A stretch of DNA of 64,000 bases from Prevotella sp. (lineage in GTDB: Bacteria; Bacteroidota; Bacteroidia; Bacteroidales; Bacteroidaceae), in assembly GCA_017940545.1 (NCBI GenBank), contig JAGAYI010000002.1, forward strand, positions 58,561-122,560, in the 5' to 3' direction. Made by a program: the position numbers and the translations under genes. The stretch's first letter is position 1; each line of letters begins with the position of its first letter. This document shows positions 1-64,000 of this stretch, piece by piece. The notes under the pieces are model-generated. The model saw nothing but the letters and a program-made list of their open reading frames with translations. It was not told the origin of the DNA and searched no databases.

Positions 1-790
1 CCTTGCCTACCTTGTCGGAGAACATGAAGAGCTCCATCTCCTTGCCAATCTTGCGGTGGTCGCGCTTCTTGGCCTCCTCGAGCATGACGAGATACTCGTC
101 GAGCATCTTCTTCTTGGGGAACGAAATACCGTAGAGGCGCTGCAGCTGCTGCTTGGTGGCATCGCCACGCCAGAAGGCACCGGCCACCGAGGTCAGCTTG
201 ATGGCCTTGATGGCACCCGTGTTCACCAGGTGCGGGCCACGGCACAGGTCGGTGAACGAACCCTGCGTATAGGTGGTGATGGTTCCGTCCTCGAGGTCCT
301 GCTCAATGTGCTCGCACTTGTAGGTCTGGCCGTCGGCGGCAAACTCCTTCAGCGCCTCTGCCTTGGGCACCTCGCGGCGTACCACGGGCTCCTTCTTGGA
401 AGCCAGTTCGCGCATCTTCTCCTCAATCTTGGGGAAGTCACTCTCCTTGATACTCTCGCCGTCCTTCAACAGCACGTCGTAGAAAAAGCCGTTCTCGATG
501 GCAGGACCGAAACCGAACTGCACGCCCGGATACAACTCCTGCAATGCCTCGGCCAGCAAGTGGGCACTGGTGTGCCAGAAAGTGTGCTTGCCCTGCTCGT
601 CGTCCCACTTGAAGAGCTCCAGCTGGGCATCCTCCATAATGGGGCGGTTCAACTCTACTGTCTCGCCGTTTACTGCGCAACTCAGAACGTCGCGTGCCAG
701 AGCCGGCGAAATGCTCTCGGCAATCTCAAAACCCGTCACGCCCTGCTCATACGAGCGAACAGATCCGTCGGGAAAAGTAATCTGAATCAT
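1..790 (-). CDS. thrS: Threonine--tRNA ligase, N-terminal part (gene runs off the left edge)
   Basis: Charges tRNA-Thr with threonine in the cytoplasm. The 263 codons present begin [11 protein letters not shown], which is a TGS domain. The second additional (editing) domain follows, with [11 protein letters not shown] and CRGPHL supplying the HxxxH and CxxxH ligands that hydrolyse Ser-tRNA-Thr. The last residues, [12 protein letters not shown], mark the entry into the class II catalytic core, which lies outside the window. The ATG at 788-790 is chosen because it opens the TGS domain directly and has a TACCTTTG promoter box about 35 bases upstream. Nothing unusual is seen. The identification is secure and the gene is incomplete only because of the window edge. 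Confidence 0.97.
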
Positions 791-823
791 ATCTACAATA
801 TATGTTTAAGTTTAAATCGGCGG

Positions 824-831
824 CAAAGGTA
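824..831 (-). promoter_or_regulatory. -7 promoter box for thrS
   Basis: TACCTTTG on the minus strand matches the Bacteroidota sigma-ABfr -7 consensus TAnnTTTG. It lies 33 bases upstream of the thrS ATG. Confidence 0.7.
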
Positions 832-874
832 CAAAATAATTATCAATTATCAATTGCCGATTGAAATTATTTTA

Positions 875-882
875 TACCTTTG
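875..882 (+). promoter_or_regulatory. -7 promoter box for the small membrane protein gene at 921
   Basis: TACCTTTG on the plus strand, with a TTG at 854-856 at suitable spacing for the -33 element. It is back to back with the thrS promoter, and the two share an AT-rich spacer containing repeated AATTATCAATT-like units. Confidence 0.7.
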
Positions 883-920
883 CACTCAGAATACGTCAAC
901 GACTTAAATAAACTACCATT

Positions 921-1154
921 ATGAACATCAGTCTAAAGAAAGCCGCACTCGCCGGTATGGCCGGCGCAGGAGTGCTCACCGTCATTCACATCTGCAGTTT
1001 CGTAACCCTGTTCTTCCGGATGATTTTCGAGAGTTATTTCCGCGTGAACTTCCTGACCATCTGTTCCTGGTTGGCTACGGGCATTGAGATTCTTGCCCTG
1101 GCAGCCCTCACCTTCTTCCTATACACCCTGTGGCAGAAGACTCCTGAAGAGTGA
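921..1154 (+). CDS. Small two-helix membrane protein, function unknown
   Basis: A 77-residue protein that I cannot assign to a family. Two hydrophobic stretches are visible, about residues 8-33 and 43-68, separated by a short loop with Arg and Glu. The C-terminus is short and charged (WQKTPEE). This predicts an inner-membrane hairpin protein. It has its own TAnnTTTG promoter 38 bases upstream of the ATG, which supports it being a real gene. It is convergent with the epimerase gene that follows, leaving an 17-base gap. No partner gene suggests a role. Confidence 0.75.
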   Translation: MNISLKKAALAGMAGAGVLTVIHICSFVTLFFRMIFESYFRVNFLTICSWLATGIEILALAALTFFLYTLWQKTPEE

Positions 1155-1171
1155 GGAACTGGTAACGATGG

Positions 1172-2188
1172 CTAAAGACTCCTGAGGGCCTGCTCCTGGG
1201 CCGCGATGACGCGGTCACACCAAGCATCGAAGTCAGGGTCTTCCTGCTGCAGTTCGGGGTGTGCCTTCAGGTAAGCCACACAGCGGCGCACGCCCTCATG
1301 GAAACGGGTAGTAGCCTGGAAACCGGCCACGGCACGTTTCAGTTTCGTGCAGTCGAACTGCACGGTTACTGACTTGTCGCCCAGCAGGTTACCCTCGAAG
1401 TCATAATCTTTTGGTGCAGCCTTTGCCAGGAATGTTGACGAGATGTAGTAGGGCTTCAGCTCCACGCCCAGGGCATCGGCCACACACTGGTAAATCTGTG
1501 TCCAGGAGAGCTGTTCGTCACTCATAATCTGGAATGCCTCGCCAATGGCCTTCGGGTTGCGCAGCAGTCCTATGAACCCACGCGCAAAGTCCTCGTTCCA
1601 GGTAAGTGTCCACAGCGAGGTGCCGTCGCCATGAATGATGACGGGCTTGCCGTCCATCATGCGCTTCAGCACCTGCCAGCTGCCCTTCGGTTCGTGAACA
1701 CTGACGGGCACGCCACGCTCGCAGTAGGTATGGCTGGAACGTACGATGGTGACGGGGAAGGCATCGTCGCGATAGGCCTTCAGCAGCAGTTCCTCGCAGG
1801 CTATCTTGTTGCGCGAGTACTCCCAGTAGGGGTTGGCCAGCGTGGTGCCCTCGGTAATGACGTGGTTGGCAGCCGGCTTGTTGTAGGCCGATGCCGAACT
1901 GATATAGACATACTGACGGGTGCGGCCGGAGAACAGGCGGATGTCACGCTGCACCTGCTCAGGGACGAAACCGATGAACTCGCAGACGGCATCGAACTGC
2001 TCGCCGTCTATCTGCCGCAGCACCTCGGCGGTGTCGTCAATGTCGGCAATCACCTGTCTGACACCTGCCGGCACTTCGCTCTTGCGGTTTCCACGATTCA
2101 GCAGCCACAGGTCGTGACCGCCGTCAGCCAACTGTCGGGTGATGGCACTGCTGATGGTGCCTGTCCCCCCTATCAATAAGATTTTCAT
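1172..2188 (-). CDS. NAD(P)-dependent epimerase/dehydratase (extended SDR family)
   Basis: A 338-residue cytoplasmic Rossmann-fold protein. The N-terminus has the nucleotide-binding glycine motif GGTGTISS at residues 8-15. The SDR catalytic elements are present as SSASAY and YSRNK (Tyr-x3-Lys) about residues 98-130. This indicates an NAD(P)-linked sugar-nucleotide or isoprenoid oxidoreductase or epimerase; the substrate cannot be read from sequence. It is the last gene of a minus-strand unit behind the TPR protein (18-base gap). The motif CEFIGFVP is typical of the atypical SDR branch rather than of GalE. Confidence 0.85.
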   Translation of the reverse strand: MKILLIGGTGTISSAITRQLADGGHDLWLLNRGNRKSEVPAGVRQVIADIDDTAEVLRQIDGEQFDAVCEFIGFVPEQVQRDIRLFSGRTRQYVYISSASAYNKPAANHVITEGTTLANPYWEYSRNKIACEELLLKAYRDDAFPVTIVRSSHTYCERGVPVSVHEPKGSWQVLKRMMDGKPVIIHGDGTSLWTLTWNEDFARGFIGLLRNPKAIGEAFQIMSDEQLSWTQIYQCVADALGVELKPYYISSTFLAKAAPKDYDFEGNLLGDKSVTVQFDCTKLKRAVAGFQATTRFHEGVRRCVAYLKAHPELQQEDPDFDAWCDRVIAAQEQALRSL

Positions 2189-2206
2189 AAGCGTAGGTCT
2201 TTTTAG

Positions 2207-4213
2207 TTATTTGCGATATTTCTTGATGATGGAATAAGCGGTATAGAGTCCCAGTTCGCCAGCCTTCGAGAGGTCGCTGATGCCCTCCTGCTGATGGTTG
2301 CTGTAGAGCCGGGAAAGTCCGCGGTTATACCATGCCTCGGCCAGTTGCGGGTCGAGCTCAATGGCACGGTTCAGGTCGTCAATGGCCCGAGTGTAGTCGG
2401 CACGACGGGCATAGACCGTACCACGGTTATAATACAGGTAGGCATTCTGCGGACTCAGGGCGATGGCTTCCGTCAGGTCGCCGATGACGCTGGCGGCCTT
2501 CATACTGACGTCGGTGCCCTGCGAGGCGTTGAAGTCGTTGGCCTTCGACTGACACACGGCGCGCTGCCACAGGGCGAGCACCGACGTGGTGTCGGTCTGC
2601 AGGTAAGTGGTCAGGTCGTCCACGGCACTGTCGTAGTTCTGAATCTCGGCAAAGGCAACAGCACGCTGGAAGCGGAAAGCCACCTTCTGCGCATCCCCCA
2701 CAGAGGAGGGGCCCTGCCCACCGAGAAGCACCGTCAGCGAGTCGATATAGGCAAAATAGCGGCTGGTCTGCGTCTCGTCGAGCGTGGTCTGCGAATTGGA
2801 GATGAACAGCTTTCTGATGCCACGCTGCTGGTTATAGGCCTCGACATGGCGGTCGAGCGTCAGCTTGGAGTGGACGTCGCTCGTGGCACCCCGCTTGAGC
2901 GACAAGCCGTAGAGCGGCAGCAGCTCAATCTGCACCTTACGGTTCTGCACACGGCCGCGGTACTCACTCTTATACTCGTGCTCCATCTCCTGTTCGTCGG
3001 CCACCACTATCTGGTTGTACTTCTCCAGGTCGTCGTCGGAGCGCTTGCGCATCTGCTTCTTCGAGAGTCGCGGCTGGGTGCCGTAGAGGTGTTTGTAGAG
3101 CTGTGCCTTATAGACGCGGAACTCGTCGGCATCGGCCTGTTTCGTCATGCCTAACCGGCGGTAGCAGCTGGCGCGGCTCTGCAGTCCGGTCCAGAAGTTG
3201 GGATACTGGTCGATGACCTTCGTGTAGTCGCGTATGGCACGGCGCAGGTCGCCCGTCTTGTCGAGCAGCGTGGCGCGGTTGTAGAGTGCCATGAGGTTGT
3301 CGGGCTCCAGCTTCAGCACGAAGTCGAAGTCGAGGATGGCGCGGTTGTCGTCGCCCACCTGTGCACGCAGCAGTCCGCGGTTGTAGTGTCCCAGAAAGTT
3401 ATTGGGGTCGAAGTCGAGTGCCGCGTCATAGTCGGCCATGGCTCCGCGCAGGTTGTTCTGGTTGTATCGGGCCAGGGCGCGGTTGATGTAGTTGTTAGCC
3501 TGCTTGGGCAGCAGGTGAATGGCTTTGCTGAGATACTCCTCCGACTCTTTCCACTCGCTGCGCGAGAGGCTGATGATGGAGCGTGCTGCCCATGTGCCGC
3601 CGTCGTAGGGATCCAGCTCCAGACTCTTGTCGAGGGCGGTAATGGCGTTGGCCGTGTCTTTCTGCATCATGTAGATTTCGGCACGCATGGAGTAGCCACG
3701 GGCATATTTGCTCCAGCGGGTCAGCATGGTGTCGAGCTCTAAATGGGCCTGCTGGTAGTTTTTCTCCTGAATATGACAAAGCACACGGTTGTGCCACAGG
3801 TTTTGCGCGTCGGGGGCATACTTGAGCGCCATGTCATAGTCGCTTATGGCTTCCTTGAACTTCTTTTGGTTGATGCGCGTCAGACCGCGCAGCTCGTAGA
3901 GGTTGACGATGTACGGGTTACGGTCGATGGCCTCCGTACAGTCGGCTTCGGCACCTGCGAAGTCGTCCAGGTAATACTTGGCAACGGCACGGAAGAACCA
4001 TGGCTCGTAGAGGTATGGCTTGGCGGCAATGGCCTGATTAAAATACTGGATGCTTAGGACATAGTCCTCGTAATAGAGTGCCGAGCGGCCTATCATGACC
4101 AGCCGGTCGGTATTGAACTGGGCATGGCTTGCAGAAATGAAGAATGTAGAGTGAAGGGTGAAGAATAAAACGCACAATAGCAAACGCCCATATAGAACAG
4201 TACACATGGGCAT
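2207..4213 (-). CDS. Exported tetratricopeptide repeat protein
   Basis: About 668 residues with an N-terminal signal peptide ending near SASHAQ and then many TPR units, with motifs such as YNRGLLRAQVGD, YNRATLLDKTGD and YNRGTVYARRAD. They form an N-terminal block of roughly nine repeats and a C-terminal block of about three. The middle third (about 370-520) is charged and has no clear repeat. TPR arrays are protein-protein scaffolds, and here it would act in the periplasm or on the outer membrane. The ATG at 4213 is preferred over an upstream GTG at 4246, which sits inside a simple TTCACT repeat. It lies between def and the epimerase in one unit. The signal peptide segment FFTLHSTFF is itself written in the TTCACTCT-type repeat. 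Confidence 0.85.
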   Translation of the reverse strand: MPMCTVLYGRLLLCVLFFTLHSTFFISASHAQFNTDRLVMIGRSALYYEDYVLSIQYFNQAIAAKPYLYEPWFFRAVAKYYLDDFAGAEADCTEAIDRNPYIVNLYELRGLTRINQKKFKEAISDYDMALKYAPDAQNLWHNRVLCHIQEKNYQQAHLELDTMLTRWSKYARGYSMRAEIYMMQKDTANAITALDKSLELDPYDGGTWAARSIISLSRSEWKESEEYLSKAIHLLPKQANNYINRALARYNQNNLRGAMADYDAALDFDPNNFLGHYNRGLLRAQVGDDNRAILDFDFVLKLEPDNLMALYNRATLLDKTGDLRRAIRDYTKVIDQYPNFWTGLQSRASCYRRLGMTKQADADEFRVYKAQLYKHLYGTQPRLSKKQMRKRSDDDLEKYNQIVVADEQEMEHEYKSEYRGRVQNRKVQIELLPLYGLSLKRGATSDVHSKLTLDRHVEAYNQQRGIRKLFISNSQTTLDETQTSRYFAYIDSLTVLLGGQGPSSVGDAQKVAFRFQRAVAFAEIQNYDSAVDDLTTYLQTDTTSVLALWQRAVCQSKANDFNASQGTDVSMKAASVIGDLTEAIALSPQNAYLYYNRGTVYARRADYTRAIDDLNRAIELDPQLAEAWYNRGLSRLYSNHQQEGISDLSKAGELGLYTAYSIIKKYRK

Positions 4214-4256
4214 ATGGCGGGCGGTAGCAAACTTTTTACTCTTCACTTTTCACTCT

Positions 4257-4817
4257 TCACTTAGATGGTGCCTTCGTCTTGTACCCGCAACGGTAACGGC
4301 CCTGCAGCAGGGCGCGTAGCTTGCTCTTGATGAGCTGCTTGCGAAGAGGAGATATGCGGTCAACGAACATCTTGCCGTCCAGATGGTCGAACTCGTGCTG
4401 CATGACGCGGGCCAGATAGCCCTCTACCCACTCGTCGTGGGGCTGCAGGTCTTCGTCGAGCCACTGTACACGAATGCGCGTGGGGCGTGTTACTTTTTCA
4501 TGAACGGCAGGCAGCGACAGGCAACCTTCCTCTAAGGTCTCTGTCTTCTCGTCGTCGAACTCAATGATGCGGGGATTGATGTAGGCATGGCGGAAGTCCT
4601 TGTACTCGGGCATGTCGTCCTTCAGCACGTCAAGGTCGATGACGGCTACACGGATGGCCTTGCCAATCTGCGGAGCTGCCAGTCCTACGCCATCGGAGGC
4701 CGTCAGCGTCTCGAACATATCGGCCAGCAGCTGTTTCAAATCAGGATAGTCCGTCGGAATATCCACGGCCACCTTGCGCAATACCGGCTGGCCATATATA
4801 TAAATAGGTAGAATCAC
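4257..4817 (-). CDS. def: Peptide deformylase
   Basis: Removes the N-formyl group from nascent proteins. All three family motifs are visible: GVGLAAPQIG, EGCLSLP (Cys metal ligand) and QHEFDHLDG (HExxH metal ligands and catalytic Glu). The length of 186 residues is normal. Translation appears to start at a GTG (4815-4817), because the family N-terminus MILPIYIYGQPVLRK begins exactly there and no ATG is available. It follows ruvX by 28 bases, which are filled with AATTTACAATT-type repeats, and precedes the TPR gene. Confidence 0.97.
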   Translation of the reverse strand: MILPIYIYGQPVLRKVAVDIPTDYPDLKQLLADMFETLTASDGVGLAAPQIGKAIRVAVIDLDVLKDDMPEYKDFRHAYINPRIIEFDDEKTETLEEGCLSLPAVHEKVTRPTRIRVQWLDEDLQPHDEWVEGYLARVMQHEFDHLDGKMFVDRISPLRKQLIKSKLRALLQGRYRCGYKTKAPSK

Positions 4818-4858
4818 TGCAATTTACAATTTAACAATTTACTATTTACAATTTGCGA
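4818..4858. repeat. AT-rich AATTTACAATT-type intergenic repeat
   Basis: Short imperfect copies of AATTTACAATT and AACAATTTACTATTTACAATT fill the ruvX-def gap and run into the ruvX stop region. The same family recurs at 5885-5925, 15203-15225, 59215-59363 and elsewhere in this window. Confidence 0.6.
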
Positions 4859-5262
4859 CTACGCATGTAGTCCTGCAGGATGATGGTGGCCGAAATTTCA
4901 TCGACCAGTGCCTTGTCCTGACGAGCTTTCTTCCTGAGGCCACCGTCGAGCATGGCCTGATGAGCCAAGACGGACGTGAAACGCTCGTCGTAAAACTCAA
5001 TGGGGATGTGCGGCATCTGCTTGCGCCAGCGGTTGGCAAACTGCTGCACGCGCGCCAGGTTCTCGCTGGGCTGCCCGTTGGGCTGGCGTGGCTCGCCAAT
5101 GACGATGCGCTCCACCTGCTCGCGCTCCACGTAAGCCTTGAGATAGTCGAAAAGTTCAGAAGTGGAAACAGTCGCCAACCCTCCTGCTATAAGCTGTAGA
5201 GGGTCGGTGACTGCCAGTCCTGTACGTTTCTTACCGTAATCGATGGAAAGAATACGCGCCAC
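4846..5262 (-). CDS. ruvX: Putative pre-16S rRNA nuclease / Holliday junction resolvase-like (YqgF family)
   Basis: A YqgF-family RNase H-fold nuclease implicated in 16S rRNA 5'-end maturation. Visible motifs are ILSIDYGKKRTGLAV (first catalytic Asp), VIGEPRQPNG, FYDERFTS and DEISATIILQDYM (C-terminal catalytic Asp). I prefer the GTG at 5262, giving about 138 residues, the usual family length. It begins right at VARILSIDYG and lies 14 bases after the SPOR gene stop. An in-frame ATG at 5298 would add 12 residues and overlap the SPOR gene by 22 bases, and cannot be excluded. Confidence 0.93.
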   Translation of the reverse strand: MARILSIDYGKKRTGLAVTDPLQLIAGGLATVSTSELFDYLKAYVEREQVERIVIGEPRQPNGQPSENLARVQQFANRWRKQMPHIPIEFYDERFTSVLAHQAMLDGGLRKKARQDKALVDEISATIILQDYMRSRKL

Positions 5263-5276
5263 AATCAGTCTTGACT

Positions 5277-5771
5277 TTATTTTGCGTAGAGCAGCCATGC
5301 CCCCTGATAGCGGGCACCCAGCTGGTCGCGGCTCTGAATGGCATCAGCCTTGTAGTCGAAAGACGATGCAACGACGCGGAACATGTTGTTCTGAGCAGAA
5401 TAAACCAGGCGAGCATCGTAGCCCTGGTCGCGCAGGCGCTGCACCTCGCCCTCGGCATTGGCACGAAGGGTGAACGAACCTACCACCACGCTGTAAGCCT
5501 TCAGCGGAGAACCCAGCTGAACCTCTACATTCTCCTGGCGTACGGGAGTGGCATCGTTATTGTCTGTCACACGGGTCTGAGTAGCAGGAGTAGTGGTTAC
5601 AGGGGTGACCGTCGGGGTCTCTGTAGTGGTAACAGGTGTCACCTGCTGCTGAGCCTCTGTCCGCTGCTGAGCCTTCAGGTAGGCCTTCTTGTAAGCACTC
5701 TCACTCGATCCACAACTTGTTAAAGCCATAGCGACGCACAAACCGGCGCCCAAAAACATGTACTTATTCAT
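5277..5771 (-). CDS. SPOR-domain lipoprotein
   Basis: About 164 residues. The N-terminus carries a lipoprotein signal with lipobox LTSC, so the mature protein is lipid-anchored. A Gln/Thr-rich linker (about 40-85, TETPTVTPVTTTPATQ) leads to a C-terminal SPOR domain (about 90-164) beginning YSVVVGSFTLRANAEGE and ending GAWLLYAK. SPOR domains bind denuded glycan strands of septal peptidoglycan, so a role at the division site or cell wall is likely. The ATG at 5771 gives a better signal peptide than the GTG three codons upstream. It is the first gene of the ruvX-def-TPR unit. Confidence 0.9.
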   Translation of the reverse strand: MNKYMFLGAGLCVAMALTSCGSSESAYKKAYLKAQQRTEAQQQVTPVTTTETPTVTPVTTTPATQTRVTDNNDATPVRQENVEVQLGSPLKAYSVVVGSFTLRANAEGEVQRLRDQGYDARLVYSAQNNMFRVVASSFDYKADAIQSRDQLGARYQGAWLLYAK

Positions 5772-5929
5772 TTTCTTCACAATAATTATGATGTTAAACT
5801 TATTTCTCTGACAAATTATTGAGCGCGAAATTACAAAATATTAGCCAAACAAGCCTCATTTTGCTGCATAAAGTTTGTTAAATACACAAATAATTCACAA
5901 TTCATAATTCTCAATTCACAAATATTTAG

Positions 5930-5937
5930 TATCTTTG
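5930..5937 (+). promoter_or_regulatory. -7 promoter box for the YtxH cluster
   Basis: TATCTTTG, 52 bases upstream of the YtxH ATG, preceded by an AT-rich block of ATTCACAATTCATAATT repeats. Confidence 0.7.
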
Positions 5938-5988
5938 CGCCTAATGAAAACAAAACATGTATAACTCAACAAACAAAAAACAAAAGCT

Positions 5989-6204
5989 ATGAAAGGTTAC
6001 GGTTACATTGGCGCATTTTTAGGCGGTGCACTCGTCGGCGCAACATTAGGACTTATTCTTGCCCCCGAGAAGGGCTCTGACACCCGTGAGAAAATCAGCG
6101 ACGCTACCAAGGAGTTTCTGAAGAAGCACAACATCAAGCTGAAGAAAGACGAGGTGGACGAACTGGTGGACGAACTGGAAGAGGCTGCCGCCAACGAAGA
6201 ATAA
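5989..6204 (+). CDS. YtxH-domain small protein
   Basis: A 71-residue protein with a glycine-rich N-terminal transmembrane segment (about residues 5-26, GAFLGGALVGATLGLILAP) and the YtxH hallmark APEKGSDTREKI. A Lys/Glu-rich amphipathic helix follows. Members are annotated as stress- or gas-vesicle-like proteins and their biochemical role is unknown. It is the first gene of a three-gene unit with the holin-like gene 21 bases downstream. Its own promoter box is at 5930. Confidence 0.9.
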   Translation: MKGYGYIGAFLGGALVGATLGLILAPEKGSDTREKISDATKEFLKKHNIKLKKDEVDELVDELEEAAANEE

Positions 6205-6225
6205 CCCCATTCTCCCCACTCGCCT

Positions 6226-6576
6226 ATGATTTCAAGCGACAAGAACGTTGAGTCCATTGGTCAGCTGATCGACGAACTGAAAGCGTATTACCAGCTGCAG
6301 AAGGAATTTGTGCAGTTGGACATTATCGACAAGGTGGTGCGCATCTCGGTGGTCTTTATCATGACCATCCTCATCACGATACTCACCTTGCTGGTATTGT
6401 TCTACCTCTCGTTTGCCACCGTACACTGGATGGAGCCATACATTGGCGAAGGATGGGCCTATGCCATTGTCTCGGCCTTTTTCCTGCTGCTGTTGGTTCT
6501 GGCCGTCCTGCTGCGCAAGCCGCTCATTGAGAGGCCTTTGGTCAGATTCCTTTCGGAAACACTCATGAACTCTTAA
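6226..6576 (+). CDS. Phage-holin-family-III-like membrane protein
   Basis: 116 residues with a soluble N-terminal helix (LIDELKAYYQLQKEFVQLD), then two transmembrane helices at about 40-66 and 78-97, and a short basic tail. This is the arrangement of the holin superfamily III-like proteins common in chromosomes of this phylum. The chromosomal context with YtxH argues against a phage lysis role and for an envelope or stress function. That role is inference. Confidence 0.85.
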   Translation: MISSDKNVESIGQLIDELKAYYQLQKEFVQLDIIDKVVRISVVFIMTILITILTLLVLFYLSFATVHWMEPYIGEGWAYAIVSAFFLLLLVLAVLLRKPLIERPLVRFLSETLMNS

Positions 6577-6619
6577 CAAGAAAAAAAAAAACGGAAACAG
6601 TAAAAAGAAGAAGAAGGTC

Positions 6620-6886
6620 ATGAAGTCATTTAGCAGTCTGGAAGAAATTGAAGCCCGAAAGAAGAGCCTTCGGGAAAACATACAACGGGGCAACAAGAAC
6701 ATCACCCGTCTGAGCTCGGACATCTTCATTCCCAAGAAGCCTGACACCCGGAAGGAGAAAATATCGCAGGCCGTCAACGTCGGACTTCTGGTGTTCGACG
6801 GCATCATGCTGGCCAAGAAGCTGGACAGCAGATATGCCCTGGTCATGAAGGGAATGGAGCTGATAAAAAAGCTGAAGAAGGGCTGA
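6620..6886 (+). CDS. Conserved small basic protein of the YtxH/holin cluster
   Basis: 88 residues, strongly basic (KARKKSL, KKLKKG ends), with one weak hydrophobic stretch at about 53-66 (AVNVGLLVFDGIMLAKK). No domain is recognised. It is preceded by a run of 11 A's and a Lys-codon-rich stretch at 6580-6616. It follows the holin-like gene in the same orientation with a 43-base gap, so the three probably form one transcript and may work together at the membrane. Confidence 0.75.
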   Translation: MKSFSSLEEIEARKKSLRENIQRGNKNITRLSSDIFIPKKPDTRKEKISQAVNVGLLVFDGIMLAKKLDSRYALVMKGMELIKKLKKG

Positions 6887-6913
6887 GGCCTGAAAAAAAG
6901 GAGCACAAGAGGC

Positions 6914-7705
6914 TCAGATGTCCACTACCTGTCCGTCGTAGGCCAATGCCATACCGACGGGCAGTTTTTTGTTGGTTTCGGCGTGAAGCCCTATCTCATG
7001 ACTGGGATGAATGAAATAGGTGCGGCGCGGGCCGACTCTCTTCGAAAAGGCTACGGCATCGGCCAGCAACTGGTGGGAATGGTGAGGACGCTCCAGGCGC
7101 AAGGCGTTGACCACCAGCGTATCGACATCCGTCAGATAAGCCCACTCGCTGTCGGCAATGGTCTTCATGTCGGTAATATAGACGAGCGACGAGGGGCGAG
7201 CGTCGAGCTGTGAACGTTGGGTGAAGCGATAACCGAGGATGGGCAGTTTGCCGTGCATCACCTGAAAGGGCATGATGCAGATGTCGCCAATCTGGAAGGG
7301 CTCGTGCGGATGAATCTCGTGCAGCCCAATGGCCGGAACGCCGGGATAGCGGTTTTCAGCAAAGCAGTAGGGCAGCATTTGCAACAATCCCTGACGGGCG
7401 ACGGGGTCTGCATAGACATTGATTTCACCGAACTGGCAGTAGGGCCTGATGTCGTCCATGCCGCCCATGTGGTCGTAATGGGCATGGGTGATGAGTATGC
7501 CGTCAATCTTGCGGAAGGGCTGCGGCAGAATCTGTTGGCGGAAGTCCGGTCCGCAGTCAATGAGCAGGCGGGTGCTCTCCGTTTCCAACAACGCCGAGCA
7601 GCGCAGCCGCTTGTCGTGCGGGTCGCTGCTGGTGCACACCTCACACTGGCAGCCTATGGTTGGCACGCCACACGATGTTCCCGTTCCCAAGAAAGTCAAT
7701 CTCAT
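6914..7705 (-). CDS. MBL-fold metallo-hydrolase, PhnP-like
   Basis: 263 residues with a metallo-beta-lactamase fold. The metal-binding motif THAHYDHMGG (HxHxDH) is at residues 73-82. An N-terminal Cys cluster (CQCEVC, about 19-24) resembles the structural zinc site of PhnP-type phosphodiesterases. Further His ligands are visible in QVMHGKLP and FIHPSHEIG. PhnP-like enzymes hydrolyse cyclic phosphodiesters such as phosphoribosyl cyclic phosphate. No phn genes are nearby, so the real substrate is open. It is the last gene of a unit with murB (32-base gap). Confidence 0.88.
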   Translation of the reverse strand: MRLTFLGTGTSCGVPTIGCQCEVCTSSDPHDKRLRCSALLETESTRLLIDCGPDFRQQILPQPFRKIDGILITHAHYDHMGGMDDIRPYCQFGEINVYADPVARQGLLQMLPYCFAENRYPGVPAIGLHEIHPHEPFQIGDICIMPFQVMHGKLPILGYRFTQRSQLDARPSSLVYITDMKTIADSEWAYLTDVDTLVVNALRLERPHHSHQLLADAVAFSKRVGPRRTYFIHPSHEIGLHAETNKKLPVGMALAYDGQVVDI

Positions 7706-7737
7706 CTCTCTAAACTCTAACTGCTAATCTCTAAATC

Positions 7738-8772
7738 TTACACGATGTTCACTTCGGGATAGATGTCTATGCCGAAACGTTGCTTCACGTCCTGCCGGAT
7801 TCTCTGGCAGAGGGCGACGATTTCAGCACCTGTTGCACCGCCACGGTTCACCAACACCAAGGCCTGCTTGGAGTGCACTCCGGCACGCCCCAGCGAACGC
7901 CCTTTCCACCCGCACTGGTCAATCATCCAGCCGGCAGGAATCTTTTCGTGGTCGGCATCTATATAATAATGTGGCATCTGCGGATACTCCCTGAGCAGCT
8001 CTTCGTACTTAGCGCGACTGACGACGGGGTTCATGAAGAAGCTGCCGGCATTGCCCTCCTCTTTGGGGTCGGGGAGCTTGGCACGCCGAATGTCGATAAT
8101 CACCTGGCGCAGCTGTTCGGCTGTGGGCTGGGCTATACCCCTGTCAGCCAGCTCGTTCCTGATGTTTCCGTAGTCGAGTTTCGGACTGAAGGTATTGCTG
8201 AGACGATAGGTGACATGGGTGATGAAGAAACGCCCGCGCCACTCGTCCTTGAAGCGGCTGTGCCTGTAGCTGTACTGGCAGTCGGCATTGGTAAAGGTGT
8301 GCTTCGTGCCGGTAGCTATCTCTATGGCCTCAACGCTTTCTATGAGGTCTTTCACTTCCACCCCGTAGGCTCCGATGTTCTGCACCGCCGAGGCACCTAC
8401 GTCGCCAGGAATGAGCGACAGGTTTTCAGCACCGTATATGCCATGGGCGACGCAGAAGCCTGCCACGTTGTCCCACTCTACGCCCGAGCCGCAACGAACG
8501 TGGCTGCCGTCCGTGCCGGCACACACCTGAATGCCCTTGATGTCGGAGCGGAGCACCGTGCCGTGAAAGTCCTGCGTCAGCAGGAGGTTGCTTCCTCGCC
8601 CAATGACGAGCAGCGGCTCGCCGGCGGCGAAGGGCAGCAATGCCTGAAGCTCCGACTCGCTGCCCACTTCTATAAAGCGGTCGCAACGGGCCTCAATGCC
8701 AAACGTGTTGTGTTCGAAAAGACTGTAATCGCGAATATCTCTCATAGCTGCACCGTCTCTGTTTTTTTTCAT
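7738..8772 (-). CDS. murB: UDP-N-acetylmuramate dehydrogenase
   Basis: Reduces UDP-GlcNAc-enolpyruvate to UDP-MurNAc with NADPH and FAD in peptidoglycan precursor synthesis. FAD-binding residues are in VIGRGSNLLL and ENLSLIPGDVGASAVQNIGAYG. The catalytic Ser region is NAGSFFMNP, and the C-terminal EVNIV carries the conserved Glu. The motif SYRHSRFK places it in the type I group. The start ATG overlaps the stop of the upstream lipoprotein gene (TGATG), suggesting translational coupling. A second ATG nine codons in (MRDIRDYS) is the alternative start. Confidence 0.96.
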   Translation of the reverse strand: MKKNRDGAAMRDIRDYSLFEHNTFGIEARCDRFIEVGSESELQALLPFAAGEPLLVIGRGSNLLLTQDFHGTVLRSDIKGIQVCAGTDGSHVRCGSGVEWDNVAGFCVAHGIYGAENLSLIPGDVGASAVQNIGAYGVEVKDLIESVEAIEIATGTKHTFTNADCQYSYRHSRFKDEWRGRFFITHVTYRLSNTFSPKLDYGNIRNELADRGIAQPTAEQLRQVIIDIRRAKLPDPKEEGNAGSFFMNPVVSRAKYEELLREYPQMPHYYIDADHEKIPAGWMIDQCGWKGRSLGRAGVHSKQALVLVNRGGATGAEIVALCQRIRQDVKQRFGIDIYPEVNIV

Positions 8773-9608
8773 CAGGTAATCATCTTCACCAGCCGCCAGC
8801 GGCCGTCGGACAGGCGGAAGGTCAGTTCCACCTCGAATCCATTGGCAATGCCACGAATCACAAATATCTTCTGGTTGCTGTGGTCTTGCTCCTGGCCATA
8901 TACTACATTATATATCATGCCCGAAGGCAGTTCGGGGGCAAAGGCCGGCCAGGTGTCCTTGGTAATGACGCCCTCCATCTGCGCAAAGTCGTCGTCAGGG
9001 TCCGGGCCTACAAAGTCAACCGTATTGTTCAGGCTCTCCACCTGGTAGAGGGAGTCGGTGGCAAAGCTGTGATAGAAGTTCAGGAACGAGGCATTGGGCG
9101 AATCTTCTATGTCTGACAGGCGGACCTGCTGCATCATCCACAGGCCGTTCTCGCGCTCAAAGACATATTGCTTGATGAACTTCTTGTCAAGATAGATTTT
9201 CTCTATGACCACATGGTTGACAGCCGTGTCCTTGCCCAGCTCCATCTGCTTCTCGTTGTCGAAAATCAGCGTGTAGTAACCCTGCTGCATGAAGAAATGG
9301 TCAACCGTCCAGGCAGAACGCTGCACCACCTCGCGCTCGTCGCCCTTCAGCACCTTCAGGGGGAAGTGGATGCGGGCCAGCTGCACCTTCTTGCTGGCAG
9401 CAAAGTTAAAGATGAAGTCGTCAAAGAGTTCGTCGGCGGCTTTTGGCATGGGGGCATCGGCTATCAGTTCCTCCAGCGTGTCGGCAACAACAGTATCTCC
9501 CCTACCCGTAGAGTCGGCAATTGCTTCGTCCTGAGCAGTCTGACGTTTGCCCGTACAGGCAGCAAACACCAGCATGATGGCCAGAAACAGCCACAACAAT
9601 TTTTTCAT
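8772..9608 (-). CDS. DUF4348-like lipoprotein
   Basis: 278 residues with a lipoprotein signal (lipobox FAAC near residue 18) and a Thr/Asp-rich linker. A globular domain follows from about 60, built of aromatic beta-strands (DHFFMQQGYYTLIFDNE, FSLNFYHSFA-like). It resembles the DUF4348 family of this phylum, whose function is not known. The coupled overlap with murB suggests an envelope role. The start is supported by a TAACTTTG promoter box 40 bases upstream. Confidence 0.8.
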   Translation of the reverse strand: MKKLLWLFLAIMLVFAACTGKRQTAQDEAIADSTGRGDTVVADTLEELIADAPMPKAADELFDDFIFNFAASKKVQLARIHFPLKVLKGDEREVVQRSAWTVDHFFMQQGYYTLIFDNEKQMELGKDTAVNHVVIEKIYLDKKFIKQYVFERENGLWMMQQVRLSDIEDSPNASFLNFYHSFATDSLYQVESLNNTVDFVGPDPDDDFAQMEGVITKDTWPAFAPELPSGMIYNVVYGQEQDHSNQKIFVIRGIANGFEVELTFRLSDGRWRLVKMIT

Positions 9609-9647
9609 TTCGTATGTCAGATATCTATACTTCTCTCAAAATTGGTG

Positions 9648-9655
9648 CAAAGTTA
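9648..9655 (-). promoter_or_regulatory. -7 promoter box for the DUF4348-murB unit
   Basis: TAACTTTG on the minus strand, 40 bases upstream of the lipoprotein ATG. It is divergent from the pheS promoter 24 bases away. Confidence 0.7.
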
Positions 9656-9678
9656 CAAAATAATTCATAATTATTTTA

Positions 9679-9686
9679 TACCTTTG
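9679..9686 (+). promoter_or_regulatory. -7 promoter box for pheS
   Basis: TACCTTTG, 18 bases upstream of the pheS ATG, so the 5' untranslated leader would be very short. No T-box or peptide leader is visible. Confidence 0.7.
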
Positions 9687-9703
9687 CACAAATTTTTAAG
9701 ATT

Positions 9704-10768
9704 ATGATACTTGACAAGATAGAACAATTACTTAACGAAGTTAAGAATCTGGATGCAAAAGACGCCGCTGACATTGAAACACTGCGCCTGAAGTACCTGA
9801 GTAAGAAAGGTGAAATCAATGCCCTGATGCAGGATTTCCGTAACGTTGCTGCCGAGGACAAGAAAGCCATCGGTATGAAGATTAACGAACTGAAGCAGAC
9901 GGCCTTCGACCACATCAATGCCCTCAAGGAACGCATTGAGGAGCAAGGAGCAGGCAGTCAGGAGCAGGCCATCGACCTGACCCGCACACCCTACCCCATC
10001 CAGTTGGGTACACGTCACCCGCTGACCATCGTGACTAACGAGATTATCGACATCTTCTCACGCATGGGCTTCGTGCTGGCTGACGGTCCCGAGGTAGAGG
10101 ACGACCTCCATGTGTTCACCAAGATGAACTTTGCTGCCGACCATCCTGCCCGCGACATGCAGGACACGTTCTTCGTCTCACAGCACCCCAACGACGTGAC
10201 CAAGAACATCCTGCTCCGCTCGCACACCTCAAGCGTTCAAGCCCGCGTCATGGAGCACATGCACACCGAGGACGGCAAGCTGACAGAGCCCATCCGTGTC
10301 ATCTGTCCCGGCCGTGTCTATCGCAACGAGGCCATCACCGCCCGTGCACACTGTTTCTTCCATCAGGTGGAGGGTCTCTACATCGACAAGAACGTATCGT
10401 TCACCGACCTGAAGCAGGTGCTGCTCTCGTTTGCCCGCGAGATGTTCGGTGCCGACACGAAGATTCGCCTGCGTCCATCGTACTTCCCGTTCACCGAGCC
10501 CTCGGCCGAGATGGACATCTCGTGCTTCATCTGCGGCGGCGAAGGCTGCGGCTTCTGCAAGCATACCGGTTGGGTGGAAATCCTGGGCTGCGGCATGGTT
10601 GACCCGAACGTGCTGGAACTCTGTGGCATCGACTCAAAGGAGTACAGCGGCTATGCCTTCGGCATGGGTGTGGAGCGCATCACGAACCTGAAGTACCGCG
10701 TATCCGACCTGCGTCTGTTCTCTGAGAATGACACCCGCTTCCTGCGTGAGTTTGAATCGGCAGACTAA
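9704..10768 (+). CDS. pheS: Phenylalanine--tRNA ligase alpha subunit
   Basis: Catalytic subunit of the alpha2-beta2 enzyme that charges tRNA-Phe. An N-terminal coiled coil (about 1-85) is followed by the class II aminoacylation core. Visible motifs are HPLTIVTNEI, RSHTSSVQAR (motif 2 region), RVYRNEAITARAHCFFHQVEG, the cysteine-containing CFICGGEGCGFCKHTGW, and the motif 3 sequence GYAFGMGVERI. The length of 354 residues is normal. The beta-subunit gene is not adjacent. The stop codon overlaps the MFS start (TAATG). Confidence 0.97.
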   Translation: MILDKIEQLLNEVKNLDAKDAADIETLRLKYLSKKGEINALMQDFRNVAAEDKKAIGMKINELKQTAFDHINALKERIEEQGAGSQEQAIDLTRTPYPIQLGTRHPLTIVTNEIIDIFSRMGFVLADGPEVEDDLHVFTKMNFAADHPARDMQDTFFVSQHPNDVTKNILLRSHTSSVQARVMEHMHTEDGKLTEPIRVICPGRVYRNEAITARAHCFFHQVEGLYIDKNVSFTDLKQVLLSFAREMFGADTKIRLRPSYFPFTEPSAEMDISCFICGGEGCGFCKHTGWVEILGCGMVDPNVLELCGIDSKEYSGYAFGMGVERITNLKYRVSDLRLFSENDTRFLREFESAD

Positions 10769-11964
10769 TGACTGACCGTCTTTGGAACGCTAATTATATA
10801 AAGGTGATGACGGCGAACTTCTCGCTGTTCTTCGCCTTTTATGTTTTGACACCCCTGCTGCCGCTCTACCTCAGCGAGCAGTTCCACGCCACCAAGGACG
10901 TCATCGGCCTGGTGCTCTCCGGCTATACCATCACCGCCCTTCTGGTACGCCCCTTCAGCGGCTACATCGTTGATGCCTTCGACCGCAAACGGGTGCTCAT
11001 GCTCTGCTTCTTCGGGTTTTTCATCTTCTTTGCCGGCTATCTGGCAGCCTCCACCCTGCTGCTGTTCTGCATCGTGCGAACGCTGCACGGCGGACCCTTC
11101 GGAGCGCTGACCGTAGCCAACTCCACCATGGCCATTGACGTACTGCCCAGCAACCGCCGCAACGAGGGAATCGGCTACTACGGACTGTCCAACAACCTGG
11201 CCATGGCCATCGCACCCACCATCGGCATCTTCATCTACCGCTACACCCACTCCTTCGACCTGCTCTTCTGGCTGGCCCTCATCGTCGCCGGCTTCGGCAT
11301 GGCTGTTGACGGAACGGTGAGAAGCAATAAGAGTAAAGAGTTAAAAGAGCTTCACTCCACACTCAGCCTCGACCGTTTCTTCCTGCTGCGTGGCTGGCTG
11401 TTAGGAGCCAACATGGTGTTCTTCGGCTTCTGCTTCGGCGTGCTCAGCAACTACCTCGCCATCTACGGCAAGGAGGTCATGGGCATCGAGGGCGGCACGG
11501 GTACCTGGTTCATGCTCTGCTCCGTCGGTCTCATCCTCTCACGCCTGCAAGGCGGCAAGGCGCTGCGCGAAGGACGGCTGACACACAATGCCTCCGTGGG
11601 CATGGTCATCTCGCTCGTCGGCTACATCATCTTCGTCCTCATGCCAACCCTCGGCTACGCCGGCTACTACGCCTCGGCCCTGCTCATCGGCTTGGGCAAC
11701 GGCCACATGTGGCCCGCCTTCCAGAACATGATGATCAGCATGGCACGCCACGACCAGCGCGGCACGGCCAACTCCACCATCCTCGTGGCGTGGGACATCG
11801 GCATGGGACTGGGCATCCTGCTCGGTGGCATCGTTGCCGAACACATGGGCTATGCCGCCGCCTTCTGGTTTGTCGCCCTGACAAACCTTGCAGGTGTCGC
11901 ACTCTACTTCGTCGCCACGCGCCAGTTCTTCCTCAGACGCCGACTCGAGGAAAACACGCTGTAG
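10768..11964 (+). CDS. Major facilitator superfamily transporter
   Basis: 398 residues with about 12 transmembrane helices. The MFS loop 2-3 signature is seen as GYIVDAFDRKRVL near residues 70-82. The substrate is not evident, and drug or metabolite efflux is common in this branch. It is translationally coupled to pheS (TAATG). The central cytoplasmic loop (about residues 184-199, SNKSKELKELHSTLS) is encoded by a stretch resembling the GAGTAAAGAGT / TTCACTC repeats found between genes, as if a repeat had inserted in frame. Confidence 0.88.
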   Translation: MTDRLWNANYIKVMTANFSLFFAFYVLTPLLPLYLSEQFHATKDVIGLVLSGYTITALLVRPFSGYIVDAFDRKRVLMLCFFGFFIFFAGYLAASTLLLFCIVRTLHGGPFGALTVANSTMAIDVLPSNRRNEGIGYYGLSNNLAMAIAPTIGIFIYRYTHSFDLLFWLALIVAGFGMAVDGTVRSNKSKELKELHSTLSLDRFFLLRGWLLGANMVFFGFCFGVLSNYLAIYGKEVMGIEGGTGTWFMLCSVGLILSRLQGGKALREGRLTHNASVGMVISLVGYIIFVLMPTLGYAGYYASALLIGLGNGHMWPAFQNMMISMARHDQRGTANSTILVAWDIGMGLGILLGGIVAEHMGYAAAFWFVALTNLAGVALYFVATRQFFLRRRLEENTL

Positions 11965-12040
11965 GTTCCGGACCTCAGGAATAAAGCCCGACAAACCAAA
12001 TTAAAACGCGTTTTTATTTGGATTTGTTCTCGCTTTTTCG

Positions 12041-12048
12041 TATCTTTG
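12041..12048 (+). promoter_or_regulatory. -7 promoter box for the HU-like gene
   Basis: TATCTTTG, followed 21 bases later by the ATG at 12070. An in-frame TTG at 12046 lies within this box and therefore cannot be the start. Confidence 0.75.
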
Positions 12049-12069
12049 CACAGAAAAAGAAAGAAGCCT

Positions 12070-12711
12070 ATGCCTCGCAAGAAATACGGACTGGAATTTG
12101 AACTGCATCCGCAACCCAAGAAGGGGGACGACGGAAAGGCGCTGCTCTATGCGCACGTGGCATCAAAATTCAAATATACGATGCGACGTGTCGATGAATG
12201 GTGCCATGAGCACCGTGGCCAGCATCCGGGCGAGATGACACGCTACTTCGAGAGTTTTCTTGACGTTGCCGCAGTCCTCATGTGCGACGGCTCACGCGTA
12301 GAAACCCCGATTGGTTCTTTTGCCCCCAAGCTCAAGATAACTGGAAACTTCACTGACCCCGACCAGGTGGGGCACGACGACGTACGGCTGAGCGGAATAG
12401 AGTTCATCCCCTCCAAGCGTTTCGTGAAAGAACTGGAGAACCACATCTACTTTGGCTTCCTCAAGAAAAAGGAGGTGGTGGAACGCCACTTGGTGACCGA
12501 CCCCGCAGAGCTGGATGCCATTCTGGACCGGTGTCTCCGTCCGGGCTACACCACAGCCAAAATCTTCTCCTATTACAGCGGACAAGGATACCGTACTGCC
12601 CTACGTTATCTGGACAACCGCTGTAAGGAGGAAAATCCGAAAATCAGGCGCAGGAAAGAGGGCAATACGGTTCTTTACAAGCCTGTCGTTCACAAATCAC
12701 CGAAAGAATAA
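12070..12711 (+). CDS. HU-like DNA-binding protein with C-terminal extension
   Basis: 213 residues. The N-terminal half (about 1-120) resembles the divergent HU/IHF-like domain widespread in this phylum: a basic start MPRKKYGL, the helical segment TRYFESFLDVAAVLMCDGS, and a beta arm with GSFAPKLKITG. The C-terminal part (about 125-213) is basic and may form an additional helix-turn-helix-like region (TTAKIFSYYSGQGYRTALRYL). It is probably a nucleoid-associated or accessory DNA-binding factor. It is monocistronic and directly followed by the palindromic array at 12727. It is much longer than canonical HU (about 90 residues). Confidence 0.8.
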   Translation: MPRKKYGLEFELHPQPKKGDDGKALLYAHVASKFKYTMRRVDEWCHEHRGQHPGEMTRYFESFLDVAAVLMCDGSRVETPIGSFAPKLKITGNFTDPDQVGHDDVRLSGIEFIPSKRFVKELENHIYFGFLKKKEVVERHLVTDPAELDAILDRCLRPGYTTAKIFSYYSGQGYRTALRYLDNRCKEENPKIRRRKEGNTVLYKPVVHKSPKE

Positions 12712-12726
12712 GGGTGTGACCCTTCC

Positions 12727-12798
12727 GTGTCAAGTACTTGACGCTCCAGTGTCAAGTAGTTGACCCTGCCGTGTCAAGTACTTGACACGGCAGGGTCA
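12727..12798. repeat. Array A: three 14-bp palindromes at 22-bp period
   Basis: Cores GTCAAGTACTTGAC (12729-12742), GTCAAGTAGTTGAC (12751-12764) and GTCAAGTACTTGAC (12773-12786) are separated by 8-base spacers, giving an exact 22-base period. The third unit sits in a 38-bp perfect palindrome (12761-12798). The outer sequences GTGTGACCC and GGGTCACAC also pair across the array. It lies in a convergent intergenic gap. Confidence 0.85.
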
Positions 12799-12845
12799 CA
12801 CCCCAACACCCCCGTACTCTCTCCCCGTCTCCCCGGCACTCTCTA

Positions 12846-12897
12846 CCCGTTTCCCCGGGGGTTTCTCCCAGAGAGACGGCACCTCTCTGGCGGAGAG
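12846..12897 (+). repeat. Flanking module shared by arrays A and B, copy A
   Basis: Contains CCCGTTTCCCCGG, GTTTCTCCCAG and ACGGCAC in this order. The same modules in the same order occur on the minus strand at 36940-36991 beside array B, so both loci are copies of one compound element. Confidence 0.7.
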
Positions 12898-12945
12898 TCC
12901 GAACAGGTTCTTGTTTAACGTAAGACAAGACAAGAAAAAAAACTG

Positions 12946-13107
12946 CTATGAGTTTGAGCAAGACACGCCCATCTGTCGGGCCAACTCCTTTTGTGTCAGG
13001 CCACGGGCCATAATCTCATCCTTTATCATTTCACCAGGATGGATCAGCATCGATGATGTCATGTTGTTTGCCTGCTGGCTTTCTGCTATATGATTCACGT
13101 TTTGCAT
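12946..13107 (-). pseudogene. Truncated HigA-type antitoxin
   Basis: A 53-residue ORF. After about 20 residues it reads SMLIHPGEMIKDEIMARG then LTQKELARQMGVS, which is the start of the XRE-family HigA antitoxin including the first helices of its helix-turn-helix. The reading then breaks to CSNS and a TAG, so the rest of the helix-turn-helix and the dimerisation region (normally about 90-110 residues in total) are missing. It overlaps the end of the HigB-like fragment upstream, keeping the higB-higA order. It is a non-functional remnant of a toxin-antitoxin locus. Confidence 0.75.
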
Positions 13108-13196
13108 TTCACAGCTTTCTGATAGCCACGTACTACCTGAGGCTGGAACCGCAGTTTCTTGATACCCGTCACACCCTTAGTGTACAGGTTTTCCAG
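13095..13196 (-). pseudogene. HigB-like toxin fragment fused to a Big_2 remnant
   Basis: The last 33 codons of this reading frame, LENLYTKGVTGIKKLRFQ onward through VVRGYQKAVK, resemble the N-terminal portion of HigB/RelE-type toxins, where a KKxRFQP...YQ element is typical. The frame then ends in CKT and a TGA. The toxin start and its catalytic C-terminal part are absent. It sits immediately before the HigA remnant, as expected for higBA. It is a deletion remnant. Confidence 0.6.
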
Positions 13197-13622
13197 ATTA
13201 CCTGACGACCACGACACACTCTTGTCTGTAGCATCATAAGGAGTAATTGTTGCCGTCAGTTGCGTTGTATTAGCCTTACAAGTAATCGTTGCACTACCTG
13301 ATGAGTTAGCCGTTACTAATCCGTTGCTGGTAACTGACGCGATACTACTATTGCTGGATGACCACGATACACTCTTGTCTGTGGCAGAACTGGGACTTAC
13401 GCTTGCATATAATTGTTTCGTATCACCGACATTTAATGTTGCAGATGTGGTATTCAGGGAAACACTCGTCACATATATTATTAGCGGAGAAACTTTCACA
13501 GAACATTGGGAATAGACTCCACTTCCATCTGTTGCATAACATGTGATGATGGCTGTTCCTATAGAATTAGCCTGAACCCATCCTGTATTACTTACAGAAG
13601 CAACAGTAGAATTATTTGTGAA
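13197..13622 (-). pseudogene. Bacterial Ig-like (Big_2) surface-protein fragment
   Basis: The frame encodes Big_2 repeats: NSTVASVSNTGWVQANSIG, then VTSVSLNTTSATLNVGD, WSSSNSSIASVTSNG and TATITPYDATDKSVSWSS. Big_2 domains normally form tandem beta-sandwiches in cell-surface adhesins. There is no start codon or signal peptide at the 5' side: the frame is interrupted by a TAA just upstream of KFTNNSTV. At its 3' side it runs straight into HigB-like sequence. The copies of ATDKSVSWSS are only about 155 bases apart, shorter than a full domain, so an internal deletion is likely. Confidence 0.7.
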
Positions 13623-13855
13623 CTTTTACGCATCCTGCTCTTAGGGAATATTTTGGCGGTATTCTGACGAAAAGAACAAGAGCTAAAAGCTCATTTTCAT
13701 ACAGTTCGAACGGGAGTGCGACGCACAATTCTGTTGGTTAGTAATAAATTGTTTGTTCGTTAATCCCTGTGGGAGTGCAGCACCTGGTGCCGTCGAATCT
13801 CCCTTCATGTTCTTCGTTTACTGTCTGTTTCTTATTTCTATTTTTATATACTACT
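13623..13855. other. Non-coding stretch with paired GGGAGTGC hairpin motifs
   Basis: No plausible gene. It holds GAGCT-AAA-AGCTC (13690s) and two similar small palindromes each preceded by GGGA: GGGAGTGCGACGCAC (13712-13726) and GGGAGTGCAGCAC (13771-13783), followed by GCACCTGGTGC. It looks like a remnant of a mobile element or a structured RNA. I cannot name it. Confidence 0.4.
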
Positions 13856-14206
13856 TTATCTATTCAATTCCATTAGATACTGTTCTATTTTATCGCGAAG
13901 TGGACTCAAATCATCCGTAATAGTTTCCCAGACCAAGCATTCTTCCACATTATGGTATCCATGAATCAGGAAATTACGCATATTTGTTATTTGCCTCCAT
14001 TGAACATCAGTATGAGTTTCACGAAACTCGTAAGTCAACATGTTGGCAGCTTCACCAATTATCATAATGTTATAAATGACAGCATGATATGATTTCTTGT
14101 CAGAGATAAACTCTTCCATTCCACGATTTCCTACAAACTCGAAAATCGTGTCAATAGCCCTAACAATATCAGCAAGCCGTTTGGGGTCATTACGATGCTC
14201 TCTCAT
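13856..14206 (-). CDS. hepT: HepT-like ribonuclease toxin (DUF86)
   Basis: 116 residues, all helical, of the HEPN superfamily. The catalytic RNase motif R-x4-H-x-Y is present as RNFLIHGY (R77, H82, Y84). In characterised pairs the MntA antitoxin silences HepT by adding AMP groups to the tyrosine of this motif. It overlaps the MntA-like gene by 17 bases, in the usual antitoxin-first order. Local AT content is higher than in neighbouring core genes, which fits acquisition by transfer. It appears intact. Confidence 0.9.
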   Translation of the reverse strand: MREHRNDPKRLADIVRAIDTIFEFVGNRGMEEFISDKKSYHAVIYNIMIIGEAANMLTYEFRETHTDVQWRQITNMRNFLIHGYHNVEECLVWETITDDLSPLRDKIEQYLMELNR

Positions 14207-14492
14207 ATATTAGTATTTTGTCACGGTCTGCACTCTCACGGGCAAAAGGCATGAGACCACCGTCAGTTATCAAATCAACCTCACAACCTAACATATCTTT
14301 AAGATCCTGATAAATGCCACCAAGCGTAAAGAGGCTAAAGTGTTGAGACTTATCTGGCAGAATCAAAATGTCTATATCAGAATTCTCATGTTGCTCTCCT
14401 CGTGAATAAGAGCCAAAAATCCAAGCCTTCAAGACTGGCTGAGTCTTGAAATAATCGGCCATTTGCTTTGTTATAACTTGAAAATCGTTCAT
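14190..14492 (-). CDS. mntA: MntA-like nucleotidyltransferase antitoxin
   Basis: 100 residues with a minimal nucleotidyltransferase fold. The signature GS-x10-DxD is seen as FGSYSRGEQHENSDIDI (G27, S28, D39, D41). A third acidic residue lies in EVDLI. It is predicted to AMPylate and inactivate the HepT partner. The ATG at 14492 is chosen because a TATCTTTG promoter box lies at 14524-14531; a longer ORF starting at 14579 would begin upstream of that promoter. Confidence 0.88.
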   Translation of the reverse strand: MNDFQVITKQMADYFKTQPVLKAWIFGSYSRGEQHENSDIDILILPDKSQHFSLFTLGGIYQDLKDMLGCEVDLITDGGLMPFARESADRDKILIYERAS

Positions 14493-14523
14493 ATATAGCT
14501 GATATTCTTTTTGCTTCCAACGG

Positions 14524-14531
14524 CAAAGATA
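14524..14531 (-). promoter_or_regulatory. -7 promoter box for mntA-hepT
   Basis: TATCTTTG on the minus strand, 31 bases upstream of the mntA ATG. It defines the start of that gene. Confidence 0.7.
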
Positions 14532-14575
14532 ATGAAAAAATCCATCTCCTCCAAATGTTTTTGCAAAAATCAGAT

Positions 14576-15196
14576 TCACTCCATCGGGAACAGTCCGAAG
14601 AGCTTGGCATCAATCATGTCGGTGACCTGCAGGAAGTGCTCGTGGCTCTCCCCAAACTTGCAGGTGTCGCCATCGACAATGATGAGGTTACCCTTGTAGC
14701 CGGCAATCCACTCCTCGTAGCGGTTGTTCAGGCCCTGTAGGTAGTCCAGCTGGATGGTCTGCTCGTAGGCACGGCCGCGTTTCTGAATCTGTGCTACCAG
14801 ATTGGGGATGGTGGAGCGGATGTAAATCATGAGGTCGGGCAGTTTGACGAGCGACATCATGAGGTCGAAGAGGTCGGTATAGTTCTGGAAGTCGCGGTCG
14901 GACATCATGCCCTGCCCGTGCAGGTTAGGCGCGAAGATACGTGCATCCTCGAAGATGGTGCGGTCCTGGATGATGGTATCCTTGGACTGCGATATCTCCA
15001 CCACTTCCTTGAAGCGCTTGTTGAGGAAATAAATCTGGAGATTGAACGACCAGCGTTTCATGTCGGCATAGAAGTCCTCCAGATACGGGTTGTTGTCAAC
15101 GGGTTCAAAACGGGGTGTCCAGCCATATCGCTTGGCCAGCATCTTGGTCAGCGTGGTCTTGCCGCTGCCGATGTTTCCTGCTATTGCTATGTGCAT
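14576..15196 (-). CDS. Deoxynucleoside kinase, copy 1
   Basis: 206 residues of the dNK/dGK-dAK family, which phosphorylate deoxynucleosides in salvage. The P-loop is GNIGSGKTT (residues 7-15). The family motif RWSFNLQIYFLNKRF (about 47-61), the catalytic/ERS-like QDRTIFEDARIF, and the lid region with Arg residues (QKRGRAYEQTIQLDYL) are present. Base specificity cannot be told, and such pairs in other bacteria act on purine deoxynucleosides. It is downstream of a paralogue in the same orientation with a 65-base gap containing TTTACGATTT and CTCCTTCC repeats. Confidence 0.9.
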   Translation of the reverse strand: MHIAIAGNIGSGKTTLTKMLAKRYGWTPRFEPVDNNPYLEDFYADMKRWSFNLQIYFLNKRFKEVVEISQSKDTIIQDRTIFEDARIFAPNLHGQGMMSDRDFQNYTDLFDLMMSLVKLPDLMIYIRSTIPNLVAQIQKRGRAYEQTIQLDYLQGLNNRYEEWIAGYKGNLIIVDGDTCKFGESHEHFLQVTDMIDAKLFGLFPME

Positions 15197-15261
15197 CTTG
15201 TTTATTTACGATTTAACGATTTACGATTTTTCCTTCCTCCTTACTCCTTCCTCCTTCCTCG

Positions 15262-15882
15262 CTATTCCGGGAACAGGCCGAAGAGCGTGCGGTCTATCTT
15301 ATCGACGATGCCGGCAAAGTCGTGCGGCTCGTGCTCGAAGTCGAGGTCATCAACATCGACCGACATGACGCGGCCCTTGTAGCGATGGGTGATGAAGTCC
15401 TCGTAACGCTCGTTGAGGTTCTGCAGATACTCCAGCTGGATGGTCTGTTCGTAGTCTCGGCCGCGCTTCTGGATGTTTGCCACCAGGTGGGGCACCGATG
15501 CCCGAAGATAAATCATCAGGTCCGGCATCTTGGCCACGTGCATCATCTGCTCGAACAGTTCCATGTACGTTTCGAAGTCGCGGTCGCTGAGGTTTCCCAT
15601 GGCCCTGTTGTTGGCCGTGAAGACATAGACGCCCTCGAAGATGGAGCGGTCCTGGATGATGGTGTGCTTCGCCTCGTTGATGCGGAGCAAGTCACGGAAG
15701 CGCTCCTTGAGGAAGAACACCTCCAGGGCAAACGACCAACGTCGGATGTCCTTATAATAGTCTTCCAGATAAGGGTTGTCGGCAACGGCTTCGAAACGTG
15801 CCTCCCACCCGTAGTGGCGGGCAAGCATGTTCGTCAGCGTGGTCTTTCCGCAGCCTATGTTTCCTGCAATGGCTATATACAT
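15262..15882 (-). CDS. Deoxynucleoside kinase, copy 2
   Basis: Same length (206 residues) and domain order as its neighbour: P-loop GNIGCGKTT, RWSFALEVFFLKERF, QDRSIFEGVYVF and QKRGRDYEQTIQLEYL. The P-loop Ser is replaced by Cys relative to copy 1, and the two proteins are clearly but not closely related. This suggests an old duplication with different substrate preferences or a heterodimer. It is the first gene of the pair with its own promoter box at 15900, and is divergent from a Nudix gene. Confidence 0.9.
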   Translation of the reverse strand: MYIAIAGNIGCGKTTLTNMLARHYGWEARFEAVADNPYLEDYYKDIRRWSFALEVFFLKERFRDLLRINEAKHTIIQDRSIFEGVYVFTANNRAMGNLSDRDFETYMELFEQMMHVAKMPDLMIYLRASVPHLVANIQKRGRDYEQTIQLEYLQNLNERYEDFITHRYKGRVMSVDVDDLDFEHEPHDFAGIVDKIDRTLFGLFPE

Positions 15883-15899
15883 ATTTATAGTTTTGCTGA

Positions 15900-15907
15900 C
15901 AAAGGTA
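15900..15907 (-). promoter_or_regulatory. -7 promoter box for the deoxynucleoside kinase pair
   Basis: TACCTTTG on the minus strand, 17 bases upstream of the copy 2 ATG. Confidence 0.7.
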
Positions 15908-15949
15908 CAAAATATTTACCAATCATGTATGTTTTTATATGATAATTTG

Positions 15950-15957
15950 TAACTTTG
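15950..15957 (+). promoter_or_regulatory. -7 promoter box for the Nudix gene
   Basis: TAACTTTG, 28 bases upstream of the Nudix ATG, divergent from the kinase promoter. Confidence 0.7.
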
Positions 15958-15985
15958 TACCCAAATAACAAGCAATGTACAAACT

Positions 15986-16393
15986 ATGGAAAAGACCAAG
16001 GAACCCACCCGTGTCGTATGCGCCGTCGTTGAGCGCAATGGCAAATATCTTTGCATGAAACGTACCCGCAGCCGCTATGCCTACATCAGCGAGCACTGGG
16101 AATTTCCCGGAGGCAAGGTGGAACAGGGTGAATGTGACCACGAGGCCCTGCTGAGAGAGATTCGCGAGGAAATGCGTTGGGACATCTTTGTTGGCCGGAA
16201 AATTGCTGAGTTCGACTACGACTATCCGCACTTCAGCACCCGTCTGGTGGCCTACCTCTGCCGCTGCGACGATGAGGACTCGTTCAAGCTGTTGGACCAC
16301 TTGGACTACCGATGGCTGGCAGCCGACGAACTGGAGAGCCTTGAATGGACTGCTGCCGACCGTGAACTGCTGAAATACATCGGTGCGAAGTAA
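15986..16393 (+). CDS. Nudix hydrolase, MutT/CTP-pyrophosphohydrolase-like
   Basis: 135 residues. The Nudix box spans about residues 42-65 (GGKVEQGE, then REIREEMRW). The glycine near its end is replaced by Arg (EEMRW in place of EExGU); the glutamates that bind metal are kept. Enzymes of this type hydrolyse (d)NTPs such as oxidised dGTP or modified dCTP. Divergent transcription from two deoxynucleoside kinases fits a shared role in nucleotide pool quality. The exact substrate is not evident. Confidence 0.9.
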   Translation: MEKTKEPTRVVCAVVERNGKYLCMKRTRSRYAYISEHWEFPGGKVEQGECDHEALLREIREEMRWDIFVGRKIAEFDYDYPHFSTRLVAYLCRCDDEDSFKLLDHLDYRWLAADELESLEWTAADRELLKYIGAK

Positions 16394-16412
16394 TTAAAAA
16401 AACGGGAACAGG

Positions 16413-16943
16413 CTACGTTCTGCCAGCATACTTGCGGCGAGCCCAGAAACGCTGGGCCAGCGACATCTTGGCATACTCCTGCCAGCCTACGGCACGCCCG
16501 TCGGGGAAACGGTCCAGATAGTGAGGATTATACATGTTGGCGTATGCTTCCATCTCAAAGGGGTTCAGCTCGTAGCCGGCATTGGGCAACACACGGTTAG
16601 CACGCCGCGCCTGCAGCCAAAAGACAAAATATTTCCAATAGAACAGGAGCCAGGAGTTACGGGTCGATTGTGCCTGTCGCAAATGAATGGTCTCGTGGAA
16701 CTTCACGGGATGATACCACGACTTGGTCGGCCCCGACTGGGGCTGCGCGTTAAGAAGCGTCGGCTCGAAATTGTTATACCGGTGCGCTTCGGCCTCGCTG
16801 TTGGTGATGATTGAGCCGAAGAAGGTCAGCGCATCGTAACCCTTATGGAGCCAAAAAGGCATGCTCACGGCACGCATGTCAGCCACATGGCTGGGGCGTC
16901 GTGCCGTGAGCATCAGTTTCAGTATATACAGGGCATTCGCCAT
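16413..16943 (-). CDS. Minimal HExxH zincin-like protein
   Basis: 176 residues of unknown family. The motif HETIHLRQ (H83, E84, H87) is a metalloprotease-type zinc site. A candidate third ligand is in NPFEMEAYAN (E130/E132), the arrangement seen in small integral or peripheral gluzincin-like proteins of this phylum. Between them lies an aromatic hydrophobic segment (LLFYWKYFVFWL, about 99-110), so membrane association is likely. No signal peptide is clear. It follows the Ser/Thr kinase gene by 11 bases in the same direction and could be the last gene of that locus. Activity is inferred only from the motif. Confidence 0.7.
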   Translation of the reverse strand: MANALYILKLMLTARRPSHVADMRAVSMPFWLHKGYDALTFFGSIITNSEAEAHRYNNFEPTLLNAQPQSGPTKSWYHPVKFHETIHLRQAQSTRNSWLLFYWKYFVFWLQARRANRVLPNAGYELNPFEMEAYANMYNPHYLDRFPDGRAVGWQEYAKMSLAQRFWARRKYAGRT

Positions 16944-16954
16944 GCTTTCGACTT

Positions 16955-18742
16955 TTACTTCACCTTGTCAACACCGTTCACCACCTTGTAGAGCAGCTTG
17001 TCGCTCTTGCTGTACCATGCGCCATCATAAGGAACAAAATTGCGGAACGTGCCCTTAAAGTAACTCTTGTCGGCTGCAATGGTATATACACCTTCGCCAA
17101 ACTGGTCGTTCACGAACGAGCCCTTATAGGTATCGCCATTCTTGAAGGTCAGCGTGGCATTGGCATCAACACGCATGCCATTCTCAAAGTGCCCGGTATA
17201 GGTGTCCTTGTCCTGGTCATTATATCGTGCCGTACCCTTGCCGTTGGGCTTCTTGTCGGCATCGACCTGACCGGTGTAGAAGAAGGCCACGCCGTCACTA
17301 CCGTAGATGGGCTCGTTCTCAACTGTGGCTACTTCAGCAACATCGGGCGTGTCGCTACCCAAGAGCTTGTTCACGACAAAGAATCCAAGCGCACCGCCTA
17401 TCAGGAGGAAGACCAGGAAAATGACAATGATAAGTGGAGCCTTGCTTTTCCTTTTGGGTGGGACGTTGTATGACGCATACCCACTGGCAGGCGTCTTGGC
17501 CTGCGACACCTGAGGCTTGGCCGGCTCGGGCTTGGGTGTTTCGGGCTCTGAAACAGCAGGCTTCGGTACCTCGGGCTTCGGTATTTCAGGCTTCGGCACC
17601 TCGGGCTTCGGTACCTCGGGAGTTGGCGTATGATACAACGTACTCTCATCTTCCGGAGCTGGAGTCATCGCGGCAGCCATGGGGGGCTCGGGTTCCGGTG
17701 CAGCAGGTCTGGGGGCCCCGGGAATAGGCGGCGGACCAACAGGCGGCTTTGAGGTAATGATGACCTCGTCACCTCCGCCAACGATGGTTTCTTCCGCGTC
17801 GGCCGGCTGCGGTTCATTCACCACTTCGGCCGGAATGGGTTTGGCTTCCAGCAGCGTAATCAATTGCTCCATGCTCTGCGGACGGTCTTTGCGACGGGGT
17901 TGCATGGCAGTAACGATGACATCCCAGACGTGTTCACTGACATAGTCGGGACGCTGGCCGAGGCCTTCCTCGTTGACGACTGACGCTTCGGGCGGAACCA
18001 TGCCGGTAACCAGGTTGTAGAGTGTGGCACCGAGACTATAGATGTCACTCACCGGCGAAAAGTCCTGCAGCGACTGCTGGAACTGCTCCAAGGGGGCAAA
18101 GCCCTTGCTCAGGCCAACCGGTGTGGCACTGGTTTCCCTACCGTCAGAGGTATAGTTCTTCGATATGCCAAAGTCAATGAGCATGGCCTTGTCACCGTTC
18201 AGCAGGATATTTGCCGGCTTGACATCGTAATGGCACATGTGTTTATCATTGTGCATGTAATTCAGGGCCTTGGCAATCTGCAAAGTGTAACGCACGGCAT
18301 CTTCTTCCGGCAGACGGCCCTTATCCTTCAGCAGGTCGCGCAAGGAACCGTCACGCAGGAACTGCATGACGTAATAGACGGTGTTGTTCTCCTCGAACAC
18401 GTCAGCCACATGCACAATGTTGGGATGGTTCAGCTGTGCCAGGTTATGGGCCTCCTTGATAAACTTCTGGCGGTACTTATCTACCTGGTCAACGCTGCCG
18501 GTTGAAGGAATAGAGACATTATTATTATAGGAGTCGCGCAGACAGGTGTCTTTCATGAAGAACTCCTTAATAGCTACAGGAACCTCCACCTCCATCTCGC
18601 CCAGCTTGCCCGTTACTTTCTCAGTTGTCATTGCCTGATAGGTAATGCCGAAACCACCCTGTCCGAGGACGCGGACAATGGTGTATCGGCCATCCTGCAA
18701 TGTTGACCCTTGATGCAGGGTTACTTTTTTCTGTGTATCCAT
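16955..18742 (-). CDS. Membrane Ser/Thr protein kinase with periplasmic MORN repeats
   Basis: 595 residues. The cytoplasmic kinase domain (about 20-300) has a glycine loop GQGGFGITY (28-36), VAIK (K59), HYDVKPAN (D173) and DFG (190-192). The usual Arg before the catalytic Asp is Tyr, so it is a non-RD kinase and may not need activation-loop phosphorylation. A Pro/Glu/Lys-rich linker with repeated PKPEVPKPE units (about 340-420) leads to one transmembrane helix (about 436-458). A C-terminal exported region then carries MORN-type repeats (TYTGHFENG, TYKGSFVNDQFGEGVY, YFKGTF). It would phosphorylate Ser/Thr on neighbours in the locus. T319 in AEETIVGGG is a possible autophosphorylation and FHA-docking site. 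Confidence 0.92.
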   Translation of the reverse strand: MDTQKKVTLHQGSTLQDGRYTIVRVLGQGGFGITYQAMTTEKVTGKLGEMEVEVPVAIKEFFMKDTCLRDSYNNNVSIPSTGSVDQVDKYRQKFIKEAHNLAQLNHPNIVHVADVFEENNTVYYVMQFLRDGSLRDLLKDKGRLPEEDAVRYTLQIAKALNYMHNDKHMCHYDVKPANILLNGDKAMLIDFGISKNYTSDGRETSATPVGLSKGFAPLEQFQQSLQDFSPVSDIYSLGATLYNLVTGMVPPEASVVNEEGLGQRPDYVSEHVWDVIVTAMQPRRKDRPQSMEQLITLLEAKPIPAEVVNEPQPADAEETIVGGGDEVIITSKPPVGPPPIPGAPRPAAPEPEPPMAAAMTPAPEDESTLYHTPTPEVPKPEVPKPEIPKPEVPKPAVSEPETPKPEPAKPQVSQAKTPASGYASYNVPPKRKSKAPLIIVIFLVFLLIGGALGFFVVNKLLGSDTPDVAEVATVENEPIYGSDGVAFFYTGQVDADKKPNGKGTARYNDQDKDTYTGHFENGMRVDANATLTFKNGDTYKGSFVNDQFGEGVYTIAADKSYFKGTFRNFVPYDGAWYSKSDKLLYKVVNGVDKVK

Positions 18743-18772
18743 TGTTTCTTCTGTCTATAGTCTGAACTTATA

Positions 18773-20053
18773 TTACATGTACCAGGAACGCTGCTTGACA
18801 CCATCGGTAATCAGGTAGGTGCCACTGTCGGTAAACTTGACCACGGCAGGATGGAAGTCCTGGTCCTTGAGAGCTTCTTCCACGTTGGTGGGAATATCCT
18901 TGTAATAGACACCTCTTGAACAGCAGACGACAATGCCCTTATTGGTCACGCAGCAGCTCTTGATGGCTCCGAACTTCTCGAGGGCACGCTTCAGGTTGGC
19001 GTGGTCGGTCTCGTGCGATGCATAGTAGTGTTTGTTCGTGATGATGGCGAAATTACCATTTTCACAAATCGATACTGACAGTATTTCCTCGCCATCACCA
19101 TTGTACTTGCTCATCAGTTCTTTCATCTTGTCAGGCATGACGCCCCAATAGCCGTTCTTGTCCCACACAATACACCAATAGCCAGAGTCTGTCATTGTGA
19201 TATCGGCAATCCTTTTCTTGTCGTTATTACATTCCCGTATCTTGGTCTTCAAGCCTTCGGGAACGGCCGAAGTAAAGCAGTAACCGTTATCACCATAGAC
19301 GGCTACGCCGCGCTCATCCTCAGTAATGGCACCTGTGCGGCAACCGTCATCGCCCCACTCCTTGATGGTCTTGGTAATATACGACAAGGCCTTGGCATTG
19401 TCGGTGTAGGAACGCGTAGTGCCATAGAATTCGAAACTGCCGGAACCGGAACCCGTCGATGACACAGCACGCTCATAGACCTGGAACGTGGAAGAAATGA
19501 GTCGTTTGCTCTTATACCACAGCTCCCAGCGATAAAGACCTTTCTGATAGGAGCCGCCGTCATTGTTTCCCCATCCGGGCAGGACAAGGGTCTGCGAGTT
19601 TCCTTTCTCAAAGTCGGCCTCGTCTGACGTCGTGTAGCCTGAGGGCGACGAGCTGCCGGTCATCATGGTTCCGTCGGGACGGTAAATCTTGGTATAGAGC
19701 GTCACGTTACTGACAGAACGGCTGCAGGTATAGGTAAGTTTGGGTGTGGCATACTTCAACTCATCGGCATACAACGTACCTCCATACGATGTCAGCACAT
19801 CACCGTCATAGTTGGTATTGCCGACTTGCAGACGGGTAATGGTCACATAGTCCATCGCATTGGTCTTTACCGGTGTGGTCGTCGGCTTGGTGGGTTTCTT
19901 TACCGGTTTCTTGCCACCCGAGGTGCTGGATGGCGTAGTCTGGCTGGGTAAATTCTGCCGACGCGTAATGGTCTTTTGCGCATCGGCTCCCTGCACTCCT
20001 GCAATGGCCAATGTCAGGAGTATGAGGGCGATTTTCATCATGTCCTTTTTCAT
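18773..20053 (-). CDS. Exported protein of the kinase locus, function unknown
   Basis: 426 residues with a cleavable signal peptide (ending near GADAQ). A Thr/Pro/Lys-rich linker (QTTPSSTSGGKKPVKKPTKP region) follows, then a beta-rich domain (about 68-190) with YRWELWYKSKRLISSTFQVYE near its end, like an Ig-type sandwich. The C-terminal domain (about 215-426) has repeated GYWCIVWDKNGYWG / GNFAIITNKHYY / GIVVCCSRGVYY strands that suggest a repeated beta structure. No catalytic motif is recognised. It lies between the kinase and phosphatase genes, so it may be the periplasmic partner or target of the MORN domain. Confidence 0.75.
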   Translation of the reverse strand: MKKDMMKIALILLTLAIAGVQGADAQKTITRRQNLPSQTTPSSTSGGKKPVKKPTKPTTTPVKTNAMDYVTITRLQVGNTNYDGDVLTSYGGTLYADELKYATPKLTYTCSRSVSNVTLYTKIYRPDGTMMTGSSSPSGYTTSDEADFEKGNSQTLVLPGWGNNDGGSYQKGLYRWELWYKSKRLISSTFQVYERAVSSTGSGSGSFEFYGTTRSYTDNAKALSYITKTIKEWGDDGCRTGAITEDERGVAVYGDNGYCFTSAVPEGLKTKIRECNNDKKRIADITMTDSGYWCIVWDKNGYWGVMPDKMKELMSKYNGDGEEILSVSICENGNFAIITNKHYYASHETDHANLKRALEKFGAIKSCCVTNKGIVVCCSRGVYYKDIPTNVEEALKDQDFHPAVVKFTDSGTYLITDGVKQRSWYM

Positions 20054-20074
20054 TGTATTTCAGTTTTTACGTGT

Positions 20075-21475
20075 CTATAAAAAAATCCCATCGCTTTCTT
20101 CAGCATCGTGACGGCTGTTCTGCTGACCCTCTGCCGATTCCCCGTCTTGCGGCTTTCCACCTTGCGGTTTGGTGGCCGACGGTCCTTCCGAATTGGTCTT
20201 GTTGGGGTCTTGAATTTTTCGCGGAGGTGTAGTAGCCTTTGGAGGCGTTGCCTGTCCACTCGGTCGGCGAACAGGGGGAGTCTGTGGGTTCTGCTGCTGA
20301 CGGACGGCGGGTCGGTCGTCATCGTCTTCAACGTCTTCGCGTGTGATGGTGGTCTCCGTCGATGTGCGAGTAGGACGGACAGGACGATTGTCGTCATTGT
20401 TGTTTAGCCAGAAAAACACTCCTACGACAGCAGCCAGGACGACGAAAAAGAAGATAACAGCCATCATCAGGAACATGTGCCTTCCCTTGTTGCTGCGTGG
20501 CGGTGCAGAGGGCGTCGTGGGTTGCTGGCGATACTCTGGCTGTGGAGGTACCGGACTTCCCACCACAACCTGCACATCATCTTCGTCGGTCTGCTCCCCC
20601 GTCGGGTCGGGCAAGGGTGGCGGCGGAGCAGGTACTGGGTAGAGCTCTGCCATCAGCACTTTGTTGGCAGAACGTGCACGGGCTTCATCGTCGGGAAACT
20701 GACCGTCTCCCTCCTCATGCTCTACTGAGTCAATGCGAATGATGTAGGCAGAATGGTTGTCTGCGTTATCAACCGTCTCACCGACCAGAATGCTGCGTTT
20801 CTGCTCTTCACTCTTGTCGCTGGCAAAGACTTCCATCAGGCCCTTGTCGTCCATCTGCTCCAGCATACCGTCGGAACACAGATAGAAGTAATCGCCCGCT
20901 TCTATGTTTTTGATATGGACGATGTCTGCCTTCGAAGGACGCTCCTGATGCGCCATGATGACACGAGTGATGACGTTCTTGTTCTTGGCCGTTTTCAGTT
21001 CCTCCCTGCTAAGCTCACCCACCTCAAAGAGGTCATACACCAAAGAGTGGTCGCGCGAACGATAGAGAATATCCTTCGTGGCGGGACGAAGGTGATAGAT
21101 ACGGCTGTCACCGATGTGGGCCACCGTGCATCCGCCCTTGTGGAAGCAAAGCAGCGTCAGGGTGGTGCCCATCTTTTTCTGCCCTGTGGCATCTTGCTCG
21201 TCAACAGCAGCGTAGGCTGCCGTCACCGCTTCCTCTAACAGTTCATCGTTGAGCAGTTCATGGACGTCCCAACGACTGAGAATGTAGTTGCTGATGGTCT
21301 TGCAAACGGTACTACTGGCTACTTCGCCAGACTCATGTCCGCCCATGCCATCGCAAAGAATGAACAGGCAATCGTTGACGGTAGCCTCGCCCAGCAACGG
21401 GAATATCGAGTCTTCCTGATTGCTGCGGCTACCTAACTGCTGAATAGCAAGTGGTTGACTTATTTTAACTTTCAT
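20075..21475 (-). CDS. Membrane-anchored PP2C-family protein phosphatase
   Basis: 466 residues. The PP2C catalytic domain (about 1-255) contains SNQED, CDGMGGHESGE (D42), AHIGDSRIY (D123), CSDGMLEQ (D202) and DNADNHS (D240), the metal-binding set for Ser/Thr dephosphorylation. A Pro-rich linker (VPAPPPPLPDPT) leads to one transmembrane helix (about 333-357). A roughly 110-residue exported tail follows, rich in Pro, Thr, Asp and Lys with no fold visible. It is the natural opponent of the kinase two genes downstream. It is 22 bases from the FHA gene on one side and 21 from the exported-protein gene on the other, so co-transcription is likely. Confidence 0.92.
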   Translation of the reverse strand: MKVKISQPLAIQQLGSRSNQEDSIFPLLGEATVNDCLFILCDGMGGHESGEVASSTVCKTISNYILSRWDVHELLNDELLEEAVTAAYAAVDEQDATGQKKMGTTLTLLCFHKGGCTVAHIGDSRIYHLRPATKDILYRSRDHSLVYDLFEVGELSREELKTAKNKNVITRVIMAHQERPSKADIVHIKNIEAGDYFYLCSDGMLEQMDDKGLMEVFASDKSEEQKRSILVGETVDNADNHSAYIIRIDSVEHEEGDGQFPDDEARARSANKVLMAELYPVPAPPPPLPDPTGEQTDEDDVQVVVGSPVPPQPEYRQQPTTPSAPPRSNKGRHMFLMMAVIFFFVVLAAVVGVFFWLNNNDDNRPVRPTRTSTETTITREDVEDDDDRPAVRQQQNPQTPPVRRPSGQATPPKATTPPRKIQDPNKTNSEGPSATKPQGGKPQDGESAEGQQNSRHDAEESDGIFL

Positions 21476-21497
21476 ACTATGGTAAATTTCTTGATGG

Positions 21498-22124
21498 TTA
21501 TACAGGTAGTTCGTATCTTAATATCACGGTGCCCATTTTGATTTCTGCCCCGTTCTTCAGTATCAGCTTGTCGGAACCGTTGAGCAACACTCCTGAAACG
21601 AAGGTGGAGTTCTTATTTGAGCCATTACTGATAATGGCCCTGACGGACATGTCAGCCATCCGTACCGTTTCTATGACAGCATGAAAACGACTCATGGTGT
21701 TGTTGCCGTTGGTGTCAATCTGCACCGTAGCCTGGGGGGTCGAACTGCGACGGCCGATGGTATTCCGACCGATGACCAACGGGTAACGCACATGATTATA
21801 CACCAGGAACCCAGCCGTATTACCGACGGCCTGCTGCTGGGTGTGGTGTCCGGCGAGAATGGTACGTCCGTCGTCTGGTACTGGCTGATAGGCTGGCTGC
21901 TGGTACTGCGGCGGCTGATACTGCGGTTGCTGATATGCCTGCTGCACGGGCATAGCCTCCTGTACAGGTTGTGCCAGGCCTGCCTGCATGGGCTGCGAGC
22001 GGAACCGCACCATGAGCTGGCATCCGCAATTGGGACATTTTATGAGTTTCTGTTCTACGTTGAGCCTGTTTTTGACATCCAGCTCAACGCGACATTTCGG
22101 ACAAACTACTCTGACTGTTTCCAT
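21498..22124 (-). CDS. FHA-domain protein with N-terminal zinc ribbon
   Basis: 208 residues, soluble. The N-terminus has a CxxC...CxxC zinc ribbon (C8, C11, C30, C33). The middle is a Gln/Pro/Tyr-rich linker (YQQPQYQPPQYQQPAYQP). The C-terminal FHA domain (about 110-208) shows VIGRNTIGR, SRFHAVIE and the NGS...LLNG loop needed to bind phosphothreonine. The linker ends DDGRTILAGHH, which resembles the ETIVGG motif of the kinase. It is expected to be a cytoplasmic phosphothreonine reader, directly upstream of the PP2C gene. Confidence 0.92.
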   Translation of the reverse strand: METVRVVCPKCRVELDVKNRLNVEQKLIKCPNCGCQLMVRFRSQPMQAGLAQPVQEAMPVQQAYQQPQYQPPQYQQPAYQPVPDDGRTILAGHHTQQQAVGNTAGFLVYNHVRYPLVIGRNTIGRRSSTPQATVQIDTNGNNTMSRFHAVIETVRMADMSVRAIISNGSNKNSTFVSGVLLNGSDKLILKNGAEIKMGTVILRYELPV

Positions 22125-22150
22125 AATAGTAGCTCTTCTGTATTTTTGTG

Positions 22151-22897
22151 TTATTTCCAGGTTATAACCGGCATGTTGTTATCAAACTTTCCCCACATGA
22201 CGGGGTGCTGTCTGTCTTCTGAAATATTCTTGACACCTTTGCTGACGAATATAAACAATTCCAAGGCCGTCACCACACGGTCCTTGTTGGTATCGGCACC
22301 ACCGCGAAGACCGCGCTGCAGATAGGCCGTAAAGAAACCGTTTTTCATGTCCCGGCGCTCAATGGATGTCTCATCGGAACGGGACGACAGGAAGAACATC
22401 ACTTTGGTATTGCGCAGGTTTTCCGGCACGCTGGTGTTATACTGCGTACGCTGCTCGTTTCTCATTTTGCCAGAGAAGCAGGCATCGGCAAAAATCATCT
22501 TCGAGCGTGCCTTGCTCTTTGCCATGATGTTTTTAATGCTGTGGTAGTCCAGCTCTCCGTCATAGCAGACAAGATTTCCCGGGCTGCCATGACCGCTGAA
22601 GAAGAATAGAATGGCATCATTCTTCGTCGCCTTGGCAAACTGCTGCTGCAGAGCTGCCAGGATGGCCGCACGCGTGGCCTGCGAATTGGTCAGCAGGATG
22701 GTGTTCGACCGTTTGTTTTTCGCGAACACGCCCTTGATGGTGACGGCATCGTTGGCACATAGGGTCAGGTCCATATTTGTGCCAGGATAGTCGGCTATCC
22801 CAGCAGAAACAATGTAAATCTTCTTTTGGGCTGATGCTGAGCCAACGCTCAACACCAGCACCAAGAGCATCAGGAACAATCTTATGTTTTTGTTCAT
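22151..22897 (-). CDS. Exported caspase-family (C14-like) cysteine protease
   Basis: 248 residues with a signal peptide (MNKNIRLFLMLLVLVLSVG, cleavage near ASAQ). A caspase-hemoglobinase fold follows, with catalytic His in FFFSGHGS (H103) and catalytic Cys in FADACFSGK (C140). The core strands (KIYIVSAGIADY, AILFFF, KMIFADAC, KVMFFLSSRSDE) are complete and the length is compact. It is predicted to act in the periplasm, probably cleaving after basic or acidic residues; specificity cannot be read. Its place inside a kinase/phosphatase/FHA locus points to regulated proteolysis as the output. Confidence 0.9.
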   Translation of the reverse strand: MNKNIRLFLMLLVLVLSVGSASAQKKIYIVSAGIADYPGTNMDLTLCANDAVTIKGVFAKNKRSNTILLTNSQATRAAILAALQQQFAKATKNDAILFFFSGHGSPGNLVCYDGELDYHSIKNIMAKSKARSKMIFADACFSGKMRNEQRTQYNTSVPENLRNTKVMFFLSSRSDETSIERRDMKNGFFTAYLQRGLRGGADTNKDRVVTALELFIFVSKGVKNISEDRQHPVMWGKFDNNMPVITWK

Positions 22898-22917
22898 GGG
22901 AATGGCCTGTATCGTCG

Positions 22918-23841
22918 TTATACTAAAATGGCATCACCGGCATCGTTAATGTAGTCGGGCATGCTTCCGTCATCAACGCCAGGCAACGTGTTATCTACAA
23001 TCAGCCCGTCGTCAAAGCCACCGTCATTAGCAGGGTCGGAAATCATAGGTTCTTCGCCATCATCCATGTTGATTACATATACACCGTCACCATTTTCAGG
23101 GCTTCCTGTTTCTTCTCCAGGTAACACACCGACAATCTCCACGTCTTCGTCAGCGTTTCCCAGATCGTTGATGACAACGTCGTCATTGTCTGCCGGTTCA
23201 GCGGGTACATGGTGAATATGCACGTCGTTATGATAGACAATGTCAACGTGGTCGTCAGGCGTGTAGTGACTGTTCTCGCTGTTCAGGGCCGACAATGACT
23301 GGTGGGTAAACTCACGGCGCTCTGAAGGGCTCATGCTGTTCCACTCGTTCTCAACATAGGTTGCATAGACATTGCCGTGCCACACAAAGGCACCGCCGGG
23401 ACCTACCTCGGCACGTGCTGCAGCAAAAGCCTCATTGAACGACATAGAGTCGGAAACCTCTGCCACCATCATGCCGTTGTCGAGCATGTAATGCCCCTCG
23501 TCGGGAACTGACACGTCTTCCGTTTCGGGCTGAACTTCGGGTTCCACTTCGTCCCCGTTTCCGCTGAAGTGATGGTAGGCTGCCGTGGCACCTACTGCAC
23601 TGACGGAACCGAACATAATGCCGGCTACGCCACCAATGACAATGCGTTTCCAGGTCTGTCCGTCATCGCCCGATGTCGGCTGAAAGGCCGGGCGCGGCGG
23701 TGTTGCCGGGCGTGCTTGTGCGTTAGGGCGTGCCTGCGGTGTAGGACGCGGGGGAACTGCCGGACGTGGGGGAACTTGATTGTTTTTGGGTGCTCCGTTT
23801 ACTGGGCCTACTACGATGGTATCTTCATTATTTGTTGCCAT
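22918..23841 (-). CDS. Single-pass membrane protein with acidic exported domain and MPDY tail
   Basis: 307 residues, no known family. The cytoplasmic N-terminus begins MATNNEDTIVVGPVNG, followed by a Pro/Arg linker (PPRPAVPPRPTPQARP). One transmembrane segment lies near residues 68-92 (GGVAGIMFGSVSAVGATAAYHHF). The exported part is acidic and includes a modest domain (DSMSFNEAFAAARAEVG...GAFVWHGNVYATYVENEWN) that resembles a short conserved core. A His/Asp-rich stretch (VDIVYHNDVHIHHVP) follows. The protein ends SMPDYINDAGDAILV, close to the tail of the next protein. The N-terminal TIV motif could be phosphorylated by the locus kinase. Confidence 0.8.
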   Translation of the reverse strand: MATNNEDTIVVGPVNGAPKNNQVPPRPAVPPRPTPQARPNAQARPATPPRPAFQPTSGDDGQTWKRIVIGGVAGIMFGSVSAVGATAAYHHFSGNGDEVEPEVQPETEDVSVPDEGHYMLDNGMMVAEVSDSMSFNEAFAAARAEVGPGGAFVWHGNVYATYVENEWNSMSPSERREFTHQSLSALNSENSHYTPDDHVDIVYHNDVHIHHVPAEPADNDDVVINDLGNADEDVEIVGVLPGEETGSPENGDGVYVINMDDGEEPMISDPANDGGFDDGLIVDNTLPGVDDGSMPDYINDAGDAILV

Positions 23842-23906
23842 AGTCGTAAAATTTTTAAAGTGATTATTGAATTAGGTTGAAAGTTAAAAACGTATCGGCT
23901 TGCGTT

Positions 23907-24479
23907 TCACACAAGAAGCATGTCGCTAACATCACCGTTGTTGACATAGTCCGGCATGGTGCCGTCACCCTCAAGCGAGGTATATAGAGGGTCACCACCG
24001 TCTGTCCCTGGGTCGTTGGCATAGCCTGCCGTCGGGTCGAGCTCGTCCGGACTTATGATGTCGTCGGGCAACACTTCGTCCTCAATATCTACTACCGGTC
24101 CGGGTTCGTTGATGTCGAAGGGCTCGTCGGGAGGCATGACAGGATAAATATCGTCGGGTACAACAGGAGAAACGTTCTCGGCAGGGGCATCCACTACATA
24201 GACATCTGTGGTGTGGTGAATGTGGTGAACTTCGTGGTGATGCACTTGCTGGGGTTCAGCCTGTGCAATCTGCACATCATCGTCAGAGTCGATGGCAGCC
24301 ATGACAGGCTCTTCCTGTCCGTCGTTCTCGGTCAGCCTCTCGTAGGCGTAGGCTCCTCCCACTCCTACCGCTGCTCCGGCTGCGGTCCCGACTGCTGCTC
24401 CTAAGGCACCTTCCAGTAATCCGGTGCCGTCATTCTTTTTAGGCGCGGGCCTCATGTTCAAGTCATTTTCCATATTCAT
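23907..24479 (-). CDS. Acidic, His-rich membrane protein with MPDY tail
   Basis: 190 residues, no known family. A short cytoplasmic N-terminus is followed by a Gly/Ala-rich transmembrane helix (about 22-46, LLEGALGAAVGTAAGAAVGV). The exported part has a His cluster (HHHEVHHIHHTTDVYVV, possible metal ligands) and then is Asp/Glu/Pro rich. The last residues, GTMPDYVNNGDVSDMLLV, match the tail of the 307-residue neighbour, so the two are distant paralogues or share a docking signal. A TATCTTTG promoter box 34 bases upstream suggests an internal promoter for this and the genes downstream. Confidence 0.8.
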   Translation of the reverse strand: MNMENDLNMRPAPKKNDGTGLLEGALGAAVGTAAGAAVGVGGAYAYERLTENDGQEEPVMAAIDSDDDVQIAQAEPQQVHHHEVHHIHHTTDVYVVDAPAENVSPVVPDDIYPVMPPDEPFDINEPGPVVDIEDEVLPDDIISPDELDPTAGYANDPGTDGGDPLYTSLEGDGTMPDYVNNGDVSDMLLV

Positions 24480-24512
24480 ACAGTTTTAGGTTTATAATAA
24501 TCTTATCACTTG

Positions 24513-24520
24513 CAAAGATA
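24513..24520 (-). promoter_or_regulatory. -7 promoter box inside the kinase locus
   Basis: TATCTTTG on the minus strand, in the 144-base gap between the FHA-zinc ribbon gene and the MPDY-tail gene. It would drive 24479 down to the kinase. Confidence 0.65.
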
Positions 24521-24623
24521 AGTCATAAAAGCCTTATTACCAAACATTTTCTCCCATTCTTCACAAAGGCTGGGGGTTCCGTGACGAAATACCCGTTTTG
24601 CGTGACATTCTGGTCAAGCAGGC

Positions 24624-25325
24624 TTACTTGATAAACTTGGCCTTGCAGTAAGGGCACTGGTCGTACTGGCGAACCAGCAGGTCATAGTCCATCGTATAGA
24701 ACTTCCTACAACAGGGGCAGACATAGCTGTTGCGCAGTTTTTGCTGCAGCATCTTGCGCTTCATCGGTGCCTTCTTGGAATCGTTCAGCGAAACAACAAT
24801 CATGGTAACGGTAATAATCAGGCCAATTCCCATGAAGAAGAAGCGGAAAAAGCCTAATGAGTCGGGCAGAATGAAGACACTGATCATGCCTAACGTACCT
24901 AATGCTCCGGCAATACCGCGAATGGCATTCTTCTTGGCCAGGTCTGCCTGTATGGCATTCGTCTCCTCTTCGTAGCGCATCCACACTCGCCTCAACGGAC
25001 GAATGTCTGCCGTCTTGGGTGTCACCTGGTCAATAAGTTGCCTGATGGCTTCCCAGCTGAGCTTGTAGTGCTCTCCTCCCAACTCTACGACGTCGCTCGT
25101 CGTGACGGTCTTGGTAAAGATGGGACTACCGTTCACGTAGGTGTCGTTCTCCATCTTCAGATTTTCTATGGTGTAGGTTCCGTTGGGCAGAACCTGTACG
25201 CGGCAATGCCGACGGCTGACGCTTCTTGGCACACTGTCAATGCCGCCAAAGGGTACTGTCTTATTCCCCATCGTCAGGTTCAGCTGACCGTTCTGCGCGT
25301 TGCGTCCGATAACAATTTCCAACAT
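24624..25325 (-). CDS. FHA-domain membrane protein with C-terminal zinc ribbon
   Basis: 233 residues. The N-terminal FHA domain (about 1-92) has EIVIGRNAQNG, SRRHCRV and YVNGSPI, the phosphothreonine-binding set. A helical linker is followed by two transmembrane helices (about 138-183, GALGTLGMISVFILPDS and FFFMGIGLIITVTMIVV). The C-terminal CPCC...CPYC zinc ribbon (C203-C227) faces the cytoplasm. This is the mirror image of the other FHA protein, which has the ribbon first. It is 15 bases downstream of the LytTR regulator gene, so the pair is co-transcribed. Confidence 0.9.
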   Translation of the reverse strand: MLEIVIGRNAQNGQLNLTMGNKTVPFGGIDSVPRSVSRRHCRVQVLPNGTYTIENLKMENDTYVNGSPIFTKTVTTSDVVELGGEHYKLSWEAIRQLIDQVTPKTADIRPLRRVWMRYEEETNAIQADLAKKNAIRGIAGALGTLGMISVFILPDSLGFFRFFFMGIGLIITVTMIVVSLNDSKKAPMKRKMLQQKLRNSYVCPCCRKFYTMDYDLLVRQYDQCPYCKAKFIK

Positions 25326-25340
25326 ATTTTCCTTATATGG

Positions 25341-25709
25341 TTATATTTTAACTTGAATCATGAGTTCCTTCAGCTTCTTGAGGGCATCTTTCGACACGTC
25401 AAGCGTGTAGTAACACTGGCGGAAATCCGACAAGACGAGACGATGCTTGAGCACATTGATCTGGAAAACCATGTTCAGGTTAATCACGTACCGCTTGCCA
25501 ATGCGTGCAAAGTACATCACCTTTCCCTGCAGCCTTTCCGACAAAATGGCTTCCATCTTCCCGAGACTCATGCCGACGGTGCATTTCAGCTTGTTCGACA
25601 GCATGATGTCGGTGTAGTTGCCATCTGCCTCAAAATAGGCAATTTCCCGCATGTCTATACGTAACAGGTCGTCGCGAGAGTTCAGGAACAGCCAGTCTTT
25701 GTTTGTCAT
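25341..25709 (-). CDS. LytTR-domain DNA-binding regulator without receiver domain
   Basis: 122 residues consisting essentially of one LytTR DNA-binding domain (IAYFEADGNYTDIMLSN, MYFARIGKRYVINLNMVFQI, LKKLKELM). No response-regulator receiver precedes it. The ATG at 25709 (MTNKDWLFL) is chosen because a TACATTTG promoter box lies 29 bases upstream at 25738-25745; the longer frame up to 25823 would cross that promoter. As the first gene of the kinase/phosphatase locus it is the best candidate for its transcriptional control. Repeats it might bind were not identified. Confidence 0.88.
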   Translation of the reverse strand: MTNKDWLFLNSRDDLLRIDMREIAYFEADGNYTDIMLSNKLKCTVGMSLGKMEAILSERLQGKVMYFARIGKRYVINLNMVFQINVLKHRLVLSDFRQCYYTLDVSKDALKKLKELMIQVKI

Positions 25710-25737
25710 ATCCTTTGTATTTTTGATATTCAAGTGA

Positions 25738-25745
25738 CAAATGTA
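25738..25745 (-). promoter_or_regulatory. -7 promoter box for the LytTR-FHA genes
   Basis: TACATTTG on the minus strand, 29 bases upstream of the LytTR start. It fixes the start codon choice there. Confidence 0.6.
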
Positions 25746-25838
25746 ATAATAAATATTAAATTGAGCAAAATAAATCCGACAAAAAGTTGCTTCATACATG
25801 ATTTTAGGTCCAAATTTGTCCATTTCGAATTATTTTTT

Positions 25839-27875
<2,037 letters not shown>

Positions 27876-27878
27876 GCC

Positions 27879-29660
27879 ATGCTCCTAAAGACGCTTTACC
27901 GGCAAATCCGGCAATACCGCACCGCTTCGGTTCTCACTCCCCTCTTCACCGCCCTCGAGGTGGTGATGGACGTGCTGATACCCTATGTCACCGCCTCGCT
28001 GATTGACAAAGGCATCAGTGCCGGCAACATGGAAAACGTTTATTTCTACGGAACCATCATGGTGGGCATGGCCTTTCTCAGCTTAGGGTTCGGCATATTG
28101 GCGGGCCACTTTTCTGCATACGCCTCAACGGGCTTTGCCGCCAACCTGCGCAGCGCCATGTACCGTAACATTCAGAGGTTCGCCTTCTCTGACATCGACA
28201 AGTATTCCACGTCAGGACTGGTCACCCGGATGACCACCGACGTGAACTCCCTGCAGAATGCCTACCAGCAAATTCTCCGGGTCACGGTTCGTGCACCGTT
28301 CCGACTGTTGCTCAGCATCGTCATGTGCCTGGTCATCGATGCCCGTCTGTCGGTCATCTTCGTCGTGGCATTAGTCGTTCTCAGCCTTTCGCTCTACCAG
28401 ATTATTTCCCGTGTGGCACGCCTGTTCCAACAGGTGTTCGTGAAGTACGACGAACTGAACCAAAGCGTGCAGGAGAATATTGCTGCCATACGCGTGGTGA
28501 AGGCTTTTGTACGGGAGGACTATGAGAATTCCAAGTTTGCACGTGCTGCCGAGGGACTCTACCGGCTCTACGTGCACGCCGAAAGTCTCATGGCCCTGAA
28601 CCATCCCATCATGAACATGGTCATGTACGGCTGCATCATCGCTTTGTCATGGTTTGGGGCCCAATACATCGTGGGAGGCACGCTGACCACGGGCGAGCTG
28701 ACGTCGCTCTTTACTTATATCATGTCTATTCTCATGTCGCTCATGATGCTGTCTATGGTCTTCGTCATGCTGACCCAGAGTGCCGCTTCTGCCAAGCGCG
28801 TAGCTGAAGTGATAGACGAACAGCCTGACATCACCTCCCCCGAACAGGCCATAACGGCGGTTGCCGACGGCAGCATAGAGTTCCGTGAGGTGCGCTTCGA
28901 CTATCAGGAGAGCAAGTCCGACACGCCTTCTGAAAAGAAGTCGCGACGCTCTGCACTTTATAACATCACGTTCCACGTCAGGAGCGGGGAAACCATCGGC
29001 ATCATCGGTGGTACCGGCAGCGGAAAATCCACACTCGTCAACCTCGTCAGCCGACTCTATGACGTCACGCAGGGCGAGGTGCTGGTGGGAGGCCACAACG
29101 TCAAGGAGTACGACTTGACGGCCTTGCGCGAAGCAGTGTCGGTGGTGCTGCAGAACAACATTCTCTTCAGCGGCAGCATTCTCGACAACCTGCGCTGGGG
29201 CAAGCCTGATGCCACGTTGGAAGAGTGCCGCCATGCGTGCCAGTTGGCTCAGGCTGAGGAATTTATCAGTCAGATGCCCAATGGCTACGACACCCACATC
29301 GAGCAGGGCGGCACAAACGTCAGCGGCGGACAGAAGCAACGGCTCTGCATTGCCCGCGCCCTGCTGAAAGAACCGAAGATTCTGGTGCTCGATGACTCCA
29401 CGTCGGCATGCGACACCACTACTGATGCCAGGATTCGCGAGGCGCTGAAGACTCAATTGCCTCAGATGACCCAGCTCATCATTGCCCAGCGCATTCTCAG
29501 CGTCAGGGACTGCGACCGCATACTGGTCATGGACAACGGCGTGGTAACTGGTTTCGACACCCACGAGAACTTGCTCAAGTCGAACGTGCTCTATCAGGAA
29601 ATCAATGCCATACAGAGTGAGAACCAGGGCGACTTCGACAAGAAAGGAGGTGAGGCATGA
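27879..29660 (+). CDS. ABC exporter half-transporter, subunit A (degenerate ATP site residues)
   Basis: 593 residues: a six-helix type IV exporter membrane domain (about 15-310) and an ATPase domain (about 345-585). Walker A is GGTGSGKST (about 376-384) and the signature is VSGGQ (about 480). Walker B ends LVLDDSTSACD, with Asp replacing the catalytic Glu. The H-loop reads IIAQRILS, with Gln replacing His. Both changes are those of the degenerate half of heterodimeric exporters. Its partner overlaps it by 4 bases (ATGA). The substrate (drug, lipid or peptide) is unknown. Confidence 0.93.
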   Translation: MLLKTLYRQIRQYRTASVLTPLFTALEVVMDVLIPYVTASLIDKGISAGNMENVYFYGTIMVGMAFLSLGFGILAGHFSAYASTGFAANLRSAMYRNIQRFAFSDIDKYSTSGLVTRMTTDVNSLQNAYQQILRVTVRAPFRLLLSIVMCLVIDARLSVIFVVALVVLSLSLYQIISRVARLFQQVFVKYDELNQSVQENIAAIRVVKAFVREDYENSKFARAAEGLYRLYVHAESLMALNHPIMNMVMYGCIIALSWFGAQYIVGGTLTTGELTSLFTYIMSILMSLMMLSMVFVMLTQSAASAKRVAEVIDEQPDITSPEQAITAVADGSIEFREVRFDYQESKSDTPSEKKSRRSALYNITFHVRSGETIGIIGGTGSGKSTLVNLVSRLYDVTQGEVLVGGHNVKEYDLTALREAVSVVLQNNILFSGSILDNLRWGKPDATLEECRHACQLAQAEEFISQMPNGYDTHIEQGGTNVSGGQKQRLCIARALLKEPKILVLDDSTSACDTTTDARIREALKTQLPQMTQLIIAQRILSVRDCDRILVMDNGVVTGFDTHENLLKSNVLYQEINAIQSENQGDFDKKGGEA

Positions 29661-31498
29661 GACAGCCGACGTTCGGGCCACAGCGCCAACGGCCACAGGC
29701 GGGATTCCAGCGGGCCACTAAGGAGCAACGGCAGACGCTGTTCCGCATGACGGCCTTCGTGTGGAAGTATTTTAAGTGGCAAATGGCCATCGTCTTGCTC
29801 TGCATCCTGGTGAGCAGCCTGACGTCGCTCGTGTCATCACTCTTCACGCGTACCTTAATAGATGACTACATCGTACCGCTCACACAAATGGACAACCCCC
29901 AGTACGCATCGCTGGCACAGACGCTCTTCAAGCTCGGGGCTGTCCTGCTCTTAGGGACCGTCTGTTCATACACCTACAACCGGCTCATGATCAACATCTC
30001 GCAAGGCACCATGCTCCGACTGCGCAAGGCCATCTTCGAGCGCATGGAACGCCTGCCGCTGAGCTACTTCGACCAACGTTCCCACGGCGACATGATGTCG
30101 GTATATACCAACGATGTCGATTCCTTGCGACAAATGATTTCTACGGCCATGGCGCAGGTATTCTCGTCGCTCATTACCATCGTCGCCACGTTTACCTCAA
30201 TGGTGGTACTCAGCATTCCGCTGACCCTAGTGTCTGTCTTGATGGCCGTCGTCATGATGCTGACTACAGGATGGTTGGGAAAGCGTTCACGCAACTATTT
30301 CCGCACGCAGCAGCAGAGTCTGGCGCGTGTCAACGGCTTTATCGAGGAGATGATGACCGGCCAGAAGGTGGTCAAGGTGTTCTGCCACGAACAGCAGGCC
30401 ATCCGCGAGTTCGAGGACATCAACGAGCAGTTGCGCTCGTCGGCCTATCATGCCAACAAGATTGCCAACATCGTCATGCCGGTCAACGGCAACCTCGGTA
30501 ACCTCGGCTATGTGCTCATCGCGGTGGTCGGTGCCACCATCGTACTCACAGATTCCTCGCTCTTCACGCTTTACTCTTCACTCACCCTCGGCACCATCGT
30601 GGCCTTCCTCCAGCTGAACAAGAGTTTCACGCAACCCATCACGCAGGTCAGCCAGCAAATCAACAGCGTGCTCAACGCCTCGGTGGGCGCCGAACGTGTC
30701 TTCGCCCTCATGGATGCCGAACCGGAGGAGGACAAGGGAACACAAGTCATTACGGAGGCCAAGGGTGACGTAGATTTCAAGGGTGTAGATTTCAGCTACA
30801 CGCCCGACAAGCAGGTGCTCTTCGATATTGACATCGACACCAACCCGGGACAAAAGATTGCCTTTGTCGGGGGAACGGGTGCCGGCAAGACGACCATCAT
30901 CAACCTCATCAACCGTTTCTACGAAATACAGGGCGGAAAGATTCTTTACGACGGAATCCCCATTCGCGACATACAGAAGTCGTCGCTGCGCAAAAGCATG
31001 AGCATCGTCTTGCAAGAGACGCACCTGTTTACAGGCACCGTGTTCGACAACATACGCTACGGGCGGCTTGAGGCTACCGACGAGGAGTGTATGCAGGCCG
31101 CACGCCTGGTGGGGGCCGACGACTTCATACGCCGACTGGCCAACGGCTACCATACCGTGCTGCATGGCGACGGGGGGAACCTCAGTCAGGGCGAGCGACA
31201 ACTATTGGCCATTGCCCGTGCCGCCATTGCCGACCCGCCCGTGCTCATTCTCGACGAGGCCACGTCGAGCATCGACACCCGTACGGAACGACTCGTGCAG
31301 CAGGGCATGGACACACTGATGAAGGGGCGCACCACCTTCGTCATTGCCCACCGCCTATCAACCATCCGCAATGCCGATCAAATCATGGTCATGGACCACG
31401 GACGCATCATTGAGCATGGCACCCACCAACAGCTTTTGGAACAGCGCGGCAAGTACTATGAACTGTATGTAGGATTAAAAAGCAACAATAAGATATGA
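29657..31498 (+). CDS. ABC exporter half-transporter, subunit B (catalytic)
   Basis: 613 residues, same architecture as subunit A with a longer N-terminus. Walker A is GGTGAGKTT (about 404), Walker B is [11 protein letters not shown] with the catalytic Glu, and the H-loop is VIAHRLST. The signature is altered to LSQGE. Walker B of B with signature VSGGQ of A forms the consensus ATP site; Walker B of A with LSQGE forms the degenerate one. A loop of the membrane domain (about 299-311, [11 protein letters not shown]) is encoded by TTCACTCT-type repeat sequence. It overlaps trmD by 4 bases. Confidence 0.93.
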
Positions 31499-32172
31499 GA
31501 ATTGACATTATTACCGTTCTGCCCGAAATGTTAGAGGGCTTCGTGCATGAATCCATCCTCGCACGGGCAGAGAAGAAAGGACTGGCAGAGATTCGGCTGC
31601 ACAACTTGCGCGACTACACACTCGACAAGTGGCGCCGCGTAGATGACTACCCCTACGGCGGGTCGGCGGGCATGGTGATGCAATGTGAACCCATTGACCG
31701 CTGTATTACCGCACTCAAGGCGGAACGCGACTACGACGAGGTCATCTTCACCTCGCCCGACGGCGAACGCTTCGACCAACACATGGCCAACGAGCTGTCA
31801 ATGAAGGGCAACATAATCATCCTCGCCGGACACTACAAGGGCATTGACCAGCGCGTGCGCGACCACCTCATCACCCGCGAAATCAGCATCGGCGACTTCG
31901 TGCTGACGGGAGGGGAACTCGTGGCTGCCATGATTGCCGATGCTATCGTGCGCGTGGTGCCGGGGGTCATCGGCGACGAGCAGTCGGCACTCTCCGACTG
32001 CTTTCAGGACGACCTGCTGGCCGCACCCATCTACACCCGTCCGGCTGACTACAAAGGGTGGAAGGTGCCCGAGATATTACTCTCCGGCAATGAGGCCAAG
32101 ATACGTGAATGGGAACTGGAACAGGCCATGGAACGTACGCGACGACTGCGTCCCGACCTGCTGAAGGACTGA
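31495..32172 (+). CDS. trmD: tRNA (guanine-N1-)-methyltransferase
   Basis: Methylates G37 next to the anticodon using S-adenosylmethionine, which prevents frameshifting. The deep trefoil-knot motifs are visible: [25 protein letters not shown] and [12 protein letters not shown], followed by the C-terminal domain with [15 protein letters not shown]. 225 residues is normal. The ATGA overlap with the ABC exporter couples its translation. The gene is not in the usual rpsP-rimM-rplS setting. Confidence 0.97.
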
Positions 32173-32185
32173 TGCCCCGGACGGA

Positions 32186-32557
32186 CTACCAGCCGAAGAC
32201 ATTGCGGAGCACCCACCATAAGACGAAGGAAATCAGCAACATGGCCACCAACAGCCAGGTTGCCACATCGGCCCACTTGGGGCTGAGGTGCTTCATCCAG
32301 CCGTTCCACACCAGCAGGACCACCACCAAGGGGAACAGCGTCATCAGGTAGGCATTATGGCGAAACGCTCCCACCACGTCGCCGTGCAACAGACTGTGCA
32401 GCATGCGCTGCGAACCGCAGCCGGGACATTTGTAGCCCGTCAGCTGATAGATACGACATTTGGGGAACCATCCTTCCGTCGTGGGGTCATAGGCAAAGTA
32501 ATAGCCTAAGACTACTAAGGCGGCTGTAAGAATGATTCCCCAAACGTAATGCTTCAT
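32186..32557 (-). CDS. DUF2752 membrane protein
   Basis: 123 residues with three transmembrane helices. The family hallmark CPGCGSQRMLHSLLHGD lies in the first loop and follows a short periplasmic stretch. The function of DUF2752 is not known. It lies 20 bases downstream of the GYF_2-CD225 gene, a pairing seen across this phylum as far as I recall, so the two may act together in the membrane. It is convergent with trmD. Confidence 0.88.
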   Translation of the reverse strand: MKHYVWGIILTAALVVLGYYFAYDPTTEGWFPKCRIYQLTGYKCPGCGSQRMLHSLLHGDVVGAFRHNAYLMTLFPLVVVLLVWNGWMKHLSPKWADVATWLLVAMLLISFVLWWVLRNVFGW

Positions 32558-32577
32558 GTAAGGGATAGTGACTTTCC

Positions 32578-33147
32578 TTACCAGTTGTTACTCATGGCAC
32601 CCATGATAACGGCACCGTAATAGACAATCAGGAAGATGATTTCAAGCACTAAGCCGACAACAAAGAAAATCATACCTATCTTGAAATACTTTCCTGCCTT
32701 GTTGCTGCACTCCTGCGCCTGCAGATAATTACCCATACGGTAGAGGCTTTCCACCTTGTTGGTCTCTAACAAAGCCAGCACACCAAGCACCAGGTTGATG
32801 ATACCGCCACACACACCGCAGCAGAATACGGAAAGGGCTATCAGCACAATGGCATGCACCTTGTAGTCTTTCGGCATGGGTACATACTCGTCAGAACGGC
32901 TGCTACCGGACGACTGTGACTGATAGGAAGAGGACGACTGATAGGAAGAGGATGACGACGAAGGCGAAGGGGCTGCAGGACTCTGAGCAAACAAATACTG
33001 TAGCTCGCTGACCTGACTGGCGGGTGTCCAGTTGGCCATGCCTTCGGTCCATACGCTGGTTTCGGGAGTAATGCCTCTTGCAGCCAGCTGTTCCAGGGTG
33101 AACGGGCCTGCCTGCTGATAGTTCTCTACAATGTAATAGGTTGCCAT
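32578..33147 (-). CDS. GYF_2 and CD225/dispanin domain membrane protein
   Basis: 189 residues. The N-terminal GYF_2 domain (about 1-52) reads YYIVENYQQAGPFTLEQL ... WTEGMANWTPASQV. A Ser-rich linker (about 55-92) is followed by a CD225/dispanin two-helix region (about 100-185) with CCGVCGGIINLVLGVLAL and the conserved NKV...G motif. Dispanin domains are half-inserted membrane modules. The bacterial role is undefined. A TACTTTTG promoter box is at 33173-33180. Confidence 0.87.
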   Translation of the reverse strand: MATYYIVENYQQAGPFTLEQLAARGITPETSVWTEGMANWTPASQVSELQYLFAQSPAAPSPSSSSSSYQSSSSYQSQSSGSSRSDEYVPMPKDYKVHAIVLIALSVFCCGVCGGIINLVLGVLALLETNKVESLYRMGNYLQAQECSNKAGKYFKIGMIFFVVGLVLEIIFLIVYYGAVIMGAMSNNW

Positions 33148-33172
33148 ATTTCAAAAATTTAGTTTCAGTTGA

Positions 33173-33180
33173 CAAAAGTA
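33173..33180 (-). promoter_or_regulatory. -7 promoter box for the GYF_2-CD225 gene
   Basis: TACTTTTG on the minus strand, 26 bases upstream of the ATG. Confidence 0.55.
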
Positions 33181-33285
33181 AACAATAATTTGCGTTTCTC
33201 CAAACTTTCTATCCACTATTTTTCATTTTCCCCTTATTTTTACGGCAAGATGCCAAAAATCGACTTTCAGCCAGGGAAATACGCA

Positions 33286-34131
33286 TCAGGCTTGCTGACG
33301 GATAAACGCCTCACCTAACCGAAAGCCCTCCTCGTAGAGTGCCTCTAACTTCTTGACGTCTTTCTCCATACGCCCCACCTCCAGAGGCCGCTGCGGACGT
33401 ATGACGACGATGCGCCCCTCGTCCTCCATGTGCTCCACCATGTCTAACTGGGCGTTATATACTGCCACGCGGTGACTGAGTGCCACCCTCAGTCGGGGGT
33501 AATTGCGGTAGATGTATTTGGGAATCTTCAGGTCGCGGCTGTCGTTGCGGAATCCCCGGTTGCGGGTCATGATGACCACGTTGTACTCATGCCCCATACT
33601 GATGGCGTGCTCCACGGGTATGCTGTCAATGATGCCCCCGTCCAAATAGGGCTGACCATCTACCTCGACAATCTTGCTGACGTAGGGCAGACTGCTCGAC
33701 GCCCGGCAGATGTCTATCAGCCGCTGGCGGTTGCCGCTGTGCTCGCTCAGGTATTCCATGCGCCCGGTGTTGCAGTTGGTGACGGCCATTTCAAACACGG
33801 CGGGGTTGCGGAAGTAGGTGTCGTAGTCGAAGGGTATCAGCTCATTGGGGAAACGGTCGTAGAGCAGCTTCGGGTCGAAGATGCAGCCCTGTGTCACCAG
33901 GTGGCGCAGACCAATGTAGTCGTACTTGGCCAGCATGTCGATATTCGAGATACGGGCACGACGCGGCTGACGGCTCATGTACGACAGCCCGTTGCAGGCA
34001 CCTGCCGACACGGCCACGACGTATCGGAAATAGAAATCGTGCTTCATGAAGGCATCCAGCACGCCACTGGTGAAGACACCACGCATGCCACCACCCTCAA
34101 GAACCAGTCCTGTATTTCTGTCTATTTGCAT
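33286..34131 (-). CDS. Patatin-like phospholipase
   Basis: 281 residues. The oxyanion motif GLVLEGGGMRG (about 8-18) comes first. The nucleophile elbow AVSAG (S42) has its first Gly replaced by Ala. DGG (about 163) supplies the catalytic Asp of the Ser-Asp dyad. Patatin-like enzymes hydrolyse acyl esters of phospholipids. The ATG at 34131 is preferred over 34206 because a TATCTTTG promoter box lies between them (34153-34160). There is no signal peptide, so it is probably cytoplasmic or peripheral. It is divergent from the aminopeptidase gene. Confidence 0.92.
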   Translation of the reverse strand: MQIDRNTGLVLEGGGMRGVFTSGVLDAFMKHDFYFRYVVAVSAGACNGLSYMSRQPRRARISNIDMLAKYDYIGLRHLVTQGCIFDPKLLYDRFPNELIPFDYDTYFRNPAVFEMAVTNCNTGRMEYLSEHSGNRQRLIDICRASSSLPYVSKIVEVDGQPYLDGGIIDSIPVEHAISMGHEYNVVIMTRNRGFRNDSRDLKIPKYIYRNYPRLRVALSHRVAVYNAQLDMVEHMEDEGRIVVIRPQRPLEVGRMEKDVKKLEALYEEGFRLGEAFIRQQA

Positions 34132-34152
34132 CTTATTTGCTAAATTATGTTG

Positions 34153-34160
34153 CAAAGATA
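34153..34160 (-). promoter_or_regulatory. -7 promoter box for the patatin gene
   Basis: TATCTTTG on the minus strand, 21 bases upstream of the chosen start. Confidence 0.7.
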
Positions 34161-34182
34161 GTACTTTTTGATAAATAAGTTG

Positions 34183-34190
34183 TAACTTTG
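34183..34190 (+). promoter_or_regulatory. -7 promoter box for the M24 aminopeptidase gene
   Basis: TAACTTTG, 36 bases upstream of the ATG, divergent from the patatin promoter. Confidence 0.7.
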
Positions 34191-34226
34191 CGAAATATAT
34201 CATCACAAAAAAAGTTTTTTTGACTT

Positions 34227-35609
34227 ATGTTTAGTAAAAACACATACGTACAGCGACGACAAGAACTCAAGAAACTTGTTCAGAGTGGGGTCATCGTACT
34301 CTTCGGCAACAACGAGGCACCCTACAACTATCCAGCCAACTGCTACACCCCCATGCGGCAGGACTCCACTTTCCTCTACTACTTCGGGCAACACCGCGAC
34401 GGACTGGTGGGCATCATCGACATTGACAACGACGAGGAGTGGCTCCTCGGCGACGACATTGACGTGGAGGACATCGTCTGGATGGGCTTCACACCCTCGG
34501 TGGCCGACCTCGCCGCCGAGGTCGGCGTAGCCAAGACCGCCCCCATGAAGGCCCTCCGCTCCGTATGCTGCGACTGTGTCGCAGCCAAAAGAACGCTTCA
34601 CTTCCTCCCCCCCTACCGCTTCGACACGAAGATTCTGCTCATGGACCTGCTGGGCATTCACCCCTCGCAACAGAAGGAAGCTGCCTCGCTCGAACTCATA
34701 CAGGCCGTCGTAAAGATGCGCTCCACCAAGGAGCCACAGGAGATAGAAGCCATAGAACGTGCCTGCGAGGTGGGCTACCAGATGCACACCACTGCCCAGC
34801 GCCTCTGCCGCCCGGGCGTCACCGAGCGTTACATCGGCGGACAGGTCGATGGCATTGCCCGCTCGTTGGCTCAGGGGCTCAGCTTCTCCACTATCTACAC
34901 CCAGCATGGAGAAATCATGCACGGCTGCCCGACCGATGCTCCCCTGGAGGCCGGCCGACTGGCGCTCTGCGATGCCGGCTGCGAACTGGACGACTACTGT
35001 TCCGACCATACCCGCACGATGCCCGTCAGCGGAAAGTTCACACAACGACAGCGGGAGATTTACAGCATCGTCGAGGAATGTCACGACTACGTGCTTACCG
35101 TGGCCAAGCCAGGCATCCGATACAGGGACGTACACTTTGCCGTCTGCCGGCTGATGACGGAACGCCTCAAGGAGCTGGGACTGATGCGCGGCAACACCGA
35201 CGATGCCGTCGGAGCAGGTGCCCACGCCATGTTCCTGCCTCACGGACTGGGCCACATGATGGGTATGGACGTTCACGACATGGAGGGTTTGGGACAGATT
35301 TACGTGGGTTTCGACTACAAGACACCGCCCAACCTGGAGCAGTTCGGCACGAACGCTCTGCGCATGGGACGTGAGCTCCAGGAGGGCTTCGTGGTGACCG
35401 ACGAACCGGGCATCTACTTCATTCCCGTACTCATTGACGAGTGGCGAGCCAAGGGCCACTGCAAGGAGTTCCTGAACTATGACCTGCTGGAGACCTACAA
35501 GGACTTCGGCGGCATCCGCATCGAGGACGACTTGCTCATCACCAAGGACGGCTGCCGCTTCCTCGGCGAAAGCCGCATCCCCTATCACCCTGACGAAATA
35601 GAACAATAA
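34227..35609 (+). CDS. Xaa-Pro aminopeptidase (M24B)
   Basis: 460 residues. An N-terminal aminopeptidase-P-like domain (about 1-170) precedes the pita-bread metallopeptidase fold. Metal ligands are in CDAGCELDDYCSDHTRTM (two Asp), HGLGHMMGMDVHD (His, about 338), DEPGIYF (Glu, about 391) and RIEDDLL (Glu, about 433). It removes N-terminal residues that precede proline. No signal peptide is present. A plus-strand exported peptidase follows 18 bases later, so the two form a peptide-degrading pair. Confidence 0.95.
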   Translation: MFSKNTYVQRRQELKKLVQSGVIVLFGNNEAPYNYPANCYTPMRQDSTFLYYFGQHRDGLVGIIDIDNDEEWLLGDDIDVEDIVWMGFTPSVADLAAEVGVAKTAPMKALRSVCCDCVAAKRTLHFLPPYRFDTKILLMDLLGIHPSQQKEAASLELIQAVVKMRSTKEPQEIEAIERACEVGYQMHTTAQRLCRPGVTERYIGGQVDGIARSLAQGLSFSTIYTQHGEIMHGCPTDAPLEAGRLALCDAGCELDDYCSDHTRTMPVSGKFTQRQREIYSIVEECHDYVLTVAKPGIRYRDVHFAVCRLMTERLKELGLMRGNTDDAVGAGAHAMFLPHGLGHMMGMDVHDMEGLGQIYVGFDYKTPPNLEQFGTNALRMGRELQEGFVVTDEPGIYFIPVLIDEWRAKGHCKEFLNYDLLETYKDFGGIRIEDDLLITKDGCRFLGESRIPYHPDEIEQ

Positions 35610-35627
35610 CATATAATTAGTAACAAA

Positions 35628-36827
35628 ATGAAAAAAATTTTAACCCTCGCGCTGCTCGCACTCGTAGCTACCGGTGCCAGCGCACAAGAAGAAAAGAAAG
35701 AGAAAGACAACAAGCCAGTATTCACCGTGGTCAAGGAACTGCCCATCACCAGCATCAAGGACCAGAACCGCTCCGGCACGTGCTGGGACTACTCTACCCT
35801 CTCCTACTTCGAGGCAGAAATCCTGAAGAAGAACGGCAAGACATACGACCTCTGCGAGGCGTTCGTGGCCAACAAGACCTACATGGACCGTGCCATCCAG
35901 GTGGTTCGCCTGCATGGCGACTGCCAGTTCTCACAGGGCGGTGCTGCCTACGACGTGCTCTACGCACTGCAGAACTACGGCATCTGCCCCGAAGAGGCCA
36001 TGCCGGCTCCCGGCACTCCTCAGGGCGACTCGCTGTTCAACTTCAACGAGTTCTTCTCCATCATGTCACCATACGTTGACGCCGTAGCCAAGAACAAAGC
36101 CAGCAAGATTTCTCCACAGTGGAAGGTCGGCCTGCAGGGCATCCTCGATGCTTATTTAGGCAAGTGCCCGGAGAACTTCACCTACGAGGGCAAGACCTAC
36201 ACCCCTCAGAGCTTCGCCAAGAGCCTCGGACTCGACTGGAACGACTACGTGAGCATCACCAGCTACACCCATCGTCCGTTCTACACCGCCTTCCCCGTCG
36301 AGGTACAGGACAACTGGCGCAACCCGCTGAGCTACAACCTGCCCATGGACGAGATGATGCGCGTCATCGACAATGCCATTGCCGAGGGATATACCGTAGC
36401 CTGGGGCGGTGACGTCAGCGAAGACGGCTTCACCCGCCAGGGACTGGCATATGCCGTTGACACGAAGGCCGCCGAGAGCCTGCAGGGCAGCGACATGGCC
36501 CGCTGGCTGAAGATGTCACCCGCCAAGCGCCGTGACGTGCTGGCCGAGCTGGGATGCACCGTGCCCGAGCTGACTCCCACCCAGGAGCGCCGACAGCAGC
36601 GCTACGACAACTGGGAACTGACCGACGACCACGGCATGCTCATCTACGGCATTGCCAAGGACCAGAACGGCAAGGAGTACTACATGGTGAAGAACTCGTG
36701 GGGCGAGAGCGGCGACTTTAAGGGCATCTGGTACATGACCAAGGCCTTCATTGCCGACAACACGATGGACTACATGGTAAACAAGAACGCCATTCCCAAG
36801 GACATCCGCAAGAAGTTAGGACTGTAA
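35628..36827 (+). CDS. Exported C1B (bleomycin hydrolase/PepC-like) cysteine peptidase
   Basis: 399 residues with a signal peptide (MKKILTLALLALVATGASA, then QEE). The papain-fold triad is seen as NRSGTCWDYST (C52), DDHGMLIYG (His about 334) and VKNSWGE (Asn about 355). Bleomycin-hydrolase-type enzymes are usually cytoplasmic aminopeptidases, so the signal peptide places this one in the envelope or outside. It is followed by a strong hairpin at 36853-36893 that would end the transcript. Confidence 0.92.
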   Translation: MKKILTLALLALVATGASAQEEKKEKDNKPVFTVVKELPITSIKDQNRSGTCWDYSTLSYFEAEILKKNGKTYDLCEAFVANKTYMDRAIQVVRLHGDCQFSQGGAAYDVLYALQNYGICPEEAMPAPGTPQGDSLFNFNEFFSIMSPYVDAVAKNKASKISPQWKVGLQGILDAYLGKCPENFTYEGKTYTPQSFAKSLGLDWNDYVSITSYTHRPFYTAFPVEVQDNWRNPLSYNLPMDEMMRVIDNAIAEGYTVAWGGDVSEDGFTRQGLAYAVDTKAAESLQGSDMARWLKMSPAKRRDVLAELGCTVPELTPTQERRQQRYDNWELTDDHGMLIYGIAKDQNGKEYYMVKNSWGESGDFKGIWYMTKAFIADNTMDYMVNKNAIPKDIRKKLGL

Positions 36828-36852
36828 GCCGTCTTGATTAAAGACCCACATA

Positions 36853-36907
36853 AATACCCCGCCACTCCACGAAGGAATGGCGGGGTATTTCGTTTCAGCG
36901 TAGCCAC
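36853..36907 (+). terminator. Hairpin terminator, copy 1 of a duplicated element
   Basis: CCCCGCCACTCC pairs with GGAATGGCGGGG around an ACGAA loop, followed by TATTTCGTTT. It lies 26 bases after the peptidase stop. A 52-base match with three differences occurs exactly 410 bases downstream (37266-37317). Confidence 0.75.
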
Positions 36908-36939
36908 TTGAATCACTGCCTCCGTGTTGCGGTGCCGCG

Positions 36940-36991
36940 CTCTCTAAGAGAGAGTGCCGTGGAAACTGGGAGAAACTGCCGGGGAAACGGG
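36940..36991 (-). repeat. Flanking module shared by arrays A and B, copy B
   Basis: On the minus strand it reads CCCGTTTCCCCGG, then GTTTCTCCCAG, then ACGGCAC and CTCTCT, like 12846-12897. The surrounding 36828-37332 gap of 505 bases holds no convincing gene, only this module, array B, an orphan promoter and two hairpin copies. Confidence 0.7.
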
Positions 36992-37038
36992 GACTTTGGG
37001 TAGGGGAATGAGGGAGAAAGTGTAGGGGAAACTGGAAC

Positions 37039-37118
37039 ACAGCGGCCGCTGTTCATTATAACACCGCCCGCTGTTAGAACTAACAGCGGGCGGTGTTCGT
37101 TCTAACAGCGGGCGGTGT
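37039..37118. repeat. Array B: four 14-bp cores at 22-bp period
   Basis: Cores ACAGCGGCCGCTGT (37039-37052), ACACCGCCCGCTGT (37061-37074), ACAGCGGGCGGTGT (37083-37096) and ACAGCGGGCGGTGT (37105-37118) have 8-base spacers. Cores 2 and 3 are inverted relative to each other and form an 18-bp-arm palindrome of 38 bases (37060-37097). The geometry equals that of array A though the core sequence differs. Confidence 0.85.
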
Positions 37119-37204
37119 AAACCCTTATTGGGGCGGCTATGCTTTTTGAAGCAGTCTTGTAAGCCTCTTTCTTACAGGAACAATGCTGATGAGTATCTTG
37201 ATGG

Positions 37205-37212
37205 CAAAGGTA
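37205..37212 (-). promoter_or_regulatory. Orphan -7 promoter box pointing into array B
   Basis: TACCTTTG on the minus strand, with TTTG-containing upstream sequence (CATTTGTACAAAG) at -33 distance. No ATG-led gene follows on that strand before array B, so it may drive a non-coding RNA. Confidence 0.45.
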
Positions 37213-37261
37213 CAAAAATCTTTGTACAAATGCAAGTGTTTTGACCTGATTTTTAGGAAAA

Positions 37262-37317
37262 AAACACCCCGCCACTCCACGAAGGAATGGCGGGGCATTT
37301 TGTTGCAGCGTAGCCAC
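37262..37317 (-). terminator. Hairpin terminator, copy 2, for the giant-protein unit
   Basis: On the minus strand CCCCGCCATTCC-TTCGT-GGAGTGGCGGGG is followed by TGTTTTTTTCC, a good intrinsic terminator 16 bases after the stop of the 60-residue ORF. Confidence 0.8.
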
Positions 37318-37332
37318 GGGCAGGCACGCGGC

Positions 37333-37515
37333 CTACATCCCGTCGTCAGGTACAGGCGTATCGTCAATGGGGCCTTGGTAGCCAGGGGCACCACCAATTA
37401 CATCTTCGGAATCGGTCTCACCATCTGTCGGCAAAGAGATATCAAGCACGCAGACATCCATGTCAATCGCCTCACACTCGGGTTGTACATATCTTTTTCT
37501 CTTTTCCATATTCAT
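37333..37515 (-). CDS. Small acidic protein behind the giant secreted protein
   Basis: 60 residues, no known domain. The start MNMEKRKRYVQPECEAIDM is basic and ends in a YxxPxCE element. The rest is acidic with Gly/Pro (GGAPGYQGPIDDTPVPDD). Small proteins with a K/R-x-Y-x-x-P N-terminus are frequent in this phylum and are mostly unassigned. It lies only 15 bases downstream of the 12.4-kb gene and before a terminator, so it is the second gene of that transcript. A secreted peptide, a modified-peptide precursor or an assembly aid are all possible; nothing here decides. Confidence 0.6.
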   Translation of the reverse strand: MNMEKRKRYVQPECEAIDMDVCVLDISLPTDGETDSEDVIGGAPGYQGPIDDTPVPDDGM

Positions 37516-37530
37516 GATATTATCTTTTGC

Positions 37531-40500
37531 TTATTTAATGACTACCTTACGTCCGTTCCTGATATACACGCCCGGACGTGCCGTGCCGACCACCTTACGA
37601 CCCTGCAGGTCGTAGAGCGAGTCGTCGTCAGGCATCGTCTGCAGAGGAGTACCGTTCAGACCCGTCGTCTCATCGTCACCAGCGAACGAGAAGAGCACGC
37701 CCGGGGCACCGCTCGACTGGCTACGCGTATCCACGTAGTAGATGTTGTTCGACGACAGCGGCGTTGAAGGATTGGTGCGCCTGAACAGACCGACACGACC
37801 GGTATAGTACTTCTTATTCGTACCGTCCTCACGTACCGACTCCTTACCGAAGACGCGAATCTGAGCATCGGTATTGGCTTTCTTCAGGTACGTACCTTGC
37901 AGGCAGTTCTCCTGAATTTTCTCAGAGGGCTCAGTAGTAGGAATGGTGAAGGTAATACCCTGCATACCGCTGAGCGAACGGAACATTACCGGCGTGCCGG
38001 CAGGAATGTAGAGTTTGCTGTTCTTCCAGTCGTTCACCGACTGATATTCGTCTATCGACTTACAGAAGAGGGCATACTCACCCTCATTATAATAGGTGTC
38101 GGAGCCGGAGGTGTACTTGTCGTAGTGGTGTTCCGATATGCCGATGAAGGGCACCACGTCGAAGCCGGCATCGCCAGGCTCTACTGGTGTTCCATCCTTG
38201 TCAAAACCGCCGATAATCTGCAGGTCGTAAGGCACGTAGAGTGCCCAGTAGGTGTAAGGCAGATCCCCCCATGCCTCATGACCATCAAGCAGCGGACGGC
38301 CGTCGTGTCCCTTCACCATCTGCTTCTTCAGCGGCATCTCGGCCGCATTCTCGGTGCCCACCTTCTGCAGGTAGAAGCGGGTCTTGAACTGGCCTGCCTG
38401 CTCGTCGAAGCACTGGTTGGTGCTTGTACCCGACGTTGAGCTACAACTGAGGTATGCTTTCAATGCCTCGTTGCCCACCTTCAGCTGTGTGATGGCAGCA
38501 CCAAGGTCCTCGTAGCGCACTTGATAGCCGTTGTCTTCTGTCGTTAATCCGTTGTTGGTCATCGCCAGGCCCTGGGCCTTCACGTAGTAGCGCGGATAAC
38601 CAGTTCCGTCTTCCGTTGTGCCTTCGAACCAGAAGATGCTGGCAGCGTCTTTCTCGGCCTCGGCCTGCGTCTCTACAGGCATGGCAGCCGGCCCGCCGGC
38701 ATTGCTTGTGCGCTGCCCGTCTTCCTTGTAGCCCTGCACGTAGTAGTGGCTCTCGCCATTCTCCAGTACATACGGCACGATGCGGTAGTAGCCCTGCTCC
38801 ATCTGCACGATGTTCTCCGGGTTGTCGATGAGTGCACGGACGGTAGCCTTGTCTTCATTGCTAAGGTCACCGTCGGCAGCATCCTCACGCATGACATCCG
38901 TAACCTTGTCGTCATACTTCAGACCACCCACGAAACCGGCATACTTCACGTACTCCGACAGCGTGGCATCCGACTGGATTTCCAGACGGAAGTTGGCGGA
39001 GCTGTTCGTCTTCAGATAGGTCATTGACCGCTGGTCGTTAGGAATGATGGCAGCACTACCGTTGTAGTTGTTGCCGACGTAGCTGTATTCGTTGTAAACA
39101 TCGTCATTATCGCTGTCCTCTTCGTCTTCTCCTATATAGTCAGAATAGACAGGATGCATCCAGAAGTTGTAGCTGTACTGTCCGGGCATCATCTCGAAGA
39201 TGTTCTGCGAGTCGGTGCTGCTCTGCTCCAACTGCAAGCCGTCGCCATGCGAGTCTTGGCTATCCGTCACACGGATGTACTCGTCGAAACGGCGGTCGGG
39301 GTCGTAGCGGTTCAGCATCTTGAAGCCGTACGGGTCGCCGATGACGCACCACTCAAAGTTGTTCAGGTAGAGTCGGTTCTGCTGCAATGACGTGCTGACG
39401 CGCAGCTTCGGGCTGACGTCGCGGTACACCATCTTACCCTGCTCACCGTTCGGGCGGTGGTTGTTCACCAAGTAGTACCAGTGCTTGCCTGTGTACTTCT
39501 TGTCTGCCGTGCTCCACTTCGGGTTCTGACCACCCTCAAAGTCATAGGTGACGTGGACATAGAGGTACGGGTTTTCTAACGTTCTTCTTGCGTTATAGGC
39601 TTCCACCATAGTCTGAGAGACTGTTTGCACCGTAGCCTCGGTCGTTGTGCTTTCAGTGGTCGTAGCATCCCAGTGGTATGTGTACTTACAGAACGCACGC
39701 TTCCATAGCTCCGGCAGCACATCGTCCAGACTCTTGCCTAACTTCTGATAGGTGTCAACCGTAATGACCTTATTTTCCGTATTCGTACGCAGCGTCTTGT
39801 CAGAGAAGTGCAGAACGAACTTTATCTTCACCACACCGTTGGTGTTGGTAAACTCAGCACTGGTGCTATGATACGAACTGGTTGTCTGGACGCCAGCCGT
39901 ACAATGAACATAGACTTTCGTCTGTTCATCGTAGATGTCACACAGTTCACCCGTCGCGTCGTCCATCAGGTCGAACGACGTACCAGCTACTGACACCGTT
40001 AACGCACTGCCGTCAGTTGTCAGGTAGGAACCCGAACTCTTGTTATAAAACTTCACGCTGTATGGAGTACCTACTAAAGCCCAGCGGTAATGATCATAAT
40101 CAGTTTTAATTCTAATGACTTCAACATCTTCGCTGGTATGTGCCATTGCACTTCCATTGTAGTACAAATACTTGGAATTTCCAGGATAGTGTATCTCATA
40201 CCAATACATATCCGCAATACTGCTCGTCACATCAGCCTCCGTGATGAAGTCCGGTGCACCGCTGTCTAACGTGTAGGACACGTAGATGTCAGTAGCAGCA
40301 TTGACGGTATGTTCGGTGATTTCCGTTTCCGTCGTACATGCAGCATCGCTGTACATCTTCTCATAGTCACAGAAGTGACGCTTGACGGATGTCGGCAGGT
40401 CTTCGATGGTCAGCGTGACGTTCTCGTCAACGACCTTCGTGTCGCTGGCCACCTCCGTGTAGTTGGTCTCACCGGTCTTCTCCATGACGTGCCACGTCAC

Positions 40501-43500
40501 GTCGTAGTGGTTGAACACATCCACGAGGTTCCACTCCACCTGATTGATATTCAGCACCGTCGTGCTACCATTCACAAACGGCGGAACGGTGACATACAAG
40601 AGATTCTTAGCCTGCTTATCGGCCCGTGTGGTCAATGCATAGGTGTAACGCTCATTCGTATCGATGTTCCACAACACATAGTAGTTGTCGCTACGCTTGA
40701 TGATTTCCCAGTGCGAATACTGGCCGTAGCTCTCGGTGTCGCTGTCGCCGTCCTTCACGTCCTTGGTCACTAACGCCAGCGTACCAGCGGGCTCCGTGGG
40801 TGCCGTGTTCGGGTCAGCAGTCAGCGTCTTCACCGCCAGCACATAGTCCTCCGACTGCTTGTCCGTGTTCACGTTGTGAATCTGCAAGTCGTAGGGGTCG
40901 CCGGTGAAACGCCAGCGGTAGATGTCTTTCGCGTCGGCCTTGACCACCTCCAGTCGACTATCGGATAGAGTAGTATAGCTGCCTGCATTCGACGTGCTCT
41001 CCGCGCCCTTAGAAGAATAGGCATTGCCGTGGTTGGGGCTGTTGTCCAGATAGTACAGCCGCTCGAAGGCTTCCTGGTCCACGGTATAGGTAGCGATGAA
41101 CTGACGCTTGGTCTGGTCCTTGCCGCCGTAGTAAGACAGGCCGTCGTCGGGCACAGGAGCCGACACGCTGGTATTCCAGTCATACGCCTGGTAGTACGTA
41201 TAGTTGCAGAACGCATGGTTGAAGTCGCGAGCATTGCCGATGGCATTACCCGTAGCACGGAGGTCATTGGTGGTGATGCGCGCGTCGGTAGTACGTGCCG
41301 TGTTGCTGGGGTTCATCTCCAAGGCATACATACGGTAGTCCTTTTCGGCAGTGCTGCTGACAGCCCCCTCCTTGAACACGCGCACGGGCACGATGATGTA
41401 GCGGAAGCGTGTATAGCCACCGGCGTTGTTGGTCATGGAGAACAACTTGTTCTCGTTGGTGCCCGTGACACTCAGGTAGCGGCCGGTCTTCGTGCTGCGG
41501 AAGTGGGTCTCCGTACTGGTATAGGCGCTACCGCTCACGATGGGCAGGTCGAAGGTGATTTCCTCGGTGTCAGTCGTTCCGTCAGCTTCCTTGTCGGCGA
41601 AGGTTATCTCAAGGGCATCGTTGCGCCTGATGTCCTTGTCGGCTCCACGATTGTAGAGCTTGAAGCCGTAGGGGTTACCCACGATGGCGAACTGGTGCTT
41701 CAGGTCGCGCGGCGTACCCACGGTGTTGTTCGGCGAGAAGCGGTAGGGGTCTTCCGTCGTGCCGCTGCCCTCAACGTCCATCAGGTTGTAATTGCTGAAG
41801 CCCCATACGCCCAGCATGTAGTACTGGTAGTCGCGCTTGTCCCAACCCGTCTGGCTGAAGACGGGTGCATCGTCGGTGTAGTCCCACTTCACATAAACCG
41901 TCTCGTTGAGGTCGGCACCGGCCACGGTCACCGCATTGGTCATCTCGGCATCGCTATAGAACGTGTATTCGCAATAGCGGCGCTGCATGTTGGTATGATC
42001 GAAGAGGGCAGACAAATCGTCACCAATGGACACGCCGTCGATTTTCACGTCGGCTATGCCGCCATTGGCCGTTTCAGCCATATAGTTTCCGTTACGGTCG
42101 TAGAGCTTGAAGGTCACATGCTTGGCATCGGTCTCCTTCAGCCAAGTCAGCTTCACTTGAAGATTACCATTAGGATTGACTGTTACTCCCAACTTGCCAT
42201 TAGTATTTCCATCCTGTCCTAAATAGCCGTATGTTGCCTGACCGCTAAGAGAACCCTGCGGACGGAACTGCAGCACATATCCAGAGTTACCCATACCTTG
42301 GCATACCTCCCATGTGTCAACGACATTCTCAGTTCCTTCCGGTTGAACGGTTGCTGGCAACTGAATCGGATTGTTGTTGATTTCCGACGGTATTCCCAAA
42401 TAGCTGGTTGAACCTAAGTAACGGTTGACTATCTTCACGTTGTACGGCGTTCCCATGAGTGCCCACTGGCCTTTCTTGTTGTCATTCGAATCAACATTGT
42501 CACCTGCTTTAAAAGAACCACTGACTAACTGGTTGTTGCCGTCAATAAAGAATGTCCTATTGTTAGAAACCATAGAGTACCACTCCACCTTGTCATTGGT
42601 CGGCGACGGCATGACAATGGTTGTAGAACTGTTCTTGTCAAGTGTTCCCCACTTTGCGGCGTCCAGCGTGTAGCTGACATAGACAGCCTTGTTGGCAGTC
42701 ACGGTAGCATCATCTACTTGTCCGCTGATGGCATTCTTGCAAGCCTGGTCGTAGTAGAACGCCTGGTTGCTGGCAGCATAGCGCTCCAAGTAGAGAGGCA
42801 CAAACGGAGTCCACGTGCAGCCGCTCTTGTAGAAGCCGTCGAGGGTACACTCTACCTTGCCGTTGCGTACAATGTTAATGGCTATGGCCGGCACGTTGCA
42901 GTCGAACACCATTCTGCCATTATTGTCTCGGCCATCTTTCGCATACCATTGCCCATTATTATTTAAATAAATGTACTTCTTAGCATCTCGCTCATAAATG
43001 ACAGCATCGTCGCTGCCTTCCTCATAATACACGATGGCATATTTTCCGGCATCAGCAACAGCGGGAATCAGGTGGTTCATGTTTCCGTTATTACTTGAAA
43101 TGTAGCGGTGTACTGCCTTGTTCAGGAAGGTCGCATTGTATGGGTCGGCATTCTCGCCGAACTGCCATGCATACGAGTTGTCAAGGAACGGCATGTTAGT
43201 CGTGGAGAGGTCGTTCTTGACAGAATTTGCTCCTCTGTCATTTTTCTGGTTTTCCATCCACCACAAATAATTCTTGTCCGTTTGGTTATTTCTGCTGACC
43301 GCATGCAGATAGGTACCGTTCTGACCGTAGACAATCCAGTCTTTGCTGCCGAAATCTTCCTTTGCCTTGTAGCTCACCCACACCTCGTCGCCCGGCTTCA
43401 CGGTGGTCACGCTTGCCGTGGTGCGGTTGTTTTGGGCATCCTCTAACGAGCTGTGATAGTAGTATTCCTCTACCATCGGGCTGCGGTACTCCTTCGGTAC

Positions 43501-46500
43501 GGCAAAGCCGGCTGTATTGGCTGTCAGGGCACCAAAGACATCGGCACCGCTGTTGTCGATGATATGGTAGGTGACGGGGGTCGATAGCAATGTTGTCTGT
43601 GCATGCGTGGTGTTGCCAGCCGATTGGGCAGCTGCCTGCTCCTTCAGTGTGGTGAAGCCTTCAACCACCTTACTGAAGTCGAAGCGCGGCATCAGTCGCA
43701 TGTTGCCGTTGGCATCCTGCACCGCCATGAAGGTGGCGTTGCTGATTTGCACATCCGTCCCGTCAAGACCTTTGTCTGTGAAGTAGCTCGTTGCATCGGT
43801 CAGACTTACCGTTGAACCATTGCCCGACCAGATGCTGCCTGTCAGGTCGGCAGTGGTAGCGTCGGTGGTCAGATAGGTTGAAGTGCTGACGTTCTGTATC
43901 CGCAGGTTATAGGGGTCGAAGCCCTGCTGACCGTTCTCAAAGTAACGGGCATTGGTTGCTGCAGCATCGAGTATTATTCCTGTCTTCAAACCGTCCTTGT
44001 CTACGTCATACTCGTAACCCATCTCCGTGTCAATGTTGAAGTTGGGCTTCAGGTACCACTTGTCGGCATTTTCCTGTGTTGTTCCTTCAATGGCCGTACC
44101 GTTAGCCTTGGCATAATTATTACCCTGACGTAAGACGAACTGCGAAGCAGACGTTCCCTCCTCGGTAGTGGCACCCTGATAGGTAGAAGCATACTCTGGC
44201 TTCACCACGTAGGTGACGTAGAGGTCCTTCAGAGCACCACCGGCGTATGACTCGGGATAGTCGGCCAGCGAGGTGAACACCTCGTCGGCTCCGGCACGGT
44301 CACTTTCCGTAAGTGCCTTGTTAGCACCATTGTTGATGTTATACTTATGGTAGCCACTGACCTTGTGGTCAACACTCTTGGAGCCGTAGAACTTATACTG
44401 CTCTACCATCGGGCTGTCGAACTTGCGGAGGGCTGCCTGTGCAGCAGCATACTTGTCGGCCTCCTTGTGCTTGGCTATCTTCTGGCGCATCACCTCCCAG
44501 CCGTGGTTGTCGAGCAGCACGAGCACGGCATCAATCTCCGTCGGCTCAAGCGCGAAGGTACCGTCGCCCATGTCGAAGGTCTTATACCAGTGATTGCCGT
44601 AACTGTAGGTTTTGGTCTTACTGTCCTCTCCCCAGTTGGCTGCGTAAGCCCAAGACTCGTAGCGGTGCCAGCCCTTGCCGATCAGCTTGGCGTTGTCGGC
44701 TGCGGGGTCTTGAACTCCTGCCAGCGTTTGCACCGTCGGGTTATTCTTCCAGTAGTTCTCCAGTGTCTTCACCGTCTGGTGTCCGCCGTAGGTGACGTCG
44801 TCAGCAGCACCGGTTACGGCATCGGAGGTCACCAGCTTGTAGTGGCCCGTCGTGCCGAGCAGCATGTATTGCGTCGGCACGTTGGTGGCAGCACCGCCCG
44901 TAAGACCGGTGTTCGTAGCCTTCGGGTCGTCGCTGATGGACGTGGTGACCACCTGACTGATAGTACTATTATAATAGGTACGGAAGAAGTTGTAGTAGTT
45001 GGTCTTGGTGCCGGCATCGGTATGCGACTGCTGCCAAGCCGTTACATAGACATGATACGGGTCGTTGGTAGGACTGACGAGATACCACGGCCAGCGGGTA
45101 CGGGTAGAAGCACCGGCTTCTGCCTGAGCGTCCCAGCGGCTTTGGTCGTAGATGTACATGGCACCGTCGCCGTTGGCGTAGGGATAGACGGGCTGCTTCT
45201 TCTGTTCAGTTTCCACCTCATCCTTACCATTCTCCATGAAGTCTTCCACGCCGTTGAGGAACTTCAGCATATACATGGTTCCGAACTTCGAGGCGTTGCG
45301 CACCATCGTTGCGTCGTCGTTGCTGCGGCGCACACGTTCGCTGATGTCAGTCACCTTCGTATTCAGGTCAATATCGGTACCCACCTCATAGCCGACATAG
45401 ACGGTAGGCGTAGTGGCGGTGCTTGCCCAGTCGAAGAGGTCTGAACTGTTGTTGGTCTTAGCACCTTCGGCTGACTTATAATAGAGGTATCGCGTGACAA
45501 GCGGGCTGCGCCAGTCATTGTTCAGCGGGTCGCCATTGCGGCCAGAAACGCTGTTGGCCTCGCTGACACGACTTGCCGGCACATTGCTTTCCGTGTAAAG
45601 TTCGTTACCAGCCTTATCAACGAGCACGATGGTATAGTTGTCGGAACCTACCGTGAAAGGTTTCACCGTGGCGGTGATGGTAACAACACTGCCGATGCCG
45701 CCGTCTCGTGCGGTATTGGTAGAAAGGATAGTATAGTTCTCTGCATTGTTGTCGCAGACAGCACGGGCACGGAAGTTGAACGTGCCTTCGGCGGCGGGGC
45801 TGTAACTGCAGGTGACGGTAACAACACCGGTCTCTCCGTCCTTGCTGGCACCCGAAACGTTCTCGCCGCTGTATGCCGTACCGATAACTTCCCACGTATC
45901 GATAGCCGTTTCGCGCTCAATGGCGAAGTAGGTCACGCTGTGTCCTGCCGCAGGTGTTGCCGTTGCCGTCAGCGTAGTAGCATGGTCGACATAGACATCG
46001 GTCTCGGCAGCCGACAACGTCAGCGTAGCAGCAGGGGCGTAGTGCTCCTGCGTTTCAGCAGTCCAGTAGAAATACCACATTTCGCCACCGCCAGCTGCTT
46101 TTACCAAAGCTCCACTGCTATTGTTATTGTTTCCAAGATATAAATACGGGGCTTGTCCGTTGATACCACCTTGTGGTCGGAAGAAAACATGACTGGTTCC
46201 TTTTTGATTCAAGCAGTTTGTAACCTCCCAAGTAGTTATGACATCCGTTGCATCTGACGCGTAAATATTTGGTCGTGTTGATGACGTGGCATTGCTTGCA
46301 ATACCCAAACTACTGTCAAAACCATGATAGCGGTTGGCTATCCTCAAATTGTACGGAGTGCCAATGAAAGTCCATTGTCCTTGTTTGGCAGCATCGGTGT
46401 CTCCTTGGATATTAGACAAATTGGAATCTGTAGAAGTAGTTTGTGGCAATGTTCCTGTATTAGCCTTAAGGAATCGACCACTATTGTCATTGTAACGCAT

Positions 46501-49500
46501 TCCATACCAGTTGGCATAATCGTCCGTAGCTGCATCAAAGGACATGACATTGGGCGTATAAGCATCCTTTGTCAGTGTTCGCCATTCACTACCAAGTGTA
46601 TAAGTCATATACAGGTTACCACCGTTAGCTTCCAATTTGCTAGTATTCAGAACGGCAGCAGCAGTAACAGCATCGCTGTGTGCTGGGTCGTAATAGAAAG
46701 CATGATTAGAGGTATAAGCACGAATCATGGAATAAGGAATAATGCTCTGCATCGTAGCGGTGGAATTGTTATAGGCCTGAATCTGTGCCTCCACCGTTCC
46801 GAGACTGTCCAGCACGTTGACTGTTACCTCATTATTCGTCAAATCTTTAATGTAAATCTTCGATCCGTTTGTGTAATTACCTGCACTTGTAATATCTACT
46901 CTCCAGTCGTTAGTGTTATTGGTAGTACCTACCACATATTGAGGTGTATTTGCGGCACTGCCACGGTAATAGACTCGTGTAAGATATGGTGTCGTGGTGT
47001 CGGTTGCACCAGCATGGCTTGTCCAGTAGAGGATACAATAAGAACTTGTACTTGTCGCGTCTAATGAAGCTGATTTGTCAGATTTAATAGGATTCGCATA
47101 TTTGTGCATGGCGACATTCTTAAAGGTGATGTTATACGGGTCATCACCTAACTGCCACATAAAGAGATTGTCGAGCAGCGCATAATTATTGCTGTTAGCC
47201 TCAACGTATGAGAAGTTAGCACCTGAAGGATTCTCATTCCAAATGTTATACTTCTGTCGCTCCAAATTAATTTGACCAGTTTCACCTGAGCCATTAGGTC
47301 TGACAGCGACATGCATGTATTGATTGTCTCTGTTCGACCATACCGCGAACTTCTTGTCCGAGCCGAAGGTGCTCTTTACATCGTAACCCACGTAGATGGT
47401 GGCAGCAGTCCATGCGTCGGTGTTGGCGAGGGCGTTGGCGGTATTGTTGTTCTGTGCGTCTGTGGCTGTGAGATAGTAGTGGTAGTTCTCGGCGAAGGGG
47501 CTGCGATAGGCAACGGGCAGCGGATCGGCCTGCGCCGGAGAACCTGGGTTAGCTATCGTTGCGGTCATTGCGGTGTTACCACTCTTATCTACGATGTTCA
47601 GCGTATAATTCGTAATGTCGGTAGCCGTAAGGGCTATCAGCTCTGATTTCGTTACGCCTGCACTATTCGTAGATTGAGCAAGGAAATAAGAGGTTCCTTC
47701 TGCAGCAGGGGTGAAGGCGTAGGATGCGCTCTCCACGCCTGTTGCCAAGGCACTTCCTGAGATATTTCCTTCTGAATCAGAGGCATAGATGGAAGTCGTG
47801 AGGTTACTGCCGCCATTCGGCAAAGCATTGGCAGTAAGCGTGGCGGTGGTGCCGGTCTTGATGGTTGAAGTCGTGGCAGACGAGGCGAAGGTCACCGCCG
47901 GAGCGACGGCTTCAAGGTCGGCAGTCTTCTGCACATACACGTAGTCTATCCATCGGGAGTCGGCATTGGTATTGTCGGTAGTGATGGTGACGGGAGTGTT
48001 GTCTTGCTCAATGTTGAAGGCATCGCTGGTAAACTCGGTGACGACTTTGTCGGAGGCATCACTGTTAGCGAACGTATATACCTGTGTGTCGCCTACCTTC
48101 ACATGATAATTATAGATGCCCTGCGACTTGTAGGACTCGCCGTAGCCTACGGTAATCTTATACTTGCCACGCGGGAGGGTCTTGCTGACGGTAGCCGGGC
48201 TACCGCTGACAATGCTGCCTGCCATGCCCATCGAGGCGAGGTTGGTGGCATAGTAGCGCCCGTCCTGGTGCTTGTTGTATTCGAGGTCGGCACCAATGAC
48301 AGTAGTACCTTCAAGGTCTTCGCCTTCGGCATAGAGCACGACACTGCTGTCCAGGTTTTTATTGGCATAATCGACATCAGAAGATGTGCCGGCGGTGGCG
48401 ATAGTCTTTGCATACTTGGGACCTGCAGCTGCTCCGGCAGTCTCGTAGAGGCTGCCGTTTTTGGCTACGTAGCGCGGTATGCGGAACGACTTGTCACCGT
48501 TGGTGTCGGTCTTGATCATTGCAAGGGGGTAATCGCTGTCTGACGTTCCGTCGAGACGGGCGTTAATGGTATGGCTGTAAACCGGTGCAGCATCAAGTCT
48601 GGCAATACAGTCGCTGGCGTTCCAGAGCTGGCTGGCGAGGTAGCGGATGTCGCGCTTGACAAACTCGTTGGTTTGGTCGTCACGGTAGATGTTCATCAGC
48701 TCGTCAATGTGCTGATTGATGCTCGTCTCCATGCCGATGTTCATGGTGTAGCCGATACTGGCATCGGTGGTCTGCTTGTATCCGCCGGTAACGGGTGTAG
48801 TAGTGCCGGTGAACGTAGGTTCTGAGCCACCCGTAAGTCCGGGGATATTCAGCGTCAGCTCACGATACTGGTTCTTCTGGTAGGTGGGCACCTGCACGTC
48901 GAAGGTCAGCTTGTCGTCTGTAAAGGTGGCTTCACCTATCTTCACATTATTATAGATATGGTAGTATTCCCATACCTCGTCGGCACTGGCCACCCAAGCG
49001 TTGTCCTTGACGTTGGCGGCTGTACGCAGGTGCTGCTTGATGTCGTCGCCCAGTCCGTGGGTACCGCCGATAATCATTCTGGTGCCGTCAGCACCGTTCA
49101 CCTCGTTCTTCCATTCGCTCTCGTGTCCCTGGAAGAAACTGCGGGTGAAGCCACCCTGCGGCTTGCTGGTGAAGGAAGTAGGCATGGTGCCGTCCGTCCA
49201 ATCGGCGATTTCCTTGCTGTTGCTGGGATACTGAGAGGTGGGGTTCTGGAAGATGTTCCAGCAGACGCCACTGTTCTGCCTTCCGGCATCGAGGTACTGG
49301 TGGTTGCCGTTGGGCTCCACCATCACTTTCAGACCGATGCCAACCTTGTTTGCCCAAATGTTGCTGTTGTTGGTCATCGCAGTGGAGATATTCTCAACGG
49401 AACTGATGTTGTCCACATCGTGCTGGGCAAAGCTCCAGCCCGTGCGCAGCATCAGCTTGGCATCTTCGGCATTGATCTTGGCGTAGTTGTTACTATTGAC

Positions 49501-49956
49501 ATCGTAGGGCATGATGGCGCTGGTCATGCGGTAGCGCTGCTGCTTGCCTACGTTGTCGGTGTAGGTCATCGGCTCGTAGTCGGCAACGGCCTGGCTCTCG
49601 TGCTGCGTGTAGTACTTCTTGTAGGGAGCAGCAAGGAACTTTGTGCCGCCGGGCTGTATGCCCAGGTCGATGGTGTTGTTGACATTGGGATAGCCGTTGA
49701 CTTCTGCCCAGTTGTTGGTCAGCTCGGTCTTGCCCATGTCGTCGCTGGTAACGACCAGCGGGAACTTTTTGTTGTACTTCACCCGCGCCATTTGCGGGGC
49801 ACCGGCAGCTGCATTATAGCCGGTTGCAGGAATGGTGACGTGAACCGTCTCAAACCCGGTAACGCCTGCCTGAGCTTGCATCATGACGGTTCTTAACACA
49901 AGAAACAGCACGAGGAATAACGCGCTTTTCGTCATTAAACGATTTGTCTTCATCAT
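37531..49956 (-). CDS. Giant modular secreted protein (4141 residues) with type IX sorting tail
   Basis: A signal peptide (MTKSALFLVLFLVLRTVMMQAQ) starts the protein. Residues about 40-420 resemble a divergent NodB-like polysaccharide deacetylase (VTSDDMGKTE, FAQHDVDN, ASADEVWEYYH). About 530-690 looks like a carbohydrate-binding beta-sandwich (YAEGEDLEG ... WIDYVYVQKT). Ig-like domains lie near 695-790 and 1335-1440. About ten modules of roughly 230-430 residues follow, each marked by a G-x-PY-x-[IVLF] strand, e.g. DPYNITFKN (about 942), GTPYNLRIANRY (1202), FDPYNLRIQN (2019), GTPYNVKIVNRY (2504), GNPYGFKLYNRG (2762), GDPYDLQIHN (3020), GTPYSVKFYN (3299) and GDPYGFKMLNRY (3542). Each also has a VYVSYTLD-like strand. 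The C-terminus LYDLQGRKVVG ... GVYIRNGRKVVIK is a Por/type IX sorting domain. It is a likely cell-surface adhesin or glycan-binding protein. No frameshift is seen. Confidence 0.88.
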   Translation of the reverse strand: MMKTNRLMTKSALFLVLFLVLRTVMMQAQAGVTGFETVHVTIPATGYNAAAGAPQMARVKYNKKFPLVVTSDDMGKTELTNNWAEVNGYPNVNNTIDLGIQPGGTKFLAAPYKKYYTQHESQAVADYEPMTYTDNVGKQQRYRMTSAIMPYDVNSNNYAKINAEDAKLMLRTGWSFAQHDVDNISSVENISTAMTNNSNIWANKVGIGLKVMVEPNGNHQYLDAGRQNSGVCWNIFQNPTSQYPSNSKEIADWTDGTMPTSFTSKPQGGFTRSFFQGHESEWKNEVNGADGTRMIIGGTHGLGDDIKQHLRTAANVKDNAWVASADEVWEYYHIYNNVKIGEATFTDDKLTFDVQVPTYQKNQYRELTLNIPGLTGGSEPTFTGTTTPVTGGYKQTTDASIGYTMNIGMETSINQHIDELMNIYRDDQTNEFVKRDIRYLASQLWNASDCIARLDAAPVYSHTINARLDGTSDSDYPLAMIKTDTNGDKSFRIPRYVAKNGSLYETAGAAAGPKYAKTIATAGTSSDVDYANKNLDSSVVLYAEGEDLEGTTVIGADLEYNKHQDGRYYATNLASMGMAGSIVSGSPATVSKTLPRGKYKITVGYGESYKSQGIYNYHVKVGDTQVYTFANSDASDKVVTEFTSDAFNIEQDNTPVTITTDNTNADSRWIDYVYVQKTADLEAVAPAVTFASSATTSTIKTGTTATLTANALPNGGSNLTTSIYASDSEGNISGSALATGVESASYAFTPAAEGTSYFLAQSTNSAGVTKSELIALTATDITNYTLNIVDKSGNTAMTATIANPGSPAQADPLPVAYRSPFAENYHYYLTATDAQNNNTANALANTDAWTAATIYVGYDVKSTFGSDKKFAVWSNRDNQYMHVAVRPNGSGETGQINLERQKYNIWNENPSGANFSYVEANSNNYALLDNLFMWQLGDDPYNITFKNVAMHKYANPIKSDKSASLDATSTSSYCILYWTSHAGATDTTTPYLTRVYYRGSAANTPQYVVGTTNNTNDWRVDITSAGNYTNGSKIYIKDLTNNEVTVNVLDSLGTVEAQIQAYNNSTATMQSIIPYSMIRAYTSNHAFYYDPAHSDAVTAAAVLNTSKLEANGGNLYMTYTLGSEWRTLTKDAYTPNVMSFDAATDDYANWYGMRYNDNSGRFLKANTGTLPQTTSTDSNLSNIQGDTDAAKQGQWTFIGTPYNLRIANRYHGFDSSLGIASNATSSTRPNIYASDATDVITTWEVTNCLNQKGTSHVFFRPQGGINGQAPYLYLGNNNNSSGALVKAAGGGEMWYFYWTAETQEHYAPAATLTLSAAETDVYVDHATTLTATATPAAGHSVTYFAIERETAIDTWEVIGTAYSGENVSGASKDGETGVVTVTCSYSPAAEGTFNFRARAVCDNNAENYTILSTNTARDGGIGSVVTITATVKPFTVGSDNYTIVLVDKAGNELYTESNVPASRVSEANSVSGRNGDPLNNDWRSPLVTRYLYYKSAEGAKTNNSSDLFDWASTATTPTVYVGYEVGTDIDLNTKVTDISERVRRSNDDATMVRNASKFGTMYMLKFLNGVEDFMENGKDEVETEQKKQPVYPYANGDGAMYIYDQSRWDAQAEAGASTRTRWPWYLVSPTNDPYHVYVTAWQQSHTDAGTKTNYYNFFRTYYNSTISQVVTTSISDDPKATNTGLTGGAATNVPTQYMLLGTTGHYKLVTSDAVTGAADDVTYGGHQTVKTLENYWKNNPTVQTLAGVQDPAADNAKLIGKGWHRYESWAYAANWGEDSKTKTYSYGNHWYKTFDMGDGTFALEPTEIDAVLVLLDNHGWEVMRQKIAKHKEADKYAAAQAALRKFDSPMVEQYKFYGSKSVDHKVSGYHKYNINNGANKALTESDRAGADEVFTSLADYPESYAGGALKDLYVTYVVKPEYASTYQGATTEEGTSASQFVLRQGNNYAKANGTAIEGTTQENADKWYLKPNFNIDTEMGYEYDVDKDGLKTGIILDAAATNARYFENGQQGFDPYNLRIQNVSTSTYLTTDATTADLTGSIWSGNGSTVSLTDATSYFTDKGLDGTDVQISNATFMAVQDANGNMRLMPRFDFSKVVEGFTTLKEQAAAQSAGNTTHAQTTLLSTPVTYHIIDNSGADVFGALTANTAGFAVPKEYRSPMVEEYYYHSSLEDAQNNRTTASVTTVKPGDEVWVSYKAKEDFGSKDWIVYGQNGTYLHAVSRNNQTDKNYLWWMENQKNDRGANSVKNDLSTTNMPFLDNSYAWQFGENADPYNATFLNKAVHRYISSNNGNMNHLIPAVADAGKYAIVYYEEGSDDAVIYERDAKKYIYLNNNGQWYAKDGRDNNGRMVFDCNVPAIAINIVRNGKVECTLDGFYKSGCTWTPFVPLYLERYAASNQAFYYDQACKNAISGQVDDATVTANKAVYVSYTLDAAKWGTLDKNSSTTIVMPSPTNDKVEWYSMVSNNRTFFIDGNNQLVSGSFKAGDNVDSNDNKKGQWALMGTPYNVKIVNRYLGSTSYLGIPSEINNNPIQLPATVQPEGTENVVDTWEVCQGMGNSGYVLQFRPQGSLSGQATYGYLGQDGNTNGKLGVTVNPNGNLQVKLTWLKETDAKHVTFKLYDRNGNYMAETANGGIADVKIDGVSIGDDLSALFDHTNMQRRYCEYTFYSDAEMTNAVTVAGADLNETVYVKWDYTDDAPVFSQTGWDKRDYQYYMLGVWGFSNYNLMDVEGSGTTEDPYRFSPNNTVGTPRDLKHQFAIVGNPYGFKLYNRGADKDIRRNDALEITFADKEADGTTDTEEITFDLPIVSGSAYTSTETHFRSTKTGRYLSVTGTNENKLFSMTNNAGGYTRFRYIIVPVRVFKEGAVSSTAEKDYRMYALEMNPSNTARTTDARITTNDLRATGNAIGNARDFNHAFCNYTYYQAYDWNTSVSAPVPDDGLSYYGGKDQTKRQFIATYTVDQEAFERLYYLDNSPNHGNAYSSKGAESTSNAGSYTTLSDSRLEVVKADAKDIYRWRFTGDPYDLQIHNVNTDKQSEDYVLAVKTLTADPNTAPTEPAGTLALVTKDVKDGDSDTESYGQYSHWEIIKRSDNYYVLWNIDTNERYTYALTTRADKQAKNLLYVTVPPFVNGSTTVLNINQVEWNLVDVFNHYDVTWHVMEKTGETNYTEVASDTKVVDENVTLTIEDLPTSVKRHFCDYEKMYSDAACTTETEITEHTVNAATDIYVSYTLDSGAPDFITEADVTSSIADMYWYEIHYPGNSKYLYYNGSAMAHTSEDVEVIRIKTDYDHYRWALVGTPYSVKFYNKSSGSYLTTDGSALTVSVAGTSFDLMDDATGELCDIYDEQTKVYVHCTAGVQTTSSYHSTSAEFTNTNGVVKIKFVLHFSDKTLRTNTENKVITVDTYQKLGKSLDDVLPELWKRAFCKYTYHWDATTTESTTTEATVQTVSQTMVEAYNARRTLENPYLYVHVTYDFEGGQNPKWSTADKKYTGKHWYYLVNNHRPNGEQGKMVYRDVSPKLRVSTSLQQNRLYLNNFEWCVIGDPYGFKMLNRYDPDRRFDEYIRVTDSQDSHGDGLQLEQSSTDSQNIFEMMPGQYSYNFWMHPVYSDYIGEDEEDSDNDDVYNEYSYVGNNYNGSAAIIPNDQRSMTYLKTNSSANFRLEIQSDATLSEYVKYAGFVGGLKYDDKVTDVMREDAADGDLSNEDKATVRALIDNPENIVQMEQGYYRIVPYVLENGESHYYVQGYKEDGQRTSNAGGPAAMPVETQAEAEKDAASIFWFEGTTEDGTGYPRYYVKAQGLAMTNNGLTTEDNGYQVRYEDLGAAITQLKVGNEALKAYLSCSSTSGTSTNQCFDEQAGQFKTRFYLQKVGTENAAEMPLKKQMVKGHDGRPLLDGHEAWGDLPYTYWALYVPYDLQIIGGFDKDGTPVEPGDAGFDVVPFIGISEHHYDKYTSGSDTYYNEGEYALFCKSIDEYQSVNDWKNSKLYIPAGTPVMFRSLSGMQGITFTIPTTEPSEKIQENCLQGTYLKKANTDAQIRVFGKESVREDGTNKKYYTGRVGLFRRTNPSTPLSSNNIYYVDTRSQSSGAPGVLFSFAGDDETTGLNGTPLQTMPDDDSLYDLQGRKVVGTARPGVYIRNGRKVVIK

Positions 49957-50023
49957 ATTGTTAGCAATTCTTATTTATTCAGTTGTGTTATAATTCTTTT
50001 GTCATTTTTATTCAGCAAACGCC

Positions 50024-50031
50024 CAAAGGTA
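50024..50031 (-). promoter_or_regulatory. -7 promoter box for the giant-protein gene
   Basis: TACCTTTG on the minus strand within TTACCTTTGGG, 67 bases upstream of the ATG. Confidence 0.65.
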
Positions 50032-50246
50032 ATAAAAATAATATACACGTACAAATTAATTGGTTTAATTTTTCCTATTTCGGGTGATTATTTGACAAAA
50101 GACCGTCTTTTTTCCTTATTTCTGCCATACTTCCGATGAAGAATAACAAGGTAACAAATGACTACTGAGAGGTGCTGTTTTGGAACGAAATGCATGATTA
50201 TGTGTTAAAATTATGCCAAAAACATGCTTAATTTGAATTTTATTTG

Positions 50247-50254
50247 TATCTTTG
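50247..50254 (+). promoter_or_regulatory. -7 promoter box for recJ-recQ
   Basis: TATCTTTG followed by GGGGGC, 64 bases upstream of the recJ ATG. Confidence 0.65.
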
Positions 50255-50318
50255 GGGGCTAATTTGCCGTAATAGGCATTTTTCCACCAAAGCGGAAAGG
50301 AAATAAAAAACAATATAA

Positions 50319-52055
50319 ATGAATTTCAAATGGAATTACGAACCACCTACACCCGAAAGAAAGCAAGCGGCTAAGGAGCTGGCAGACAAGATTGGCATGA
50401 GCCCAATACTTGCCGACCTGCTCATACAACGCGGCATTAAGACGGAATCGGCGGCGAAGCGATTCTTCCGGCCGATGCTCAACGAGCTCATTGACCCGTT
50501 CCTGATGAACGACATGGACGTGGCCGTTGACCGACTGAACGACGCGATGGGACGCAAAGAACGCATCATGGTCTATGGCGACTATGACGTTGACGGATGT
50601 ACGGCGGTAGCTTTGGTTTATAAGTTCCTGCAGCAGTTCTATTCCAACATTGAGTACTACATTCCCGACCGCTACGACGAGGGCTACGGAGTGAGCAAGA
50701 AGGGAATAGACTACGCGGCAGAGAACGGTGTGAAACTGATTATTGTGCTGGACTGCGGCATCAAGGCCATCGACGAGATAGCCTACGCCAAGGAGCGCGG
50801 GGTGGATTTCATTATCTGCGACCACCACGTGCCCGACGAGGAGATGCCGCCGGCGGTGGCCATTCTGAACCCCAAGCGCGAGGACTCCACCTACCCCTTC
50901 AAGCACCTGTGCGGCTGCGGCGTGGGCTTCAAGTTTATGCAGGCCTTTGCCAAGAACAACGGCATTCCCTTCTCGCGACTCATTCCCCTTCTCGACTTCT
51001 GCGCCGTGTCGATAGCAGCCGACATTGTTCCCGTGGTGGGCGAAAACCGCACGTTAGCCTTCCACGGACTGAAGCAGCTGAACCAGAGCCCGTCGATAGG
51101 CCTGAAGGCCATCATAGAGATTTGCGGACTGACGGGACGCGAGCTGACCATGAGCGACATCGTCTTCAAGATAGGGCCGCGCATCAATGCCAGCGGCCGC
51201 ATGCAGAACGGCACGGAGGCCGTCGATCTGTTAGTGGAGAAAGACTTTGCGCGGGCGCTGGCCGAGGCCAACCACGTGAACGAATATAACGACCAGCGGC
51301 GCGACATAGACAAGCAGATGACCGAGGAGGCCAACGAGATTGTGGCCCGACTGGAGAGCCAGCAGCACATGCAGAGCATTGTGCTGTACGACGAGAACTG
51401 GAAGAAGGGCGTGGTGGGCATCGTGGCCTCGCGCCTGACGGAGATGTACTTCCGCCCCACCGTGGTGCTGACCATCATTGACGGGCTGGCCACGGGGTCG
51501 GCCCGCAGCGTGGCCGGCTTCGACATCTACGACGCCATCAAGTCGTGCCGCGACCTGCTGCTGAACTTCGGCGGACATACGTATGCCGTAGGACTGTCAA
51601 TGAAGCAGGAGAACATTCCCGAGTTCCGCCGCCGTTTCCAGGAGTACGTCAGCAACCACATACTGCCCGAACAGACGCAGGCCCTGCTCGACATTGAGGA
51701 GGAGGTGGATTTCAAGGACATCACGAAGAAGATGCTGAACGACCTGAAGAAGTTTGCCCCTCACGGACCGTGCAACCCCAAGCCGCTGTTCTGCACCCGC
51801 AACGTGTATGACTACGGCACGTCGAAGGTGGTGGGGCGCAACCAGGAGCACATCAAGCTGGAGCTGGTTGACTCGAAGTCGTCGAACGTCATGAACGGCA
51901 TCGCCTTCGGCCAGAGCGCCGCCGCCCGATACATCAAGTCGAAGCGCTCGTTCGACATCGTATATACCATTGAGGAAAACACCTATAAGCGCAACGAGAT
52001 ACAACTGCAGATAGAGGATATTTGCCCGAGCGATGTAAGTGAAGAGTCTTTTTAA
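50319..52055 (+). CDS. recJ: Single-stranded-DNA-specific exonuclease RecJ
   Basis: A 5'-3' ssDNA exonuclease of recombination and mismatch/base-excision repair. DHH-superfamily motifs are visible: VYGDYDVDGCTA (88-95), LDCG, CDHHVPDEE and LCGCGVGFK. The DHHA1 motif GGHTYAVGLSMK and a C-terminal OB-like region follow. 578 residues is normal. The C-terminus (SDVSEESF) and the start of recQ are both encoded in a GAAGAGT-type repeat, where the two genes meet. Confidence 0.96.
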   Translation: MNFKWNYEPPTPERKQAAKELADKIGMSPILADLLIQRGIKTESAAKRFFRPMLNELIDPFLMNDMDVAVDRLNDAMGRKERIMVYGDYDVDGCTAVALVYKFLQQFYSNIEYYIPDRYDEGYGVSKKGIDYAAENGVKLIIVLDCGIKAIDEIAYAKERGVDFIICDHHVPDEEMPPAVAILNPKREDSTYPFKHLCGCGVGFKFMQAFAKNNGIPFSRLIPLLDFCAVSIAADIVPVVGENRTLAFHGLKQLNQSPSIGLKAIIEICGLTGRELTMSDIVFKIGPRINASGRMQNGTEAVDLLVEKDFARALAEANHVNEYNDQRRDIDKQMTEEANEIVARLESQQHMQSIVLYDENWKKGVVGIVASRLTEMYFRPTVVLTIIDGLATGSARSVAGFDIYDAIKSCRDLLLNFGGHTYAVGLSMKQENIPEFRRRFQEYVSNHILPEQTQALLDIEEEVDFKDITKKMLNDLKKFAPHGPCNPKPLFCTRNVYDYGTSKVVGRNQEHIKLELVDSKSSNVMNGIAFGQSAAARYIKSKRSFDIVYTIEENTYKRNEIQLQIEDICPSDVSEESF

Positions 52056-52077
52056 GAGAAGAGTGAAGAGTCTATTA
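52036..52077 (+). repeat. GAAGAGT-type simple repeat at the recJ-recQ junction
   Basis: GTGAAGAGTCTTTTTAAGAG and a second GTGAAGAGTCT unit. It supplies the recJ stop and both candidate recQ GTG starts. It belongs to the same family as TTCACTCT repeats at 4230-4262, 57478-57508 and, inside genes, 4137-4172, 11317-11364 and 30553-30588. Confidence 0.6.
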
Positions 52078-53802
52078 AAACAATACTGGGGCTACGACGA
52101 CTTCCGCGGCATACAGCGGGACATCATCGAGTCCATCATGAGCGGACACGACACACTCGGACTGATGCCCACCGGCGGCGGCAAGAGCATCACGTTTCAG
52201 GTGCCGGCATTAGCCTTGGAGGGTGTCTGCATCGTCATTACACCACTCATCGCCCTGATGAAAGACCAGGTGCAGAACCTGCGCCGACGGGGCATCGTGG
52301 CAGCAGCCATACACAGCGGCATGTCGCACGACGACACGCTGCGCATACTAGAAAACTGCATCTTAGGGAGCACCAAACTGCTCTACGTGTCGCCGGAACG
52401 GTTGGAGAGCGACTTCTTCGTGACGAAGCTGCGCCACATGAAGGTGAGCTTCATCACTGTGGATGAAGCACACTGCATCAGCCAATGGGGACACGACTTC
52501 AGACCCTCGTACCTGCGCATTGCCAACATCAGACAGATACACCCCGTGCCCATACTGGCACTCACCGCCACGGCAACGCCACGGGTGGTGGAGGACATCT
52601 GCAGGCAATTGGCCCCCACGCCATCGGCCGCAGAGGGAACCTTCAGGGTTTTCCGCATGTCGTTCGAACGCAAGAACCTGACGTATGTCGTCAGGAAGAC
52701 GGAAGACAAGCTGGCAGAGATGCTACACATTCTGCAAGGGGTGAAGGGCTGCGCCATCGTCTATGTGCGCAGCCGCAAGCGCGCAAAGGAAATCAGCGAA
52801 TACATCAACGCCGCCTGCCGGCAAGACAATGAAGCCCCCACGGCGACCGTAGGGGGGGCCACCTTCTACCACGCCGGACTGGACCAGGCCACGCGCGACC
52901 AGCACCAGAAGGACTGGCTGGACAACAAGCATCGCATCATCGTGGCGACCAACGCCTTCGGCATGGGAATAGACAAGCCCGACGTGCGGCTGGTCATCCA
53001 CTACGACAGCCCGGACTCCATAGAGGCCTACTTCCAGGAGGCCGGACGTGCGGGGCGCGACGGGCAGCGCTCGTATGCCGTGCTGCTGCATAACAACGCC
53101 GACAACCAGAAGCTGCTGCGGCGCACCGACGAGCAGTTTCCGCCACGCGAATACATCAAGGAGGTGTATGAAGACCTGGCCTGCTTCCTGCAGGTGGCCA
53201 CCGGAACGGGACAGGGCCGGCTGTTTGAGTTCTCGCTCGACCAGTTCTGCATGCGCTTCCGCCACTTCCCCACCCGCGCCCATGCGGCACTCATGCTGCT
53301 CAGCCGAGCCGGCTACATAGACTACATGGAGGAACAGGACTCTGCCGCCCGCGTACACTTCCTGACAGGGCGCGACGACCTCTACCGGCTGACGGGCAAC
53401 TCTGCGGCAGAAGACCGCGTCATCATTGCCCTGCTGCGACTGTACGGCGGACTATTCTCGGACTACGGATTCATAGACGAGAGCCTGGTGGCCCGCGAAG
53501 CCGGCCTCACGTCTGTGCAGACATACGAGTGTCTCAAGCTACTTTCAGAGAAACGCATCATCAGCTTTATACCCCGCAAGCGCACACCCTACATACGATA
53601 CATGCAACAGCGCGAGGAACACGAGCACATCGTCATTCCCCGCGCCGTCTATGAAGAGCGCCGCGATGTCTATCAGCAGCGCATCGACGCCATGCTGCAA
53701 TATATGAACACCAACAACCAGTGCCGCTCGCGGCAGCTGCTTCGCTACTTCGGCGAAGACAACCCGCACGACTGCGGACGGTGTGACGTGTGCGTCGGAT
53801 AA
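52063..53802 (+). CDS. recQ: RecQ-family ATP-dependent DNA helicase
   Basis: 3'-5' DNA helicase in recombination and fork repair. Motifs are LMPTGGGKSI (Walker A, K41), VDEAHCISQWGHDFRP (DEAH box plus aromatic-rich loop), TATATPRV and AGRAGRDGQ (motif VI). The C-terminal zinc-binding part has a CGRCDVC ending. About 580 residues, with no clear HRDC domain. No ATG is available: GTG at 52063 starts 7 bases after the recJ stop and matches the usual MK-LLKQYWGYDDFRG start. An in-frame GTG at 52039 overlapping recJ is the alternative, and the two arise from a duplicated GTGAAGAGTCT unit. Confidence 0.94.
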   Translation: MKSLLKQYWGYDDFRGIQRDIIESIMSGHDTLGLMPTGGGKSITFQVPALALEGVCIVITPLIALMKDQVQNLRRRGIVAAAIHSGMSHDDTLRILENCILGSTKLLYVSPERLESDFFVTKLRHMKVSFITVDEAHCISQWGHDFRPSYLRIANIRQIHPVPILALTATATPRVVEDICRQLAPTPSAAEGTFRVFRMSFERKNLTYVVRKTEDKLAEMLHILQGVKGCAIVYVRSRKRAKEISEYINAACRQDNEAPTATVGGATFYHAGLDQATRDQHQKDWLDNKHRIIVATNAFGMGIDKPDVRLVIHYDSPDSIEAYFQEAGRAGRDGQRSYAVLLHNNADNQKLLRRTDEQFPPREYIKEVYEDLACFLQVATGTGQGRLFEFSLDQFCMRFRHFPTRAHAALMLLSRAGYIDYMEEQDSAARVHFLTGRDDLYRLTGNSAAEDRVIIALLRLYGGLFSDYGFIDESLVAREAGLTSVQTYECLKLLSEKRIISFIPRKRTPYIRYMQQREEHEHIVIPRAVYEERRDVYQQRIDAMLQYMNTNNQCRSRQLLRYFGEDNPHDCGRCDVCVG

Positions 53803-53861
53803 AAATCCCCTAAATCCTAAATGCTTTAGAAAACAGACTCCTTAGAATCAAATGAGGTTGT

Positions 53862-54329
53862 CTAATTTTCAAAGTAGTACAGGAACGAGGCGATGCCCTC
53901 TAAGGCGGGCTTGCGCTGTCCCTCAATCTCAATGCGGAACTTGATTTCCGCCTTGCAGATGCCGCGCAGGTTCTGAATGTTGTGCAGCGTGGTGACCAGG
54001 CGCACACGACTGCCCGTGATGACCGGCTGGCCGAAGCGCATCTGGTCCATACCGTAGTTCACCAGCATCTTGATGTTGTGCACCTCAATAATCTGGTCCC
54101 ACATGTAGGGCAGCAGCGACAGCGTCAGGTAGCCGTGGGCAATGGTACTCTTATAAGGACTCTCCTCCTTGGCACGCTCCACATCGACGTGAATCCACTG
54201 GTGGTCCAGCGTAGCATCGGCAAACAGGTTGATGCGGTCCTGATTGACTTCCAGCCAATCAGAAACGCCGAGTTGCTCACCCAGATGGGCGGCAAACTCG
54301 GCGTAGCTGTTAATAATCAGTTTAGACAT
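53862..54329 (-). CDS. MaoC-like (R)-hydratase family protein
   Basis: 155 residues with a hot-dog fold. The hydratase motif appears as FADATLDHQWIHVDVERA (Asp and His of the active site) and IAHGYLTLSLL. Members hydrate trans-2-enoyl thioesters, acting on CoA- or ACP-bound acyl groups in the cytoplasm. It lies 42 bases downstream of ilvC, separated by an ACTTTTTTACTT repeat, as the last gene of the branched-chain amino acid cluster. With the thioesterase in the same cluster it hints at an acyl-chain side function; this is inference. Confidence 0.9.
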   Translation of the reverse strand: MSKLIINSYAEFAAHLGEQLGVSDWLEVNQDRINLFADATLDHQWIHVDVERAKEESPYKSTIAHGYLTLSLLPYMWDQIIEVHNIKMLVNYGMDQMRFGQPVITGSRVRLVTTLHNIQNLRGICKAEIKFRIEIEGQRKPALEGIASFLYYFEN

Positions 54330-54371
54330 TTCGTCTTTTACTTTTTTACTTTTTTACTTTCTTACCTTTCC

Positions 54372-55421
54372 TTAGTCTTCCTGGTTCTCCGGGCGCAGCT
54401 TGCGGACGGTCTCACCGGCACGCCACATCTCCTGATTGCGCATGGCCTCCAGCTCCTTCTCCAGTCCGGCACGGTAGTCGGGTTTCGAGTTGGCATCGAT
54501 GGTAATCTGAGCCTCGTTGCCGGTCAGCACCGAGTAGTAGAGCCACTCCATGACAGGCTTGATGGCATCGTGGAAACGGGGAGCCCAGTCAAGCGCACCA
54601 CGCTGGGCGGTGGTTGAACAGTTGGCGTACATCCAGTCCATGCCCTTTGCACCGAAGAGCGGGCCAAGGCTCTGGGTGAGCTCCTCAACGGTCTCGTTGA
54701 AAGCCTCCGAGGGAGAGTGTCCGTGCTCACGGAGCACCTCATACTGTGCCAGCAGCAGACCCTGAATGGCTCCCATCAGCGAACCGCGCTCACCGGTCAG
54801 GTCGCTGGTTGCCTCGCGCTGGAAGGTAGTCTCGAACATGTAGCCGGCACCGATACCGATACCGAAGGCGAGCGTCTTCTCCTTAGCCTTACCCGTAGCA
54901 TCCTGATAGACAGCATACGAGCAGTTCAGGCCGCGGCCCTCGCAGAACATGGTGCGCAGGCTGGTGCCGCTGCCCTTGGGGGCTACCATGATGACATCGA
55001 CATCCTTCGGGGGAATGACACCCGTGCGGTCGCTCCAGTTGATGGCGAAGCCGTGGCTGTAGTACAGCGTCTTGCCGGGCTTCAAGTATTTTTTGATGGT
55101 GGGCCACTGCTGAATCTGACCTGCATCAGAGAGCAGCATGCAGAGGATGGTACCCTTCTCGGCAGCCTCCTCAATGGAGAAGAGCGTCTTGCCGGGCACC
55201 CAGCCGTCGGCAACGGCTTTGTCGTAGGTCTTGCCCTGACGCTGACCGACGATGACGTTAAAGCCATTGTCGCGCAGGTTACAAGCCTGACCAGGTCCCT
55301 GAACGCCATAGCCGATGACGGCGATGACCTCGTCTTTCAATACTTCACGTGCTTTCTCGAGTGAGAACTCCTTACTGGTGACTACGGTTTCGATAACGCC
55401 ACCAAAATTCATTTCTGCCAT
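54372..55421 (-). CDS. ilvC: Ketol-acid reductoisomerase
   Basis: Second step of valine/isoleucine synthesis: isomerises and reduces acetohydroxy acids with NAD(P)H and Mg. The Rossmann motif is VIGYGVQGPGQACNLRD followed by VIVGQRQGK. The helical knotted domain includes ERGSLMGAIQGLLLAQYEVL and SEAFNETVEELTQSL. The length of 349 residues and the GVQGPG variant are typical of this phylum. It is preceded by the outer membrane barrel gene with a 54-base gap. Confidence 0.97.
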   Translation of the reverse strand: MAEMNFGGVIETVVTSKEFSLEKAREVLKDEVIAVIGYGVQGPGQACNLRDNGFNVIVGQRQGKTYDKAVADGWVPGKTLFSIEEAAEKGTILCMLLSDAGQIQQWPTIKKYLKPGKTLYYSHGFAINWSDRTGVIPPKDVDVIMVAPKGSGTSLRTMFCEGRGLNCSYAVYQDATGKAKEKTLAFGIGIGAGYMFETTFQREATSDLTGERGSLMGAIQGLLLAQYEVLREHGHSPSEAFNETVEELTQSLGPLFGAKGMDWMYANCSTTAQRGALDWAPRFHDAIKPVMEWLYYSVLTGNEAQITIDANSKPDYRAGLEKELEAMRNQEMWRAGETVRKLRPENQED

Positions 55422-55475
55422 AATTCTTTGTTTTTTATTGAATGATAAATCTATTTCCTTTTATTTTTTTATTCT

Positions 55476-56105
55476 TTAAAAGAAGTAGCATGCCGACAGG
55501 GTCCACGCATTGGCCGACCCATTCTCGTTGTATGTAGATTTCGAGGTGACGGCATCTACGGTATTCTTCCAGGTGGCATCACCCGTCTTGCCCAAGGGGA
55601 TGTTGTAGGTAAAGCCCAGTTCAAAGTGTTCGCCAATGCCCACGCCGGCACCGAGGTTCACGCTGAACTTCGACTTCTTCAGCTGGAAGGTATTGCTGTA
55701 ACTGTCACTCTCTTTCCAGTTGAAATTCTCACTACCCACGTTAAAGCCGAACTGCGGACCGGCGGCCACGTAGAGGTTAGCCATGCTGCTCAGGCCGAAG
55801 CTGTAGCGGGCATTGATGGGGATGAGGATGCTCTTCTGCTTGATGGACTCAGAGTTGAGCTTCGTCTCACGCTGGTCGTAGAGGGCGGCAATGTCGGCCG
55901 ACAGCCCCGTAACGGGCAGCCCCACCTTGACAATGGGTCCAACGAACCAGCCGAAGCGGTTTTCTGAGTTAAACACACTCGCGTCGAACTTCATGCTGGT
56001 ATTGTTCATACCTGCCTTCAGACCGAACCGAACGCCTTGCGCACTTGCCGGAAGCACAGACAGCAAAGCGAGGACAACCAATGAACCTATAACTTTCTTC
56101 ATCAT
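55476..56105 (-). CDS. Outer membrane beta-barrel protein
   Basis: 209 residues with a signal peptide (MMKKVIGSLVVLALLSVLPASA). Alternating aromatic strands make an eight-stranded-type barrel (RFGLKAGMNNTSMKF, GWFVGPIVKVGLPV, RYSFGLSSMANLYVAAGPQFG, KFSVNLGAGVGIGEHFELG). It ends in an aromatic residue (LSACYFF) as outer membrane proteins usually do. It belongs to the general porin-like family, and its cargo is unknown. Its place between the thioesterase and ilvC in one direction is unusual, as it has no known part in amino acid synthesis. Confidence 0.85.
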   Translation of the reverse strand: MMKKVIGSLVVLALLSVLPASAQGVRFGLKAGMNNTSMKFDASVFNSENRFGWFVGPIVKVGLPVTGLSADIAALYDQRETKLNSESIKQKSILIPINARYSFGLSSMANLYVAAGPQFGFNVGSENFNWKESDSYSNTFQLKKSKFSVNLGAGVGIGEHFELGFTYNIPLGKTGDATWKNTVDAVTSKSTYNENGSANAWTLSACYFF

Positions 56106-56161
56106 CTTTTTTTATGTTTTTTTGTGAATATCTCTCTTATACCTTATTATATATATATACA

Positions 56162-56929
56162 TCAGAGCCCGACAAACGTCACCTTGCTGCGGCAGCACTC
56201 CGTTCCGTCGGTACGCACGATGCGGATGCAGTACTCCGCGTCGTCACCGGCCCCACTCTTTTCACGATAGAACGAGAGCTGGTCGCCACCATGCGCCTCA
56301 GCCACGTAGGCTATCTCCAAGCGCTTGACGGCATGCTCTTTGTACCACGCTATGGGCCACAGGTCGAGCACGTGCTCAATATACTTCACGCTGTTGATGT
56401 GGCCGTTGATATCGACATCGTTATAGCAGGTGTCGATGGTACGCACCAACTCGGCCTCGTCAGACATTTTCACGCGCCCTCCCTTGTCGATGGGGCACGC
56501 CTTGTCCTTCACGATCCAGTTCTCTATGGCTCCGTCGTCGATGGCGTAGATGTCAGTCGGCTGGCGCGTCTCGGTGTCAATCATCGCCCAGATGGAGCGG
56601 CCGTAGCCATACACCTTCCCGCCGTCTGCCTCCTGAGTGCCCACCACCGCAAAGTTACGGCTGGTGAAGTAGCGCATGGCACTCTCCACCCACGTCTCTA
56701 CCTGAAAACGGGTGTACATCGGCGGCATCTCCGTCATCTCGATGGCCAGGCGTGAGAGCACCCACGACCGCTTGATGCCTAACAGGTATTTCATGCCGAA
56801 GCCACGCGCCGTGGAATGGAAGTCGGCAGCATTCAGCAGGTGGTTGCCTAAATGCCCCATAAACAAACGGCCGCTGAAGTCGCAATGAAACGGCTCGGCC
56901 ATAAACTCGTAACGTCCTATTTTATCCAT
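56162..56929 (-). CDS. Acyl-ACP thioesterase
   Basis: 255 residues: two hot-dog domains of the FatA/FatB-like bacterial acyl-ACP thioesterase family. Visible are FHCDFSGRLFMGHLGNHLLNAA, RSWVLSRLAIEM and the second-domain catalytic region NGHINSVKYIEHVLDLW (Asn, His and Glu/Cys-type catalytic set: DINGHINSVKYIE). It releases free fatty acids from ACP. The ATG at 56929 overlaps the ilvN stop by 8 bases, indicating coupled translation. A longer frame to 57025 lies wholly within ilvN and is rejected. This order next to ilvN is repeated in related genomes as far as I recall. Confidence 0.92.
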   Translation of the reverse strand: MDKIGRYEFMAEPFHCDFSGRLFMGHLGNHLLNAADFHSTARGFGMKYLLGIKRSWVLSRLAIEMTEMPPMYTRFQVETWVESAMRYFTSRNFAVVGTQEADGGKVYGYGRSIWAMIDTETRQPTDIYAIDDGAIENWIVKDKACPIDKGGRVKMSDEAELVRTIDTCYNDVDINGHINSVKYIEHVLDLWPIAWYKEHAVKRLEIAYVAEAHGGDQLSFYREKSGAGDDAEYCIRIVRTDGTECCRSKVTFVGL

Positions 56930-57464
56930 TCTTCTCTCTTTGTTCCAAGAATTTGCTGACCTCTTCCTGAGTGCCACGCGTAACGGCAATACGGCCCGAA
57001 CGGGTATATTGCAGCACGCATCCAAACTCGTCGAGGGCGCGGTAAAGTGATATGATGTCGTCGGTCAGACCGTATTTCATCACAATGACGTAGGTGGGGT
57101 TCACCTCGGTGATGCTGGCTTCGCGGCGCCTGATGGTACGCGAAATCTCGGGGTTGTTCAGCACCAGGTCGGTGGAGAGCTTATAGAGTCCCGTCTCGCG
57201 AATGAAGAGCTGGTCATCAGTAAAATAGTTGGCTTTCACCACGTCAATCTTCTTCTCTATCTGCTTGGTTATCATGGCTATCTGGTCTTCGTCGCTCCAG
57301 GCCGTGATGGTGTATTTATGCACACCCTCGATGCTGGATGCCGACACGTTCAGGCTCTCAATGTTCACCTGGCGGCGCGTGAAGACTGCCGTTATCTGAT
57401 TCAGAATACCGGCTACGTTTTCTGAATACACCAGCAGGGTAAATAGTTTCTTATTATCTTTCAT
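56922..57464 (-). CDS. ilvN: Acetolactate synthase small (regulatory) subunit
   Basis: 180 residues. The N-terminal ACT domain (about 8-85) with FTLLVYSENVAGILNQITAVF binds valine for feedback control, followed by the C-terminal ALS_ss domain (about 95-170). It activates and regulates the large subunit encoded just upstream (43-base gap). Length is typical. It overlaps the thioesterase gene by 8 bases. Confidence 0.95.
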   Translation of the reverse strand: MKDNKKLFTLLVYSENVAGILNQITAVFTRRQVNIESLNVSASSIEGVHKYTITAWSDEDQIAMITKQIEKKIDVVKANYFTDDQLFIRETGLYKLSTDLVLNNPEISRTIRRREASITEVNPTYVIVMKYGLTDDIISLYRALDEFGCVLQYTRSGRIAVTRGTQEEVSKFLEQREKNG

Positions 57465-57507
57465 AAGCAGTAACTAATTCTTCACTATTCATTTTTTCAC
57501 TCTTCAC

Positions 57508-59214
57508 TCAGATTTCCAACATCATTTGGTTAACGTTCATTCCCGGAGGTGTCATGGGCAGCACGTTGTCGTCCTCCTTAATGGCACACTCCAAGAGGAA
57601 AGGCCCGTCGGCGGTCAGCATCTGACGGACAGCGGCCTGCAGGTCCTTGCGGTCGGTAACGGCAACATAGGGAATGCCATAGGCCTGGGCAATCAGCTCG
57701 TAGCAGGGGTTCATCATCTTGGTGAACGACTTACGCTTCATCCAGAACATGTCCTGCCACTGGCGCACGTTGCCCAAGTAGTGGTTGTTCAGCAGAATCA
57801 TCTTCACCGGCGACTTCTGCTCCATGATAGTGCCTAACTCCTCGATACACATCTGGAATCCGCCGTCGCCCATGAAGCAGCACACAGCACGCTGCGGGGC
57901 GGCAAAGGTGGCACCGATGGCTGCCGGCAAGCCGTAGCCCATAGTCCCCAGTCCGCCGCTGGTACAAATGCTCCGCTGGTGGTGATATTTGAAATAGCGG
58001 GTGGCAAAGAGCTGGTTCTGACCGACGTCCGTCACGAGGACAGCATCATCGGGCGACTGCTCGGCGACGACATTCACCACCTCGCCCATCAGCAGCGGGC
58101 CCTCGGCAGGATGAATGGCAGGCTCAATGACTTTCTCACGCTCTTTCCGGTCGAGCTCATGGAACGACTCACGCCACTCACGGTGCTTGTTCTTGTTGAG
58201 CAGCGCCGTGATGGCAGGCAGCGACTCCTTACAGTCGGCCACCACAGCAACGTCGGTCTTCACGTTCTTGTCAATCTCGCTACGGTCAATGTCAAGGTGT
58301 ATAACCTTCGCCTGCTTGGCATAGGTCTTGGTGTTGCCCGTCACACGGTCGCTGAAACGCATGCCAATGGCAATGAGCACGTCGCACTCCTGCTCTTTCA
58401 GGTTTACGGCATAGTTGCCGTGCATGCCCAGCATGCCCACGTTCAACGGATGGTCTGACGGCAGGGCACTCAGCCCTAACATGGTGCGACCGGCGGGAAT
58501 GTCGGCCTTCTCGAGAAAAGCCTTCAGCTCCTCCTGGGCATTGCCTAACTCTACGCCCTGACCCACCAGTGCCAATGGCTTCTTGGCATTGTTGATGAGC
58601 TGGGCGGCCTGGCTCACTGCCTTCTGGTCGAGCTTCGGGTAAGGCACGTAGGAACGTATGAAATCTACCTTCTTAGGCTCCCAGTCAAACTCCTCAGTCT
58701 GCGCATTCTTGGCAAAGTCGAGCACCACAGGCCCCGGGCGTCCGCTACGTGCTATGTAGAAAGCCCGACTGACGGCCCATGCCACATCCTCGGCACGGCG
58801 TATCTGGTACGACCATTTCGAGATGGGCTGTGAGACACCTACGAGATCGACCTCCTGAAAGGCATCGGTACCCAAGGCTGCGATGGGCACCTGTCCGGCA
58901 ATGACGACGATGGGTGTTGAGTCGAGCATGGCGTCGGCAATGCCCGTCAGCGTGTTGGTGACACCTGGACCGCTGGTGACGAGGGCCACACCCACCTCGC
59001 CCGAAACGCGGGCGTAGCCTTCGGCAGCATGGACGGCCCCCTGTTCGTGGCGCACCAGTATATGGTCAAAACACTTCTTCTCCCCTCGTGTATAGTCGAA
59101 CAGCGAGTCATAGACGGGCATAATGCTGCCACCGGGATAGCCGAAGATGGTCTTCACGCCCTCGGCCTGCAACGCCCTCATCAGCGCCTTGGAACCAGTT
59201 ATTCTATCTCTCAT
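57508..59214 (-). CDS. ilvB: Acetolactate synthase large subunit
   Basis: 568 residues; condenses two pyruvates, or pyruvate with 2-oxobutyrate, in the first common step to branched-chain amino acids. It is TPP- and FAD-dependent. The N-terminal pyrimidine-binding domain has FGYPGGSIMP and the catalytic Glu region VRHEQGAVHAAEGYARVSG. A central FAD domain (about 190-330) follows. The C-terminal TPP domain has the GDG...N motif MGDGGFQMCIEELGT to LLNN. The start ATG is at 59212-59214. The preceding 149 bases are AT-rich repeat. Confidence 0.97.
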   Translation of the reverse strand: MRDRITGSKALMRALQAEGVKTIFGYPGGSIMPVYDSLFDYTRGEKKCFDHILVRHEQGAVHAAEGYARVSGEVGVALVTSGPGVTNTLTGIADAMLDSTPIVVIAGQVPIAALGTDAFQEVDLVGVSQPISKWSYQIRRAEDVAWAVSRAFYIARSGRPGPVVLDFAKNAQTEEFDWEPKKVDFIRSYVPYPKLDQKAVSQAAQLINNAKKPLALVGQGVELGNAQEELKAFLEKADIPAGRTMLGLSALPSDHPLNVGMLGMHGNYAVNLKEQECDVLIAIGMRFSDRVTGNTKTYAKQAKVIHLDIDRSEIDKNVKTDVAVVADCKESLPAITALLNKNKHREWRESFHELDRKEREKVIEPAIHPAEGPLLMGEVVNVVAEQSPDDAVLVTDVGQNQLFATRYFKYHHQRSICTSGGLGTMGYGLPAAIGATFAAPQRAVCCFMGDGGFQMCIEELGTIMEQKSPVKMILLNNHYLGNVRQWQDMFWMKRKSFTKMMNPCYELIAQAYGIPYVAVTDRKDLQAAVRQMLTADGPFLLECAIKEDDNVLPMTPPGMNVNQMMLEI

Positions 59215-59363
59215 TTATTTAATTTACAATTTTACAATCTACAATCTACCATTTATTTACACATTTTGACTATTTTACAATTCATCTAAGGCGGAGGCCA
59301 AATTGAGAAATTAATTAAATTAAGAAATCAATTGTAAATTGTAAATCGTCAAATTGTAAATAA
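59215..59363. repeat. AT-rich AATTTACAATT / CAATTGTAAATTG repeat block
   Basis: The gap between ilvD and ilvB is almost wholly made of imperfect AATTTACAATTT, TACAATCTACAATC and AATTGTAAATTGTAAATC copies in both orientations. There is no promoter box and no gene. It may form hairpins in the ilv transcript. Confidence 0.65.
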
Positions 59364-61160
59364 TCATTCAATGATTCTTACGCCTCCCTTGTCGGCACTC
59401 GACACGCTCTGGGCGTAGGCACGAAGGGCCTTCGACACCACGCGGTGGCGCTTCAGCGGCTGCTGCGGACGAGCCTCTAACTCGGCATCGCTCAGTTTGA
59501 CGTTGATGCTGCGTGAAGGAATGTCTATCACGATGATGTCGCCATCCTTGATCTTGCCGATGTTACCACCATTGGCAGCCTCGGGCGATATGTGGCCAAT
59601 GCTCAGACCGGATGTGCCGCCCGAGAAACGGCCATCGGTAATCAGCGCACACTCCTTGCCTAAGTGCATACTCTTTATATAAGAGGTAGGATAGAGCATT
59701 TCCTGCATGCCCGGTCCGCCCTTGGGACCTTCGTGGGTGATGACCACACAGTCGCCACTCTTCACCCGGCCACCAAGGATTCCCTCGCAGGCATCCTCCT
59801 GAGAGTCGAACACCACGGCAGGACCCTCAAAGTGCCACAGCTCTTCATCGACACCGGCCGTTTTGACCACACAGCCGTCCTGGGCAATATTGCCGAAGAG
59901 TACGGCCAGTCCGCCATCCTTCGTGTAAGCATGCTCCAGATCGCGGATGCAACCGTTGGCACGGTCGGTGTCTAACGACGGGTACAGCTCGCTCTGGCTA
60001 CCCATCTTCGTGGAGAAGCGGTTGCCGGGAGCACTGTAGTAAATGGAGGAAGGTGGAAGGGGTGTGGAGGAAATATCATACATCTTCATGGCCTCGCCAA
60101 GCGTCAGGCCATCTACGCGTTTGGCCGTGCCGTCAATGAGGCCACCTTTGTTCAGCTCGTTCAGAATGCCCAGAATGCCACCGGCACGGTTGCACTCCTG
60201 CACGCTGTACTTCTGCGTGTTTGGAGCCAGTTTGCACAGGCAGGGCACCTTGCGGCTCAGAGCGTCAATATCCTTCATCTGGAAGTCAACACCAGCCTCC
60301 TGTGCCACAGCCAACAGGTGAAGCACCGTATTGGTACTGCCGCCCATTGCAATGTCTAACGTCATGGCATTCAGGAAAGCCTGGCGGGTGGCAATGTTAC
60401 GGGGCAGCACGCTCTCGTCGCCTTCCTCGTAGTAGGCCAGCGCGTTCTTCACAATCTGGCGGGCTGCCTGACGGAAGAGTTCTATGCGGTTGGTGTGGGT
60501 AGCCAGAATGGTACCGTTGCCAGGCAGCGACAGTCCGATGGCCTCGGTCAGCGAGTTCATGGAATTGGCCGTAAACATTCCCGAGCAGCTGCCGCAGCCC
60601 GGACAGGCACAATTTTCTATCTCTTTGATTTCCTCGTCGGTCACGTTCGGGTCGGCACCCTTCACCATAGCCGTTATCAGGTCGGCATTCTCGCCGCGCC
60701 ACCGTCCGGCCTCCATGGGTCCGCCTGAGCAGAACACGGCCGGAATATTCAGTCGCATGGCAGCCATCAGCATGCCCGGCGTCACCTTGTCGCAGTTGGA
60801 AATGCAAATCATGGCATCTGCCTTATGTGCGTTCACCATGTATTCCACCGAGTCGGCTATAATATCGCGGCTGGGCAGCGAGTAGAGCATGCCGTCATGG
60901 CCCATGGCAATACCATCGTCGATGGCAATGGTGTTAAACTCAGCGGCATAGCAGCCCATCTTCTCTATTTCCTCGCGGACTATCTGTCCAATCTCGTGCA
61001 GATGGGTGTGACCAGGAACAAACTGTGTAAACGAGTTGACGATGGCTATGATAGGACGGCCAAACTGCTCGTGTTTCATACCGGTAGCCACCCACAGGGC
61101 GCGGGCGCCTGCCATTCTTCTTCCCTCGGTGCATACAGCACTACGTAATAGATGTTTCAT
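59364..61160 (-). CDS. ilvD: Dihydroxy-acid dehydratase
   Basis: 598 residues; dehydrates 2,3-dihydroxy acids to 2-oxo acids with an Fe-S cluster. Cluster cysteines are in [13 protein letters not shown] and [17 protein letters not shown]. The active-site regions [16 protein letters not shown] and [20 protein letters not shown] are present. It is the first gene of the ilvD-ilvB-ilvN cluster, with a TAACTTTG promoter box at 61192-61199. No leader peptide or riboswitch is evident in the 32-base leader. Confidence 0.97.
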
Positions 61161-61191
61161 TCTTATTTCACTTTGAAGCTAAATTGAGCCG

Positions 61192-61199
61192 CAAAGTTA
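61192..61199 (-). promoter_or_regulatory. -7 promoter box for the ilv cluster
   Basis: TAACTTTG on the minus strand, 32 bases upstream of the ilvD ATG. Confidence 0.7.
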
Positions 61200-61269
61200 C
61201 ACCTTTTTATCATAACAGCCAACAAAAACGTTGATTTTTTTGACCTGCGGTTATCATTTATAACCAAAA

Positions 61270-62496
61270 TCAACGTTTCTTTTTCAGTTTGTCAATAGCA
61301 TGTTCCAGACTTTCCGTAGGTTCAATGATGTTATAGGCTCCCCAGAAGTCAGGGTCGTCAAAAAAGTACGCCTGGTCGTAAAAATAGTCACGCGGCCCGA
61401 AGGAGTCACGCCCCCTGATGCGCCGCACGGAATCGGCAGGCACCTGTTCGGTCACCACCATCTCGCTGACCACGGTGTAGGCCGAGGCAAAGAGCCGCCG
61501 TTTCCAGTCGCACTTAAAGCGCATCTCGTTACGGACGTAGCTGAGCCGCGTCAAGTGGTCCTCGGCTGACGTGCGGTAGTTGATGACCGTTGTCAGTTTC
61601 CTGGGGTTGAAACGCAGTCCGCGAGGCTTTTTCACCAACATGTAGTCGGTAGCCAACAGGCGGTCGTCCATGTCTAACTCTATCTCCACGCGGGTAAAGG
61701 TCAGCGTCTGCTGGTCAATGTACAGCCGGCCGTAGAACAACGGGCGATCGACACGATAGCGGGGTTTCAGGCTGATGACGTATTGCGCCCGGTCGCCAAT
61801 CCGTTCAGGCGTTTCGGATTTCAGGTCGTACAGCCCTAACTCCTCCTCGTTCAGCAGCAGCTCGGCATTCTTCACGGCATCGAGCATGATGGGAATCACC
61901 GGACCGCCCATCAGCTTTACACCCAGCGTGTCCTTGGCCCGCGTGCTCAGCAGCCGCCGGCCCTTCACTATGCTCACCGCATCGCCATGGGTCGTCCGGT
62001 AGTTGTAAGCCGTCTTATACATATCGGTCACTGCCTCGCTGACGGCAATAAAGCGGCCGCCCTTCTGCGCCGTCTCACGGTAGAAGCAGTGCATCAGCGC
62101 CGGAGTCAGCTGGTAGTTCTCGGGAATCTTGCTGATGGCAGCCCGCACCACGTCCATCGGGTCATTGGCAGACACCACCACGTCGGCCAGCATAATGGCA
62201 CTGGGCACCAACAGAACTTTCAGCCCCTCGGTCTTTTTACCGATGCTGACGCGCTGGGTGTGGTAGCCCAGGTGAGAAACCGTGATGTGTGTAGGCCGCG
62301 AGGGCACCTTCAGCAGAAAGCCGCCATCGTCGTTGGTCACCGTACTGACTCGCTCGTTGGGCGCCGACACACTGACATGAGCTAACGCACGACCATCCTG
62401 CCGACTGACGACACGACCGGACAGAACCGTCAGTTCACTCTGGGCAGACAGGCCGACGGACACCAGAAACAACAATATGGAAACTACAACTCGCAT
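61270..62496 (-). CDS. Exported protein with carboxypeptidase-regulatory-like domain
   Basis: 408 residues with a signal peptide (MRVVVSILLFLVSVGLSAQ). A CarboxypepD_reg-like beta-sandwich (about 24-105) follows: VLSGRVVSRQDGRALAHV ... ITVSHLGYHTQRV, the plug-like entry domain found in TonB-linked and related proteins. The C-terminal part (about 115-400) is unassigned, with YRVDRPLFYGRLYIDQQTLTF and RIRGRDSFGPRDYFYDQAYFF; it resembles DUF5686-type outer membrane associated proteins. An envelope location is likely. It has a promoter box at 62519. Confidence 0.82.
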   Translation of the reverse strand: MRVVVSILLFLVSVGLSAQSELTVLSGRVVSRQDGRALAHVSVSAPNERVSTVTNDDGGFLLKVPSRPTHITVSHLGYHTQRVSIGKKTEGLKVLLVPSAIMLADVVVSANDPMDVVRAAISKIPENYQLTPALMHCFYRETAQKGGRFIAVSEAVTDMYKTAYNYRTTHGDAVSIVKGRRLLSTRAKDTLGVKLMGGPVIPIMLDAVKNAELLLNEEELGLYDLKSETPERIGDRAQYVISLKPRYRVDRPLFYGRLYIDQQTLTFTRVEIELDMDDRLLATDYMLVKKPRGLRFNPRKLTTVINYRTSAEDHLTRLSYVRNEMRFKCDWKRRLFASAYTVVSEMVVTEQVPADSVRRIRGRDSFGPRDYFYDQAYFFDDPDFWGAYNIIEPTESLEHAIDKLKKKR

Positions 62497-62518
62497 ATAT
62501 CTATATCAATTATCGGCA

Positions 62519-62526
62519 CAAAGATA
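62519..62526 (-). promoter_or_regulatory. -7 promoter box for the carboxypeptidase-regulatory-like gene
   Basis: TATCTTTG on the minus strand, 23 bases upstream of the ATG. Confidence 0.65.
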
Positions 62527-62536
62527 AAAAAATTTT

Positions 62537-62564
62537 GAATTATGAATTATGAATTATGAATTAT
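62537..62564. repeat. Four tandem GAATTAT units between divergent promoters
   Basis: Four perfect 7-base copies (62537, 62544, 62551, 62558) fill the spacer between the minus-strand box at 62519 and the plus-strand box at 62569. Copy number could vary and change promoter spacing. Confidence 0.75.
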
Positions 62565-62568
62565 TTTG

Positions 62569-62576
62569 TACCTTTG
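62569..62576 (+). promoter_or_regulatory. -7 promoter box for the PurF-like gene
   Basis: TACCTTTG, 30 bases upstream of the ATG. Confidence 0.7.
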
Positions 62577-62605
62577 CACCAAATTTTTTCAAAGATAACA
62601 AACAA

Positions 62606-64000
62606 ATGGGTGGATTTTTCGGCACAATAGCCACTAAAGACTGCGTAAACGACTTGTTTTACGGCACCGACTACAACTCACATTTAGGCACCAAGCGTGC
62701 AGGTATGGTAACCTTCAACCAGGAGAAAGGCTTTAACCGCTCCATCCACAGCCTTGAGCGCAACTACTTCCGCTCACGTTTCGAAGACGAGCTCGACAAG
62801 TTTACAGGGCATCAGGGCATAGGCGTCATCAGCGACACCGACCCGCAGCCCATCATCGTCAACTCACGCCTCGGCCGATATGCCGTCGTCACCGTGGCAA
62901 AAATCAACAACCTGCCCCAGATAGCCGAAGAACTACTCGCCCAGCGCATGCACTTCAGTGAGCTTTCAGCCAACAAAATCAACCAGACAGAACTCGTAGC
63001 ACTCCTTATTAATATGGGCGAGACCTTCGTCGATGGCATCAACCTCGTCTATCGCAAGATTGAAGGCTCATGCTCCATGCTCATCCTGACCGAGGACGGC
63101 ATCATTTGTGCCCGCGACTTCCTCGGCCGCACACCTATCGTCATCGGCAAGAAGACGGAAGGCCACAACCTGTTCTCTGACAACGGCGAACAGGAAGAAG
63201 CCGTGGCCTACGCAGCCAGCAGCGAGACAACGGCATTCCCTAACCTCGACTACGAAACCGTACGCGACGTAGGTCCCGGCGAAATAGTACGCCTGACCAC
63301 CAAGGGCATAGAAGTGCTGCAAGAACCCTTCAAACGCCAGCAGATATGCTCCTTCCTCTGGGTCTATTACGGCTTCCCTTCCAGCAACTACGAGGGCATC
63401 AACGTGGAAGCCGTACGTGAGAAGAACGGTGAGATGCTCGGGAAGTCCGATGACGTCGAGGCAGACATCGTCTGCGGCATCCCCGACTCCGGCGTCGGCA
63501 TGGCCCTGGGCTACTCCGAGGGTCACCACATTCCCTACAAGCGTGCCGTCGTGAAATACACCCCCACATGGCCGCGCTCCTTTACTCCAGGCAGTCAGAC
63601 ACGCCGCGAACTCGTGGCCAAGATGAAGCTGGTGCCCAACCCCGCCATCCTGAAAGACCAGCGCATCGTCTTCTGCGACGACAGCATCGTGCGAGGCACC
63701 CAGCTGCGCGACAACGTACGTACCTTCTTCGACTGCGGAGCCAAGGATGTGCACGTCCGCATCTCCTGTCCCCCACTCGTCTATGGCTGCCCCTTCATCG
63801 GCTTCACCTCGTCAAAGAGTGACTACGAACTCATCACCCGCCGCATCATCCGCGACTTCGGTGAGAAGGAAACACCCGAGACGCTCCAGAAGTATGCCAC
63901 CACCGACTCGCCCGAATACAAGCGTATGGTTGAGGAAATCAGGCGTCGCTTGGGACTCACCAGCCTGAAGTTCTCCAAGATTGAAGACCTCATAGAGAGC
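62606..64000 (+). CDS. PurF-like amidophosphoribosyltransferase lacking the glutaminase Cys (gene runs off the right edge)
   Basis: 465 codons are present with no stop. The N-terminal Ntn/class II glutamine amidotransferase-like domain starts MGGFFGTIATKD; in true PurF the residue after Met is the catalytic Cys, here Gly. HLGTKRAG and FAD-less core strands follow. The C-terminal phosphoribosyltransferase domain (about 280-465) keeps the PRPP motif VFCDDSIVRGTQ and IVCGIPDSGVGMALGYSEG, so PRPP binding is likely intact. It could use free ammonia or another nitrogen donor, or be regulatory. The start is supported by a promoter box 30 bases upstream. Confidence 0.88.
   Translation, partial: MGGFFGTIATKDCVNDLFYGTDYNSHLGTKRAGMVTFNQEKGFNRSIHSLERNYFRSRFEDELDKFTGHQGIGVISDTDPQPIIVNSRLGRYAVVTVAKINNLPQIAEELLAQRMHFSELSANKINQTELVALLINMGETFVDGINLVYRKIEGSCSMLILTEDGIICARDFLGRTPIVIGKKTEGHNLFSDNGEQEEAVAYAASSETTAFPNLDYETVRDVGPGEIVRLTTKGIEVLQEPFKRQQICSFLWVYYGFPSSNYEGINVEAVREKNGEMLGKSDDVEADIVCGIPDSGVGMALGYSEGHHIPYKRAVVKYTPTWPRSFTPGSQTRRELVAKMKLVPNPAILKDQRIVFCDDSIVRGTQLRDNVRTFFDCGAKDVHVRISCPPLVYGCPFIGFTSSKSDYELITRRIIRDFGEKETPETLQKYATTDSPEYKRMVEEIRRRLGLTSLKFSKIEDLIES

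Follow-up and report, generated by a model that had tools for sequence, protein, structure and literature searches.

The gene cluster considered here is close to several described systems. For the type VI threonine phosphorylation pathway (PpkA, PppA, Fha and TssL), PMC3953482 describes the binding of Fha to kinase-made phosphothreonine in the cytoplasmic N-terminal part of the bitopic protein TssL. NTP-dependent conflict systems, according to PMC7159879, may hold kinases and FHA domains, and one actinobacterial group carries a kinase–PP2C–vWA set. The KKP kinase–kinase–phosphatase module is presented in PMC11341870 as Ser/Thr kinases with a phosphatase, prophage-borne and defensive. In PMC3501461, the operon survey counts 23 operons with domains for signalling, sensing and regulation, and its section on these names no operon of the kind analysed here. 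No published description of this gene set was found in a literature search lying mostly outside subscription journals. The roles and activation of bacterial caspases are largely open, and the cluster brings a caspase together with its probable controllers.

The window (the whole stretch of 64,000 nucleotides of Prevotella sp. DNA that was analysed) carries ten genes on the minus strand, and the original prediction of their places and domains was borne out by the open reading frame list and Pfam, including the opposite domain order of the two FHA/zinc-ribbon proteins and the LytTR protein, in which the Pfam scan found no receiver (Table 1). From the HExxH gene through the gene of the 307-aa protein, the genes are separated by 11–30 bp, and beyond the latter by 65, 144 and 15 bp. 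For the LytTR frame, the most likely start is 25709, which gives 122 aa as in locus L031, and not 25823. Two promoter-like sites follow the Bacteroidetes-type arrangement TTTG-N20-TAnnTTTG; both are kept in all four sequences compared (the window, L031, L051 and L052), which makes it likely that the cluster is read as two transcripts. The ten flanking genes scanned in the window were of metabolic, repair, peptidase or unknown type.

Table 1. Genes and promoter-like sites of the cluster, with positions in the window.
Feature	Position	Strand	Evidence and remarks
LytTR DNA-binding protein without receiver, 122 aa	25341..25709	-	Pfam LytTR 2.4e-10; near 38/57 short caspases
FHA – membrane segment(s) – zinc ribbon protein, 233 aa	24624..25325	-	Pfam FHA 2.0e-9
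Acidic protein, 190 aa	23907..24479	-	Tail motif and conserved periplasmic domain of the neighbouring 307-aa protein missing
Putative bitopic acidic adaptor (unnamed family), 307 aa	22918..23841	-	Alignment, topology, motif; Thr8 motif in cytoplasmic tail, TM 67-85, conserved periplasmic domain
Predicted exported caspase-family protease	22151..22897	-	Peptidase_C14 1e-18; H103, C140, Asp138
Zinc ribbon – linker (Thr88) – FHA protein, 208 aa	21498..22124	-	Pfam FHA 8.4e-9
PP2C phosphatase, 466 aa, single TM from residue 335	20075..21475	-	PP2C_2 2.3e-12; DGMGG, SDG and DNHS motifs present
Predicted exported 426-aa protein, local accessory	18773..20053	-	No Pfam match at cut-off
Transmembrane Ser/Thr kinase, 595 aa	16955..18742	-	Pkinase 6.9e-39; linker Thr319/Thr368, TM 438-456, MORN-like periplasmic part; VAIKE, HYDVKPAN and DFG present
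HExxH protein, 176 aa, a local accessory that is probably outside the core	16413..16943	-	No family match
Promoter-like site (TTTG, 20 nt, TAnnTTTG) before LytTR	25738..25769	-	Kept in window, L031, L051, L052
Promoter-like site before 190-aa gene	24513..24544	-	Kept in window, L031, L051, L052

Some of the finer assignments held in part. Of the two acidic proteins predicted to be membrane-bound, the 307-aa one is bitopic by its topology signals, whereas the helix of the 190-aa one is weak (score 1.46). The periplasmic MORN repeats of the kinase match weakly, with E 0.0026 and a score of 18.0 bits where the curated cut-off is 22.5. The HExxH protein matched no model in Pfam or NCBIfam, and its relatives among loci L031–L156 were confined to L031, L051 and L052; a full-length relative of the 426-aa protein was found in G056 only of 149 genomes, plus L051 and L052 (the latter two by an older profile set). 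Both proteins, originally counted as parts of the system, were rejected as core parts on these grounds. In 18 aligned proteins of the FHA–TM–zinc-ribbon type, G7, S37, R38, H40, N60 and T62 as well as C203, C206, C224 and C227 were invariant.

The caspase belongs to the Peptidase C14 family (PF00656, 68.3 bits against a curated 21.4, His/Cys dyad present). The predicted catalytic pair H103/C140 and Asp138, two residues ahead of the cysteine, were invariant across 15 aligned caspases; among 70 short caspases, like that of the window, D[AS]C was present in 69 and a hydrophobic N-terminus in all. The nearest solved relatives by sequence are GSU0716 (3bij) and metacaspases. The invariant Asp is presumably a mark of Arg/Lys cleavage, as in metacaspases, and a metacaspase-like cleavage after Arg/Lys is expected.

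Co-location was counted in fetched stretches, within 10 kb on either side of the caspase, with domain-limited profiles. The first profile set had mixed the kinase and PP2C via their proline-rich linkers, and the co-location and the adaptor/kinase motif test were redone domain-limited; the motif counts for PP2C, the caspase and the zinc-ribbon–FHA linker, the motif-type table, locus L152 and the L051/L052 relatives of the 426-aa protein still stand on the older set, whose 61 held-out adaptor tails took in paralogues without the adaptor domain. Among 80 named caspase loci, 57 carried a short caspase and 17 longer ones. An FHA gene lay near 52 of the 57 short caspases, PP2C near 47, the kinase near 45 and the adaptor domain near 42, with all four near 32. 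Caspase and FHA genes usually lacking the kinase and phosphatase had been named beforehand as an outcome against the prediction, and the short caspases did not show it. At least one of FHA, PP2C and kinase was near 56/57 short caspases; none of the four partners was near any of the 17 long ones. A short caspase with no module gene in view was seen at L090 and L152 (the latter by the older profile set).

The order FHA–adaptor–caspase–FHA–PP2C occurred in 22/116 loci, in 15 of them with LytTR and the kinase at the ends, and it recurs at different Bacteroidales sites beside unrelated neighbours such as ligA (L031/L051/L052) or groES/groEL (L079/L083/L084/L091). Six loci show adaptor–FHA–PP2C–caspase–kinase; the variant with the caspase after PP2C occurs in Spirosoma. 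Cultivated carriers of the cluster include Spirosoma, Runella and Bacteroides caecigallinarum. In Runella aurantiaca, PP2C, a hydrophobic segment and the caspase are fused in one frame, and L044 carries a kinase–FHA fusion. For the caspase, PP2C and both FHA proteins, distances are correlated, with r of 0.77–0.84 (45 loci, shared ancestry left in). An order confined to close relatives had been named beforehand as the outcome speaking against the prediction; for the short caspases the order was conserved well beyond them. The genes of the cluster are no chance neighbours.

The caspase is not obligatory. Among relatives, it was near 11 and missing near 13 of 24 FHA–TM–zinc-ribbon genes, and among the 22 contigs that bear the acidic adaptor domain, 12 had a caspase and 10 did not. 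About half of the FHA modules are without a caspase, and the circuit therefore has other uses. This absence favours an explanation in which the kinase, PP2C, two FHA proteins and the adaptor form the core and control an envelope process, e.g., how repeat-rich exported proteins are displayed or assembled, with the caspase as one of several exchangeable outputs. The accessories within the cluster that have Pfam names point the same way, being mostly repeat or ligand-binding proteins (FGE-sulfatase fold 14, BspA leucine-rich 11, Sel1 8 and WG 4 of 130, among the 25 of 47 families listed). However, the short caspase almost always comes with module genes, often in a fixed position and once fused to PP2C, and this explanation is considered rather unlikely.

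The 307-aa protein has a cytoplasmic tail, one helix with the N-terminus predicted inside and a conserved periplasmic domain with DxDxDG loops. The helix orientation is suggested by its flanks, with 229 Lys and Arg residues before and 46 after, the former exceeding the latter in 58/61 proteins. Pfam holds no model for the family: one of 16 members gave one weak DUF match and the window protein none. Judged by its sequence, the protein belongs to an unnamed family, new in this analysis. The profile of the family matched a large toxin chain weakly (E 0.035). A C-terminal peptide was considered as a conserved site of the adaptor and dropped, the signal being modest (34/72 against 10.96 in shuffles).

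The tail of the adaptor and the juxtamembrane linker of the kinase have in common an acidic [DE]xT[IVL] motif. Its form [DEN][DEKHNRST]T[IVL][IVLFYMAG] was fixed on L031–L050 and tested on L051–L130 against 500 composition-preserving shuffles. In the held-out loci, adaptor tails gave 29 matches against a shuffle mean of 0.86, spread over 25 of 45 domain-bearing proteins, and kinase linkers 22 matches against 1.99, spread over 22 of 69, with no shuffle as high in either case and the strict motif absent from the remaining proteins. The periplasmic parts lay below the shuffle level (2 vs 8.02 for the adaptor, 3 vs 4.81 for the kinase). By the older profile set, PP2C linkers gave 2 matches vs 1.46 and caspases 5 vs 8.57, and the held-out zinc-ribbon–FHA linker a weak signal of 4 vs 1.26, with 25/500 shuffles as high. 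Kinases of the same family elsewhere in the genomes had the motif in 4/21 (shuffle mean 0.69), a control that gave no separation. In Runella, Persicitalea and Spirosoma, both the adaptor and the kinase carry TD-x-[YF] instead, a pattern not specific alone and also found inside the FHA domain of 5/49 zinc-ribbon–FHA proteins. Of 46 loci with both segments, 31 had a motif in each, and in 24 of these the motif type agreed between adaptor and kinase (permutation 0.00085; older profile set). This concordance depends on the three TD-x-[YF] loci (Fisher p = 0.14 without them). Shared ancestry is still contained in the motif enrichment, the concordance and the distance correlations. The linkers are acidic and poorly conserved in the alignment, as would suit a motif that is a by-product of acidic low-complexity sequence among genes gathered by chance. 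Such an explanation is hardly credible given the partners near 42–52 of 57 short caspases vs 0/17 long ones, the order kept at unrelated sites and the motif missing from composition-preserving shuffles and from periplasmic acidic stretches.

The cluster is read here as a membrane-spanning phosphothreonine switch with the exported caspase as its output, a reading to which a probability of about 0.5 is assigned. The kinase would sense something beyond the inner membrane through its variable periplasmic part, MORN-like here, and phosphorylate threonines of the acidic motif in its own juxtamembrane linker, in the adaptor's cytoplasmic tail (Thr8 in this cluster) and probably in the zinc-ribbon–FHA linker (Thr88 in this cluster). 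Both FHA proteins, one of which is anchored in the membrane, would bind these phosphothreonines and bring kinase and adaptor together, and PP2C would remove the phosphates. The gathering or reshaping of the adaptor could be transmitted via its glycine-rich helix to the periplasmic domain, which may control the caspase there, with LytTR setting the expression. The sequences themselves show the genes, their order, their conservation, the topology signals, the motif enrichment and the fusion, whereas it is inferred that the threonines are phosphorylated and bound by FHA domains, that the signal is coupled across the membrane, that the caspase is controlled by it and where the caspase cuts. The originally proposed link of a cytoplasmic phosphothreonine circuit across the inner membrane to the exported caspase is supported by the co-location across Bacteroidota, the recurrent order, the PP2C–caspase fusion and the bitopic protein with its candidate phospho-motif; the inner-cell switch is probably joined to the caspase through this small membrane-spanning protein. 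The direction could also be the reverse, with the protease acting upstream in the periplasm, trimming the ectodomain of the adaptor or kinase and feeding the phospho-circuit outside-in. Genes for the caspase and the adaptor often lie side by side, as in the FHA–adaptor–caspase order, and the caspase and the adaptor domain are both predicted to be periplasmic, but the periplasmic part of the adaptor is acidic, no conserved cleavage site was identified in it and in many modules no caspase gene is seen; the reversed direction is regarded as improbable. If the switch with the caspase as output is real, it would show how periplasmic proteolysis can be commanded by phosphorylation in the cell interior. 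The cluster offers a candidate regulator of an unnamed family, specific threonines as targets for mutation and a naturally occurring PP2C–caspase fusion, and thereby makes the control of a bacterial caspase directly testable.

A defence response had also been suggested, and the idea of an antiphage or abortive-infection system, with a kinase cascade unleashing a lethal protease, draws on the PADLOC results: the kinase matched best Mad6 (192.5 bits) and PD-T4-6 kinases, the caspase matched a caspase model, and single accessory proteins matched defence models, e.g., reverse-transcriptase and Cas1 with one member each. The kinase matches look generic, though, no other defence parts were found by PADLOC among the ten genes, and the accessory matches are sporadic, at most 3/130 per family (among the 25 of 84 families listed, without a random-gene baseline). 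The caspase is predicted to be exported, it matched none of 50,697 phage records at E 1e-6, and the scanned flanks are not defence genes. A defence island was rejected on these grounds, and an antiphage role is very unlikely. The original interpretation is supported in its linking of circuit and caspase; its defence role and its inclusion of the HExxH and 426-aa proteins in the core are not supported.

Among known systems, MADS combines the Mad6 kinase with other mad genes; here the kinase matches the mad6 model, and none of the other nine proteins matched a mad model. Against the PASTA kinase model (PknB/Stk1, NF033483), the kinase scored 154.3 bits, below the cut-off of 450. The caspase domain resembles EACC1-associated caspases of NTP-dependent conflict systems, matching NF047832 over 43-221 with 68.4 bits (cut-off 140), and none of the ten genes matched an NTPase or MoxR family in Pfam. 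KKP differs from the present cluster, which has one kinase with FHA proteins, an adaptor and a caspase amid housekeeping genes. The caspase has in common with prokaryotic homologues (metacaspases/orthocaspases) the HC dyad and the Asp two before the Cys, whereas here it is of a signal-peptide type tied to a kinase/PP2C/FHA cluster. No type VI secretion genes were seen among the ten genes, the ten flanking genes or the 25 of 47 Pfam families listed for 130 accessory proteins, and a link to type VI secretion was rejected. In its parts, the cluster is nonetheless like the type VI threonine phosphorylation pathway: a transmembrane Ser/Thr kinase, PP2C and an FHA reader were found together by Pfam and co-location, next to a bitopic inner-membrane protein, with phosphorylation being our deduction here. 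In contrast to that pathway, the output is apparently an exported caspase and the adaptor is without a Pfam match. Tentatively, and with slightly less than even confidence, the cluster may represent an undescribed inside-out caspase pathway, in which a receptor kinase writes and FHA proteins read a phosphothreonine code on the tail of a new adaptor family that switches a caspase across the membrane, conserved across Bacteroidota on chromosomes and, as regards most of its genes, on a plasmid.

The proteins encoded in the ten-gene cluster on the minus strand were analysed using ORF prediction and Pfam searches, which recovered every part named in the original prediction; for the periplasmic MORN repeats of the kinase a match was present but below the curated Pfam score. 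The kinase retained VAIKE, HYDVKPAN and DFG motifs and the PP2C phosphatase DGMGG, SDG and DNHS. Among kinase genes of the fetched loci L031–L156, the motif could be read in 120, of which 93 were of the non-RD type, and was unreadable in 10 more; the most common variant was H-L-D (75/130). S37, R38, H40 and N60 of the FHA-TM-zinc-ribbon protein, which we take to be the residues expected in the phosphothreonine pocket, were invariant in 18 aligned sequences. The proposed caspase dyad H103/C140 was kept in 15 out of 15 aligned proteins, as was an Asp at C-2.

The co-location of these genes was examined in 149 related genomes, the window's own included here and in the FHA and adaptor counts. Caspase matches occurred in 45 genomes, but close ones (E ≤ 1.6e-24) only at 18 places in 16 genomes: the window, 14 places within 20 fetched regions and three others. 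Each of the 14 shared its stretch with an FHA or kinase gene. Neighbours were compared at two of the other three (L151, L152 and G099:C246): an FHA gene was adjacent at L151, and no module gene was present on the 10.5-kb contig of L152. The FHA-TM-zinc-ribbon protein was found at 24 places, with PP2C at 19, kinase at no fewer than 18 and caspase at 11 within 20 kb, by visual inspection of the places listed. The profile of the adaptor, the 307-aa bitopic acidic protein, matched in 19 genomes on 22 contigs, 17 with the FHA-TM-zinc-ribbon protein and 12 with a caspase; phylum-wide it was rare (5/395 genomes of an even sample, again including the window's). Roughly half the clusters with FHA or adaptor genes had no caspase, and Pfam-named accessory genes within clusters were chiefly of repeat or ligand-binding types, which makes a broader envelope function of the module, rather than a dedicated caspase pathway, a serious rival.

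A species-genome collection scanned with one caspase pattern gave at least 428 confirmed places, of which the best 80 were used, so the sample represents the part nearest the query. Partners were sought with domain-limited profiles over fetched stretches of up to 10 kb on each side, some shortened by contig ends. The 57 short caspases (<320 aa) among these 80 had FHA at 52, PP2C at 47, kinase at 45, adaptor at 42 and LytTR at 38 loci; FHA, adaptor, PP2C and kinase were all present at 32, and at least one of FHA, PP2C and kinase was near 56, the exception being L090. No partner gene was detected by these profiles at 17 longer caspases (Fisher tests of short versus long, p from 3.7e-7 to 1.1e-12, kinship among loci not removed). 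Five caspases of about 400 aa, starting with MORN repeats (by sequence in five, by Pfam in two), had kinase in five, PP2C in four and FHA in two cases. Caspases of L098, L101, L107, L114, L119, L124 and L126 combined a hydrophobic segment at the N-terminus with MORN repeats, the repeat type suspected in the periplasmic part of the window kinase.

The gene order was tallied in 116 loci (duplicates L066 and L074 removed; L096 and L140, one locus, both retained). The order FHA-adaptor-caspase-FHA-PP2C occurred in 22 loci, every one assigned to Bacteroidales by title or placement. The complete order from LytTR to kinase was seen in 15 loci, and adaptor-FHA-PP2C-caspase-kinase in six (Persicitalea, two Spirosoma, Fibrisoma, one Bacteroidales and one further genome). 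Neighbours recognised by sequence varied: ligA at three clusters, groES/groEL at L079, L083, L084 and L091, and translation genes at other copies. A copy on a 75.9-kb Runella rosea plasmid was annotated as FHA, hypothetical, FHA, PP2C and caspase; the hypothetical protein had the adaptor domain (2.4e-24), and the kinase was absent among the seven genes scanned. Because the order was retained among differing neighbours and on a plasmid, old synteny alone does not explain it; selection or joint transfer does. Evolutionary distances of caspase, PP2C and FHA proteins correlated (r 0.77–0.84, 45 loci, 0/2000 permutations as high, species tree uncorrected), which shows joint inheritance and is silent on contact. 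In Runella aurantiaca (L096, tallied apart from the caspase size classes), PP2C, a hydrophobic stretch and caspase formed a single 521-aa frame; if that stretch spans the membrane, PP2C would lie inside and caspase outside, matching what is predicted where the two are encoded separately. Two kinases of L044 carried an FHA domain, Pfam-confirmed in one of them.

The adaptor and its relatives had a tail, a helix and a domain in common; ten alignment columns of the domain were invariant (including W154, G156, Y159 and W167), and Pfam gave no fitting family. Lys and Arg in the 15 residues flanking the helix numbered 229 before and 46 after it, with the excess before it in 58 of 61 proteins. DxDxDG-type loops beyond the domain (79 in 46/72 proteins vs. 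7.2 in shuffles) suggest calcium binding. The 190-aa neighbour had neither tail motif nor domain.

An acidic T-[IVL] motif, a candidate phosphothreonine site, was first spotted in L031–L050, in the tails of adaptors and the linkers of kinases and zinc-ribbon-FHA proteins. The pattern was fixed as [DEN][DEKHNRST]T[IVL][IVLFYMAG] and applied to L051–L130, with identical proteins removed and close relatives kept. Under the first family assignment, adaptor tails had 29 matches in 25/61 proteins (shuffle mean 1.02), kinase linkers 22 in 22/69 (2.10), zinc-ribbon-FHA linkers 4 (1.26; 25/500 shuffles as high) and PP2C linkers 2 (1.46), with no enrichment in FHA-TM-zinc-ribbon proteins (3 vs. 4.46) or caspases (5 vs. 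8.57). Under the domain-limited assignment, the values were 29 in 25/45 (0.86) for adaptor tails and 22 in 22/69 (1.99) for kinase linkers, reached by 0/500 shuffles in both cases, whereas periplasmic parts fell below the shuffle mean (adaptor 2 vs. 8.02, kinase 3 vs. 4.81). In Runella, Persicitalea, Spirosoma and Fibrisoma, TD[VLMTA][YF] replaced the motif (4 adaptor tails vs. 0.18; 5 matches in 3 kinase linkers vs. 0.33); it is not specific alone, since five zinc-ribbon-FHA proteins also had it within their FHA domain. Motif type agreed between adaptor and kinase in 24/31 loci, which was not significant without the three TD loci (p 0.14).

The source genome was 70.5% complete in 65 contigs, and the closest cluster relatives were L031 (same genus) and L051 and L052 (uncultured Prevotellaceae). 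The cluster is flanked by what we take, from sequence, to be a NUDIX-like gene and ligA. A Pfam scan of ten flanking window genes gave metabolic/repair-type, peptidase and carboxypeptidase-regulatory-like families and a 4141-aa protein; going by their Pfam families, they include pheS, transporter, trmD, recJ, recQ, ilvB and ilvD types. The case for the suggested defence response is weak.

Features of the window and of related loci
Feature	Location	Strand	Remark
Adaptor, candidate site	Thr8
Kinase, candidate sites	Thr319, Thr368
Zinc-ribbon-FHA protein, candidate site	Thr88
Inverted repeat	window 12712-12803		44-nt arms, 89% complementary, built from 22-bp units
Small overlapping ORF pair	window 13856-14579	-	resembles a HEPN/minimal nucleotidyltransferase pair by sequence
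Two tandem 206-aa P-loop genes	window 14576-15882	-	duplication; DNA stretches 73-77% identical, spacing 686 bp; presumably deoxynucleoside kinase-like
4141-aa single ORF	window 37531-49956	-	Pfam: none at 1e-4
C1-like peptidase; carboxypeptidase-regulatory-like protein			among the ten flanking genes (Pfam scan)
R. aurantiaca fusion	PP2C 14-208; caspase 289-511
Second kinase/PP2C/FHA cluster	L047 12420-19638		directly adjoins main cluster; one FHA protein continues with a membrane segment, then a large further part
R. rosea plasmid copy	L177 1-6775 (NZ_CP030851.1)		most of module; OmpA, WG-repeat, SUMF1-type genes nearby

In the proposed pathway, a kinase with a periplasmic sensor would phosphorylate threonines of its own and of the bitopic adaptor's tail, the FHA proteins would read these marks and PP2C would erase them, with the predicted exported caspase as the far-side component. 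The step with the least support is the one in which the adaptor would drive the caspase. Apart from the adaptor, the cluster parts are known families, and no description of this gene set was found in the literature searched. In the parts of PMC3501461 available, metacaspase operons were surveyed and signalling domains reported in 23, with kinase, PP2C and FHA partners not named there; the conflict systems of PMC7159879 and PMC8195603, as far as the accessible text describes them, have cores unlike that of this cluster. In type VI secretion, experiments showed the same write/read logic with PpkA, Fha and TssL (PMC3953482); the new element here is the component beyond the membrane, a predicted exported caspase. 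We group the cluster with phosphothreonine switch modules; its adaptor is undescribed and its output unusual.
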